This document shows, piece after piece, positions 1 through 64,000 of a stretch of DNA of 64,000 nt. How positions within the stretch are numbered: position 1 is the stretch's first letter; every line of letters begins with the position of its first letter. The stretch lies in contig JAKSZP010014537.1 of assembly GCA_022478985.1 (NCBI GenBank), forward strand, positions 62,001 to 126,000, written 5' to 3'. This stretch comes from Massospora cicadina. Taxonomy: Eukaryota > Entomophthoromycota > Entomophthoromycetes > Entomophthorales > Entomophthoraceae. Both the position numbers and the translations under genes were made by a program. The notes below the pieces were generated by a model. It saw nothing but the letters and a program-made list of their open reading frames with translations, did not search any database and was not told the origin of the DNA.

Positions 1-480
1 CTATTGCTTCTTCATGGATTGAGTTTTAGCATTTTAGAGGATCAGCTGACTCTCAAAGTTGCTCAAGCGTGTTTTGAACCTGCAACAGGTTTGTTCAAGT
101 TGGGTGATGCAGTTGTTTGTGAGCTTGTCAAATGCACTTAAATTATCCATCTCATCTGGCAAGGCATCAATCAGTACTATGGGGCATAGAGAGACTACAT
201 TTACTCAGAGCTTGCATCCTTAAGCCACATTTCTTATTTGATCCTGTAAGGCAGCAAGCGCTGTCAGAACTTCCCGTTTCCAGGAATGTTAGGATTATCA
301 GGATTAGGCACCGTGTACTGAATGTCCTTGAGGTCCCTGGGGAATTTCAGGTCCTTAACTCCTGGAGGCTATATTGTGGGAGGCTAACTCCTGGTAGTGC
401 TGCTGGAGTATCCGCACAAGGTCTTCTATCTGGTTGAGGCGTTGGCTCCAGGTGGACTTGAGGAGCTGCACATTTTGACA
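1..480 (-). pseudogene. possible Ty3/gypsy gag relic
   Basis: Read on the minus strand, about 310-370 holds a short Gly-Pro-X run (GPEIPQGPQGHSVHG) followed by a heptad-like stretch with few stops (ALAALQDQIRNV). This resembles the collagen-like segment and following coil in the gag of gypsy element A1 at 15515-16050. No other gag landmark or LTR was found and stops are frequent, so this is a weak call. A chance reading of degenerate sequence is the alternative. Confidence 0.28.
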
Positions 481-3400
481 AATCTAGTCCTCAGGGTAAC
501 CCAAAATTCCACTATCTAAAAAAGCAAGCTGATTATAAGCCTCATTGAAAAATGTTATTTATTGAAAATGGCTTCTCAATTGTCATGTATAAAAGGAGAG
601 GCCGCATTATAGAAATTAACAATATTTAAGTTCAGGGTTTGAGTAAGCCCTAGTTGTCACTCCAATTCATGAAATGCAACCAAACTGTTTGTAGGATGTG
701 ATAAGGCTGGATGGATGAAGTTTTTGAGACAGCATTCAGTAATAAACGCCTTTTATAAAGGGTAGTAGGGCTGAGGTATATAAATATCACTTCATGAAAG
801 GCACTGAAGAGGCTTTGGAGCAACTTGAGCGGCCTCACATGGATTAGATGGCATCTAATAGCTATTGAATAATCACGTTGTGTTTCTCACATTGGATTTG
901 ATACTGATTATGGTCAACAGATGGCAAGGTAAATTGAAAAGTAGCCCAAAACTTTAGGCTTTCATGCTGTAGGGGAGGCACTTCTAACTGAGATCTGTTA
1001 ATCCATAAAGTTACACTTATCAATCAATTGGTAGGTTGGTTTTATTTTTGTTATTATCATCACTTTTTTGTGATAGACGTTTTCACTTAGACAGCTCAGA
1101 GCCACCTATAGTAAGCACCACTTATCTCAGCGTAACAGTTTCATGACTTTAGCTGAAGTATAATAATGGGTTTGAAGCTTTAAACTACTGGAGAGGTCGA
1201 TGAAGACAAAAGTATAGGGCGAAATAGACTCTTTTATTAGTTAAAAGTTTTAATATTTATAGAGCAAGTGGGGGCACAATGCCAAGAGGGCCTCTATAAC
1301 CCCCTATAATCAATCTTCCACATTCTTTGAGATCAAGTGCCTAGTCATCGACCTCATTGTTCTGTGTCATCCTTGTTACTGCATTGGTTGGTGTCACACC
1401 TTTTAAGTTTTGAGAAGTAGAGATTCAATTCTATAAGGCATCTCCATAGATTCACGTGCTCATGATGCTTCCTGATAGAAATTATCATTGGCGCCTTCAT
1501 AAACAGGTTTGATCATGAGGTCTTGAGTGTTGACTTGTCAGGGCTTAATTAAGACAAAGGATATTGACTTGCTCATCATCTTGATTCCTGACAGCTTGTC
1601 AATGGAAGTCGCCACCCATTTTTATAAGAAATATTTATCTTTCTGGGCGTGATATTTATATGGGGCTACATGTGAGACAAGTTCAGTAAAAAACTTTGAA
1701 ACCTTTAAAAACAACTTGGAGCTAGACTCCTTCCAACTCATGAGTTTCCTTGAAAGTGAAGGCCCAGCCTTATAAGTAGCCTTTACTTAAAAAATTTAGT
1801 TTTCTAGAGTGTACTTATAGTGGTGTAAATTGGTGAGATAATTGCGGCTGAGCTAACTAAAACTTAATAAAATCTTTTGGCTAAATCTTAAAGACCCTCT
1901 TACTTCACAAAAGCAAAGGTCAAACTTAACCCCTTCCTCATTTTCTGGAGATTAAATTATTTCCAAGGGCATTATTTATAGGGGTCACTACCATTGAAAC
2001 ATTCACGCTCAATATAATAAACCCCTCTTTTGTTGGAGCAGGTAAATTCCCAAGACATGAACCAATCATAGGATTAGAGGGGGCAAGTGGAGCTCTCCAT
2101 ACCCGGGTGTCCCCTGACTGGATAATGATGCTTCTTTAGGACAATGATGTTATGTTAAATTAAGCCAAAATAGGGCCTGGACCCACCCAAACCATTCATA
2201 TACATAGGGCCCCAAAGGTATCTCAATGGACAGGATGCACAGAACCCGTAGAAGCTTTAGAAGGAATAGAACGTGGGTTGCCCCATTACCACAAGGCCTT
2301 CCAAACCTTCTATTTTCTTCTATACCTTTGACTGGGCTCCAAAACTAAAACTGCCAGTCAAAAGCATTGTTGGAAACCTGAAACAGCCACTCAATGCCAA
2401 GAAAGGGTGAGTGAGGGCTGCTTTTATTAAAACAATAGAAGCTTTAGGTAAAATTAAAGACCAGCCAGCAGGACCTTGAATGGTTTAAAAATCACTAAGC
2501 GCTTTCAGGAAGGGCAGGAGCCCGCCAAGGGAAGTAGAAAAAGAAATTCTGAGCTGGATTATCGCCAAAATGAGCAGTAACGCATTGATAAGAAGAGTTT
2601 TGAACCCTGGAAAACAGCCACTGCGTTTAATTAGTGCTATAGGGGAGTTCCACATAAAAAATCACCTTGAGTAATATAAAAAGGTTGGTTATTTAACTTA
2701 AGGGAAGTTTCTATAGCTCTCTGAGAGAATACTAGTAATTTTATTTATTAAAACACACTTCTTATGGTGTTAACACCTTTATAAACTATAATAATACCTC
2801 AGAAAACCTTCAACAAGTGGTAACCCGCAAGGCCACAAAAGGTAACTTTAGATAAGTAAATATATGGTCAGACTTTATTGGAAAGAAGAGAGACAACCAA
2901 CAAAGATATTAGTCAGAGAAACACTACAAATGACTTTTGGGTTGATAAACGGGATTTTCCATTGGGGCTCAGACTTAATAATGGCCAATAGCACTAAAGA
3001 ACCATCAATGTTCTATAGCTCAAGTATTATGAACTCAATAATTTATTACCATTTGAACTTTACCTGTTTAGTGATATTAACTTTATAAAATAATATAATC
3101 CACTTTTGCAAAATTACATGAAATCTATCTTAATATTTAAATAATACTAGATGATTTTTAGTACCAATAATGTAACATCTTAACTGCATCACACAATACC
3201 CTGGAGACTAACCCTAGGCCTACTTGGCCTTAATTCAGAGTTTATCCAATTTGAATCTGAGTTCAGGGAAGGCGGACACCTTGGCCCCTAAGACTTGCTC
3301 ATTTTATTCTTGTCCTTGCGATTCTTTTCACAAATCATGTCATGGGACATGGCAATCCATTTTAGGATCTTTAATATCTTTTTATACTGAAAAATATTTA

Positions 3401-3963
3401 TAATTTATACACCATAGCTTTTACTTTAAAGATCAAAGTAATACAATTTGAGTTGATTAATCTATATAAAGTAATAGTATAAGTTAGTGTCACATTAAAC
3501 TACTTTTGAAGTGCCTGTCAGGCAATTGGAAGTCCAGCTATTTATGAAGAATGTCTTGGTGGTATATCATCCAAAATTTATTAATCATTTCAGACTATTC
3601 CTCAGCGGAATTGGTTAGATTGGAGTAATGATTTTACTCCTAGCATTTGGCCAAAAATCTTGGATTGAGCTGATAAGTTTTGTTAAGTTTTTAGCCAAAG
3701 GGTGCAAGCTAAATTGACTTAATAAGGGAATTAAAGATATATACACGTTTTGTAATGAAACTCCTGTTTTTAATTGGGAAGTAGATTCTCCAATAATCTT
3801 TGATAATAGCCAAGTAACTCTGGTACGCTCACCGTTCTTAAGTCTACTAGTAACAACAAATACAAGACCTTCTGTATTAGTAAAACATAAAAAATTTATT
3901 TCTTTATTCTTAGGACTACTACTCTGCCAGGTAACTTAGTTCCTCTCTTTGAAAAGTGTAAAC
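481..3963. other. AT-rich decayed intergenic DNA, no supported gene
   Basis: No reading frame here has recognisable domains. The longest (2864-3088, plus) has no motif I know. A locally less AT-rich patch at about 2160-2420 gives an open stretch reading EALEGIERGLPHYHKAFQTF on the plus strand, which I cannot assign. The region is probably ancient transposon debris plus spacer. One short dispersed repeat is listed separately at 3604-3665. Confidence 0.55.
3604..3665 (+). repeat. dispersed 62-bp repeat, copy 1
   Basis: This aligns without gaps to 22864-22925 at about 85 percent identity (roughly 9 differences). Both begin agcggaattggttagat. The second copy lies just upstream of the 3' LTR of gypsy element J. 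It may be a fragment of a larger repeat, perhaps a related LTR; its nature is not determined. Confidence 0.6.
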
Positions 3964-3980
3964 ACACAGAACTATCTATT
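3964..3980. repeat. target-site duplication, 3' flank of LINE G
   Basis: The 17-bp sequence acacagaactatctatt is repeated exactly at 8609-8625. The two copies bracket 4,628 bp of minus-strand LINE sequence, which fixes both ends of the insertion. A duplication of this length is typical of target-primed reverse transcription. Confidence 0.93.
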
Positions 3981-4111
3981 TAAATTTATTGTGGGGAAGG
4001 CCGACCATGGGACGGACACTTCCAAATATGACTCAGATGAGACAAAACTCAGTACCAGGTGAGGCACCCCAGAGAAGCGATGCTATCTCTTGTTGCCAGC
4101 GGGAACGCCAC

Positions 4112-7100
4112 TTATGGGAAGGGGGAGGGAACGTGTGTAGGGGGCGTAGCCACTATTGAGCACGTGTGGAGGAAGGGGTCTGATTTGATGAACCAGACTG
4201 GGAACCAGGAGGAGACCAGCTGCTGGCGACGTGGTGGGAGATATCCAAACATCCACGCTTGAAAGTGATCCACCAAATGAGACCGGAATCTGTGGACAGC
4301 TTCAGGGAGGGTGGGGATGGATCCGGCAATGGCATCCAAGACAATCGTGTGGATAGTCCACATGGCGATTGCAACCACCAGAGCACGAAGGGAGGGTGGG
4401 AGGGTGAGGCCATTGATGAAGCAAACATATCTCTTGACAGACTGAAGGGATGTGTTTGATCCTGGCCTAGCAGACGTTGGACTTCGCGCCATATTACTTT
4501 AGAGGTGGGGCACTTCTCCAGGCGGTGAAACAGCGTTCCATACTGGCCACACATGACACAGGATGAGTGTAAAGCATTAGAGCGCTCAGCTGTATGATAC
4601 ACCCGCCTCAGGCAGCACCACACATGGTAACGGACTTGAGGCTGCAACAGAGGATGGTGTGCGTATTTCCAGATAGTCTTTTGGGTCTCAGTGGAATAAG
4701 GGATGTCCATCATGTCCAGGTAGTCCATCCTGGATAGGACTTGGGGTCGAATGGGGATCACGCCATCATGGATGGGTAGCCCCTGTACCTCTTGTGTGAA
4801 CTGAGGAGAGGGGCGGCCTCTTTGGGTTGTATGTCCACTAATACGAATTCTCCACTCTGCGCTTTGCATGGAGAGTAGGATTCGTTTGTAGTGGGTTTTT
4901 GTCCCGTGAGGACCTGTGGCTGATGTGTGTGATGCAAGGTATTTCATCAGGGAGTGGGGGTTTGATGGGTTGTTGAGGCCCAAGGCTCGGGAGAAGTTGG
5001 AGCGGGCCGCGCGGGACCAGTGTTGGGATGGGAGTGTAGGAGCAGTGACGGCCGCAATCCAGGTGCCTAGGATCTTGGCGGCATGGGCTTTGAAGTCAAG
5101 TAGGCCCATGCCACCATGATGATGAGGGCCAAACATGACCTCTAGCCGTACTGGTGGAGGGCGGCCTGACCAAAGCCAACCTTGTAGCAAAGCATACAGG
5201 GATTTGAAGAAGCTTGGGGAGAAGGGGATGGCGTGGGCTCAAAACCAGACTTTGGATAGGAGCATAGAGTTGGCAAGAACAACCCTGCCAGTGAGGGTAG
5301 TAGGGTGGGCTCTGAGAGAGGCGATTCGCTTCGTCACGTTGTCCAGTATATGGCCCTCCATTACTGCTGACGCGTATCCTCCTGCCTCCAACCACACGCC
5401 CAGATGGCGTACTGGTCCTATGGTAGGTCGCGGCACAAAGGGGAGCACCAGTGGAGCGGTGTGTTTTGAGTTAGTAAGGCGTGGACTTGGGCGAGCAGCT
5501 GGGCTGGGTTGGGAACTACTTGCTGGGGCCCAGCAGTTCTGAAACTGACCAAGGAGGATGATTTTGGTTTTGGAGGCGTTCAGTGCCGCGTTGCTTACCC
5601 GGGAATATTCCTGGATGAGGGCTTCAAGCGCGCGTGCATCTTTATTATTAGATACCCCCACCACGCAATCATCTGCAAATGCCATCATCTTAACTGGGGT
5701 TTGGCCTGGCACATGGACCCCAGTGAGTTGAGCATTCACATTTCGCAGTAGTGGGTCAAGGCTGAAGTTGTATAAGAGTGGGCTCAGGGGGTCCCCTTAT
5801 CGCAGGCCCCTTTGAGGATGGACTACATCCGTTAGGAAACCTGGGCCGCGCACAGCCATTGTTGCAGATTCCGTGAGCAGCATCACTCAGTTAATGAAGC
5901 GGGGAGGTAGGCGGAATTGTTGGAGGCAGGCCCTAAGGTATTCCCAGTTTACTCTATCATAGGCCTTTTGTTGGTCCAAGAATACAAGTGCCCCAGAGGC
6001 TGTGGACTGACACACATTAGCCACAGAGTGCACATTATCCCAAATCGACCTTCTGGGGATGAAACCGAATTGTTCTGGAGAGATGGTGGCAGATGCTACA
6101 GTCCCTAAATGGTTAGCCATGATTTTTGTTAAAATTTTGGTGTCTGTGTTTGTTAGAGAATGGGGCGCCAGTTGGCTAAGTCTAGCCTATCCCCTTTCTT
6201 GAAGAGTGTGACTGTAAAAGCCTCATGTCCTCCTGGTAGGAGGCGCGTTTCCAACAGGCTTTGGTTGAGTGAGGCTAGCAGCAATGGGGATATGTATTTA
6301 AAATATTTTTTGTAGAACTCATATGGAATGCCATCTGGGCCTGGGCATTTTTGGTTTGGTGCACTGCGAATAGTAGTCCATAATTTTTTTGGAGTAATTA
6401 AATTCATTATTTCCGGGTATCAGAAAATGGTGCGGATATGAGCTCTGTTGAGAAATTCCGCCATTTTGGCTGGCTGAATTGGTTCGGCTTGGTATAACTT
6501 GGAGTAATATCTTTGCGTTTCAATTGCCACTTCGGCTGGTGTGTCCTCAATAGAATTATCCAATCTTTGCACCTGTGTGCAGGCCACGCTCTGGCATGGT
6601 GCAAAAAATTTTTTGAAGAAGTATGCGGTGCACTTGTCACCTTTAGTGATGCGTGTGGCCCTGTATTGAACACAAACCTGATGTTTATGTTGCCTTTCAA
6701 GTGCGTTGAGGTGTGCTGCTGCCTCCGCCCACTTCTGGCCCTATGCAGGGCTATATCCTGAGGCTGGAATGTTGGACTCCAAGTGGGCCAATTCCGCCAG
6801 CACACGCGATATAACCACCAATGTGGCTCGTGAGCGTCTGGATGAGAGGTGGCGATAGTGGCGGATGGTGTCTTCTTTGAAAGTTGCCCATGTGGAAATG
6901 GGGTCCGCGCAAAATGGTGCAACAAACGATTTTGCCAAAGTTACCTCTTCCACCCACATGGAAAATCCTGGCGACGCAAGCTCTGAGGGCAGATTTTGCA
7001 CCAATGTGGGGCCTTTGCAACTGTGACGGGTAAGTGGTATGTTATCAAGACCAGTTGGTGGTCAGAGAATTCCATTTTCGTTGTTTTGAAGTGGGAGATG

Positions 7101-7738
7101 TGGGGTTGGAATTTCACCGGCGCTAGAATAAGGTCAATGCAGGTCATGGACCTTAATTGGCCGTTGTGGATGTGGGGACGCGTCATGTTTTTGAGCAGTG
7201 GGGCATGTCGCGGCAGCACATCCATTAACCCAAGGGTGGCTTTTAGAACGCGTAGTTCTATGTGACCCTGTGGGGCGTGGGGTGAGGGTGGCCACCGGTC
7301 CGTTGGTGAGGTTAGCCAACAGTTCATGTCACCAATTAGGAAAAAATTGGGGGGTAGCGGGAGGGATTTGACTGACAAGAAAAATTCCTGACGCTCTTGT
7401 GCACCGTTTGGGGCGTAAATGTTGACAATTGTGTGTGCAACATTGGCCCAAGAGAAGGTGACAACGAGCACTCAGTCATCTAGGAATGTTTCTGAAGATG
7501 TAAATTTGAAAAAATTGTTTTTCCAAATTAGCACCCCACAGTGCTTCGACCAAAAGGATAGGGATGGTAGGAGCATTGTTTTCCAAGCATCCTCAGAACC
7601 TCATGGACAGTGGGTTTCCTGGATGGCCAGGATATCCACGGGTAAATTATTTTGTAAAAAACTCAGTTTCCTAGCCCGGGACGGGGAGGCCTTGAGTCCG
7701 GCAATATTCAGCGTCCCTAGAGTGAAGGTTTCCCCCAT
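4112..7738 (-). pseudogene. LINE G ORF2: endonuclease-reverse transcriptase
   Basis: The product would nick the target and copy the element RNA at the nick. The start is set at ATG 7738-7736 because an EEP-type N-terminus follows at once (TLGTLNIAGLKAS, then VDILAIQETHC). Further endonuclease landmarks are IVNIYAPNGAQERQ, LIGDMNCW and FSDHQLV (to about 7040). RT landmarks in order are CPGPDGIPYEFYKKY (near 6320), FKKGDRLDLANWRP, FGFIPRRSIWDNVHS, FLDQQKAYDRVNW and the catalytic F-A-D-D at 5668-5679. A C-terminal C-x2-C...H...C motif (CVMCGQYGTLFHRLEKCP) lies near 4520-4560. In-frame TGA codons occur early in the endonuclease, and frameshifts occur through the RT and again near 4490-4400. The true C-terminus continues in the frame that ends at 4112. 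It is clearly a pseudogene but a comparatively young one. Confidence 0.9.
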
Positions 7739-8608
7739 CGCACCTTAGGTGTGAGGGGTGGGCCCCCTGGCCCACCAGCCTCTTCCAGGTCCCCACGGGC
7801 TTTCACAGCAGCACGGGTATTAGCAGCAACGCTATTGGGGTTTTTGTTAATTTTTGCAGAAAGAGTCGCGTTGGCTTTGGCCTTCACTTTTTGTTTTCCT
7901 GACGTTGGACGAATTTTTTGCGGTGTGGATAAGTTCGGTGCACCGTCGAGTGGGGCAAAAAAAAATTTTTGGTTGGGATAGGTCTCAAGTCAGTTTCAAC
8001 CAGGGCTTGGGTGCAGCAATTCGGTGAGATCGAATCTCCCATTGGATCCTCGGATTGAGTGGCCCATTTGGCTTGGGCCTCTCAATCTGATTTGGGTGAT
8101 GGATTCCCAAGTTGCTTCCGCCGCGAAGGTCTCCATGTCCTCCTGGCGTTGTGAGTGTGGGATGGTGGTGGTGACCTTGGCCGCTTCCTTGGCCGCAGTC
8201 CTATGGGCCTGCTTGGCCTTCTTCCACTCCTGCGGGGAGATGGGCTTTACCAATAGGTAGCAGCCTTGTGCTCCCCATGGGAAGGCCTCTTTGGTGCTTG
8301 CGGTTGGTTCATAGTGCGCCTCTCCGCTGGCCATGGCCACCGAGGGGTGCTCTTGGAATGTAACGCCCTCTTTAATGGGGCACGCGTGTGCCTTATGGCC
8401 AAACACGTCACAGTGGGTGCAAATGGGGGGCGCGCTGTCCACGGTTACCCGGAATGGGTGGGTGGTGTGCCCTGCGATGTCAATAAAGGTGGAGTGCGGG
8501 ATCTGGGTTAGGTCCTTCACGATCTCCTCAGATGGGGTCAGAACTGCGATGGCTTTGCCGGTGCACAGGTGTGGCATCAGCGTGAAACATTGCATTTCGA
8601 AAGATTGT
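7717..8608 (-). pseudogene. LINE G ORF1 fragment with CCHC zinc knuckle
   Basis: This is the C-terminal part of the RNA-binding gag-like protein, truncated at its N-terminus by the 5' end of the insertion. The knuckle CTHCDVFGHKAHAC (C-x2-C-x4-H-x4-C) is at 8421-8380. The frame then meets two TGA codons at 7998-7996 and 7992-7990, both plausibly decayed Trp codons. Reading on in the same frame gives a basic, Lys/Ala-rich tail (SGKQKVKAKANATLSAK) that stops at TAG 7719-7717. The ORF2 start codon (7738) lies within ORF1, so the two frames overlap by 22 nt, which suggests coupled translation. The region before the knuckle is collinear with ORF1 of LINE F and with the same region of element A. 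Confidence 0.85.
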
Positions 8609-8625
8609 ACACAGAACTATCTATT
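8609..8625. repeat. target-site duplication, 5' flank of LINE G
   Basis: Exact second copy of the 17-bp sequence at 3964-3980. Confidence 0.93.
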
Positions 8626-9455
8626 AAAGATGTAAAGTCAGCAAATAAGAATAATAGATGGACTGCAGATGGACATCATTAATTGAAAAGATGATATATG
8701 ATGATCTTAAATATTTATTTTATTAAATATCTAGGTGCTTTTATTATAAACCTCTTGGGAATCTCCTGGGCAAATTCATCTATTAAATCGATTCAATCAT
8801 ATCATTCCAATCCTCTGCTGATCATGTCAATAATCATGTAAATATCCCCATGTCAATTAAGCCCATGAATTGACTAAAAAAACAACTGTTTCAGCACAAT
8901 TGATGGTATTTTTACTCATATAATCAGGTCAGTTTTATATGTGAAACCCAACATTAAAATCTTCCCAATTAAAGGTACATCACTACTAAACAAATAACAA
9001 TAAATGGGGATAAAAATATATGACTATGAACATGACGCACCCCTAATCAGGACATTGGAAGGCTTTTCATAGCACTAAGTATTCCCTTGATTGGGGTCAT
9101 CTATGTTAAGTTGCTCAATAGATTGATTTCATTATTTAAATCCAAAATTTCGCAAAAGTGCATTAATACTAGTGCACTAATTTAGGAGGTGCAATTTATT
9201 TAATACTGTGAGACCACTTTGCACCGCGCCAGAGTGTGGCCTCTTAATCGGGCATAATAATATTATATCATAGCTATTAATAGCTATAATAATTGGGATG
9301 ATTTAAGCACAATTGAAGAGGTTTGAGATAATCTGATAAACAGATTATGTAGATAGGTCAGGAAGGATCAATATATCCATCAATGGGAGAAATCTATCAT
9401 CATTGATGGTTTTATCAAAGGTTTTTTTAGTCAACCATCAAAATCTAGCAATCTC
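8626..9455. other. AT-rich spacer
   Basis: There is no supported gene. It contains a perfect 18-bp palindrome (atagctattaatagctat, 9270-9287) and a small inverted repeat (agtgca/tgcact near 9150). It adjoins the 5' LTR of gypsy element J, whose true start may lie somewhat upstream of 9456. Confidence 0.5.
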
Positions 9456-10057
9456 ACCACAAAACCTCTCAGAATATGGGAACTGATGTGGAAGATTGTT
9501 CCTGCCCTGATGTAAATTTAGTGCTCTAAGTGAAAACCACTCTTCTTTATAATCTCAAAGGGGTTTTAGGGGTATGAAAATATTTTTCCCGCCAATCACC
9601 AATTAGGACATCCAGTAATCAGCCAAGGTGAAAATATTTATAAGATGTCGGATTATGCCAAATATTAAAGTATTTCTCACATGGGTTTGTCATACCTGCT
9701 ATTGACCCAATACCCAAAATCAAAGCCCTATCAAGGCAAAAAGATTTTTGAGAGTAATAATAGGCTGACTTGTCATTTATACAAATTATCAACCCTCCGC
9801 CTATTTCAAATTCCCTTGCTCCTGTTAGTTTTAGCCTCAAAGTACCATAACTACTGGGAGTATTATTCTAATTAGGGATTGCTATTTACTCCAAGCTTTG
9901 ATATCAATAATATTATTATAAGCTAAAATTCATTGTGGTTATTTTCCCAATAATTATTTAACAGTGGTTAAAAGTTTTAATTTTCTACCATCCACTATAT
10001 TGCTTTAATCCTATGCTTAAAAGCACCTGCGAGCACCAAAGTACCAGTTTCCAAACA
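9456..10057 (+). repeat. 5' LTR of gypsy element J
   Basis: Similar along its length to 22941-23539. Shared blocks include accacaaaac...cagaatatg, tcaattaggacatccagtaa, aagccctatcaaggc and ggctgacttgtcattta. It ends in ...aaaca, the usual ACA end, two bases before the primer-binding-site candidate. The start given is where clear similarity begins; weaker similarity may reach to about 9410. Confidence 0.85.
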
Positions 10058-10059
10058 AG

Positions 10060-10077
10060 TGGTGCTCACTATAGGGG
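10060..10077 (+). promoter_or_regulatory. candidate tRNA primer-binding site of element J
   Basis: The sequence tggtgctcactatagggg begins with TGG (complement of a tRNA CCA end) two bases after the ACA end of the 5' LTR. It matches tggggctcacttcagggg in element A1 at 15 of 18 positions and a similar site in element L. The corresponding tRNA would have an acceptor 5' strand near GCTCACT. The tRNA identity is not known. Confidence 0.65.
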
Positions 10078-10749
10078 AACCTGTACACCAAAAATCTTTT
10101 ACCTAAAATGTAGGACGTTTGGGTGAGTATCTCTCCTACCCTCCTCGCTGAAAATGAACCACAAATAGATGCTATAGAACAGCAACTATCTAACGCTTAA
10201 GCCTGTCTTTTATAGCTCAAATGGCATCCCTCTCCAAAACTTATGTGGCAACTCCCATTGTCCCCTTTAAACTCACATTTAAGACGAGTTTACACAGGGT
10301 GAGGGTAGCATTGCTTTTTTATAAGTTTATGAATCTGCTATGGAAGGCACAACCAATCATAGAAAATCCAGCACATCCTCCCTTGCCTAAGTTGCATAGC
10401 CCAATAGGTAATGGTTCCTCATATGGACACCCTTAGTACCTGGGTGGAAGTTATAGAAGCGTTCTTTGAAAAACTAGGCTCAACGCAGAGTTTAAGTAGG
10501 AAAAAGCAGGATTTTATGTTCCTTAGCATGCAAAAGAGAGAATAGTTGCCACACTTACTATCAGTTCTACAGTGGAGCATAAACACTGTTACTTGAAAGA
10601 ATGGTACCTCTTGATGATGCCGGTGCTGCCATTTGACTGGCTTGGATTTTCACCCTTCTTTAGAAAGGCATATTATATTAATATAATGCTGCTTCATAAT
10701 GTTTGTAATATAAAGAATGCTTAATACGTTGCGGATTTCCATGAAGTTA
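10078..10749 (+). other. element J leader, no clear gag frame
   Basis: This lies between the primer-binding site and the LINE scrap. It would hold the 5' leader and early gag of J. The only open stretch (10221-10436) has no domain I recognise. Frames are broken and the base composition is AT-rich. Confidence 0.4.
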
Positions 10750-10762
10750 AGACTAATCATGG

Positions 10763-10822
10763 GACATCGATGAATCCCCCTTGGGTTGGGACCATCTAGT
10801 ACTAAAAAAAAAAAAAAAAAAA
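10763..10822 (+). mobile_element. extremely 5'-truncated LINE E-family insertion (~60 bp)
   Basis: The insert reads acatcgatgaatccccctt, then gggttgggaccatctagtac, and ends in a run of about 20 A. The first part matches the last ~40 bases of LINE E (32282-32323) almost exactly. It is flanked by the 13-bp duplication agactaatcatgg at 10750-10762 and 10823-10835; one or two extra A may belong to either tail or TSD. This is a reverse-transcription event that stopped after about 40 bases. It lies in the gag region of gypsy element J, so it is younger than J. Confidence 0.92.
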
Positions 10823-10955
10823 AGACTAATCATGGAGTTTTCACAAAACCCAAAGAATTAACTCATTTTGGATTTACCTTCCATAGTTTAGCAGGAGAGT
10901 CCATGATGACCTCCATGGCCTCTCCCATGCCTGTACCTAACTTGAAACTGCTCTC

Positions 10956-11747
10956 ATGACACAACTCAAACTAGACATCACTCCACTACATGAGGTTGGT
11001 CAGCATGCACCATATGTGACAGGGCAGCGCTCACTTTCAAGAACTGCCCCTCAAGTTGCCCTGTGCATTCAAAGGAGACTTTGCCTCGCCCTCAGCCTCC
11101 ACCAATGGGCTTCCTGCAGCGGCTCACTGTCACATTTCTCCAAGATGCAGGTCATAACTCCAGCGGCATCTTCCCTGATAATTTGCATTTTAAAACCTTC
11201 CCAAGGTGCATCAAATGACAGCTGACAAAAAGCTCAAGCCAAAGGCCGTTGCAGCTAAAACGCCTTCTACCACTTCCAAAATGGTAGTTGAGAACCCCAA
11301 ATTCATCTATTGTAAAAGAGAAGTATATTATGACAAGGTGTATCAAACAAAGGAAGCCTATGAGCCTGACATGCCTGGATCTGACCTCTCTCATATCACT
11401 CATCCAACTTGTATAGACAATCACTTCAATAACAAATTTGAAGAGGGTTATGAGACGTTTTATCATGTCTTAGGAGCCCCAGCTGAAGTAGGGTTCTGGC
11501 TTAGTTGAACCCTGAAGGGGTAAATACGACCATAAAACCTGTTGGACCCTACCTTGTCCAAGTATTAGAGTGCCTTGAGGTTATCAATACCGCTAAAGAA
11601 GATAACCAGTTCCTTGCTTCATTGATCCGCCATATTCAACTTGATCATACTTTAAAATTCATTAAAGATAAATACCCTGAGTCAGCTATTAAATTTGCCT
11701 CCACTTTCAGTCTTGAGGTTCCTAGCTCACCCCCTAACTTTAAATGA
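10956..11747 (+). pseudogene. element J gag or pre-protease region (tentative)
   Basis: Three consecutive open stretches (10956-11225, 11206-11508, 11505-11747) precede the protease of element J. The middle one has Lys-rich and acidic segments (KKLKPKAVAAKTPS; NNKFEEGYETFY) but no zinc knuckle or other gag landmark. By position it would be the gag C-terminus or linker of J. The function is assigned by position only, and the pieces are in different frames. Confidence 0.4.
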
Positions 11748-11754
11748 GACTGTA

Positions 11755-14391
11755 AACAAAGTAGAGGTTGTCATCAACAAGGTACGGGTCAAGGCCAACC
11801 TGGACACTGGTTCCCAAACTAAAGTGATCTCCTAAAAATTATCAAGAAGATTAAGTTGGCGCTTGACCTGTGATAGTCTCAAAAGTATGAAACTGAGGGT
11901 CCCACAAGTACATATGCTATTTGTCATACTCCTCCTTACCCATCAGAATTGGGAAGCTTATCCTGTCAGCACCTGCTGTGCCTTTGGGTAACAATATTTA
12001 CAGTATGCTTATTGGAATTCGATTTATGCTTGAGTATTATGGAATCATCAATATGAAGCAGGGTTATCTCTCCTAATCAACTTTAAGGTTCCCCTGGTGT
12101 TATACAACAAAGATCTAAGTAAGAATTATTATGTTAGCCTGGTTGAGTACCCGTGCTCTGCCTTATCGTTTCATTATACCACCTCTGAGCGAAATACCAA
12201 AAAGTTATCGATCTGGTGGATGCTTCAGAGTGCATTCCGTTATATGTTCTTAAAGAGATACTAATCAAGTCTGGCGAACAACAGGTAATTGACACCAGGG
12301 TCACTTTACAGCTCCGCCAAACCTACTTATTTCATATAACAAGCCTTGATGGAGTAAACTCCTAGAACCTTAGGTATTGCCTGGCAAACTAGGTCTTTCT
12401 TACCAGAGACCTATCAGTATTTTACTGGGAATCTTACCAACAAGGACATTATTGTAAAACATCAGGAGATTGGAAAAGGCCTGTTGGTTCCAATTGAGTT
12501 TATTGAAAGGATTCACTGTATCAACTCTATGTTGGACATGGGCTTGCATAGTGACAAACTGTTATGTACCTTGCTGTAAAAGTTTATTGTCTTTGAATAT
12601 TATTGGCAAACAATCCCAATAAAATTATTACTGCACAGGTTTGGTTATTGTGCACTTCGTCTGCGTTGTATAGTATATGAGATTATTGGTTGATAATAGT
12701 ATGAAAACTATTATCTGTAGTTAAGTAGAATTCTTATATCTCAGCCCAACGCTCAGCCAGTATTCTCGCTTGAAATACTTGAGATGTCTTGATCTAGGGA
12801 TTCATTCCCTCATTCTGTCCAACCCAATCTTCTCTGAGATTCCCTGGTGACAGTCTTTTCAGTCCAACACACATTTGGCAGAAATCCCTGATTGTTTCTC
12901 CTTCTTCTCTAAATCCCCGCTCAGATCTTTAAACTTTTCCCAAAAGAGTCTTTTAATTATCGCACACAGCAATAATATCCTTGAGAAGAATAGAACAATT
13001 GAAAGCTGATAGTATTTTACTACTTAAACTATATACCAGATAAACACTATAGAACTGTATATCTGTAGTATTATCTAACTATCTAACTATCTGTTTTTTA
13101 TTATGAGTGAATTATAAGGAATTTTTAGTGTGAATTCTATCATCTAACCCTTGGTTGACACCTCTTTGATGAAATGGAAGCCGTTTCCATTGAATCACCC
13201 ATCCTTGTCTTGGCAGCGATGGTCATCTCTATCCTGGCTAGGATTATATTGTTGGACATCCTCAAGACCTAAATGGAAAGAGTCAGAAAATGTGCCCTAA
13301 TGTTTTCCTCTTAATCCAAACAAACCAACCATATTTGGCTAGTGAATTGCTTAGGTAATGAGACTTATTACCCATTAAGGCAAGTCACGAGCCAACTGAT
13401 CAATTTGCTAGTTGCAGGCGGCATCACTTGCCTTGCAACTTACTACCCATTACCATTCAGTCGGTGATAAAACCTGAAATCCCAATTGGCACACCTGACA
13501 AATAATCACTATCAGATGCCCCTATTTTGTTGGCAACTCCGCCTGAAAATATCTTAAGTATTTGTCCTGAACAATCTCTGACAGATATGACCAGGCGAAT
13601 ATCCTAAAATCCCCTGAACATAGTTACTCTGAAATTAGGGTACACTGATTTCCAATTCACCTCATACTAGGGAATTATCCTCTAGCGATTCCTGGTAATC
13701 TAGAAGGCTGAGAATATGGGCAAAAATCCCAACACTTGCCTAACGTTCACAATTTTGATAAACTAACCCCAGACGAGTTTGAAGAAAGTTCACTCTTTAT
13801 TAGAGATCTATAGTGGCATATTATCTAGATCTGATACTGACTATAGGCACATGAAGGATTGGAGCCACAAAATTGTTGTTGAGGATGCCCATCCCATCTG
13901 GTCCAAACCTTATCATAGATCAAAAGTTAAAAAACAAATGAGTACAGAGCTCAAATAGTTACTAGATGCTGTATTGTTAGTACCTTCACAAAGCCTTAAT
14001 GCCCCCTCTATTGCTTATAAAAAAGAAAAACGGAGGTCATTAGGTAGCTAAGGACTACCGCAAACTAAACAACCTCACAAAAAATGATAATTGTCCTATC
14101 CCATGCATCAAAAATTCTTTGGCACAACTCTCTGAGTCTAAGCTCTTTTCTGCTATGAAATTGGCTAGTAGGTACTTGTAAATGGGCTTTTCTGCACAAG
14201 AGCAGGTAAATTTTTCTATAATTTGCAGTGAAGTCCTCTTCCAAACCACTTGACTACCTCAGGGGTTTTGTTATGCGCTTGCAACCTTCCAGAAAGCAAT
14301 GGATCACATTTTACAGGACTCTAAGCTAAAATGTATGATTGTCTATCTGTATGACATCACAGACTTTTTAAAACTATTTAAGGAACATCTC
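11755..14391 (+). pseudogene. element J pol, first part: protease and N-terminal RT
   Basis: An aspartic protease core is seen at 11804-11815 (D-T-G-S, in VKANLDTGSQTKVIS). The stretch 11900-13700 is badly decayed. RT begins near 13860 (IVVEDAHPIWSKPYHRSK) and continues with DYRKLNN-like sequence near 14055 and ATFQKAMDHILQDSKLKC near 14282-14335. The active-site region at 14341-14370 reads VYLYDITDFL, where functional gypsy RTs have Y-L-D-D, so the first catalytic Asp is lost. The frame is cut at 14391 by insertion of A1 and continues after 20804. Numerous stops make it non-functional. Confidence 0.8.
14387..14391. repeat. 5-bp target-site duplication of element A1 (left)
   Basis: The bases atctc abut the first base of the 5' LTR of A1. 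The same five bases follow the 3' LTR at 20800-20804. Removing A1 plus one copy joins the two halves of the RT of element J with natural spacing, which supports this choice over an alternative atctc at 20791-20795. Confidence 0.7.
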
Positions 14392-14738
14392 CCACAGGAT
14401 TTTTCCTAGTTCTTCAGTCTGTAATTCTTTTACTTTAATAATTCCTTTGCTGGTTGCTTAGGGGGAATTAGTGATTCTGATCTCATCAAGTCATCTATGA
14501 ATGGTCATGCTTATTCCAATCATGAAAATATAGAAGATTCAATATCTCCGATATTAAAAGATCAGATTAGAAATGAATCATCATGAAACCTATAAATAAT
14601 AAGTTTTATCATTATTATAGTTATTTTTTGCAAGCCAATATTATTATAGGTTTATTAAATTCCTTTGTTTTTGTAGATAGCACTAGAGTAACTTTGAGTA
14701 AACCTGGCAATTTTGAAGTGTAATTCAAAACCATAAAG
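14392..14738 (+). repeat. 5' LTR of element A1
   Basis: Similar along its length to 20451-20799. Shared blocks include gatctcatcaagtcat, aaacctataaat, and ttattaaattcctttgttt. The canonical tgt at the start of the 3' LTR is cca here. The 3' boundary is placed by the primer-binding site, with 1-2 nt uncertainty. Confidence 0.82.
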
Positions 14739-14739
14739 A

Positions 14740-14757
14740 TGGGGCTCACTTCAGGGG
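14740..14757 (+). promoter_or_regulatory. candidate tRNA primer-binding site of element A1
   Basis: The sequence tggggctcacttcagggg lies 1-2 nt after the 5' LTR and starts with TGG. It matches the equivalent site of element J at 15 of 18 positions, although the two LTRs are unrelated by eye. That agreement supports both calls. Confidence 0.62.
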
Positions 14758-14799
14758 CCCTCTGAGTTATGCACTCATGAAAATTCAATCACTACGATG

Positions 14800-16990
14800 T
14801 ATTCTCCTTTTTTGCATGAGGAGTCTCAGGAACATGAACAGGGTAGCATTTTGCGCTGGGTTCGCTCCACTAGGACCAAAATCCCAAGGACGCCGTCTAC
14901 GTTTGAATTTTGAGCTAATTTAGAGCTTGATGGTCCCAAATTGAGTTTTATTACAAATTTTCAAATGCAGCCTGAAGCTTTGTGACAAACCATCCATCAT
15001 CTACTTGATGGTTTAATCTTCCTGAAATGCGTTCTACTCATTCCATGGCCAGTGCTGTGCCCTCCACGATGAGAGACTTATATCAAGCCTCTCAATTTCT
15101 CAAAATTAGTACCAGGCTATATTTTTGTGAAATTTGTGCACCTCGCCTTATATTATTTACTACAAGTAGAGGGAATACATTATCAGTGGTTATTCAACCT
15201 ATTAGAAGGAATTCAATTTCTGAACAATTATGTCTCTGAGTTATTTGATTCTGTTTCCGAGTTAAGTTGAAATTGTGACACAATTATTAGTAACCATAAT
15301 TTTCTTAATGATGTGCAGCATTAAATCGGCCAACAGACCATGGAATATCTAGATTCATCAACACTCAGTTGGTGGAACGAGTTCAGGAAACTAAAGTTGA
15401 GTGGAGAGTTAACCTTACACATCATTAGTCAAATACAGTTGATGGAAGAGAAAATAAAATAGCTTCTTCCAATTGGAGCAACTATAGTCTGTTTTTCAAA
15501 TCTGAGTCAGTAAAGTGGAGGAAACCCCTGGGATTGTGAGTCCATCTGGGGTTCAAGGTCCTCCCAGTCCAGTGGGTCCCCCAGGACTTAATGGTCTCAA
15601 TGGGCCTATGGGACCTAGAGGGCCAACTGGATCTTCTGGAGTAGCTGGGCCATCTGGGCCATGTGGATCCCCTGGTCCAGCAGGGCCGCCTGGACCTCCT
15701 GGACCCTCTGGTCCCGTTGGGCCTACTGAGCCTCCAAACCCCTTCAACCCTAAAGCATCATGGGCTCTGATTGTCCAAATTAACCTAATTCTGGCTTTCT
15801 CTCTAATATGATTGAGCGGTTGCAAGTGCAATTTCATAAAGTAGCCAGAGAGTGTAATTTGACTCCAAATGGGACACCTATTGACTCCCTATTGTCATCT
15901 CAATTATTATCCAATGAGTTGAATATTTTGGTCAAATGGGCTAAAAATACTGATATCTTGCTACAGGCGTGTGAATCCAAGGCAATATGCTGCAAATTGA
16001 AGATTGATTCCTTTAAATTTAAATATCAGGCGCAGCAAGGGATAGTTTAAATTAACCCAAAATTAAATGCTAAAGTGGGTCGGTATGAGCTAAATCATTA
16101 GATTAATGAAAATCACACTGATGTTGCCACATTGAACTTGCAATATCCCTCACAAGCCAACGACTCTAACTCTTATGTCTCCACCCAACTGGAGCAGTCT
16201 GGGGTTTATGTCTTATCGCCTGATGCCCCTATGTGTTTTAAACTGGTGTTCAAGGATAAGTATTCTCCTGGGGAAGGGAATATCATCTCTTTTCTTTATT
16301 TATATGAAAAGGTTCTTAGGGAGGCAATGATTCTTCAAAAGATGGATTATTTGCTAATTGTCTTGCCCATTTAGCAAAGGATATCATGGTTCCCATCTGA
16401 TGACTTTTACCATTTGGTCCCAAGTCAAAGAGGCTTTACTAAAGGAATTTGGTAGTTAACAAAGTTTATCCTCCCAAAATTAGGCCTTTATGGGGATACA
16501 GCCCCTAAGAATGAAACTATTAGGGACTTCGCTCACCAATCTTATCAGGAAGCTCATATTTTAGTGGCATGAGGCTGGTTAATTCTTAGCATTGCCATTA
16601 CAACTATTTTGTTTGCTTTCTCTTCATAGACTCAGTTGCAAGTATATCCTATCATTGTAAAAAGATTCTTTAGTATTCTAAATATCAAAGAAGCCTTGTT
16701 AGAATTACCACAACTAGTTATATAAAAAAGCACAAACCTATGAAGCCCCAAAGTCTTCTCGTCATTTGGTCTATGATGTGCTAACTGCTTGGGCTATCCA
16801 GGCAATTAAAACCACTGATACTTCCATACAGAAGATTTTTGGTTTTAGAATAAAGACAAGAAAAGAAAAAAGAAGCCAAAACTACGTAATTTATAATCTT
16901 GATAAATGATTCAGGTATGAGTCAAGATGCCAAAGAATTTGAAAATTTTATAAAGATGAACATCTTCTTATGACTTGCCCTCCTTGTTGG
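14800..16990 (+). pseudogene. element A1 gag with collagen-like segment
   Basis: The gag polyprotein would form the virus-like particle. At 15515-15811 an uninterrupted frame holds about 20 Gly-X-Y triplets ([16 protein letters not shown] ... [14 protein letters not shown]), then NPFNPKASW. Downstream open stretches (15808-16050, 16132-16374) have coiled-coil-like and structured segments ([37 protein letters not shown]) as expected of a gypsy capsid domain. Near 16940-16985 a degraded Cys/His cluster ending in T-C-P-P may be a zinc knuckle. The collagen-like run has stayed open while the rest has many stops. It is not a host collagen, since it sits between LTR and pol. Confidence 0.72.
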
Positions 16991-16999
16991 CAACAACCT

Positions 17000-19900
17000 T
17001 CTCAGTTTGGGATTGTGATTATTCAGATCTAACTCCAAGTTAGTCAAGTTAAAGTTATACCTATTTTTAATATTGGCTCCTCAGTGAAGATAGTTTTCTC
17101 TAAAATGGTAAAGTGGATCAAACTTACTCTAAATATATCCCACTATGAAATTATGGTACCGCAGGACCTCAGAGCACATGATAAATTGAAATTTTATCTC
17201 TTTCTTTATAGATTGGGAAGTCAACTTTTACAGTATCTGTTATTGTTTTAGATAATCTAAAATATGACCTACTTTTGGGGACCCAATTCTTACAGGAATA
17301 GAATGAGATTATTAACTATCTTGATTCCTTTTTATCTCTTTTAGGTTATCAAGTTCCCTTACTATTTATCTGAACGTGCTCAGATGAAGCATACCAAGTG
17401 TCGAGTTTGTTTGTTGGAAGGTTCAAAAAGGTCTAATTCTATAAAATACCATGTGGAAGGACCTCATTTTACTCTATCACACAAGACAGCTGACATTGAA
17501 GAAGGTATGCCCTTTTTTCCCCAAAATCCGTTGTAATTCCTCCAAAATCCCAAGTTATTATTGACACCTTTTTACACTTTTCTATATCTAAAGTAAATTT
17601 ATTGCAAATTAAGGTTGTTCTAGCCCTTTTTTGGAGATTTTACGGTGTCCTGGGGTATTGCTTTATGCTTATATGGGAGCGCTACTCATCTTACTGGTGA
17701 ATCAAACTGATAAGCTACCAACTGTGGATTGAAAGAACCCTATAGCTTATGTTAAGTTGCTACCTCTATCCCAAATATATGATGTTAAAACTTTCAGAGA
17801 TTTGCAAGAACATGGATTGGAGCCAATAATGAGATTCTTACTGTGGCATCGGGATTGGGAAGCACCTTGCTATATAACAAGAAAGATTAGTCCACCATTT
17901 ATTTGAGGTTATTCTGATAATTCACAACTTTACCTATAATTTTGGTTAGATAAGTGTGGTAACGCATACCATTGAAACTGGTAGCATCCTCCTATTTGCG
18001 CTAAACCTTATTGTGAATCTAAGGTTGAGGAAGTGCAGATTACTAAAGGAGTTACATTAATTATTGGAAGCTGGATTGTTAAAAATTTCCCAACAGCCCT
18101 TGTACATCCCCTTTACTCCTGGTAAAAAAGAAAGATGGCTCTCATTAGGTGCTCGTGGATTACTGAAGGCTTAATGCAATAGCCCATCAGGATAGCTAAC
18201 CTCTACTGAGGATTGATTATTCTCTCAGATTAAACTCTTTTCTACGTATATCTCCGTTATAAAATAGCCAGTGATTACTGGAAAAAAGAGTTAGCCCTGG
18301 AAGATAATTTCAAATGTGCTTTAATTTCCAGCGAGGTTTTATATGAACTGACTTTTATGCCTCAATGGTTAAGCAATACCCCTGCTACCTTCCAGAGAGC
18401 TATAGATGGGATGCACCGAGATTTAAAGTTGACCTGTGTTTTGGTATAGCTAGTCAACTTACGGTGTTTATAAAAAACTTTTACTAATTATTTAGACCAC
18501 TTATGAGAGGTTTTCAAACGTGTTTGGAGCTCTTCTATAAATCTCAAGCCCTCCAAATACTCGTTTTTTCAAAAGGAAATGGAGTTTAAAGGTCATAAAG
18601 TCTATGATAAAGTTATCCAACCTATTTTAAGACAAAATTAAGGCCATTAATCTAACGTCCCCTACTACCACTCTGACAATATTCAGGTCTTCTTAGGTAT
18701 GGTTGGATATTATTGGCAGTTTTTATCTAAATTCGCTGATATGGTTGAATATTTATTTAATTTAATACAAAAGATGTAACCTTTGAATGGAGCTCCGCAC
18801 AAGAACAATCCTTGAATTCTCTCAGAAAAACTCTAAATGAAGTGCATGTATTAAGTAATCCTCAATTTAATAGACCTTTTATGTTACATACTGACGCCAA
18901 TAATGAAGCCATTGGAGATATTTTATCTCAATATGATGAGGACCAGATTGTCATCCCATGGCTTATTACAGTAAAAACTTGCATAAGTCTGAGCAAAATT
19001 ACAGCATAACAGAATGCAAATTTCTGGCAGTAATTATGGCAATCATTTCTCCATTATTACAGACCGTTCTTCCCTAAGATGGTTGTAAAATATGCAACAT
19101 CCCTATGGAAGGCTAGATTGATGGGCTTTACAGTTGCAAAATTATGACTTTTCTATTATCCATCATTCAGGTGCCAAATATCAAAATGCCAATGGTTTAT
19201 CCTGATTACTTTTGTTAGCCTTAGACACTAAGAAAGAGGAAAGACTTATCTAATTTAATTGGGCGGCCTGAACTATGGGATAAAGAGTCAAAGGTGATCA
19301 TCCCTTTCTCAAAACCATTACTAAGGACACCATGATACAGGATGGATCTTTATATAAGAAGATAAACTCCAAATGTTTACCCTCTCTACATCCCAACTCT
19401 CAATTCAACGCCATTATATAGGGGCACAACCAACTAAGTCATATGAGTCTAAAAAAGTCTCAAGTGTGGTAATAAAACTATATTATTGGAATAACATGGT
19501 TGATATCATCAAAGAGGTTATTGATGCTTGCCTCATTTATAAAAGCTACAGTGCCTTCGCACCTATCTACCAACATTAGTTAATCCCGCCTACTAAAGCT
19601 TTAAAAATGGTAAGTATTGATGTAGGACCTTTGCCTCAAGGCTTACATAGGCATTTATATATTATTATGTCTTTTAACCATCTAACTAAATGGGTTCAGG
19701 CCATATCAATTTCTACTTCCTCCACTAAAGCCACTGCTTTATTCCTCTATCGCCAAATCATTACTCAACATGGGCATCCTAAATTCTTTATGTCTGACAA
19801 TGGGACTAACTTTACTTCACAACTTTTACAAGAGTTATTGCAGTTATGAATACCGCCCAACAGTTTGTTTTATATCACCCATTAACAAATATAGCCATTG

Positions 19901-20440
19901 AATGTATCAATGGAATTTGAATAGCCATTTTTAAGAAATATTGCTTCCACTAATCCTTCACAATAGAATTTTTACATACAAGGCTCTACTAGCTTACTGG
20001 ATCAGTTACCATCAGATTGTCAAAATTTCACCTTTTAAGTGTACTTATGGGTGAGATCCTTCAATTTCATTGAGCATACAGGATATTCTTATTGAAATTG
20101 TTTCTGAAAACTCTGATTTTGACTTGCAAAATTTGGCCAATGAGATAATTAACCTACAAGCTCAAGTGATGGAGTCAATTGATCCTACCACCCAAAAGGA
20201 AACCCTTAGAATTAATCAGCATAAACCAGCCTTGCATTAGTACAAGACAGGAGATTATGTTATGTATTATCACGCTTGCCCTGGCAGCAAATGGAAAAAT
20301 TGGAGTCTAATTAATCTGGACCTTATAGAGTTATATTCTGAAGAGGACTTGGATATTCTATAGTACATACTGATATGGACATGGTTGTAATCGCGTCCAT
20401 CCCAGATTTTTCTGTGAACTTATCCTCCTCCAAACCAAAT
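17000..20440 (+). pseudogene. element A1 pol: protease, RT, RNase H, integrase
   Basis: The protease motif at 17069-17080 reads N-I-G-S (IFNIGSSVKIVFSKM), so the catalytic Asp is replaced by Asn. RT covers about 18030-18700 (FKCALISSEVLYELTFMPQ, TPATFQRAIDGMHRD, INLKPSKYSFFQKEMEFKGH). RNase H starts near 18790 (PFMLHTDANNEAIGDILSQY). Integrase covers about 19340-20400. Its catalytic residues are visible: Asp in VSIDVGPLP (19619-19621), Asp in MSDNGTNFTSQ (19796-19798), and Glu in IAIECING (19900-19902), about 35 residues further on as in D-D-35-E enzymes, with a frameshift between. Stops occur throughout, so no activity is expected. Confidence 0.85.
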
Positions 20441-20450
20441 CTTGGGGGAG
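20441..20450 (+). promoter_or_regulatory. polypurine tract of element A1
   Basis: The sequence cttgggggag directly precedes the tgtcaggatt that opens the 3' LTR. Its purine-rich part, immediately before TG, is the usual plus-strand primer position. Confidence 0.75.
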
Positions 20451-20799
20451 TGTCAGGATTTTGCCTATTCTTCCATCTCCAAGCTTTACTCCAATAATTC
20501 TTCTAATGGTTTCTGAGGGGGAATAAGTATTTTGATCTCATCAAGTCATTTATGAATGATCAGGCTTATCCCAAACATAAAAAATAGAAGAATTGATCTC
20601 TCAGAAATTCAAAATATCAGATTAAAAAAAACCACCGCAAAACCTATAAATATTAATCCTAATCTATTATCACCACTAGTCTTTCCACGAGCCAGAATTT
20701 TATCATAGTTTTATTAAATTCCTTTGTTTCTGGAGACTCCACCAAAGTGACTTTAAGAAAATATTTGGCAATTTGGAAGTATAATTCAAAATCTCAAAA
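20451..20799 (+). repeat. 3' LTR of element A1
   Basis: Begins with the canonical TGT (tgtcaggatt) and is similar to 14392-14738 throughout. It is followed by atctc, the proposed TSD. The end is uncertain by 1-2 nt because of an A-rich boundary. Confidence 0.82.
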
Positions 20800-20804
20800 A
20801 TCTC
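20800..20804. repeat. 5-bp target-site duplication of element A1 (right)
   Basis: The bases atctc match 14387-14391. Confidence 0.68.
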
Positions 20805-22700
20805 ACTCATCTAAAATATTATTTTAAAGACTTAATGAGTCTAACATCAAGTTGAAACCCTCAAAGTACACGTTTCTTTAAGAGTTACTAGATAATCTTG
20901 GACATGCTATATCCCAAGAAGGATTTAACCATTATAAGGTAAGGTCAAAGTTATTTCTAATATTCCCGCATCTCAAAACCTCTGGGATATCTGGGTGGTC
21001 CTGGGCATGATAGGGTATTACCATCAATTCATCCCCCAAATTCTCCCAGCTCAATTACTCTTGTACACTTACTGCCTAAAAAATCCTTTCTATTGGGGTA
21101 CTGAACAAAAGCCGTATTTGAGACGCTAAATTGCTACAAAAAACCTATCTTATGTTACCCAGACCATGATAAACCGTTCATTCTGTTTACCAGTGCCTCT
21201 GATTACTCCGTTGGAGCCATCCTGGCCCAATTGGATGAGAATGCTATAAATAATCCAGTCTCATACTTCAGCAAGATGCTTTCAGAAGCTGAACGTAACT
21301 ACAGCATTACATAAAAGGAGTGACTTGCTGTCTTGCTTGCTTTAAAATATTACTGCCCTTTTTTATATGGGACTTCACTCACTGTGGTTACTGACCACAC
21401 CTACTTAAAGTGTTTACAAATTATGAAGGATCCCACTGGACAGTTGGCTCATTGGAACTTAAAGCTCCAACATTATAATATTAATTGACCACAGAGCTGA
21501 TACCCACTATATATATGTAGATAAGTGACTTGGCTGCCTGTCCTTCCTTAGATAATAGTGAAGCAGAAATATAACATGACATCCTTATGACCTCTAATGC
21601 CTGAGACAATAAGTATATATCCGTCAAGAAAATGTTAGCATAACACCCCCACAACACCAAGTTGGAGGGTGGGAAGTTTTACATAAAGATAGGGGAAAAT
21701 TGGCTGTTCTATATTTGACCTTCATATCACGTACCTGTGATCATGGAGGCCCATTCTACCATGAGACTTGGCAGAGTGCAAAAAACCTATGATTGGTTTA
21801 AAGAACCATACTACTGGGATGGGATCATGGAATCCATTATTGAAGTCCAGAATGCCTGTCTAACCTGCAAAAACAATCCTTCTTTAAGACCAAACATCAA
21901 TAACCCTATTACGCTTTAACAATCATTCCACATAATAAGCCTAGATGTGGTAGGTCCCTTGCCTCAGATTACCAGTGTGAATCGCTACATACTACAGAAA
22001 TTGATCACTTCACCTTATGGTCTGAAGATGTGTCTCTCCAAGCCCAAACTGCCAAAGATACCGCAACCTTCCTACATCAGTATATTTCACTTGTCATGGT
22101 TGCCCTAAGGTCCTACTTTGTGAAAATGGGAAAAATTTTACCTCTAGAGTGGTCAACATTTTTTCTACCTCCATGGGAGCCCAAAAACTCTCCTTAGCCC
22201 CATATAACCCTTCTTTGAATGGTATTGTAGAAAGACCAGATGGAATCTTTGTTTACTTATTATGAAAAAAGAACAGCTCAGATCCTCTACACTGGGATCA
22301 ATTTTGTCTAGTGCACTTATAGCCTATCATATTGGTTACCACTGAAACCTATAATGTCTCCTTTCCGTGTCTTATATGGTCAGGAACCTAGAGTACCTGC
22401 TCACCTAGCTAAAAACGTCTTTTCTGCCAGGACTGAAAATCCCACTAAGTCATAAAAAATTCATTCAACACATCATTCATCTGCAATCTATGCAGTGAAT
22501 AATTTGGCTAAATGATCACTGAAGATGATCTAGAAGCTAATGAGCAGGGCAAGCTTTTCCCTCTTTTCAAGTATCATATTTGGCTTATATTAACAAAATC
22601 ACATTACTCCCATAAGTGACAAGCTCAGGCCTATTTGGAAAGACCCTTCATCATTACTTCATAATGAGGCTTTATATTTTTATCAAGTCTCTTTCCTCTG
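20805..22700 (+). pseudogene. element J pol, second part: RT end, RNase H, integrase
   Basis: This continues the RT split at 14391. The thumb region is seen as RLNESNIKLKPSKYTF and LDNLGHAISQEGFNHY at about 20830-20940, then the connection (IGYYHQFIP, near 21012). RNase H at 21170-21480 reads PFILFTSASDYSVGAILAQL, then NNPVSYFSKMLSEAERNYS and VVTDHTYLKCLQIMKDPTGQ. The integrase starts near 21737 (WFKEPYYWDGIMESI, then NACLTCKNN with the second Cys pair of the HHCC domain) and its core has LDVVGPLP near 21940. The second catalytic Asp appears replaced by Glu (C-E-N-G-K-N-F near 22119). There are many stops and shifts, but the domain order is intact. Confidence 0.85.
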
Positions 22701-22863
22701 GAGTCACTATCAACATAGTACATTAGCAATTTCTAAGCCCTTATTCTCCTCTCAATATTTTTGAAGTGGGTAACTTTGGACAGTTGGACGTCTAGCTAGT
22801 TAAAAGGATTATCTTAGTGGCGAATCATACAAATTTTAGTAATAATTTTTAGTCTAAATCCAT

Positions 22864-22925
22864 AGCGGAATTGGTTAGATTTAAGTAATGCTTTTTCTCC
22901 TAGCATTCAGCTGAAAATCTTAGAT
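22864..22925 (+). repeat. dispersed 62-bp repeat, copy 2
   Basis: Ungapped match, about 85 percent, to 3604-3665. It lies between the end of the element J integrase and the clear start of the 3' LTR, so it may be part of the LTR or an insertion beside it. Confidence 0.6.
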
Positions 22926-22940
22926 CAAATAGACAAGGAT

Positions 22941-23539
22941 ACCACAAAACTTTCCAGAATATGTGAACTGATGTGGAAGTTTGCTCCTGCCCTAATGTAA
23001 ATTTAGTGCTCCCCTAAGTAAAAACTACCCCTTTTATAGACCTGAAGAGGCTTCCAGGGGATGAAAATACTTTCCCCATCAATCATCAATTAGGACATCC
23101 AGTAATCAGCCAAATAGAAAATATTTTCAAGATGTATGATTGAGTCAAATATTAAAGCATTCCCACATGGGTATGTCATACCATATATCGACTCAACACT
23201 CAAAAACAAAGCCCTATCAAGGCGAAAAAGGTTTCCAAGAGTTCTGATAGGCTGACTTGTCATTTATCCAAATTGAGCAACCCTCCTCCTATCCTGAAAC
23301 CTTCGCTCCTCTCAGTTTTATCCTCAAAGTTTCCTAACTACTGTGAATATTATTCTAATAAGGGATTTCTTTTTACCCCCAGCTTTAAACTAATAAAATT
23401 TTCTAAACTAAAAACATTTTTGTTAATATTTTCCCTGAAGTTAACAGCTATTAAGAGCTTTAATCATTTATTATCCGCTATTTTGTTTAATCCTGTGCCC
23501 AAAAGCACCTGCAAGTACCAAAGTGCCAGGAGTCTAACA
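22941..23539 (+). repeat. 3' LTR of gypsy element J
   Basis: Matches the 5' LTR at 9456-10057 with many substitutions and small indels, and ends in ...ctaaca. The visible divergence between the two LTRs implies an old insertion. No convincing purine tract precedes it. Confidence 0.83.
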
Positions 23540-24182
23540 GAGCCCATCAGCAACCTTGCATTTTGAATCATTAAGGTGGACACTAAGAATAAAAAGATTT
23601 GTAGACAAAATGCTTACTAGGACAGACAGCTAATTAAGCCAAATTAGGTTGCCACCATTTAATCAGCAAATATTATGTGATTTATAAATCTATTAAAAAA
23701 GTAAAAGCTTGAAACTTGCACTATAAATTAACATGGCAAAAACTCCACTTATAAATAAGCAAATATTGAGACTTTTATAACTTTTTATAAAGTATTTCAA
23801 AAAGTGACCTTTATGTCAATTTTAAAAATGAGACATTATAGGTCCATGGATAAGTTGCTTGTATCAGTAAATTAAATGGATGGCATATCAAAGTTGCAGT
23901 AGCTCAAAACCTATTGATAGAGCAAAACGTTTATGTGCAATGAAACTGAAGCAGGATTTGACCTCATAAAAAGTGCAATTAATTTAACAGATGTAGAGGT
24001 GAATAAGCAAAATTGTTTAAGGGAAAAAAATAAAAAGATGCATTTTCCTCTAAATCCAGGATGGCCTAATAAACAAATTATTAAAACAGTGTTTGTCAAG
24101 ATGAGGGCATATTTTTAAAATTAAGTTTTCCCATGGTGAATATGAAAATCTTTGGATAAGTGAAGTGCAACAATACCAAAAA
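23540..24182. other. AT-rich spacer
   Basis: This lies between element J and ORF1-only element B. Open stretches are short, overlap on both strands and show no motif. I see no gene here. Confidence 0.55.
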
Positions 24183-24196
24183 CATAAACTATTATT
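24183..24196. repeat. target-site duplication of element B, 3' side
   Basis: The 14-bp sequence cataaactattatt matches catagactattatt at 26121-26134 with one difference. The pair brackets 1,924 bp. Confidence 0.75.
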
Positions 24197-26120
24197 TTTT
24201 ATTGAACCAAGGTAAGCCAACCAGGGGATGGACGTTACCAAACTAAAACTAAAATCATAATAAAATAAAACTAATGATTCAAACAAAACGCCCAAAATGG
24301 ATGGATCAATTGAATCGTACCTAACAAAAATCCAACCAGGTGGGCAGCAAATACTGCTATCCCTCCATGGTGGACGGGGAGGGGGATTGGGGGCTCGTCT
24401 TTGGCCGCATCCATCTCATTTCAGAGTAGGGTGCATGTTAAGGCAGATAGTAAGGGTGTGGGGGCATCGTCGGCATGGGGTTCAATATCCTTGATGACTG
24501 GAACTTCCAAATAGTTGCCAGCCATCATTATACCAACGATGTATATGCCCAAAGCATCTTCAGCTTTGAGGCGGGCGTCTGGGAATTTAATGAATGTGGC
24601 AGTGTTGGTTCAGGTTATTTTTGATTTCAGATTCCGTGCTACTGTTACCACATTCTGGATGGCTTCAGTGACGTTTTTGTGTAAAGTTTTCATGTTGATC
24701 TTACTTTGTGGAGTAATATTATGGGGATGATGGGAGGTGGAATTCCTCCTGCAAGCGCAGCCACAGATTTGGTGGCAGCTTTGTGAAGTGGATGGCAATA
24801 TGGTGTGGTGGCTGCTTCTACTGCAAGCTGGTGGTCGCTGTAGAACAGTTTGGCATTAGGTTGTGGGACATATTTCTGAGGTAGTATTTTGCATCCCATT
24901 CTGCATTACAGAGCTGCTCAAGTTGCAGCATCAGTCCTTGAATGACGTTACCTGATTTATCAATTTCATCCTATAGTTTCCATGGATTTTGGTTGAATTG
25001 GATTAGGGAATCAGCGTATGGTTGAGGTTTTTTCAATTTGTTTGTGGATGCATGGGATCAAACTGGGATTTAATCCAATGTTTGGTTAGATAAATTATTT
25101 GTGGCATTGGGCAAGGTGGGTGCTGATTGGTGGCTGCAGGTGCAGCTGCAGCATCAGGCATTGGAGGAGGGGAAGGTAGGACCATACCCCATGCAGAGTT
25201 GGTGTAGGGTGGGTGGCAGATTGGTGGGCGTCAGGCAAACTTTCAGCGTTGGTGGAAGTTTCTGAGTATGGGCATTTATATCTCAAGTGGTCTAACTCAA
25301 AACAGGATGGACAAATCATCCATCCGCCCTCAACGCGGGCCCAGAACGGATGGTCAGGGGCAGATGGGATGGTGGCATGAGGGGGAATTGCTAAAGAAAT
25401 TTTCATAAATTCAGGGCTGATTGTGGCATATACCCAAGGCCCAGCGAGGCGTGTGGCCCCATTTGGGACCACAAATTGCAAGATGGGGTTGGCGTCATAG
25501 GCTGCCAAACCTTCCATCAGCTCCTGGTGGAGCACTTTGGGGGGAGGTGGGTGGGCAAACCAGCAAACTGGACTACCAAGGTGGTGTCCGTTGGGAGCCA
25601 GGTCGAAGTTGTTGGGAGGGGTTAATTATTAAAAATTAATGGCACTGTTGCCACAGTGGCTGCATCGGCTTCACAGGGGAATCTGAGATCAAAGTATCCC
25701 TAATAGTGGCGGAAGTCTATGAAACAGGCTGGTGTCATCACCACCTGAGCCATTTTGATAATGGCTTGGTCATCATAGGGGAAGATTTCCCATATTTGAC
25801 CCTAAGGCTGAAATGCATGTTGCTCCGGGGAGCACCAGGGGGCAGCGGGGCACCACTTGGGTTCAGGCAAGATGGGCATCGAGATCCTTGGGAGGAACAA
25901 ATCATTTCAGGGGTTTGGAATGACTGGGTAAGCCAGTCTGAGCGCGTTTTCCTATCAGACAGAAAATGGAGGGGAAAGCTTTGCCGCTGCCCCATGCTGG
26001 GACAGTTGGCGGGGGATCTGACAACATTGGAGCAAGACTTTGGTGTGCAATTAAGTGTTTGTTTTTTAATTTACTGAAATTAATTTGCTCAGAAAGTTAC
26101 GCCAAGCAGAGAGAGAGTTA
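24197..26120 (-). mobile_element. ORF1-only LINE derivative, element B
   Basis: A 1,924-bp minus-strand unit with 14-bp TSDs (one mismatch). Its 5' end (taactctctctctgcttggc) resembles the 5' ends of elements A, C and D. Its 3' end (tccatcccctggttggctta, then ccttggttcaataaaaa) resembles the 3' ends of A, D and the ORF2-bearing LINEs G and H. It has one gag-like reading frame and no room for endonuclease or RT. LINE E is inserted only about 120 bp beyond its 5' end. Confidence 0.88.
24340..26027 (-). pseudogene. element B single ORF: gag-like with zinc knuckle and novel C-terminus
   Basis: The start is ATG 26027-26025, chosen because the following M...PPPTVPAWGSGK pattern aligns with ATGs at the same relative place in elements A and C. 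Next come KDLDAHLA and LRVKYGK. The piece at 25535-25095 reads LAAYDANPILQFVVPNGATR, then AYATISPEF..KISLAIPPHA and SAPDHPFWARVEGG. An intact CCHC knuckle follows (CPSCFELDHLRYKC, 25313-25272). After a Pro/Ala-rich linker the C-terminal region appears (FYSDHQLAVEAATT, CHPLHKAATKSVAALAGG, DDAPTPLLSALTC), ending near 24340. The role is presumably binding the element RNA; the C-terminal function is unknown. Several stops and frameshifts are present. Confidence 0.82.
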
Positions 26121-26134
26121 CATAGACTATTATT
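26121..26134. repeat. target-site duplication of element B, 5' side
   Basis: catagactattatt, 13 of 14 bases identical to 24183-24196. Confidence 0.75.
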
Positions 26135-26238
26135 AAAAATTAATTCCCAGATAACTAAGATTCCCTAAAGAAACAACTTAGAAGTTGAATAAGGTGTAGA
26201 AGCAATGAAGTCATTCAAGTTGACCAAATTGAAAAATG

Positions 26239-26253
26239 ATAACAAATGGTAAG
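26239..26253. repeat. target-site duplication of LINE E, 5' side
   Basis: The 15-bp sequence ataacaaatggtaag is repeated exactly at 32329-32343. The first A of the second copy could belong to the A tail. Confidence 0.93.
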
Positions 26254-26346
26254 CTAGCTCTCTTTCTGCTAAGCATCACTTTTTGAAAATTAATTCAGCC
26301 TGAAATTTAGCTCCACTAAAGAGATTTACGAAAACTATTAGCAAAT

Positions 26347-28794
26347 ATGGCGGGAAACCCCGCAAAAGAACTCGCAGGCTATGCTAAACGAGCCAGCACC
26401 ACCCCCAAACGAAGCAACCCTCGGTTACCCACCTCAGGGTCAACCAGAATCACCCGCTCTCAAGCAGCAGCCATGAAAGCAGGCACCACCCCCCAACCTG
26501 GAGCTACTTCAACTAGCGCCAGTTCACCTGATCGCACTTCTGCAACCTGCACGCCTAACAGTTCTGTGTGCGCTGCCTCCCACCAACCCGCTGGGCCCCC
26601 TCCAACCAAGGAGGCCATCACCCACACTGTTTTAATGGCGCCTGCTCAGTTGAATGCAACTCAGCCCATCCAGGCATTCACCTCCTCCATTGTGTCAGCT
26701 AATTCAGCCCCATCTATTATTGCTGACGCCGTGTTTCTGGATCCCTCCATGAGGGGAGATACCCAGCTACCTGGCCCCCAAACCCTCAGATGTAAGGTTG
26801 GATTAGCCGCACATTCTGGTTCACTAAGCACCAAATTGGGACAATCTATTCTTCCCAATGGGGATTTAAATGGTTCAGATTTTGGAACTTCACACCAGTT
26901 CCAATCTCACCCGTCCCATTTGAACCCCATAATCGGCACTTCTCAAGTCGGCACTTTATCTCAATATGCTGAAAACGACCAATTCACCAATCAGCCAGTG
27001 AGTTTTGCCCACGAAATCACAGCAAATACTCGGGCTGAATTTACCCAAATAGATTGGGATGGTGATGAAACATCTCCCTTCTCCCAATTGGCTGGAGTTA
27101 ATTCCAATCCGGATGGGCCTCCCCAATTTAGCAAGGCCCAACAATCCGCCCCTAAATTTAATATGACGCCAGCAACTGCTGTAACATTCCAGCAACAAGG
27201 GAACTCCACAAACTTGTTCAAACCACCAGCTCACACTAAACCTGCGATTGCAGCCCAAAGCAAACATAAACGTACCAAAGGAGCCACTGGGGCGTGGCAA
27301 AAACCTCTGACACCAACGCTATCCAAAGCTGATCCCCATAAAGTGGCATTCATTGCTGATGTTAAGAAGAAATTGGCTGAAACTAGAGCGCAAAAAGCTC
27401 TACCTCACTCAACCCTCTCCCACGCAATTCGCCTTTATTATGGGCATAACCCTGTTAGTTTCTATACAGAGGATTACTTCTCATACTTTGCAGCGATTTC
27501 GGAGACATTTTCAATTAACACCACCAACCATGAATCAGCGGAGGGCCACTAAATCGATGTGGGCTTCACTGAAGCTGCCCTTGCTGACCATGCTGCCACC
27601 CTCCAGGTCATTATTCCACGTGGATCTCTTCGCATCTCCCGCACACGCTCTCACCTGGAGAAAATTTCATGGGTTACTTTTTCCAACCTACCAACGACTG
27701 TTGATCCTGAGTCTCTTAAACTGGCGCCCCATCGTGGTTTAATGGAGTTTGGGTCTGTTCTTTCAGTGGACTTTAGCGTCCCCTCTTACTATGCTCCCAC
27801 TCAAAGAGCTCGCACTGCTAGGGCGTCGTTCATCCCCTCTCCTACTGTATCCCGCAACATTGAGGTTATTCCTCGTATGGCGGTAGTTGGGGCATGCCCT
27901 GAGATCTTTTTTGTCGACCCTGATCAGGCGCGCCCCCGGTGTTCATGGTGTAACGCCCTTGGACACTTGTATAGTTGCTGCACAGCTCGAAAACAAGCCC
28001 TCTTAGCCACCACCCAGGGGCCTAAACCAGGCCAAAAACGATCCCACGTGGCCGCAGCAGCAATTCCACAACCCACATTATGGGTTCCCGTTCAAGAACT
28101 GTCCCCTGAGGCCTTACGCCTAACAGTTGAAACAGCTAACCCCACTATTGGTATGGGATACCTTCACGCTCATGCCCCCCTTCCAGTGGGCACCCCCTCC
28201 AATCTCCTAGAGTCAACTCCTTCTCTCACCAAGCGCAAGGCATCTCCCACAGGGTGCCCCTCCTCAGCCACCCCCACTCAGGGCTCCGCGGCACCCCCAC
28301 CAACCTCCACCAGCGATTTATTGCATCAACCCTCAGCTCCCAATGGAGCTATGACCACCAGCATGGACTGGCAACCCGCGGCCTGCGGTAGAAGTGCCAC
28401 CTCAAAGAGTCCTACCCCAACCCCACAGTCCATTTCGCGCGGATCCTTTGCAGTGTTAGAGGAAGTGAATATGGACTCAGACTCATCAAATGGGGACACC
28501 GCGGAGGTCATTATTGAGCACCCTCAGGTCCTTCCCCTGCAACGGAGCGGGGGCAGCATCCTAGGCTGGCTTACTGGGTCCTCCGCCCCCCCACCCTCTC
28601 CTTCCCCTCAGAATCCTCAACGCTCCTCACGGATTGCAGCTAATAGTCAAGCTAAAGGACTCAAAACTAGCCGCCTCACAGAAGCAGGTTTAAGCGCTGG
28701 CAACCCCCAGGACATGGAGGGGAACAGCTATGAGTCCCCATGGCAGCACCCTGGCCCTGCAATCCATCAACGCAAATGGGTTGCGGGACTTTAA
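26347..28794 (+). pseudogene. LINE E ORF1: gag-like RNA-binding protein
   Basis: The start is ATG 26347 (MAGNPAKELAGYAKRA), the first ATG after the leader. The frame is open to 28794 (816 codons including stops) except for a single in-frame TAA at 27550-27552, after which the same frame continues without a shift. The N-terminal ~330 residues are low-complexity, rich in Pro, Ser, Thr, Ala and Gln, with basic patches. The central region from about 27590 (HAATLQVIIPRGSLRISRTR; ISWVTFSNLPTTVDPESLK) has an RRM-like feel. A CCHC knuckle is at 27940-27981 (CSWCNALGHLYSCC). The tail is again Pro/Ser-rich. The product would package element RNA. Its last 65 nt overlap the start of ORF2. Confidence 0.88.
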
Positions 28795-31700
28795 GCGGAG
28801 AGCCCACCTCCTCTGAAACTTCAGGTCAGCACAAATTGACATCGCTGCTGTCCAGGAGCCCCATATCCTCCCCCACGAACAATCTGCATGGAATGAACAG
28901 TTTGGAGGCAACTCCTTCTGGACAAACCATGCCGCCATTATTGTTTTAAATCCCGGGTTAAAACCCATTCTTTTTCACAATATCTAGGTGGCTGCCTCAT
29001 ACTGGCCAAACTCACCACTCCTGACTTCTCCTTCTTCGCTGCAAGCATCTACCTGCCTAATGCAGGTCAGGAGCAAAATCGGTTCTTGGAAGAGCTCATC
29101 CAACTCAATCTCCCACGGAATACAGTCCTCTTAGGAGATTTCAACACAACCATAAGTCGCGTCCGTGACTCTTACCCCCCTGCAGCAAAGAAACGCCCTG
29201 AATCAAGTCGCCTCCAGGATTTCCTTCGCCTGAGTGGCTTTATATATGCGCTTCCACCCTCCGCATCTGGCCTAGGTTGCATGACTAGGATCCAGTATTA
29301 TGGAGGAGCTTTCCAGTCAGCGTCACGCATAGATATGGCACTGATTGACCCCCTGCTAATTAGCCGCGTCTCCTCTCCCTCTCTCGTGACAACCATCTGA
29401 GTGATCACAGGTCACTCACCGTTGTCCTCACCACCACACTTAGACCGTCGCGTAGGTTCTGGCCTAGGGTTGCCCCAGCTCTTCTCAACAACCCCTTCAC
29501 TAAGGAGAAGCTGTCTATGACCATCCGGGAGACTCTCACCTCCCCCACCCCACCTTCTTGACCACAAGGCTAGATAGGCGGTGACCAAGGAGGTCATCAC
29601 CCGCGTTGCTTACAACTGTGCCAAAGCCTGAATGACTGCAGCTCGCGCCAGAGTCAAAAGGGAGGAAGCCAGAATCAGACATCTGGAGCGAAACTGCCAG
29701 CCTTCGCCCTCTCCCGGATGGTTGGAAGACTGGGAAGCGGCGCAGGAAGCACTCCGCTTGGAGCTCACACTGCAGGAAGAACGGGCAGCAAACTTTACAA
29801 CATCTCGTTACTATGCTCAATGGGAACGCCCCACCCGCTTCTTCTTTCAGAAACAGAAAGCCCGGTCAACAGCGCAGGATATTACTGCACTGAAGATTGG
29901 CACTACAACCACTTCAGATAAGGAGGAAATCACGCAGGAAATACACCGCTTCTACTCCAGCCTCTTCCATGCCACCCAGGTGGACCCATCGGACATCCAA
30001 GACTTCCTGTGGCAGGCTCCAGAGCCGCCCATTGACCCACGGGCTGATGAGGCTCTACTGGCGCCTATTTCCATCCAGGAGGTGATGGAAACCCTTCTGA
30101 AATCCCCACGGCTTAAAGCCCCAGGCCCAGATGGAATACCCTTCGAGGTGTACCTTCTGGAACCTGCAGTGATAGCCAGAACCCTCCGCGACCTCTTCAC
30201 TGCACTCTTGGTGAATGGCGAGGTCCCCCCCGACTCCAGAGGCTCAATCATGACCCTCATTCACAAGAAGTCAGACCGTGAGAACCTGGAGAACTGGCGC
30301 CCCATAGCGTTGGTCAACACAGACCACAAGCTCTTCACGAAGCTTCTGGCCAACCGCATCACCAAATGGGTGTTAACTCGCCTCTCCCCATCCCAGCACG
30401 GTTTTATTCCGGGGAGGTCGTTATGGGACAACTATAATGACCTTCACGTGACTTTGACTGCTAACTCTCGTAAGGTGAATGGCTTTGTGGCTCTCCTGGA
30501 TATGGAGAAAGCATATGATCGGGTAGCCTGAAGTATATTGATGCTTCCCTGGCCCGCTTCCATCTCCCACCCGCAGCTAGGCGCTGGATATCAGCGCTCT
30601 ATGACCAGCTCCACGCCAGAGTCCTGGCGCCAATGGGTTTTATAGTGGCAGTACCAGTTGGACAAGGTCTCCGGCAAGGGGACCCCCTGAGCCCTATCCT
30701 TTTTAACATCACCCTTGACCCCCTCTTGGCCTCCTTACAGGACAAGCTAACAGGGATTCTGGTCCCAGGTAAATCCCCCACACGCACCATGGAATTTGCA
30801 GATGACACCGCCATTGCATTTGGCTGCCCTGGGGATGTTGCCCTCGCTGCTGTGACCATTGAGAGGTACACCAAGGCGTCCAACGCCATGGTCAACACCT
30901 CCAAGACAACAGTTGTACAGGTCGGCTCCCCCACCTTCCCCCCACCATTTGGTATTGAACCTGAGCGCGGTACCTTCCGTCACCTGGGCGTTCTCACCAA
31001 CCAACAAGGAGTTGCGCTAAAAGACAATGAGGACTTGCTCCTCGCAGCAGTTAACTCCAGGATTGCCAGCTGGAACTGGCGGCACATCACCCCCCAGGGT
31101 CGAGCTCTGATGGCCAATGTGTTCCTCCTCTCCAAAGTCTGGTTCCTAGCGCACGTCTGCCCATTCACAGATGCCTTTTATACGAGGCTCAATGTACTCC
31201 TCCGCTGTTGGATCTGGGGCTCAAACCATCCACCAATGGCCCTCTCAACCATTTCCTGACCCTGCAATGAAGGGGGCGTAGGGCTTCTGGACACGCGATC
31301 CCACGCCACCACAATCTTCCTGAAGTTCCTATGGCCAATTATCTGCTGGGACGCGACCCCCATGCCCCAATGGGCGCCCGCCCTCCGCCAGTCAGTGTCA
31401 GCAGCCCTGGGTCTTCCTAGAGCATCTCTGACCTCATTAGGGGAGTGGCTCACAACCACCCAGGCCATCGCCTAAAACCGAACTCATCCCCCTACTGGAA
31501 CTAGGCTCTCCTTGCCCTGAAACGAGTAGGCGCGCGGATCCACCATGCCTTCCCATACAGAAGGGAAGGCCCTGGCCTCAGCTCCCGTCGCCATGCAATT
31601 GTGCACAATGGACAAGTTGTCACAACTCGCCTCAACCCCCAAGATCATCCTCCCATCCGCCCAAGACTCCTTGAGATCCTCCCTCCCTCCGTGAGATTTG

Positions 31701-32219
31701 ACCTTAAGGAATTGTGGAAGGACGTCTATCACCCCATCCTGTCAGCAAAGGTGTCCAACACCTTATGGAGGGTGCTCCACTGTTCATACAGGACAGGGGA
31801 CCGGACTGGCCCTACCTTCCAGCACTGAAGCTGCCCACGCTGTGTGGAGCCTATTGACTCCCACCTCCATCATTTTTTTCACCTGTCCAGGTGTCGCCGC
31901 ATTTTGGCCAAAGGCCCGTGCGCTCCTCCATGCTCAGCCCTGGTCTGGACACCCTGTGCAAGACCTCATGTTTGAGCAGACATTGCCTGGTTGCCACTGA
32001 CCCCTCCATGTCCTCGCCTATGCCACAGCCATCTAGACCATCCATAACTCCTTCCTTCGTGCTGCCTTTGACCAGCAGGTGTGGACCCTTCCACACACGA
32101 TCACCCACTTTCAGGTACACTTTGAGATGGCCCTGAAGGTCTGCACTATGTCGCCAACCCTCCCCGCTCAGTTGTCACTGCAGCACAGCTCTGGCGCGCA
32201 AACCCCCTCCCTTTCTTGA
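28730..32219 (+). pseudogene. LINE E ORF2: endonuclease-reverse transcriptase
   Basis: The start is ATG 28730, inside the end of ORF1. The EEP domain follows at once (TLALQSINANGLRDFKRRA, IDIAAVQEPHI, NHAAIIVLNPG); a TGA near 28817 and a frameshift near 28985 interrupt it. It then continues with FAASIYLPNAGQEQ, LLGDFNTTISRV and SDHRSLTVVL near 29400. RT covers about 29640-31260: APGPDGIPFEVYL, HKKSDRENLENWRPIALV, HGFIPGRSLWDNY, LLDMEKAYDRVA, then a TGA and shift near 30531, GLRQGDPLSPILFN, and catalytic F-A-D-D at 30795-30806. The C-terminal Cys/His region (FFTCPGVAAFWPKARAL, ~31870) lies in another frame. The stop is provisional because the end is frameshifted. Only a few lesions separate it from an intact frame. 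Confidence 0.87.
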
Positions 32220-32328
32220 TGCCTCCTCCCTCACCCCTTCCCTCGCCTCAGGCTCTTAGGAGCCCAGGCGTAATTCAATAAACATCAATGAATCCCCCCT
32301 TGGGTTGGGACCATCTAGTACTAAAAAA

Positions 32329-32343
32329 ATAACAAATGGTAAG
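32329..32343. repeat. target-site duplication of LINE E, 3' side
   Basis: ataacaaatggtaag, exact match to 26239-26253. Confidence 0.93.
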
Positions 32344-34257
32344 TTATAAACAAAAAACCAAAAGTAAAGACAATGTGAAGGCATAAATTCAGTGTTCTAA
32401 CATGAAGACATATAAAGAAATAAAATGATAGACCTTTATTGTTTTTAAATTTAGTATTACTTTAAGATAGGCAACTACCCAAGGGATCTTTATTGTTTGA
32501 AAACTTACTAAAACCATTTTATTATGCTCTATAATTCTCTTTAAGCCTATTTTCAAAATATTAGACAACAATACCAATTTACTAATACTAACATTATGGT
32601 CAAATTATATATTGTAGTTCTCGTCATGTGTTCCAAACTCACAACTTCTCTTATCAAGTTATCGCTCAAAGTTCCTACAACAAGAGCTACTAATTTTACA
32701 CTCTTATTTATAACTTTATATAGATCTTTCATATATTTAAGTGAATATTTGGAGCCTGTTTAAATCTTCTTATTCTTGTCACACTTAAAGGAAGAAACAA
32801 AAATAAAATGAGAATTTTGTGATAAACAGCTATGTTTGAATTTTTATATCAGTATAGAGAATATAGGTTAGTGATTTTTTATCAAGATGTCTTGATTTCT
32901 TAAGTTAATTTAACAAAATTTTAACCTTAGTTTTATCTATGATTATATTCAGCAAATTGGTACCTCATATAATCATATACTTAGTTTAAGTAATAATATA
33001 ATTATGAAGGTTGTTTATGTATCATAAATATATATAACGCATCTATTTGCTTGTTTAAAGCTATTATAATAATTTTTCAGATAAAAATTACTCTAACCAT
33101 ATATCTCTCTAAAATTGGTTAAACATGAAACTTAATTGTATATCTGTATGTCAATCTTACTTGATCTGTTTAGTATAATCTAAAATACACTTGTCATAGA
33201 TAGGACCTGGTTACTCATAATAAAATTAAAATTAAGAAACTTATTTAAAACTAACTACAAGTCTTAAATAGGAAATATAAGTTTAATTCTAACCACAGTA
33301 TTAGTTTAAAAAATTTGATTTATAAATTGTTTATAGCTAAATTTTATTAGAAAATATATAAAAATTTACCAGACTAGTCATACTCTTTAAAATGTAGGAG
33401 TCTGTCATCTCAAGAAATTTGTTTAAAATCTTTTTCAATAAGGATGTAATATATAGTGTTTAATAGTTTTAAATTCATTCAAAAGAATAAACGCTAAGTT
33501 TATCAGTAGCAACTTTTGCTCATATATAATGATGATATTGTTGAAAATAAACTTTAATTAAATGTTGCAGTCTAAAAAAATCAATAGGACTTTTTTTATA
33601 TTGTTGGGCTGCCAGAGGGGAAGCACTGGTAGCACATCCATCTGAAGGGAGAATTTCATAGTTTGCTCTTATGGGTAACTTTGTGATTTATTTAATTTTA
33701 TGAAAGCCTAAAATTATGAATTTATATTAGTAATATGCTTAACAAAGTCATTTATTTCATATTATCCTAGCACTTTAATAAAGCTAGGGAAAGTAGGAAC
33801 TAGGTGAAAATAGGGAGAAACTTCCTAAGCTTGTTGGAATGGGGTTGTCAGGCAATTTCTCCTGAGGGTTTTCACTGGAATGGATGACATGGTAATTAGG
33901 GATTAGTTGTTGCCATCAAATTCAAAGCTAATAGTATATTTTAGGCCTTTGACCCAACCTAGCATTAACTGGCATAACAGCAAATTTAAGGTAATAATAA
34001 TTTTGGGCCTTAGGCTTGAAAAAGTGTAAATCAAAAAACTTTTGCAGAAAAAAAAGTAGGCTAGGATTAAAAAAGGCAATTTGAGAACCCAAATTCAAGG
34101 CTTCCCTAACATCAAGGCAAAGCTTAATGCATGGTTTTACATTAAAAAATATAATAAATATCTATTATTAGCAATAATTAATTACTTTAAGCCATTCTAG
34201 TTTGCATAATTTACTAAGGTAATAAACTAAAATATAGGGAAGAGTATTAGTAAGCTT
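32344..34257. other. very AT-rich spacer, no gene seen
   Basis: About 1.9 kb of strongly AT-rich sequence with no supported reading frame. A tRNA-like relic at 33606-33675 stands out by composition and is listed separately. The rest shows no motif or repeat that I can define. Confidence 0.6.
33606..33675 (+). other. tRNA-like relic (tRNA pseudogene or SINE head)
   Basis: Inside AT-rich DNA this segment reads like a decayed tRNA: agcactggtagcacatcc, then atctgaagggag. A plausible anticodon arm is 33635-33639 paired with 33647-33651 around the 7-base loop atctgaa (anticodon position CTG). A 5-base variable loop follows. A T arm of five pairs is catag/ttatg around tttgctc (33657-33673), where functional tRNAs have TTCRANY. 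The D arm is poor and the acceptor stem does not pair, so it is not a working tRNA. Confidence 0.3.
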
Positions 34258-34269
34258 ACAAAAACCCAC
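34258..34269. repeat. target-site duplication of element C, 5' side
   Basis: acaaaaacccac matches acaaaaccccac at 43379-43390 at 11 of 12 positions. After removing the later insertion, the bracketed unit is about 1.9 kb, the family length. Confidence 0.65.
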
Positions 34270-34357
34270 ATCTCTCTTCCCGCTTAAACCAACTTTTTAG
34301 AGAATTTTAATTATCAGACCAATTAGCAATTTAATTAGCTGCAACGCTAACCCACTG

Positions 34358-35846
34358 ATGTTCACGGCAATCTCACCTGCTGCTCCTGTGTGAGGCAATG
34401 GCAAAACCCCACCCAACTTTTTCTGTTCAGTGGGAAAACATGCTCATAATAGTTTATCCAGTCCTAAAAACCTTGGGTTGGTTTGATCCACTCAAGGATC
34501 TCACCATCCACCTCACACAATCCCAGGCTGTGCCCCGCTGCCCTCTCATACTTCCTCGCTCTCACATGTATTTTATCCTACAGGAAAAAGGGAAATTGTT
34601 CCAATATGCAGACAAATTCATAATTGTCTAGCACTGGAAGTGATACAACCCACCAGTTTTATCAATTTCCACCCCTATAAAGGGTACTTTATCATTGGTT
34701 CTACATGCGAAGCTGATGCTGCCACTACAGCAACTGTGCCCCTTCTCTTTGTGAGCACCCCAATTTCCACAACGTGCACCTAGATCCCCATTGACTTCAA
34801 ATTAGTGATATAGTTCGCTGTGTTGGCCACTCACCTTCCCCCTGCGGTGCTCCAACAGGAGCTGATGGAAGGTTTTCAGTCTACAGCACTGACCTTATCC
34901 TTCAATTTGTGGTCCCCAATGGTGCTACACGCCCCACTGGGCCTTGTTCATTTGCCACAATCAGCCCAGCATTTAATAACATTGCTGAGCAGATTCCCTT
35001 TGCACCTTCATTGCTTCTGACACTGACCACCCATTCAGGGCCCGCATCAAGGGCGGGTGCCCTTTCTGTCCATCCTTCTTTGAGTTAGATCACTCAAAGC
35101 ATATCTGCCCCTACCTCAATGCTTCTGCCACCTCTTTAGTCTTGTCCTCCTTTCTTCCCACCTACCAATGACCCCAAAGCCATCTGGTCATGAGGTACAT
35201 ATATACCCCCTCCTCCAAAAACCTGTTGCTGCTGCTGCGTCCACAGCAGCCAATCAGACCCCAAGTCCAGTGACACCAATGTTTCCACCAATCATGAAGT
35301 GGCTTGGACAACAATGTTCTCCCAAGCCCCCACCCAATCGCCAATCTCAGCCATCCTTATTGAGAGAACATGAACTTGTATGACATAAAACCATGAACCT
35401 CATTAATGAAACTGAAAAATTGGGTAATGTAATTGAAGACTCCAAAATTGACTTGAAAGAATTTATCCATCTATGAACCCCATTGAGATCCCTCAGCGCT
35501 TTTATGCCCCACGGCCAAATGACAATCTGTTCTGCACCCAGCACCATTTCGCTGTGGCAGCTGCTGCCCAACCTGAAACACGTTTCCTAAACAACGCTGT
35601 TGCCCACACATCGGCCATGCTTGTAAAAAGGTCTCCCCCTCCAATTCTTGCCCTGAACCTGCCCCCACAGAGCAAAAAAGCCATTCTACAGTTCATAAAC
35701 ATGCCATTGATGATGTTCAGAAATTAATCCCCGCTTCAAAACCCAAAGCAAAGTTAACCCACGCTAGCACTTCTTTACTATACTAACTTTCTGTCGTCCA
35801 CATTCAGACATAGAAATGCTCATCTACTTAACTAGGTGCAATTTAT
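34358..35846 (+). pseudogene. element C single ORF, 5' part
   Basis: The start is ATG 34358, aligned with the starts of elements A and B by the following pattern (M..ISPAAPV, a stop where W is expected, then G-N-G-K). The N-terminal region reads PLKDLTIHLTQSQAVPRCPL. Past a frameshift, the region before the knuckle reads TLSFNLWSPMVLHAPLG in a shifted frame and AFNNIAEQIPFAPS-like sequence further on. The knuckle area near 35060-35110 shows CPSFFELDHSKHIC, with one Cys changed to Phe. The C-terminal region includes PQRFYAPRPNDNLFC and LPPQSKKAILQF. It is more decayed than element A. The frame stops being followable at 35846, where LINE F begins. Confidence 0.75.
35834..35846. repeat. target-site duplication of LINE F, left
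   Basis: aggtgcaatttat matches aggtgcgatttat at 43038-43050 with one difference. Joining the outer flanks restores the protein order seen in element A. Confidence 0.75.
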
Positions 35847-35851
35847 TTCTA

Positions 35852-37758
35852 TTTTTTATTTAACTGAGGCAAGCCAATCTGGGGATGGACATTACCTAGC
35901 TCCAAGGAGAAAAAAACTACGGTAGAATTTAAACGAACAGAAAGAGATGAATGGACCACTCAAACTGAATAAAAAAACTAAAACTAATTAACCAGGTCAG
36001 ATGCGGTAAACAACTATGCGTCCATGGTGGGGAGTGAGTCAGGATTGGGAGGCTCAGCTTCCTCTTCTGTGTTGGACAGTGTACAGCAGAGCGCTGAGAG
36101 CATGGGCGTTGGTGCATCCTTGAAATTAGGTTTGAGGTAGAAAAGTGGCTTGGGAAGCTTAAATTTTGCTATTAGGAGGGTGATGATATATTCAGAAAGG
36201 GATTTTTCAGCCTTGAGGCGAACTTTGGGTAGCATGGTAAAGTTGGCGATGTTGTTGCTGGTAATGCAGGTCTTGGGGCTAAATTTCGTAAGCAATAAAC
36301 TTTTTTTACTGCTTGTAGGCAACTTGTTGGAATTGGAGGTATACTTTTTTATGGATTTGTTGCATGGGGAAGGATAGGTGCAGGTACCTCCTTGGCCAAG
36401 ACTGCAACTGATTTTGCTACAGCCTTTTGGAGGGGGTGACAATCAGAAGAGGCAACAGCCTCTTCGATGAGTTGGTGGTCACTTTGGAATCCATCTGCAT
36501 CTGAGCATAGAGCATAGTGGCGAGTTGGGAATTGAGCCACGCATTCTTTGTTTAGGTACATTTTGAGGTTTGGGCCTCGACTGAATTGGAGATGGGATTT
36601 CTCAAATCATTGACTTCCTCCAAACAATTCCAGGGATTTTGGTTGAAGACGATAGGTTGATTGGAATATGGGTGGTCTGGATTGGGTGGCTGGGTGTCTT
36701 TTGGATTCACTGGGGTCCATTCTGGCTCCTGATTAGTTGGAGTAGGAGTGGTGGTTTGTCATTCCAGTTCCTTATTGGTTGAATTCATGGCAGTTGCATC
36801 TACCATTTTGGGTGGAGGGGGGAGGATTGTGCCCCATTAAAAAAAGATTTTGATGTCAGCTATGGGAGCATTGTGGGGAAAGTTGAGCGTGTTGGCTCCA
36901 TCTTAGGCTATGGTGAGGCAGCGCCACTTTGAGTGGTCCAGGTTGAAGCAAATGAGGCTGATCGTGCGCCCTTATCTACTCTGGCCCAGAAAGGGTGGTC
37001 AGGGGCAGAGGGGATAACGATGCAAGGGGGAGTTGAAATGGCAATTTCATTTGATATTGGGCATATGGTTGCAAAGGCACAAGGGCCCAATAGTTAGTTG
37101 GCTCCGTTGGGAACCATAAATTGTAAAATAGGTCAGCGCCATATACTGGCAACCCATCTACTCTTTCATTAAATATACTTTCAGGGGGGAGGTGGGTGGG
37201 GAGGCCTGCAAATTGAACTAAAGAGTGGTATCATCCAGCATCTGGGTGCGAGTGGTTGGGATAGGGGTTTCCTGTAACACTAGGGGAATGTTGGCTGTGA
37301 TTGCAGCATCAGCTTCACAAGTGAAGCCAAGGTTGAAGTACACTTTGTAGAAGTGTAAGTCAATAAATCCTGCAGGCTGCATAAGCGCTGGGCTAATTCA
37401 ATTATTTGTATATTGTTGTAGGGAGCAAGTTTCCATATTTGACCTGGAGGTTAAATTGCATCTTGCTCTGGGGTTGCACAATGGGGCTGTAAGGCACCAT
37501 TTGAGAACATGCGAGGTGGAGGGTGAGATCCTTGGGTGGAATGTATTGACCTGAGGAATTGGGGGTTGGTCAATCTGGTTCAAAAGCATTCCCCGCTGGG
37601 TGGAAGAAGCTAGGAGGGATTTTTCCGCTGCCCCATTTTAGAGCAGCGAGGGTTAGGCCAAGGACATTGGTGGTTTGCTGGTTGTCAGTTTTTCAGAGTT
37701 GTTTAGTTCTTCTATAATTCTTAATTTGCTTAAATGGGTTATCAAGCAGAAAGAAAAA
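35852..37758 (-). mobile_element. ORF1-only LINE derivative, element D
   Basis: A minus-strand unit of about 1.9 kb. Its 3' end is atgtccatccccagattggc, then ttgcctcagttaaataaa, the family terminus. Its 5' end (ttctttctgcttgataaccc) matches those of A and B. It lies between LINE F and the left half of element C, apparently inserted into the A-rich 3' tail of LINE F; both edges are low-complexity A/T, so its TSD cannot be read with certainty. Boundaries are good to about 10 bp. Confidence 0.78.
36014..37667 (-). pseudogene. element D single ORF: gag-like with novel C-terminus
   Basis: The start is ATG 37667-37665 (M-S-L-A), aligned with element A. After an early stop and shift, the frame has IPPKDLTLHLACSQMVPYSP and FNLQVKYGNLLP. 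The region before the knuckle is seen as MGPCAFATICPISNEIAIST and IPSAPDHPFWARVDKG. The C-terminal region is clear: GFQSDHQLIEEAVASSDCHP, then LQKAVAKSVAVLAKEVPAPI, and KDAPTPMLSALCCTLSN near 36070-36120. It ends with PPNPDSLPTMDA and TAG at 36016-36014, the place where element A ends. The C-terminal conservation across A-D is the best evidence that this frame was under selection. Several stops and indels are present now. Confidence 0.78.
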
Positions 37759-37949
37759 ATGATTTTTAATTTTTAGTTTTTTAATTTTTTTTGGGAGTAC
37801 ATGACTGGAACGATGCACTCAAGGGATGGGATGGGCAAGTAATTGGGAATATTTTTAAAGCAGGTTGCAAATGGAGTGGTTTGTGCTATTTGCAATACCT
37901 TGGCATTGTGCCTTGCTATGGGTTGCTGTTGGGACATACCTTAGTTACC

Positions 37950-40900
37950 TCAGGTAAATGGGCTTACCATAAACATTTTTGTTGCACCAATGAAATATTG
38001 AACGTGTGTGAAATGGCCCAAGATGCTACTTGAGTATGTTGTTTCAGTGGAATGGCATCCCCAAACAGCCAGTAGCCAAAGATTTTTGTTTAGACTCAAA
38101 TGAAAGTTATTGATGGCTGTAACTGGGTCAGACTATTGCGGGCTTGCAGTAGCGGCAACTCAGCTACTATCAATTGCATATAATGCTAGAACAAAAAATT
38201 ATCTTGTTGTGATCGAAGTCTCAATGCCTTGACCCAGCCTGGAAGAGTTAATCTTTGGATATGAGGTTGGGATTTGTGGATTGTAACCTGCTAAGCGCAC
38301 CGCTTCTTCCCAGACTCTTACCAATGTTTTACATTAAACATACCTGTGGTGCCACGAATCTTCTTCGTTGCACACTGTGCACTTCCTGTGCGTGGCGTTT
38401 GAGCGCTCCCCTGTGCAAAAAAGGCGTTTAGCAACTCCCTAATGAAGGATTGTAATTTTGGGGTGGAGTAGAGGCTCACTTGATATTCTCTAAGTGGTAT
38501 TACAGAGCTCAGGAGGGCGAATTATTCCCCAGAATCCAGAGCTGGGATTGACTGGATGATTGGCCCCCTCTCCCTCAGAATTTGCATTGGCTGGTGGCGC
38601 TGGGTGCTGATGAAGTTTTAGAGTTTTATATTTTCTTCCACGGCAGATTTTTTGAGGTTTGAGTTCAATTCTTGTTTTTGATTTTTATATCTTGAAATAA
38701 TTGAGCATCCTCTTAGCTTCTGGCGTCACGTCACATGGCCCTACTAACCCTGGGCGTGAACCTAGATATTTGAATTGGGTGGTTGGGGATCCCGGGTTCC
38801 TGAGGGCTAGGTTTCTGGCTATTTGAGCCCTTGCTGCAGATTCCCATAGAGGAGGACTCCTTTTTAAGGTCGCAGCACTGATCCATTTCATAAATATGTT
38901 TGCAGTATTGCGTTCAGGGTTAATTAACCCCATCCCGCCTTCTTAAGTTGGCTTTTTAGTTTGGTGATCCTGGCTGGAGGGAACATGAGCCATATAACCA
39001 GGGCTGTAGAATTGACGTGAGTTTTTTAACAAAAGCTTGCTGAAGGCAATATCATGTGTGGGGTACCAAATTTTAGAGAAGAGCATAGTATTATCAAGGC
39101 GATATTTTCCAGCCAGAGATGTCTTCTTGAACTTCCACCTTGCCACTGTCCTTTGGATATCCTGAAGTATCTTCTATTACACCTCTTGAGTTGCTATACC
39201 CGCACTTGTGATGGAGATCCCTAGGTGTTCGATGGGTTCCTTTGGGCAAAGCATCTGAAAGGGTGATGGTATAAAGATGGATTTATTACATTTCTTCACT
39301 TTGCTTGTGCTTGTGGCTTTTCTTTTTGCCCTCTTGTTTTTAAGGCCTAGGCGCTTAGCATTTAATATCCTCAAGGCTTGTGATTTGGTTTTGTTGAGTT
39401 TGGCTAAGAGGATTTTCATATAGGCTGATTATCTCTTCTACCTTTGTGGAATCCGCCTTGGAGGAGACCCCATCCACACAGTTATCCGCAAAGGCCAAAA
39501 CCTTAAGTTGTTTTTGCCCCTTGCACTCTATACAAGCTAACTGTTTCTCCATCATCCATAGGAGGGGTAAATTGAGAGGTTGTACAAGATAGGGCTAAGT
39601 GGGTCCCCTTTACGGAGGCCTCTTTCTGATGTGACAGTAGGTGAAATGAATGCAGACCCTAGAACTGAGAATGTGGACAACAGCTGATGGTTTGCTATCC
39701 ATGAGATAAAGGCTTGGGGAAGCCCTATTTGTGAAGTATTGCCGCCAAGTGTTCCCAGTCTACTCTATCATATGCCTTGGTTTGGTCTATAAAGCAGAGC
39801 GTGCCCTTTATCCACCCAATGTGTTTGTTACTTGGTGGATGTTGTCCCAGATGGCCTTTTATGGGGTGAAACCATGCTGCTGTAAGCATTGCACTCCTTA
39901 GCTTTTTTAGAGCCAATTAGCCATTATCTTTCCCAACGTCTTCTTATCCGCGTTGATTAAAGATATTGGGCGCCAGTTGTTTAGGTAAGTACGGTCCCCT
40001 TTTTTGTGGAGCACTATGTGTAGGATTCCGCGCCTCCTGGGATCACCCTTTCTCTTGCAGACTTGAGTTAAAGAGAGATAGCATGGGCATCTTTATTAAT
40101 TATAGTGTGCTTTCATAGTACTCATAGGGGATGCCGTCTGGTTCTAGTGACCTGTTGGTAGGGAGTCTCTGTAGAACCTGTGCTAGTTTTTCCTCCGTTA
40201 TGGGGTCAACAAGGTTGGTTTAATGCTTGTCGTGGTTGGGGACAGCATTGGTGAAGTAGTTTTTAACATCTTCCTCTGTTAGGGCTGCCTTATAGAGTTC
40301 AGAGTAGCAGGAGTAGGTAATGAATGCTACCGCTTCTGAGTTGCTAGTGGTTTGGCCTTTTCATGTTTGGAATTTAGTGAGACTGGCGTTTTTGGACCTC
40401 ATTTTGTAAATCTGATAGAAAAACTAGGATAGTCAATCCCCTTGAACAGCCATCTGACACCTGCTTGGTGGCCTCAGTGTGCTTTTGGAGTTGTTTATGT
40501 TTCTTACCAATTAGTATCTGTTTCACCCAATTTCTAGCCCACTGTGGTGAGTAGCCGCTATGGGGTGGTATCTTTCCGGATAGTTTAATATTCTCTAGGC
40601 TTTGGAAAGTTTTTCTATTTTCTTCCTTGTGCGACGGGAGGCTGCATGAGCTGGTGCGGATAGAATCTCCTTTTCAACATTTTCCACTGTTGTTATAAAG
40701 TTTCAGAGTCAGTGCACTTGGCTAGTTATTCTACATGTCTTTTGTCTTATTTTCTACTTGGAACAGATTCACACTCTTTGGCAGCATCCCTTTCCAATTA
40801 TGGTTCTTGGGTGGTTCTTCCTTTGATTGGATACCAATTTATATAATTCTGTGGTCTGATAGATGTAGGACGATTTTTGCAAAATCTTCAGCTTGTGTTC

Positions 40901-41508
40901 CAATGACGCAGCCATGAGTATACAATCCAGTCTAATGGCGATGATTAGTTGATTAACTACAGTATTTAGTCGCTTCAGATTTGTAAAATATAATTTTGAT
41001 AATGATTTAGCATCTAGAAGGTTTTTGTTGTCATCAATTGCTGTAATTGGTTCAATTCTATTGGAGGGTTAGTGACATTTGGCCATTTGTCACGAGTTCC
41101 GTCCAGCCAACAATTGAAATCCCCTATTAAATCACTTCTTCTGGAAGGTTTAAGTCAAATAGGTTGCTCAAAAACTCTTCCCTTTTGTCCGCTTCAACAA
41201 GGGCATCTACTGAAGCGGCCTGATATGATTAGTTCCCATTTGAAGACCAGAACTAGAGCTCTTCCTTCCAAATAAGAGTATTAGTTGGTGATTGTAATCG
41301 CAGCTGATGTTTTGACTACAAATACACAAAAGCTGGTCCTGAATGTTTGAAAAGGGAGAAAGAGCCTGGACCACACTTCCTCCTTTCCAATGGTTCACTT
41401 GCACTCCTGCAGGGCAATCACATCCACCGGTGGGTTTAGCAGGAGCATTAGTTTCTTATCCAGGGATTTATTGGATGAGAGTCCTGCTATGTTGAGAATC
41501 CCAATCAT
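37950..41508 (-). pseudogene. LINE F ORF2: endonuclease-reverse transcriptase
   Basis: The start is ATG 41508-41506, followed by an EEP N-terminus (MIGILNIAGLSSNKSLDK, then VDVIALQEC). The endonuclease middle is badly decayed. RT landmarks are CFIDQTKAYDRVDWEHLA (39830-39760) and the active-site block LAFADNCVDGVSSKAD, where the catalytic F-A-D-D reads F-A-D-N at 39492-39481, a loss of the second Asp. Later blocks include PIEHLGISITSAG, LAGKYRLDNTMLFSKIWYP and LINPERNTANIFMKWISAAT. The C-terminal Cys/His motif is seen as CTVCNEEDSWHHRY near 38360. The C-terminal end is approximate. It carries many stops and is certainly dead. Confidence 0.82.
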
Positions 41509-42892
41509 TAGCGAGCCCAATATGCCTGCTATGACTGCATAGGGCATGATTGACCCTGTGAAGTTGAGGTGGCTTGCTTGTATTTAGACCTAGTCATAGG
41601 ACCCTCGTAAATGGCTTGGGCTGGTTTTGTACTTTATTGCCATTCTTGTGGCCCAGAGTTCCGATTTGGTTTCTCTGTAAAGTGAGCACTATTGTCCTAT
41701 ATCCCGTTGAAGGTTTAGAAACAGTTAGCTTGTTAACGGGTTTGTTGACTGGTACTTGAATGGGTTGAGCTCCATTGTGTACAGGAAGGAGGTGTGCATT
41801 GTCCATTTCTGATTGAAATGCCTCTTTGCTCATTATCTTGCAGCTTCTGGGCTGTCTTAGGGACGGTCATACTAAAGAGGTGCTTATGTTGTTGCTCAAT
41901 GTTGCTCTTGGCTGCTTCCTCCCAAGCTGCTTCTTCCTTCTCTCCTTCTGCTTCTGCTTGGCCTTCGCCGCCGCCTTTCTGGCCATTTTCGCTTCTTTAC
42001 AATGCTCTGGGGAGACCGGTTGGACAACCTCATAGTTAACCTATGATCCCTCAGAGATGGGCTGTTAATACGTCCCCCTGATCTATATCCTTTGGACTTT
42101 CTTCACACTCAATAAACATTTTCCCTACCATGTAGCTGGACAGGCATTATTTTTATGTCCTACTTTGTTGAAGCCCGCGCATATGGGCGGGCTCTTTTCC
42201 TGGGCGGACTGAGAAAGGGCGAGACTGATTCCCCTTTAGGTCAAAGATGTATACTTTGCGTGGGATTGTGTTGATGTAACCATTGGTGTCCATGCCTGGG
42301 CGTATCATTGCTACAGCCTTGTCTATAGCCAGGTGGTGCAAGAGGAGATTTTTCCATTTAAAAATAAGCTAGTTCTCCATATGCGCTCATGTCGCTTGTT
42401 AGCGCTGCCTCCAGGTAGTCCAGCCTTTCATTGGTTGGGAGTCCTTATAGTACCACAAAAAGGTTTTATCATCCCTAAAACAGGTTCTTGTGATTATCAT
42501 ATTGTCTGTAATTTGTTCAGGCTCATTGCCTACTCTCAGCTTAGTGTAGGTGACTACAAATGGGGTCACTATGGCTGCATTAGCGGTCTCAGCAGTAGCA
42601 AAGCTAAGGTCTAAGATTCCCGTTGCAAGTTTTTCAGTCAAGCTTACAGCTTCTGGGAAGCGTCCTGGGATAGCTTGACAAACTGCTTCATAACTTAGAG
42701 GTTCCTCAACGCCAAAGTTCATGAGCAAACCAAATTCACATGAGTACTTGGGAAATGCGTGGCTGATATTTCCAGTTCAGTGGAAATCTTGGACCATCTT
42801 GAGATAGTCACTGGTTGGGACATATGGTCATTTTTTGAACTATGGTTAAAGTTGAGCAGCTGGGCCTTCTGTACCATGCTGTTCCCCATCAT
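41490..42892 (-). pseudogene. LINE F ORF1: gag-like protein
   Basis: A plausible start is ATG 42892-42890 (MMGNSMVQKAQLLNFNH). After a frameshift near 42730 the frame reads IPGRFPEAVSLTEKLATGIL, then LDLSFATAETANAAIVTPFV. Further on, DKAVAMIRPGMDTNGYINTI leads to a zinc knuckle near 42130-42190 (CAGFNKVGHKNNAC) in which the second Cys has become Phe. This is collinear with ORF1 of LINE G (GKAIAVLTP ... CTHCDVFGHKAHAC). The C-terminal part (41500-42100) includes a Lys/Ala/Glu-rich stretch in keeping with a basic tail. The exact stop is not determined. Confidence 0.72.
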
Positions 42893-43037
42893 CGCTGCTG
42901 CATAGGTGTTTGAGTTCAGTGGATTAAGTCACTTTGTCATCACCTGATTGGATGGAACAATTAAAACAAGTTGTGATTGGTTGAATCAATTTAATCACCC
43001 GTAAACAAAAGTGATGCTTATGGGTAGACTAGCTGGC

Positions 43038-43050
43038 AGGTGCGATTTAT
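43038..43050. repeat. target-site duplication of LINE F, right
   Basis: aggtgcgatttat, one difference from 35834-35846. Confidence 0.75.
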
Positions 43051-43296
43051 GCTCATAATTTTGACAACCAACCAATTTTCTGTGAACTCACCCCACATAT
43101 TGCTGATAAGCCCACACCCTTGTTCTCTGCCTTGACCCGCGCTCTGTATGATGAGGAACCCGCGGATATGCCCTCTGATTCCCTTTTCCCCTTTCATTAT
43201 GGTGGGATAAGCGTCTCACAGCTGTACCACCTGGTTGGTTGTATTCTTGTTTTGTGTGTCTCACTTCTTATTTTGTGGCTGTTTCATGTTTTTTAA
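43051..43296 (+). pseudogene. element C single ORF, 3' part
   Basis: Directly after the TSD the plus-strand frame reads NFDNQPIFCELTPHIADKPT, then PLFSALTRALYDEEP. It aligns with the C-terminal end of the element A protein (NFHESPIISDIKPYATDAPT, then PLLSAV). That alignment identifies this orphan piece as the missing end of element C. The frame runs to a TAA near 43296; the ancestral stop was probably near 43220, where A and C share the bases ccacct.gttggttgt. Confidence 0.78.
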
Positions 43297-43378
43297 AATT
43301 TGGTTAGTTTTTGTGTTTCTGTTTTGGTACTTTCTGTCTCCCAGTCATCATACCTTGAATAAAAAATGAAAATTTGAA

Positions 43379-43390
43379 ACAAAACCCCAC
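43379..43390. repeat. target-site duplication of element C, 3' side
   Basis: acaaaaccccac, 11 of 12 bases identical to 34258-34269. Confidence 0.62.
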
Positions 43391-44178
43391 GCCAGTACAC
43401 CACAGTGTATAAAGGGTTTTATTATTGGTCATAATAATCCCCCTTTTAACAATCATACACTCTAGTAATCATCAGTATCTAAATGTACAATGATATACAA
43501 GCTAATGATCAGCCAACTGACTTGTAACTTCGCTTATGAAGATTAATATTTTATACTGTACCATCGCCCACTCTCTGCCAATCTCGATGGTGAGTTACGC
43601 CATTAGCATACATTGTGGGGTAATAGACCACATTATAATTAAGAAGTTGTCAGAGAAGCAGTAGAAGTTATTCCCTTCTGGTATCCTCATCAAGGGAAGC
43701 TTTGGTTGCAATAGATTTGGATTAGGTTTCCTCACTTAAAAGTCAGCAGATGAAGCTGCAAAGGTGATAGTTTAGTTAAAATCTTCGGGATCTCACACAT
43801 TGTGAGTAAGGAATGCACCCACTACAACAAAGATACTTCAAACTTTATCAGCTTTGATGATCTCTTGGAAACTGTCCCACAAAATTATTTAGAAAGTACC
43901 TGAAAATTGGCTTAGAAAAAATTGGTGTTATAAAACAGTGTAAAATATAAAGCTTTTATTTACTGACAAAGATTTTCAGTAGCACATCTATTGCTGTTAT
44001 TGACCTTCGCCTGGAAATCTGGAAGAAATTTTTTTAGAATCTCAATAGTTGATAACTTTAACTCTCTATTAAATTCCACTCCAATCCATATAATGTCCTC
44101 TTGAATAGGACACTCATGTTTGCATTCATTTTAAATTGCTGGACTATAAGGCGCATGCCTGCCCCTTATAAGTTAGAA
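43391..44178. other. AT-rich spacer
   Basis: This lies between element C and gypsy element L. There is no open frame of note and no recognised motif. Confidence 0.5.
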
Positions 44179-45381
44179 GTTAGCTCAGTGACATCAGATA
44201 GCTTAACATGTGAGGCCAACTTTCTGCTCAGGGGTTTATTCCGCGCAGATTAAGCACAGGACAAACTTCTCTAGGATCACAATCATCTTTATAGAGCAAA
44301 TTCTCCTCTGACGCTACCCCTTGTAGTATTGATCGCTGTGGTAAACTATTCAGACATGGCAAATCTCTTGTTGACACCACATAGACTTTTCAGCTTACGT
44401 CAGCCCTCAGGGCTCAATGAAAGACTTCAATCTCTCCTTTAACAACTTAGCTAAAAGCTATCCGTGATAGAAAGTGTCCTGATTCAAACAGAGAAGATCT
44501 CTGACTAGTTACTATATTCTATATATGGTTTATCCCAGACTGGTTATTGTAGATTAGTTCAATTAAACAACTATAAGTGCAAGTAAAAGAATAAGCTGAG
44601 ATTCTGTGGAAAGGTTTTCTATTAAGGTATAAAGTAAAGTGTTTTATGCTTCATGGAATAATTCAAGATTTAGAAATGAGTGAAATATTGTAAAGTAATT
44701 GGAATTATGGGTTTTGATATGAGAATCACTAAAATTCCTAATTAGACGTCTTCTGCTGCTTTAGTGGCTTCGTCCATTTAGACCAATTCCTATAGCTGTT
44801 AGCTCCTTCTCACAATGTTTATCCCTGAACCTGGATGATCAGTGGCCCATTCATCCCACCTCGCTTCTGGGTTGTGGACCTTTGTTTTTATGCTGATATT
44901 GTTTATATTACTAAATTTCAAAAGCCCTTCTCAACTTAAGGTTTGAGCAATGGTGCTCCTATGATGTTCCTCGCATTAGATTTTTAAGAAATTCTCAACC
45001 TTGAAAAATTTTCTGATTTAGTGATATTTTTGTGCCTCAAATGCTCTTGTTGGGGTAATTTGGTCAGCTCATCGTTGCATCATTGGCAGAATTCAAATTA
45101 TTTTGTCCTCATAAAGGTATATAAAGGGGTTTATTTCATACTGAATTTCGTTATTGTCATCTTTTATATTAAATCACTGGCTTATCATGGCGAAAATTAT
45201 TTCACGTTATGTCATTTCACTCTTGGTAAAAATCCTGTGCTTGTAATAATCTAAAAAGGGCTTTTCTGCCCCAATCCGTGGCAGGTTGGTTACTGTACCT
45301 CCACTGGTTTGGTATTAAATTCTAGTCATTCAACTTGTTGAGGAATGATATGTGGAACCAGTCATGGCCTCATCTGTGACA
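44179..45381 (-). repeat. 3' LTR of element L
   Basis: Similar to 51258-52477. Shared blocks include cttaacatgtgag, gagcaaattctcctctga, agatctctgactagttac, aaacaactataagtgcaagt, tttgagcaatgg and ctgtacctccactgg. On the minus strand it begins tgtcacagatgagg, the canonical TGT start, directly after a purine tract. Confidence 0.84.
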
Positions 45382-45392
45382 CTTCACCTCCC
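45382..45392 (-). promoter_or_regulatory. polypurine tract of element L
   Basis: On the minus strand gggaggtgaag ends immediately before the TGT start of the 3' LTR, the expected plus-strand primer site. Confidence 0.72.
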
Positions 45393-45899
45393 AAGAAGAG
45401 ACCTGGGGAATGATCTAAGGTTCTGAGAATGTACTCTATTAAAAAAAACAATAGTATCATCAATTTGGATGGAGTATTCTACTCCTTTCTTTGGTAAGAC
45501 AGTAGCAGCTATTGCCAAATGGCCTAAAACTTCTCTAGTTGTGTTACCCTCAAGTGATAAAAAACCTTGTTTCCTAGGCTGAACTCTGGTAGCCTAATAC
45601 ATCTCTGATTTTCCTGTTATCTCTGATAAATAGTCACTTCAATGTTGTTTGAAGCCTTTAAATAAATTCTTATAAACTCATCAGCTAGCTCCTGCTGGTA
45701 GCTTCCAGGAGGAAGGTTTTTCTGGTACCTTTGAGATGTTTGGTGCTAGGAGGGTGGCAGAGCTGCCTTTCGCCCATATAGGGCTCCGAAAAGGGACATC
45801 ATAATCACTAAGCGGTGGCTCAATTGGTAAGTTAACAACATGAGTGCAGCAACTGATCCCATTTAGACTTGTAGTTAAGAACCATTTTCTTAAAATCCC

Positions 45900-48000
45900 C
45901 TCCTAAGGTTCCATTCACTCATTAAACACTTCCGTTGGAGGATGGAGTGTAGAAGGTAGTTTTGCTGCTTTACTTCCACTAGGTTCATAATCTCTTTCAC
46001 GACGTCTGAGGTGAAGTTCTTCCCATTGTCTGATAGTAAAACTTGAGGTAAATTATGCCTCATGATAACTTGATTGTACAGAAAGTGAGCGGTAGAGTTT
46101 GTAGTGTACGTCTTGAAAGTAGAAGCTTAGCCCACTTGAAGAAGTGGTCAATCGTGACTAGGATAAAGTTGGATCTGCTGGAGGCAGTTGGCAAGGGTTT
46201 CACCACGGAAATTAAGACATTAACGAAGGGCGCTTTGGGGAGAATTGGCTTAAACTCAAATTGCTTCTACATTAGGTAAAAACTCCTACAAGCTATTTAC
46301 AACTCTAAGGCTTGGTGCACATCAACTACCATGCACTCCTGTAGAGCTTCTCTTTCAGGTATTTTAGCATTTTTTGGGATCTTTCATGGCCCACGTGATT
46401 ATGGGCCTCTACTACTAACTCTAAGCAGTCACTAGGATAGATATAGGGGTATCACTTGTTTTGTACCTTCTTTTTGTAATTTACCATTTATACGCCAAGT
46501 GTCTTTAGAACTTCTCCTCAGGACGCTCTTAACTTTCTCTGTTTCATCCTTCCAGGCTTCTTATGGTAGCCCAATTATGCTATAAAGGTCATCACTCTCT
46601 GGTGCTTGCATACAAACACTGGTAACCTTGACAAGCCATACACATTGAGGTGTTTATCTCCTGCTCAATGTATGATTTCAAAATCATATTTTTGGAGGAG
46701 TAAAGCCTAATCGAGAAAAGCGTCCATCAGGAGCCCTCATATTTCTCAACCAGCAGAGTGACGCATAATCTGTGACTACCTTAAAATGTACCCTATACAA
46801 AAACTTAAAATTTTTTTACTGCTCTGATCACTGCCAAGCGCTCATGCTTGGTGACCTTATAGTTCTTCTCTTCCTTTCTGAAAACTTTTAAGTAGTACTC
46901 AATTGTGTGATCCACATCATCTTCATCCAATTGTGCCAAGATCGCGTCGAATCCTACATCACTGGCATAAGTATATAGGTAGAATGGTTTGTTGAAGTCT
47001 GGATAAGCCAATATTAGTGCATGTTTCAATTGTTCCTCTAACTCCGCGAAGACTTACTCCTGTGTCAGGCCCCACTTGAACTTTATCCTTAGTGAGCGTG
47101 TTTTAGGGGCGCCACCAAATCTGCAAAAAGGGAGATGAACTGCCAGTAGTATCCCACCATTCTGAGGAAGACTTAAATATCCATCATGCTCATTGATGGC
47201 TCCATTGCCACAATGGAGTTCATCTTCCCTCTTTAGTTTTGATTCTATCAGGGCTAATCTAGTGCCCAAAAACTTCAGCATCTTTTGAGAAAGGTATACT
47301 TGTCCCTTTTACTTCATCTTATATGTGTGCAGCCATATAAAGACCTCTTGGAGGTGCTACAGATGCCCTTGAAACGTTCATCTGAAAACAGTAATGTCAT
47401 TAAGGTTTATCATCATGTTTGATAAATCTCAGTCGCCAAAAATGTGATCCCTTGCACGCTGGAAGGTAGTAGGGGCGTTAAAGAACCCCTGCAGCATCCT
47501 CATGGGCTCAAAAAACCCCTGGACACTGATCATTGCGCACTTCTCCTGATCCTTTGGTGAGAGCTCCATCTGCTAGTAGCCACTGACCAGATCTATCGCT
47601 GAAAAGTACCTTGAACTTCCCATCTCTTCAGAGTGTCATCAATGCGTGGTAGTAGGTACAAGTCCTTCTTATATATAGAGTTTAGGTGGCGGTAGTCCAT
47701 GACTACTCTATAGATTCCTACCTTTTTGTGCACCAGCAACAAAGAAGATGCCCACGGGCTCTTTGACAGTCTAATTAGCCTTGTCATGGCTAAAAAGTTC
47801 TGCTCTTGAGAGATAAGTGTATTTTCTGCTTTTGAGCAGTGATAGGGTTTAGATATGAATGGTATAGTGGAACCAGTATCCATTTTATGGACCTTGCCCT
47901 TGCATAGGTCATAATCATAGAAGCCTGTACGGAAGATGTAATCAAACTTGTCAAACAGCTCATTGTGTGCCTTCTGCTGTTTGTGGGTCACATCACCAGA
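45900..48000 (-). pseudogene. element L RT, RNase H and integrase
   Basis: RT opens at 47991-47593: FDYIFRTGFYDYDLCKGKVH, then LIRLSKSPWASSLLLVHKK and YRVVMDYRHLNSIYKKDLYL. The Y-L-D-D block near 47400-47440 reads N-L-N-D (INLNDITVF), so one catalytic Asp is lost. RNase H at 47029-46805 reads PFYLYTYASDVGFDAILAQL, then YKVTKHERLAVIRAVKKF; its first catalytic Asp position is Y-A rather than D-A. The integrase core near 46180-46000 shows VTIDHFFKWAKLL and LLSDNGKNFTSDVVKEIM, with both catalytic Asp visible. The domain order (RT, RNase H, integrase last) is that of Ty3/gypsy, not copia. Stops and shifts are frequent. Confidence 0.85.
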
Positions 48001-48587
48001 TCCAATCTCATCAGAAATCCCCTACTATATGGGCATATTTAATCTCTTGGCAACTGGTCAGTCAGTTAGCGCTACTTTTTGTTTTTTACTCATTTTGGTT
48101 GGGTAGTAATGTCCCCAAATATGATGTTCAACTCTTCAAAGTAGGTGGTATAATAGAATCCTGATAGTACTCTTCTTATTCGCAGATTCCGTCGCAGCTG
48201 CATACTTCCAATATGTATCAGGTGGGATCTTCACACTAATCAACAGGGCCATCCAGCGTAAAACCCTGTTTGTATCTCCAAGTTTTGCTAGCGTTCAGTG
48301 GGAGCCATTCCTCTGTGCTAACGGTAGGCAGTAGCTGCCTTATACCTTTCTCAGTCAAAATCTTGTGTATGGAGTAGTTGGATTAATCCATTTTAAACTA
48401 GCACGTACATTGTTTCCACGGTTTGACATATTCAACATTAAATACCAGCATAAGTTGTAGCTCAATATGTTCGCCATGCTGGCTTTGAAATCAGTCTTCA
48501 CTTAAACTCAAAGAAAAATGTGTCCTGATTAAAAAGTCATAGTTTTCATTGATCAAAACCACTGCCAGTGCTGTCAGGACCATGTGC

Positions 48588-48779
48588 TCAAAGTGTAATG
48601 GTAATGTGGAATAAGCTCCTAGAGCAGGGTAACGTCAGTCCTGCAGTGGCGTAACTAATGTTGTAGTCAAAATTGGGTATGAACTTCAGCTTCTTTAAAA
48701 GTTTAGATGAAATGATGTTAACTGGAGCCCCAGTGTCCAGTACTGCCAAAATTCGCAACTTCTGGATAAATACTTCCAC
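48588..48779 (-). pseudogene. element L aspartic protease
   Basis: A clean retropepsin core is present: LRILAVLDTGAPVNIISSKL with D-T-G-A encoded at 48737-48726. It lies between gag and RT as in other gypsy elements and would cut the gag-pol precursor. The open frame is only 63 codons and its continuation is broken. Confidence 0.82.
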
Positions 48780-49099
48780 TTTTATTATGCACTTGCCAAA
48801 GGGTTTCCGGTATTTATTACATTGGTATCAAATTCCTCAAACTGTCTAAGAGAAGCGCTCATGGTTGCTCTGAGTACCCTTGCCAGCCTGTGTCAAGTCT
48901 TTGATGGTAGCCATAACTGATTGCTCTCCTTCTTAACTGAATTGATGGCCAAGGTAGGGTAATTCGCCTGAACCAAATAGTTATTGCACAATTAGGATCT
49001 GTCAGTGCCATGAACTTTTATTCTAGCAGGAACAGCCACTACGCTAGATGCCCTAACACATAGTATCCTGTACTAGCCAGATTGTCTTCATGATCATCT

Positions 49100-50530
49100 T
49101 CACCCTCAGTGTGGAGATCCACCCAGTTTATATCGCTGGGTATCCTCTTTAGGGGAGTGTCCTTTTTGCAGTGACAAGTAATGGACAAGATCAGTAAAAG
49201 TGTTTAGGTTGCTGACACTTATTGCAAGTCATCTCTTGATGAGGCAAGCACTCAGGTGGCTTGGAGCTTTTTCTCTTAGTATGTCACCCTTATCATTAGT
49301 GACATAGACAGCCTTTTTAAATCGTTGAGGGGTGGTGTTGATCCCATGGCCTTATGTTCAGCTTTATACATCCCTTGTACATTTAGTAATGCTTCCTAAA
49401 GCACCTTGAGGGACATCACGCTAATAACCACTAGAGTTATGTGCATCCTTAAATTATGATTTATCTTCATTGAGCTCAATTTACAGTTTTCGCAGTAGGA
49501 AAATCCATAGTTCTGGTAGTCCATAATTGCTGAGCCTTGAGATAGAAGTGAGAGGCATAATTTGCTACTGACTCATTATTGCCCCTTTTAATTCAAGACT
49601 ATCTCTTATTTCATATTTTGAACGTCATGTTCACTAATGAACCCTGAGAGTAGGATAATTGTTACTTCAGTCCAGGATAGTATAGATCGTAGGCTCACAC
49701 TAAGGATCTCCTGAGCCTTGCAGATCATAATTTTTTGCATGTGGCGAGCCTTCTGGAGATTGCTAGCACCATCCATGCTATTCTCATACATCTGGAGGAA
49801 ACCAGAAATTGTTCCTTCTCCAAGTGTGTACATAGTCTTAAAGTATGGTATAAAGTTGAGATCCTTTTCAACAGGATCTGCAAGCATCATAGTTGGTGAG
49901 TCGCAGTTCTTACCAGTTGTGGTACATTCTATTGAGCAACTTAGATGGGTGCCTCCAATCAGGTTATAGATCAGTAGAGGTAGGTTTGGGTATAGTGTTG
50001 AATTTTGATCTTCTTCAGATGGTTGGTTCTTCTTCTGTAGTATGGTGGGGTTTTGAACGTCTATTGTATGAATACAATAGACCAGATGGTGACTATAGTT
50101 AATATATAACTCCTTTGTAATAGCACTTGAAAGTCATATTCTCCTTTCATTACTTGGACGATGACACGCTGCCCTGATCTTACTGAACTAAGTAAATACT
50201 AGACTTGGTACAACTTAAAGTATTAAGCACAAAAAGCTTATAAGTTAAACTATAAACTAGTGTTAATAGTTGATTGTGTTTTATTAGTATCAACCTGGAG
50301 ATAATTTATAGGGTTCGATTTCACCACATCTTACCCATGACATCTCATTTTTGATGGCACTTTGCCAGAGGAACACGTAAAATGTTCATTTGAGGGTTTA
50401 CAAATACTTTGACTCAGGGCATTTCTCATGGCCTCAGGGTCAGTGTAAATAACGTCAATATTCTCAAGATGGCGTTTCAGACGCATCTGCAAATAGCTGA
50501 ACCAATCTCTTTCACAAGCAATCGGCAGCA
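49100..50530 (-). pseudogene. element L gag with CCHC knuckle
   Basis: The capsid-like region 49890-49606 reads VEKDLNFIPYFKTMYTLGEG, then TISGFLQMYENSMDGASNLQ. This is similar in spirit to the A1 gag block PGEGNIISFLYLYEKVLREA, suggesting related capsids. A zinc knuckle is at 49226-49185 (CNKCQQPKHFY, a stop, then S-C), fitting C-x2-C-x4-H-x4-C with one codon lost to TGA. Another open piece at 50531-50331 may be the gag N-terminus. The function, RNA packaging and particle assembly, is assigned by family. Confidence 0.75.
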
Positions 50531-50559
50531 CATACCAATGCGATTTGTACCACTAATTA

Positions 50560-51235
50560 GTAATTAATTTGATCAAAAACTTGACTGACATTAAAAACTA
50601 ATTTTGACATAGACCAACAAAGCCCACGTGCCTGAGTCATTAAGTCAATACTTTATATTTTGTTCGACCTAACCAACAAAACCACAAGCCTATGTCATCA
50701 TAGTCAAATATTATTAAGTTAAATCTCTAGGCCACGAATCCCAAGTTTGGATATACTGGGATATTTTTAATTTATAGTAACTGACAAATTAAATCCAGTC
50801 AATCATTCAACCTATAGTACACTTTTATGCCTTCAAATCTTCTGCATTCTTGTTCATAGCAAACAGCATATTGTCATGCTGTTCCAAGCGCACTCCATAT
50901 ACATTCAAACCGGTGATATTTTTGCCATTCTCTTTCTCAAAGAATATGGGTCTCTCCTTGAATTTCTTGATCATATCTTCCTATTTTATAGTAGGTGATG
51001 GTCCTCTCACATTAGGCCATGAGGCATTTAGTGCTCTTATAGTTGTCTTCTTGACATGATTAAGTTGTTGAATATATTATGAACTTATAATCATAGGGTA
51101 TAGAGCTTTAGATAAATTGTATACTTCTCCCTCACTAGGAGTTTACAAGAATCCTCTTTGTATTATACTTCCTTATCCACTTCATCATTAAACTGTCATA
51201 AGAACTATCGCGATCTTCACTGGGGCCTGATGATG
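50560..51235 (-). other. element L leader region
   Basis: This lies between the primer-binding site and gag on the minus strand. A plus-strand open stretch (50850-51059) has no motif and is probably chance. I see no other feature. Confidence 0.45.
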
Positions 51236-51238
51236 CCA

Positions 51239-51255
51239 CCCATAAGTGAGCTCCA
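51239..51255 (-). promoter_or_regulatory. candidate tRNA primer-binding site of element L
   Basis: On the minus strand tggagctcacttatggg begins with TGG about two bases after the 5' LTR. It shares the core TGGnGCTCACT with the sites of J and A1, and GGG follows at the same distance. It was found by looking for that core. Confidence 0.6.
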
Positions 51256-51257
51256 CA

Positions 51258-52477
51258 ATCAGCTCTCTGATCTCGTCTCACTTAACATGTGAGTCTAACT
51301 CACTTCTCAGGATGTCTACTCCGCGCAGATTAGGCATCAGAAAACTTTCATTATGATCATACTCACCCTTAAAGAGCAAATTCTCCTCTGATGCTACCCC
51401 TTGTAGCATTGCTCACTGTAATAAACTGTTTACACTCAATGTGAAACTCTTGTTGACACTCTTAGACATTTCACTGTACGTTGGCCATCAAGATAAAATG
51501 GAAGCCAATCCAAACTTTCCCTTGGCATCTCAGCTCCAAGGCATTCATGATAGAAAGTGTCCAGATCCAAACGGAGCAGATCTCTGACTAGTTACTGTCT
51601 TATGTATATTTGGCTCATCATGGACTGTTAGGGGCGATTAGTTTACTTAAACAACTATAAGTGCAAGTAAAAGGAAAAACCTAAGGTTCTGTGTAGGGTT
51701 TTCTAAGGGGATCAAAAGCAAAGTAGTTTGTCTCCAAGGGATAATTCAAGATATAAAGTTTACACAATAATATAAAGTAATCATGGAATTTGGGTTTCAA
51801 TGCGTGGAATTTTTAAGATACTTTAATTAGACGTCTTTTAACTGCTGCTATAGTGGCCTAATCCATTTAAGACTATTCTTGTAGCTTCAAGCTTCTTCTA
51901 GCAGTGGTTATCCATGAACTTGGATGTTCTGGGGCCCATTCACCCTTCCCCTCTTCTGGGTTGTAGTTCTTTGTACCTTCTGATGATATTGTTTTATTAC
52001 TAAATTTAATAAAGTCCTTCTCAACTTCAGGTTTGAGCAATGGCGCTAATGTGATGTGCCTAGCATCAGAATTCTAAGGTATTCTCAGATTAGATGATTT
52101 CCTGATTTAGTAATATTCAATTTTGTGCCTTGAATGCTTCTATTGTGGTAACTTGATTTGCTTATCATTACATCATTAGCAAAATATTATTATTTTAGCC
52201 TCTACAGGTATACAAGTGCCAATTTTTAAATTGATTTTGAAAATGTCGTTGGTTTCATATATTAAATCCTCTGACTCATCAGGGTTTAGTTATTCTTCAT
52301 GACGTCTTCTGCTCTTAATGAAAATTTCCTGTGCTCATCTGATCCTATAAAAGGGGCTCATTCACCATCATCTGTGGAAGGTTGATCACTGTACCTCCAC
52401 TGGCTTGAGGTTGAATTCTAGTCATTCCACTGGTTGAGGAATGATTTGTGTAACCAGTCGTGGTCTCATCCATGATA
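51258..52477 (-). repeat. 5' LTR of element L
   Basis: Similar to 44179-45381. The outer (high-coordinate) edge is placed where similarity stops, opposite the TGT start of the 3' LTR, though here it reads TAT. The inner edge is placed by the primer-binding site. Confidence 0.83.
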
Positions 52478-54277
52478 GGAGAATACTGGAGATTCTGATG
52501 GGTAAAACTTCGTATATATGGATTACTTCCTCAATAGCTAAAAAAGCTGATAACTCTATTCTTTTTCCTTGGGTTGATACTGGTGAGAAATTAAATGTGG
52601 ATTTTATGTCTGCTAAACAACAGAAAACACATCAAAAGGTCCCTAAAAACTTCTAATAAGGTAACGCAAGATTTAGTTCCCCCTGATTCAGTTTCTAATT
52701 TCAAAGACACTGGTGCATGAACCAATACAAGCACTCAGCAACTTCAAGTGCCCAGGTGGCAGATCTCCTGAGCAGTACTAAGATGTGATAGATCATAATC
52801 TTCTCAATTCATCACATCATTCTCATGTAATGATGTATTTGACTAAGCCTAATCACATGGGTGACCTCTTTGAAAATTAGATTTCTTAAAATAACAGAGA
52901 GTTTTGGTTTTTTGCCTCCTCACATAAAAATATGACATCATATTAGTTTAGGAGAGCTGACTCGGGTAAGCGTTCTCATACCCAAAGATTATATAGTCCC
53001 ATGAGTGCGGCTGAGTCTATTTAACCAGCTCACCACTCATAGAGCAGCTCATGTTTCCAACTGAAAATAGAGACACTCAACGTTGCAGGTTCAGGGCTTT
53101 CACATCAAGTTAATAAAATAAATCTCTTGCTTAAACCACCTGCTGACATATTGAGGATCCAATAAACCCTTTGTTTAACAGGAGAGAAAAAGGAATGGTC
53201 ACAAGCTCTTCAGCTATAAATTCCACTTGATGCCAATGATGTGGTTTCTTATTTCCCTACCAATGGCTTAGTGTGCTAAAACTCTAAGAATTTCTAAATG
53301 ATTGGGCACAAGCTGTCACATTCATATGGAATAGTGAGAAACTTTCTCAATTTAACATAAATCATTAAAGCTCCCATTACCACGTTAATTTTCTTGTGAG
53401 AGTTTCACAACTTGATCATTAAGATAACACACTTATAATAGCAATTAAAATTGTTGATCAATTGCTGCTACTGATTGCTTGCCATCAACTTCTCAATATC
53501 CCTGGGACATATAAACCTTTTTGGCTTATAAAGTGATTATAAAATGAATTATCTCTCTCCAGTGATTTTTCCAGCATAACTCACATGACACGCCCACGCA
53601 TGTAGCAGGCTCTTTGCTATCAATGATCCATATAGAATACATCATTCCACCTTTATTTTAAAGCCTCTTATTTTTAGTATATACTACCATGGTGCAGTTT
53701 TTAGATCTTTGTTTAATAGTAATTATCTTGTACTCAAATGGACTACCACAGACTCAGCCGCGCGGAATAAGCTATATAAAAATATAATATGTAGTGTGGG
53801 GTTATCAAAACTGGATGTCCCAAAAATCAAAACAACCTATATGATGTGCCTTTTTTCAAAGAAAAACCTTGTCATATGAGGTCTTCTAAAACAACACATT
53901 ACAGCCACTGTAAAATGAATTTCTGCCCGTCGGCACCACACATCTATGGCTTTAGTTTTCACTTCCAACACTCTCTAATTCATCTGGAAAGAAACGCCCT
54001 TGCAGGTGATATAGCATTTCATGGACTCGCAAATAGGTTGCAACAACTATTTGCCTTTAAGAGTTAGACCTTGAACACCAACACCATTTAAGTATCCTGG
54101 CTGGAGCCCTACAGATCACCAAAGGGTAGAAGTCAAAAATATGATTTATGCGCCACAATAATGCATAGACATAAGGTACTTCTTGTGCCCAAGTTCATTC
54201 TAGCTCAGGCGCAATTGTTTTCTCCCCAAAGAAGTGTCTAAGACCTTTCAACAATAAGACATTCCCCATGTTAAGCT
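52478..54277. other. decayed DNA, possible 5' part of LINE K
   Basis: Open stretches at 52441-52656 and 53846-54067 carry no motif I recognise. By position, 53600-54277 could be the endonuclease part of LINE K, whose RT starts right after, but I could not confirm any EEP landmark. No gene is called. Confidence 0.4.
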
Positions 54278-57200
54278 ATGAATTTGGAACAGAGGACGTA
54301 CAACGATATTAAGCACAAAATAACTTATTCTCCTTGTGACCTAACTACTATGATTTGGTGTTGTCTCTATAAGCGAGCTATGGATGCTGTATACAGGGGA
54401 CCCTATTTGAAAAGCCCTAGACCGTATGACAATCTTTATGAGATCTATTGGACACACTTTATTTTAACTGCGCCTCTACTCAAAACATCCATCAATAAGT
54501 GCCTTCTAGAAACTCGCCTACTGCCTGGTGAGTCAGAAGACTTTATGGTAACCTTATTAAAAAATGTGATCCTGACAACCTGGGTAATCAACACCCAATC
54601 TCATTTACCAACACAGATTATAAAAGAATGGCTAAAAACCTAATAAAATGACTATGTAAACTCGCTCAAAAAGCCTATCAAGAAAATATAATGGATATGT
54701 TCCCAACTGCAGTATATGGAAAAACATCCACACAGTTGCAAACGTGTGCCAGTCTTAAATTAGATAGTGCATTAATATTTTTTTGATTCACAAAAAGAAT
54801 ATAATTGCATGCATTGTAAAAATCTTAGATCGACATAATAAACTTCTTCTTTCAACCTCACTTTATTAACTGGGTGATCTTTTCAACTGAGCCATAAATC
54901 ATGGCCATCCATATCTTAGGGCTTGTTAATGACCCAATTTCCCACAGTGTGGTTTAAAACAGGGCGACAATCTAAGCCTTTTGTTGTACAGCTTGGGCCT
55001 AGACCCAGTACTGCATGCCATAGATTAGAACCTGAAATGCATTGTTTCTCAGGGTCAAAATCTTTTTAAAGTATTGGCATCAATAGATGATTGTCTAGTA
55101 AGTGTTTACAATCCATCTGAAGCTTGCTCCCTATAAATTATCATCAGTCAGTATGAGAAAATATGCAATGCTAAAATTAATTGCCATAAGATTGAGGTTC
55201 TGATACACGGAAAACACTATCATCAGTGATGTAATGGGACTTCTTGCCAACCTTCATACAGAAAGTTAATCATATCATTTTAAGCAATTCACTTCTATCC
55301 AACCCATTTGCCACTCAATAGTTTTGATAAACTATGGAAGATGCGCAACTATTGTTATGGAGAGAATCTCCTATTTATAAACTTAAACCATGTACCCAGT
55401 CTTTATGGACTCTTAATTGGCTTTTTGAGAAATTTGTACTAGAAAACACACTAGTCCATTCAAAAGTATTCTAAAACACTCATGCCATACCATTCACCAC
55501 CGCCTCTTTTAACTCACTAAGGGATATACTACATTTATGTCATTAGGATGACCACCGGGCACCCATCAGGATTGAAAATCTCTTTGGCTCAAGTTCTACA
55601 GGTGTCATTTCTCTAACTTTAATGAAACACTAATATATAAGCAAATAGGTTTGTTCATATAACTAGTGCTATCCTCAAGTTCTTCAAAATCTACAGCAGT
55701 GAGAGGAAACTTTGCAAGATTATTGTGGCTGACAAATCTACCGCACCCAACACTTAGATGAGAGATTTAGCCTCTTATTCAAATGCAGCAGTCCCCCACC
55801 ATACCCATTCCCATTTTAAAGATATACTACATATTACAAAGAATTACAATTGGAGCTTCCAAAAAGGCTGACATGACTAATCTCTGCACATGGCAAGCCC
55901 AAAATTATTCAACTGTTTTAAAATGCACCAGTGGCTCCAGAGACCTTACACCTCAAAATATTGTCATTCTATCAAAAATTGATCTAGTGATTTCAATTGA
56001 AATTTTTACTCTTTACAAAATCAAAAGGAGATATAGAAACATAATCATCATACCTTTTTTCTCAAAAAAAGAGATCACATCTGTAAGTTCCTTACCCAGT
56101 CTTATCATCTAGCATAAAGCTTTAACGCCAATGCAACCTTTGTCCAGTATGTGGTGGTCATAATACTCTTGTCTATAGAATAGAGGAATGTCCTATATCC
56201 ATATCAACTGGAATGAAGTGTCTCATCTGTTCCATATGCCTGAGACTACCACATTTTACTGTACTTTGAAAGTCTAGGCTATGCCTGACCACCACATAGC
56301 CTGAATTCTCTAATAGTAAAATTAGGCCAACCAGGTGGTTGTGAGGGCCTCAACCCTCAAGTATCAATTGAAGAATTTAGATGAAATTTTAGATTAAAAG
56401 TAAATACATCACACCAAAAATGGTAATATTTGACCATTCAATAGTGAACAAAAGGTCAAAAAAGTTTTTTAGGTAAAAAAATAGCTAAAAAATTAGATAT
56501 GGCCCAGATTACCATCAGAAAGTCTAAAACGGGTCTGGATGATAATTTCATAGTTTAAAATCTTTGGAATAGGCCCCCAAGGGCCAAGCTGTCTGAAGAC
56601 TCTGCGGGATCTTCCCCTTGCATAATTACCAAGTTATCCTTCCTCATAGTATTTAAACAAGCTATAAAAGGTTCTTGAAGCAACTTTTTTTATTTCCTAA
56701 ATAAAGCTAATAAATTTGAAATTATTAACATTTTGTAACGCATCTTCCTAGAAAAATTAAAAAACTGTCATCATGATTGCCAGGAAGGATATCCCAGATC
56801 TAAAACATTGTACCACTTACATACTGCTACTCCTTAGGGATAAAACCCAACTGTTTATATACAAAAAGACTCTCTTTAATAGTGCTGTTCCTCCTAAGAT
56901 GCTAATGTAGCTAACAGAAGTGCAATTTTAATTTTTAGTACTCTATCCTATTTTGTGGCTATGACTTTATCCTAGTTAGCAAACCTTTTAGAGCAAAATT
57001 AAAAGCAATACCTGTCACACTAATTAGAATTAATTTGCCATGCAGGTAATTTCCCAAATTCCAGAAACAATTAGAGCACTAATAGCAACCAAATCATTGT
57101 GGGCAATCTACACTGTAATACTAAAAGTTATCAACAAGGCCCTTAATTAAGGCTGAAGTATTGGCTAATTTATGCTGTTATCTCACTTATAATTTCTAGT

Positions 57201-57490
57201 ATTATTGCTTTAAATACATGCCCCTTTGATGCCAACATATCCAATTGTGGAGTCTACCTGGATCTTGGAGATTGATCTTTACTCCTGTACATATATCATA
57301 TGGACGTTATCCTGAGGCTCTCAGGTCTTGCCACCATGTCCACCAGCCTCTACCATTGATTACAGGGACAGTGTCAAATAAACTCCTATCCTGGTCAAGT
57401 CAGGGCTCCTTTGGAGTGTTTCCTTTCTTTTCTCGCTTTTATTTTCTTTTTTTTTAAGATTGGTCTAAGGTCTTCCTGCTTTGAATAAAC
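54278..57490 (+). mobile_element. LINE K, ancient ORF2 remnant
   Basis: The plus strand carries an RT of the G/H/F type in badly decayed form. Landmarks in order are CLLETRLLPGESEDFMVTLL (54490-54560, compare SLLETRLLPGGHEAFTVTLF in LINE G), then CGLKQGDNLSLLLYSLGLDP (~54955-55015). The active-site block is LASIDDCLVSV, where F-A-D-D has become S-I-D-D (55080-55091). The C-terminal Cys/His motif CPVCGGHNTLVYRIEECP lies near 56140-56200, and the far C-terminus IRALIATKSLWAIYTVIL near 57080-57130. The 3' end may be gattggtctaaggtcttcct, then gctttgaataaac (57458-57490), a faint version of the family terminus. No TSD was found. It is probably the oldest LINE here. Confidence 0.72.
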
Positions 57491-58147
57491 AATACATAAC
57501 ATATCTGATAGTATAATTTTATCATCTAGCTAATCAAATTCACCAGAAATAAAATTATACCAATAATAGTTAACTCATTAAAATTATTTTATGTCAACTA
57601 TAATAAAAAAGGGTATACCTTTTACCTTATAATAAAAAGCTAAAGAGCATGTATATGTATAAGCTGGGTATCTTTCAAAATCTTCTATAAAATTTCATTT
57701 ACTGTAGTGATGTGTATCATCATTGTGTATATTATCTAATCAATTAAAAAATAAAACTGGGATAGTTAAAATATTTAATTGATTAGTTGAATTGGCCTAT
57801 AAAAACTGTGAGCAACAACCTGATGGCTGATAGTGATAGATTCAATATTATCCTGAATAAAAATTTAACTAGCCAGTATTTAGATGAAAGTGATTTAATA
57901 AATCGTCTTTTATGTAAAATCATATTAAGTATGATTGTTTCATAGTTCCTATTAATCATGAACCAAAAATAACCAAACTTATTACAAAGATTTTATGAAT
58001 AAGGAGAACTGATACAGTATAGTTATTATTTTTCATTCATAGAAATTTAAATAAAAGTTAAATATAAAATGAAAAAATGGTATATAGGACTGAAATTAGG
58101 ATTTATACATCATGTTGGCTAAGTGTTTATATTATTTTCTGTTCAGT
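57491..58147. other. AT-rich spacer
   Basis: Strongly AT-rich, with no open frame or repeat of note. Confidence 0.55.
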
Positions 58148-58162
58148 AAGCTAAGTGATTTT
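58148..58162. repeat. target-site duplication of LINE H, 5' side
   Basis: The 15-bp sequence aagctaagtgatttt is repeated exactly at 61034-61048. Confidence 0.92.
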
Positions 58163-60877
58163 GCCAAATCGCCTCACGCAAGTACAGCCACATTGCCTCA
58201 AGAAAGTACACTGCCAACATAGAAACAATTAGGCGACCTTGGTGGAGCTGGACCACCTCAAGCTCAATGTTCTGAAGTCCAGCTGCAGCTCCAATTGGGG
58301 TAACAAATGGGTGGAAATATTAGCCCGCCTAAATGCTCTCATATTCAAACACCAGCACAGAATCAAGGTATTGAGAAAAGGTAAGTTCATAAAAGAAGGC
58401 AAAACCTTCTTGACATACTTTTTTCGCCAATTCCACTCCTGCAGCAACCAGCCCATGTGCACACAGGTCCACAAAGTTGACGGCACTGTGGCAACTGACC
58501 CAACGGAGGTCAAGGTGGAAGTACACCATTACTACACCAAACTATACTGTGACGCCTTAACGGACCCCCAAAAAATTAAAAAATTTATACAACCTGCAGG
58601 AATACAAAGCACACTGCCAGACTATAACCTCCTAAATGTCATAACAAAGGAGGAACTCTGGGACACAGTCCACGGTGCACCTTATAGGAATTGCCTAGGA
58701 CCAGATGGGATACCCTATAAAGTTTATAAGAAATACTCAAGCAAATCGCGCCCCTCCTTCTAGCATCCATGAACCAATGACTGCTGGAGACACGTCTCCT
58801 ACCTGGCGGCCAGGACTCCTATGTCATAACTCTGTACAAAAAGGGTGACAAATTGGACCTGGCCAACTGGCGCCCAATTGCACTCTCTAACACTGATATA
58901 AAGCTACTTACAAAAATTCTAGCATCCAGATTAGGCACAATAGTCTCCAATATCCTGTCACCCAATCAATTTGAGTTCATACCAGGGCGCTCAATCTGGA
59001 CCAATATATACTCAGTTGCCAACATATGACAATCCAAAGAATCTGGAGCCCTGGTATTCCTAGACCAGGAGAAGGCATATGACCGTGTTAGCTGGCCATA
59101 CCTGAAGGAATGCCTGAGCGCCTTCAATCTCCCACCCAGATTCATAAGCTGGGCGATGATCCTTACAGAATCAGCATCTATGGCAGTATGCGTCCCTGAC
59201 TTTCTAACCAACAAAATCACACATCATGCAGAGGGCTCAAATAAGGGGACCCCCTCAACCCACTGCTGTACAACTTCAGCTTTTATTCACTCATTTGCGT
59301 TGCTGACTCACGCCTCATGGGCACAATCGCACAAGGCCAGCCACCAGTCAAGATACTAGCCTTTGCGGATGACCGCATAAAAGGTATAGCTAACAATAAT
59401 TATGCCTGACAACTGGAACGCACCATGGAGAGGTATTCCATTGTGAGCAACACATCGCTCAACAAAAGGAAAATGGAAATAATTCTTCTAGGCAAGTACA
59501 CCAACAACTGAACTACAACACCCAAACTTTACAGACTCCCATGAAGGAACAACCCACTCTTCCTACCCTTTTCATCACCTCCTTCAATCAACCCTGTCCA
59601 CCACCTTGGGGTATGGCTGGAGACAGGAGGGTACGCCAACAAAACAATGGAAAACAACCTACTACAGCGGATCACCAACTGAGTTGCCTCCCTTAAGGGA
59701 AGATCCCCAAGACTAACAGGGCGATTAACAGTTGCCAATTCACTCATCCTCCCAATGCTATGATTTCCCGCACACGCAATATCCTTCTCATCAGCCTCCA
59801 TGTCCTCAATCCGCGCACTCATCCAGGGCTGTCTGTGGCCTGGGACCCAGCCACCCGTAAGAGTGGAAACACTCTTTGGCCCACGCTCCAGTGGAGGCAT
59901 AAGCCTAATGAACTTTGAGGTCCACGCTAACCAGATACTGGGGACCTGGATAAAGGAAGTCCTTGCCCCAGACATCCCGCAACAACACTGGTACAGAGCT
60001 ACAAGGGCCAAATTTGCACAGGCGCTAAAATCATCCAACCCACACAACCCATCAAGCCTGCTCACATACCTCATAAACCACCCCACAGCAGTAGGCCCTC
60101 ACGGAACTCCCCTCACACTTCAAACAACTCCTCCACACCATTTGACACATGGGGTGGACAGTCACTATCACAGGCACTAGTCAGGGGAGGGGCAGACCCA
60201 GAGCCCAATTTACGCTTAAGAACCCAGAGGACAACTCCCAGAGGGACACTCACAATGGGACCCCAGACATAGCAAGAATAGACTATCTGGACGCTCAATA
60301 CATCCCATATGACCTCACACAGCAGAAGGCAATATGGAGGCTGACACACCATCCGCTCCTCCAGCCAAGGGGAAGAGCTAACACCTGGCGCTGCCTTAAA
60401 ATAATGTACAGGACTTCAGATTGTGCCAAATCTCTTCATGCGGAGTGTGCTGTGTGTGGAGGGGAAGGCACCCTACACCACCACCTTGAAGCATGTCCCC
60501 CATCATGAGCCATATGGTGGGAAGTTGCGCGCCTGCTTAGAATCCAGAATGACCAGAAACTTTCCATCTCAAGGAGCCTCCTTGTGCTCCAGATTGAGTC
60601 CCCAATACCACCTACCCTCTGCTCCTTAATAGTAACCATCGCAATGTGGACAATCCACACCATTGCTTTGGATGCATTCAGGGGTACCATACCAACCATC
60701 CGTGGGACAATCAATAGATTTCACTTCCACCTACTGGAACACTTCCAAGCCTGGCTTTATGGATACATGAAGCTGAGGCAGCAAAGGCTCATGGAGTCAT
60801 TGTTCCCAGTATGGTTCCTACACACGGACCCCTTTCTACACACCTGCTCCATAACAGGGGAAACCCCCTTGGAGTAG
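58163..60877 (+). pseudogene. LINE H ORF2 fragment: reverse transcriptase
   Basis: The fragment opens upstream of the RT (58239-58763: KKFIQPAGIQSTLPDYNLLN, CLGPDGIPYKVYKKY). It then continues in shifted frames with FKKGDKLDLANWRPIALSNT, FEFIPGRSIWTNIYSVAN and FLDQEKAYDRVSWPYLKEC. The catalytic F-A-D-D is intact at 59362-59373 (ILAFADDRIKGIANNN), followed by NPVHHLGVWLETGGYANK. The C-terminal region parallels LINE G closely (FGPRSSGGISLMNFEVHANQ; CAVCGGEGTLHHHLEACP at about 60445-60500; IVTIAMWTIHTIALDA; FPVWFLHTDPFLHTCSI) and ends at 60877. It carries several frameshifts and TGA/TAG stops. There is no start codon, because the 5' end is lost by truncated reverse transcription. Confidence 0.88.
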
Positions 60878-61033
60878 AGTATCCAACACCCCCCACACCT
60901 GGCAGTACCGGCTGGCAACAGGGGTAGCTTTTCTACTCTGGGGTTCCTAATTCAGTTCCACTTCGCCTTCCCCTCTCACCTATATTTTTTGGTATTGCTT
61001 GTCCCCTGGTCGACTTGCCTCAGTTTGATAAAA
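58163..61033 (+). mobile_element. LINE H, 5'-truncated member of the LINE G family
   Basis: A 2,871-bp plus-strand insertion with exact 15-bp TSDs. It contains RT and the C-terminal part of ORF2 but no endonuclease or ORF1. The 3' end is ttgtcccctggtcgacttgc, then ctcagtttgataaaaa, nearly the same terminus as ORF1-only elements A and D. This gives a direct link between an RT-encoding LINE and the ORF1-only units. Confidence 0.93.
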
Positions 61034-61048
61034 AAGCTAAGTGATTTT
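61034..61048. repeat. target-site duplication of LINE H, 3' side
   Basis: aagctaagtgatttt, exact match to 58148-58162. Confidence 0.92.
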
Positions 61049-61250
61049 ATGTAAGACGTTGATGGTTATTTCTGTGAATTGATTAAGCAATTATATTAAA
61101 ATTAACAATGGCTATATACAAAACCTAATTTTATATATTTAGCTAAATATGATTGATCCAATATCATACTTAAGACTAATGATAGTCATAAACAACGCTA
61201 AATTTAATCTAACTATTTAGTTAATATAAGTTTTAATACATATTAAACTT

Positions 61251-61264
61251 ACTAATGGCCATCT
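61251..61264. repeat. target-site duplication of the SINE-like insert, 3' side
   Basis: actaatggccatct is repeated exactly at 61399-61412. The bases gtaaac also follow both copies, after a 4-base offset at this copy, which may extend the duplication. Confidence 0.8.
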
Positions 61265-61398
61265 AAATGTAAACAACGCAGGTCAACCTTAGGACAAATA
61301 TACCACATTGAGTTTTTTCCTGTGCTGGTTTTGAACCTGTTTAATCAAAACCCAACCAGAGTGGAGCAGGAACCACTCCGCTATGCTATCCACTCCTC
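61265..61398 (-). mobile_element. 134-bp tRNA-derived SINE-like insertion
   Basis: The minus strand holds a near-consensus RNA polymerase III box A (tagcatagcgg, 61388-61378). About 40 nt later comes a box B (ggttcaaaacc, 61337-61327), one base from GGTTCRANNCC. A 3' part unlike a tRNA follows and ends at tgtttacattt. The unit is flanked by exact 14-bp duplications (61251-61264, 61399-61412). It does not fold into a proper tRNA acceptor stem. The structure (pol III head, unrelated body, TSD) is that of a SINE. No second copy was found in the window and its 3' end matches neither LINE family here. Confidence 0.7.
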
Positions 61399-61412
61399 AC
61401 TAATGGCCATCT
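61399..61412. repeat. target-site duplication of the SINE-like insert, 5' side
   Basis: actaatggccatct, exact match to 61251-61264. Confidence 0.8.
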
Positions 61413-61705
61413 GTAAACTTAATTTAAACTATTTATATAGATGATTTAATTGATCTAAAATTGTACAAACTTGCCTTTTTTTAAAACCCATCTATAATAC
61501 TTTATTTACCCTGTTTATTTAGTTGATTTAATTGATTTGATTACTATACATACTTTAACTTATTAATCCCCATATACAATATTTTATTGACGTTATATAT
61601 GTCATATGGCTGGGGTACGTTTAAAATCCAGGCAAGTATAAGATCATACTATGATAAGCTTAAATTATTATGAGTGTGTATTGTTTTTGCATAGTTTGGC
61701 AATAA
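61413..61705. other. AT-rich spacer
   Basis: No gene. The last ~25 bases (agtttggcaataaa) resemble the end of the 68-bp repeat unit that follows, so a degenerate extra unit may lie here. Confidence 0.45.
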
Positions 61706-61803
61706 AATCAACTAAACTAAAATTAATTATCTTAGATGCCAATCAGTAATTTTATTATAGAGTGACCAATAGAAATCAACTAGATCTAAAATGAATTAAT
61801 GTA
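61706..61803 (+). repeat. 68-bp tandem repeat, left part (interrupted by element A)
   Basis: One unit runs from 61706 (aatcaact) to 61773. The next starts at 61774 with the same aatcaact, breaks off at 61803 where element A is inserted, and resumes at 63764-63801. A third aatcaact begins at 63802. The interrupted unit is 30 + 38 = 68 bases, the same period as the first. Units share tcagtaattttattatag/tcagtaattttactatag. Confidence 0.85.
61787..61803. repeat. target-site duplication of element A, 5' side
   Basis: The 17-bp sequence taaaatgaattaatgta is repeated exactly at 63747-63763. Confidence 0.94.
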
Positions 61804-63746
61804 ATGTAACTTTTCTCTTTCCTCTCAGCGTAACTTTACAAGCCAAATTACACAAATTTATAAAACAAATCAAATTTGCCTGTTGTAGTTTCGCTCTGAT
61901 GTCCTTGGATTCTCCGCTGGCTGCTCCAGCATAGGGCAGCGGCGAAACTTCCCCTGCCATTTTCTGTCCAGCAGGAAAACGCGCTAAGACTGGTTCACCC
62001 AGTCATTCCAAACCTATGGGCTGATTTGTTCCGCCCAAGGACCTAGATGCCCACCTTGCTCATACCCAAGCGGTACCTCGCTGCCCCTAGTGCTCCCCTG
62101 GAGCAACATGCGCTATGGCCTAAGGGTCAAATATGGGAAACTATTCCCATACCACGAGTAAGCCATTATCAAAACGGCACAGGTGGTGATGACACCCGCT
62201 GGTTTTATTGATTTCCGCCCCTACAAGGGGGATTTTGACCTTAGCTTCACCTACAAAGCTGATGCTGCCACTGCAGCAACTGTGCCCCTGGTATTCCAGG
62301 GCATCCCTCTCCCCACAACTTGGACTCAGCTCCCAGCGGACACCACTTTGGTGGTTCAGTTTGCTGGCCTGCCCACCCACCTCCCCCCTGAAGTGCTCCA
62401 CCAGGAGTTGATGGACGGTTTGGCAGCCTATGGCTCCAACTCCATCTTACAATTTGTGGTCCCAAATGAGGCCACACGACTTACTGGGACTCAGGCATAT
62501 GCCATGATCAGCCCTGAATTTAATAAAATTGCAGTGTCAATTCCCCATGCACCATTATTCCCTCAGTGCCTGACCATCTGTTTTGGGCCCACATCGAGGG
62601 TGGGCGGACGATCTGTCCATCATGTTTTGAGTTGGACCACTCAAGATGCAAGCACCCCTCCTCAACCACTTCCGGTGGATTAGATGACTCATCCACCAAC
62701 CTCCAATCCGCTGCCCACCCTGTACAATTTCCAGTATGGGACACAATCCTACCTCCCCCACCCCCAAAGCCTGTTGCTGCAGCTGCACCTGCAGCCACCA
62801 ATCAGCCTTCTCCTCACCCCAATGCCATAAATTATTCCTCCAATCAAGCATTGGATTGGATCCCAGTTTGATCCCATGCTTCCTCAAATGAATTGACCAA
62901 ACCTCAACTGTGCGCTGATTCCCCAATCAAATTCAACCAAAACCCATGGGAATTATTGGCTGAAATTAACAAATCAGGTAAGTTCATTGAAGAACCATCT
63001 CTGCAAATCAAGCGGTTCATTAATACAGAATGGGACACCAGATACCCCCCTCAACTTTATACCCCACAGCTAAATGCCAAATCATTTCGCAGTGACCACC
63101 AGCTTGCAGTCAAAGCAACTGCGACACCAGATTGCCATCCCCTGCATAAAGCTATTGCTAAATCAGTAGCGATTCTCACAGGAGGAATTCCACCTCCTGT
63201 TATCCCCGCAACTTTAACTCCAAAAAGTAAAATTATGGTGAACCAGCTATACAAAAACACAAATGATGCTATCCAGAACGTGGCAACTATAGCACGGAAT
63301 CCAAAAGCAAAAATAACCTAAACCAACATTGCCACTTTTGTTAAACTCCCAGACGCCCTCATCAATGCTGAAAATGCTTTAACCAAATATCTCAGTGCCA
63401 TTTATCTAGCTGGCAATTTCCATGAAAGTCCAATTATCAGTGATATTAAACCCTATGCCACAGATGCCCCAACGCCATTACTGTCAGCTGTGAAATGCAC
63501 TCAAATATTGGAGGAAGAAGCTGCTTACAAAGAGGCTGCCAAAGATGAGCCCCCTGACCCCCCTCCCCTTCCACCATGGAGGGATAAGCGGTTTCCGCTG
63601 CCCACCTAGTTGGTTGTTTTTCAATTTTTTTGTTCATTCAATCTGCTCTTTAGGGTGTTTTGTTTGAACCAAGTAGTTATTTTAGTTTTTAGTTAGTTTT
63701 AGTTTTGGTAATGTCCATCCCCTGGTCAGCTTGCCTCAAATAAATA
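61804..63746 (+). mobile_element. ORF1-only LINE derivative, element A (best copy)
   Basis: A 1,943-bp insertion with exact 17-bp TSDs, sitting inside a 68-bp tandem repeat whose period is restored on removal; both ends are therefore certain. The 5' end is atgtaacttttctctttcct. The 3' end is aatgtccatcccctggtcag, then cttgcctcaaataaata. One ORF of ~570 codons occupies 61899-63609. There is no endonuclease or RT coding capacity. The length, 5' end, ORF and 3' end agree with elements B, C and D, so this is a repeated family and not one deletion product. Confidence 0.93.
61899..63609 (+). pseudogene. element A single ORF: gag-like protein with novel C-terminal region
   Basis: The start is ATG 61899 (MSLDSPLAAPA, then TAG where W is expected, then G-S-G), aligned with the ATGs of B and C. 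Regions in order: KDLDAHLAHTQAVPRCP; RYGLRVKYGKLFPYHE; VVMTPAGFIDFRPYKGDFDL; VVQFAGLPTHLPPEVLHQEL; SNSILQFVVPNEATRLTGTQ; SAPDHLFWAHIEGGRTIC. At the knuckle (62614-62655) the order is CPSCFELDHSRCKH, so the last Cys position is His. A Pro/Ala linker follows, then the C-terminal ~250 residues: PWELLAEINKSGKFIEEPS, FRSDHQLAVKATATPDCHPL, KSVAILTGGIPPPVIPATL, VKLPDALINAENALTKYLSA, DIKPYATDAPTPLLSAV. It ends at TAG 63607-63609. There are frameshifts near 62090 and 62545 and stops at about 62159, 62869 and 63312. Role inferred: RNA binding. C-terminal function unknown. Confidence 0.88.
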
Positions 63747-63763
63747 TAAAATGAATTAATGTA
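63747..63763. repeat. target-site duplication of element A, 3' side
   Basis: taaaatgaattaatgta, exact match to 61787-61803. Confidence 0.94.
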
Positions 63764-63830
63764 GATGGCATTCAGTAATTTTACTATAGATTGACCAATT
63801 TAATCAACTATATAAATAAAAATGAGGTAA
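63764..63830 (+). repeat. 68-bp tandem repeat, right part
   Basis: Bases 63764-63801 complete the unit interrupted by element A. A further unit starts at 63802 (aatcaact) and fades by about 63830. Confidence 0.8.
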
Positions 63831-64000
63831 TAATGTCAGACAACTACAAGTCCAATATTGCAATAAGAGTGATTTGGGTATTGATATGTATAAAATTGCC
63901 CAAAAGTCCCTTATCAATTCTCAGTGGTACCTCTCAAAATGGGTTAACCTTTTTATTGACACTTCTCAGTCAAATAGCACGAGTTTGGGCTGTCAGGTTG
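63831..64000. other. terminal AT-rich segment
   Basis: No gene or repeat recognised before the window ends. Confidence 0.5.

What the first reader, a model, noticed from the sequence alone, without database searches (positions are those of the whole stretch)
61804..63746. A family of ORF1-only, HAL1-like LINE derivatives (elements A, B, C, D)
Four separate units of 1,943, 1,924, ~1,905 and ~1,907 bp share a pyrimidine-rich 5' end, one gag-like ORF starting at the same place, and the same 3' terminus. None can encode endonuclease or RT. Exact or near-exact TSDs bound A (17 bp), B (14 bp, one mismatch) and C (12 bp, one mismatch). Equal length with independent insertion sites means a replicating family and not random truncation, since 5' truncation would remove ORF1 first. 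Mammalian HAL1 elements are the known analogue; I am not aware of a described fungal equivalent.
Basis: partly seen in the sequence, partly recalled or inferred. Interest (0 to 1): 0.92.

Follow-up and report, generated by a model that had tools for sequence, protein, structure and literature searches.

The report
Half-LINE parasite of a fungal LINE
This fungal genome carries dozens of checked, and probably thousands of, copies of a 1.9-kb jumping element that keeps only the first gene of a LINE retrotransposon and ends in the same predicted RNA hairpin as a larger LINE in the same genome, which likely copies it; codon patterns show that selection kept that one gene while the family spread.

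Summary
A, B, C and D are four colinear copies (1.90-1.94 kb, 52-74% identical) of one ORF1-only retrotransposon family in what is very likely Massospora cicadina. In the assembly, 36 of 40 scored copies are full length; of the 30 that could be read, 28 have target-site duplications and no two share flanks at the junction. The new piece is the partner. Two 5'-truncated LINEs in the window (3981-8608, 58166-61034) end in the same 45-nt tail, a predicted hairpin with compensatory changes. A covariance model trained only on A-D finds both (E 1e-6, 1e-8; next 0.74) and the ends of 5 of 5 fetched complete partner copies. The partner (5.27 kb) has an ORF1 homologous to the element's (E 6e-12). Two other LINEs in the window lack the tail. 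ORF1 was under purifying selection: differences among A-D concentrate at third codon positions, and among 30 A-like copies shared variants do so while private ones do not. A SINE-like repeat carries the tail too. So it works like mammalian HAL1 or Drosophila HeT-A, but is an independent, deeply diverged fungal family. The Repbase name 'HaTad1' (Blumeria) may be a fungal precedent; unchecked.

The parts
61804..63746 (+). element A, full-length ORF1-only element
   Evidence: TSD, 39 other scored genome copies
61899..63609 (+). ORF1 region of A (about 570 codons, broken by stops and frame changes; CCHC-like motif from 62614)
   Evidence: codon-position signal
63702..63746 (+). 3' tail of A, predicted hairpin
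24197..26123 (-). element B, full length; tail 24200-24244
34268..35846 (+). element C, 5' part (interrupted by LINE Q2 with D)
43051..43366 (+). element C, 3' part; tail 43321-43365
35856..37770 (-). element D (5' limit approximate, TSD not established; sits at the 3' end of LINE Q2); tail 35857-35901
3981..8608 (-). partner LINE P1 ('L2' in the scripts), 5'-truncated: part of ORF1 with CCHC-like motif, endonuclease-, RT- and zf-RVT-like regions (all below Pfam's cut-offs); shared tail 3984-4028
58166..61034 (+). partner LINE P2 ('L5' in the scripts), 5'-truncated; RT region recognised by 66% nucleotide identity to P1's (its one ORF has no Pfam hit); shared tail 60986-61030
26257..32326 (+). 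other LINE Q1 ('L3' in the scripts), with ORF1 and RT, different 3' end: negative control
37785..43037 (-). other LINE Q2 ('L4' in the scripts), inserted in C; different 3' end: negative control

Best explanation
Elements A-D belong to a high-copy family of ORF1-only 'half-LINEs' whose 3' tail, a predicted hairpin, matches that of a 5.3-kb LINE of the same genome, so that they are likely copied by that LINE's endonuclease/reverse transcriptase. Shown: colinear 1.9-kb copies at independent sites with TSDs; no ORF2; ORF1 homologous to the partner's ORF1; one 3' tail with compensatory changes at the exact ends of both; codon-position patterns of purifying selection on ORF1 while the family spread. 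Inferred: the element is transcribed from its own pyrimidine-rich 5' end, its ORF1 protein (RRM-like region plus CCHC-like motif) coats its own RNA, the partner's ORF2 protein recognises the 3' hairpin and inserts a copy by target-primed reverse transcription. The family probably arose from a LINE of the partner's kind that lost ORF2 long ago and has persisted as an ORF1-only lineage since.
For: Tail: A against the last 70 nt of P1 and P2, 0 of 1,000 shuffles as good each; against Q1 and Q2, 784 and 352 of 1,000. The model from A-D only finds P2 at 1.1e-8 and P1 at 1.2e-6, next 0.74, and the ends of 5 of 5 fetched complete partner copies at 7.5e-6 to 0.0053. Hairpin: 59 of 66 cells paired, 6 of 11 pairs with changes on both sides (1 of 500 shuffles), slid controls 0-2. 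ORF1: profile of the element's ORF1 hits partner ORF1 pieces at up to 6.3e-12 over about 190 aa. Propagation; 472 exact copies of one ORF 26-mer, 0 for the reversed control. Selection: third-position excess in 6 of 6 pairs of A-D, p 1.7e-5 to 4e-19; dN/dS 0.39, 0.42, 0.29 for A against B, C, D; in 30 A-like copies private variants 258/276/253 by codon position (p 0.58), shared ones 120/89/148 (p 6e-4), difference p 9e-4, and 0.008 without CpG-like sites. One origin: upstream of the tail, 5 of 6 pairs of A-D match at 0 of 500 shuffles, while of 8 comparisons with P1/P2 the best is 31 of 500 (B-P1); P1-P2 0 of 500.
Against: No intact copy was seen. Mobilisation by the partner is inferred from the tail; there is no assay. 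The 5' ends of element and partner share little beyond a pyrimidine-rich start (A 184, B 13, C 718, D 19 of 1,000 shuffles); even among A-D only A-B 5' ends match significantly, and B's 5' end matches Q1 (0 of 1,000), so the parent LINE is not pinned down. C-D do not match upstream of the tail (196 of 500). Tail pairs B-C, C-D, C-P1, C-P2 and D-P1 are not significant by pairwise shuffles. One hairpin measure, further pair types, is no better than shuffles (180 of 500), and the tails' folding energies are mostly unexceptional. The tail model hits 27 of 29 further copies at E up to 0.01 (misses L016, L029). No Pfam domain matches the element's ORF1; the structure model failed (pLDDT 46). The short 3' piece of C alone shows no third-position excess (58 sites, p 0.46).
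Confidence: 0.87

Rival explanations
1. The copies are repeated, independent internal deletions of full-length LINEs, not one ORF1-only lineage.
For: HAL1 elements of mammals arose several times (PMC5753468, passage). The element's ORF1 is homologous to partner ORF1.
Against: All four window copies are colinear end to end at down to 52% identity, and 5 of 6 pairs share a 3'UTR before the tail that P1/P2 do not have. Selection is seen among A-D and inside the A subfamily.
Confidence: 0.07
2. Processed retrocopies of a domesticated host gene encoding an ORF1-like protein, spread by LINE machinery.
For: Single coding gene, TSDs, A-rich 3' ends.
Against: The copies end in the LINE's own terminal tail, not a plain poly(A), and variants shared by several copies show successive source copies under selection, not one gene.
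Confidence: 0.03
3. Fragments of a LINE spread by segmental duplication or assembly error.
For: The genome is about 92% transposable elements (PMC9584336, passage), so repeats abound; 62 flank-flank repeat matches were seen.
Against: 28 of 30 copies have their own TSDs and no pair shares flanks at the junction.
Confidence: 0.01
4. The shared tail is inherited junk and the elements are copied by Q1/Q2-type LINEs.
For: B and Q1 5' ends match at 0 of 1,000 shuffles, C and Q1 at 4, A and Q1 at 23, D and Q1 at 188.
Against: Q1 and Q2 lack the tail. The tail is more conserved than the rest of the 3'UTR in 6 of 6 pairs of A-D and than the 5'UTR in 5 of 6, covaries, and is also carried by a SINE-like repeat.
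Confidence: 0.05

Closest known systems
HAL1 (half-L1) elements of mammals
   Same: Non-autonomous LINE derivative encoding only ORF1p (PMC5753468, passage).
   Different: Not descended from mammalian L1; fungal host; specific 3' tail, where mammalian L1 uses relaxed poly(A) recognition (PMC3747384, passages); one lineage persisting down to 52% identity with ORF1 under selection.
HeT-A with TART/TAHRE, Drosophila telomeres
   Same: Gag-only non-LTR element lacking pol, thought to borrow RT from a companion; gag conservation suggests negative selection (PMC5537684, passages).
   Different: Dispersed insertions with TSDs, not telomere arrays; shared 3' hairpin-like tail with the companion.
Stringent-type SINE/LINE pairs (eel, maize)
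   Same: Shared about 50-nt 3' tail forming a hairpin with compensatory changes (PMC3747384, passages).
   Different: The parasite here carries an ORF1 gene; a SINE-like repeat with the same tail exists as well.
HaTad1 elements of Blumeria graminis (Repbase name)
   Same: Listed with Tad1-24_BG and SINE2-1_BG as a fungal tail-sharing set (PMC3747384 table); the name suggests 'half Tad1'.
   Different: Sequence not seen; the meaning of the name is my inference; host recalled as an ascomycete, far from Massospora.

Membership tests
ORF1-only half-LINE (HAL1-like, by mechanism) | ORF homologous to ORF1 of a complete LINE | tested here: met
   Partner ORF1 pieces (60+ aa, stop-free) of 19 of 20 loci at E 0.0053 or better, best 6.3e-12; the twentieth is truncated P1 itself, 0.015
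ORF1-only half-LINE (HAL1-like, by mechanism) | No endonuclease or RT | tested here: met
   ORF1 fills the element; no match of 6 RT/EN query pieces inside any of 30 copies at E 1e-3
ORF1-only half-LINE (HAL1-like, by mechanism) | Replicating family with TSDs at independent sites | tested here: met
ORF1-only half-LINE (HAL1-like, by mechanism) | Shares its 3' end with an RT-bearing LINE of the genome | tested here: met
ORF1-only half-LINE (HAL1-like, by mechanism) | Shares its 5' end with the same LINE | tested here: inconclusive
   A 184, B 13, C 718, D 19 of 1,000 shuffles
HAL1 sensu stricto (mammalian L1 derivative) | Descent from mammalian L1 | tested here: not met
   Host is a fungus by protein hits; ORF1 matches a LINE of this genome
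Stringent-type tail recognition | Terminal hairpin with compensatory changes in LINE and parasite | tested here: met
   (6 sequences)
Stringent-type tail recognition | Hairpin required for reverse transcription | not testable with these tools
   needs a biochemical assay
L1-clade LINE (partner) | RT phylogeny within L1 | not tested
   M. cicadina LINEs are called L1 in PMC11105155 (passage); no tree made here
HeT-A-like telomeric element | Arrays at chromosome ends | tested here: not met
   dispersed copies with TSDs

The most novel reading that the evidence does not exclude
A long-lived ORF1-only retrotransposon lineage in an early-diverging fungus, kept by selection on its own ORF1 in cis and sitting in a three-tier parasite chain: one LINE hairpin tail serves an autonomous LINE, a half-LINE and a SINE-like element. 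ORF1 protein would then be the ticket that lets an RNA compete for a foreign ORF2, separable from reverse transcription.
Probability: 0.5. Interest if true: 0.75.

Novelty: new variant of a known kind. Interest (0 to 1): 0.62.

Why it matters
Why a non-autonomous element should keep ORF1 when SINEs do without it bears on what LINE ORF1 proteins do and on cis preference. Here three kinds of element with one 3' tail sit in one genome, so the benefit of ORF1 can be read from copy number, age and selection. The private-against-shared codon test indicates selection during spread. It also adds a high-copy family, for which I found no description, to the 1.5-Gb Massospora genome, and indicates a hairpin-type 3' end in its LINEs.

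Tried and rejected
Structure prediction of the RRM-like region (mean pLDDT 46) was not used. Pfam gave no domain for the element's ORF1. A protein search with the C-terminal half had no hit among 4,080 candidates; the third search found 6 proteins of 7,994 scored, all M. cicadina. ORF1 comparison with truncated P1 alone was weak (0.015; hhalign 0.011 with probability 3.9%), and Q2's ORF1 piece did not match (E above 40); it became strong only with complete partner copies. The automated TSD scan failed for Q2 (1,252 of 1,500 random pairs as good), presumably because D sits at its 3' end; the duplication around Q2 plus D (13 bp, 1 mismatch) is read by eye. ARAGORN found no tRNA in 6 of 6 SINE-bearing loci, so a tRNA origin is by eye only. 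Weak tail hits such as 52901-52930 (0.74) were dropped as chance. In some searches variants present in exactly two copies were left out of both classes. Wrong-phase controls of dN/dS were printed for A-B only; split by type, third-position excess there is p 0.067 for A-C transversions and 0.051 for A-D transitions.

Full report
HOST. All 7 distinct proteins found by homology are annotated Massospora cicadina (5 of 104 candidates; 6 of 7,994, four of them the same; 0 of 4,080). The window lies in an assembly of 1,469,884,898 bases in 16,968 contigs; the published M. cicadina draft is 1.488 Gb in 19,694 scaffolds with 41.13% GC (PMC9584336, passages), and the window has 41.3%. Identity with M. 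cicadina is inferred and very likely. In that species LINEs classed as L1 make up 6.3%, unlike its relatives (PMC11105155, passage).

ANATOMY. A (61804-63746) and B (24197-26123, minus) are complete. C is split: 34268-35846 and 43051-43366, separated by LINE Q2 (43037-37785, minus). A 13-bp duplication with one mismatch (AGGTGCRATTTAT on the plus strand) read flanks Q2 plus D; D (35856-37770, minus) sits at Q2's 3' end. The automated scan found no TSD for Q2 alone, and only a weak one for D. All four elements align end to end (1,869-1,909 aligned positions, 1,968 columns). Each has a pyrimidine-rich start, one ORF region (about 570 codons in A), a 3'UTR (137 nt in A) and a terminal tail. The ORF is broken in every window copy. 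In B the CCHC-like motif is intact (C-X2-C-X4-H-X4-C, read); in A and C one ligand is lost. No Pfam domain matches.

GENOME-WIDE TEST. With A as query there were 12,709 first-look candidates, of which 40 were scored; 36 of 40 (A included) run from query 1-15 to 1940-1943. This ranking favours long copies. A probe from the 3' end alone also gave 40 scored hits, of which only two were fetched; both are long (query 11-1943 and 56-1943). One exact 26-mer from the ORF occurs 472 times, the reversed control 0 times; since 30 copies differ by a median 12.6%, the family probably numbers thousands (inference). Of the 30 copies whose DNA was given (A and 29 others), 28 have a TSD above the 99th percentile of 870 mismatched flank pairs; the misses are L016 and L030. 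There were 62 flank-flank repeat matches but none touching the junction on the same side. Six RT/EN query pieces match inside none of the 30; they match the flanks of two: A itself, where P2 lies upstream, and L025, which is inserted in a partner-type LINE.

PARTNER. Window LINE P1 (3981-8608, minus) has endonuclease-, RT- and zf-RVT-like regions, all below Pfam's curated cut-offs (E 0.0028, 4.9e-5, 1.9e-4). P2 (58166-61034) is 66% identical to P1 over 726 nt of that region; its one ORF has no Pfam hit. Both have TSDs (3 of 1,500 random pairs as good). Their terminal 40 nt or so match the element's: A against P1 and P2, 0 of 1,000 shuffles each; B 2 and 4, D 303 and 0, C 842 and 153; A against Q1 and Q2, 784 and 352. 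Upstream of the tail the best of 8 comparisons with P1/P2 is 31 of 500 (B-P1), while P1-P2 is 0 of 500; among A-D five pairs are 0 of 500 and C-D is 196. A covariance model built only from A-D finds P2 (1.1e-8) and P1 (1.2e-6), then nothing better than 0.74 in 64 kb. In the assembly 9,588 first-look candidates gave 40 scored copies, 39 besides P1, at 90-95% identity. Of 20 loci, 17 of 19 non-reference copies start at the same place (reference 839-851), which gives a complete length of about 5.27 kb. The 5 fetched copies whose 3' end was reached carry the tail there (7.5e-6 to 0.0053); the sixth runs off its contig.

HAIRPIN. The six window tails each fold alone into an outer stem of 4-5 pairs, GGUAA:UUGCC or a variant (folding energies are mostly unexceptional, z -2.7 to +0.3). 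On the alignment 89.4% of 66 cells pair and 6 of 11 pairs have changes on both sides (1 of 500 shuffles reaches either; further pair types 180 of 500); sliding the partner columns gives 0-2 such pairs. RNAalifold finds 10 of these pairs. With six sequences, and a structure drawn from them, this is supportive rather than final.

ORF1. A profile of the element's ORF1 has, among 1,555 six-frame pieces of the window, its two best non-family hits in the ORF1s of Q1 (5e-4) and P1 (0.015); Q2's piece does not match. Complete partner copies make it firm: pieces from 19 of 20 loci at 0.0053 or better, best 6.3e-12, colinear over about 190 aa through the CCHC motif.

SELECTION. Differences between A-D concentrate at third codon positions in 6 of 6 pairs (p 1.7e-5 to 4.2e-19). 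Nei-Gojobori dN/dS is 0.39 (A-B; wrong phases 0.94 and 0.77), 0.42 (A-C) and 0.29 (A-D). In 30 A-like copies, private variants fall evenly on codon positions (258, 276, 253; p 0.58) while those shared by three or more copies do not (120, 89, 148; p 6e-4); the two differ at p 9e-4, and at 0.008 without CpG-like sites. So inserted copies decay freely, whereas lineages that gave rise to others kept ORF1. That the protein acts on its own RNA is inferred.

SINE-LIKE THIRD USER. The A-D tail model hits 27 of 29 element ends and four further places at E up to 0.01 in these loci. One is the partner-type LINE in L025; three belong to a repeat of about 285 bp seen in 6 of the 30 loci. Seven copies of it are 72-87% identical; 3 of the 7 reach the tail threshold. 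By blastn it matches the window's elements only in the tail. It has A- and B-box-like stretches by eye, but no tRNA call (0 of 6 loci).

LITERATURE. HAL1 encodes only ORF1p and arose several times (PMC5753468, passage). HeT-A lacks pol (PMC5537684, passages). Tail-sharing hairpins are typical of stringent LINEs (PMC3747384, passages). Searches aimed at ORF1-only LINEs (listings only) showed no fungal case by title, but a table in PMC3747384 names HaTad1 elements of Blumeria; the listings showed no paper describing them, and I opened none of those besides PMC3747384. So I do not claim the first fungal case.

VERDICT. A real, independent half-LINE family; mechanism well supported by sequence; new variant of a known kind.

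Noticed in passing
L004:701-930 (-), L006:3444-3736 (+), L010:941-1230 (-), L020:37-324 and 724-979 (-), L024:3716-4006 (-), L027:4475-4757 (-): A SINE-like repeat of about 285 bp ending in the half-LINE/partner-LINE tail; seen in 6 of 30 loci, tail model hit in 3 of 7 copies.
   Followed up: partly
window 34268-43366: Three-level nesting: element C holds LINE Q2, at whose 3' end element D sits; gives relative ages.
   Followed up: partly
protein P0008: M. cicadina gene model on an 8,079-bp contig that joins half-LINE ORF1 (start and end) to partner-type ORF1 (47% over 95 aa to P1): probably an annotation fusion of neighbouring elements, but a composite element is not excluded.
   Followed up: partly
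L025 / L031 (C7166): An A-type half-LINE inserted inside a partner-type LINE between RT and the C-terminal part.
   Followed up: partly
window 44202-45374 and 51281-52470; 9456-10047 and 22941-23529; 14395-14730 and 20454-20791: Other direct repeat pairs at 74-80% identity, not identified.
   Followed up: no
window 26257-26300 against 26080-26119: 5' end of LINE Q1 resembles that of element B (0 of 1,000 shuffles) although their 3' ends differ.
   Followed up: partly
window 59529-60086 (-): 185-aa ORF antisense to P2; probably spurious.
   Followed up: no
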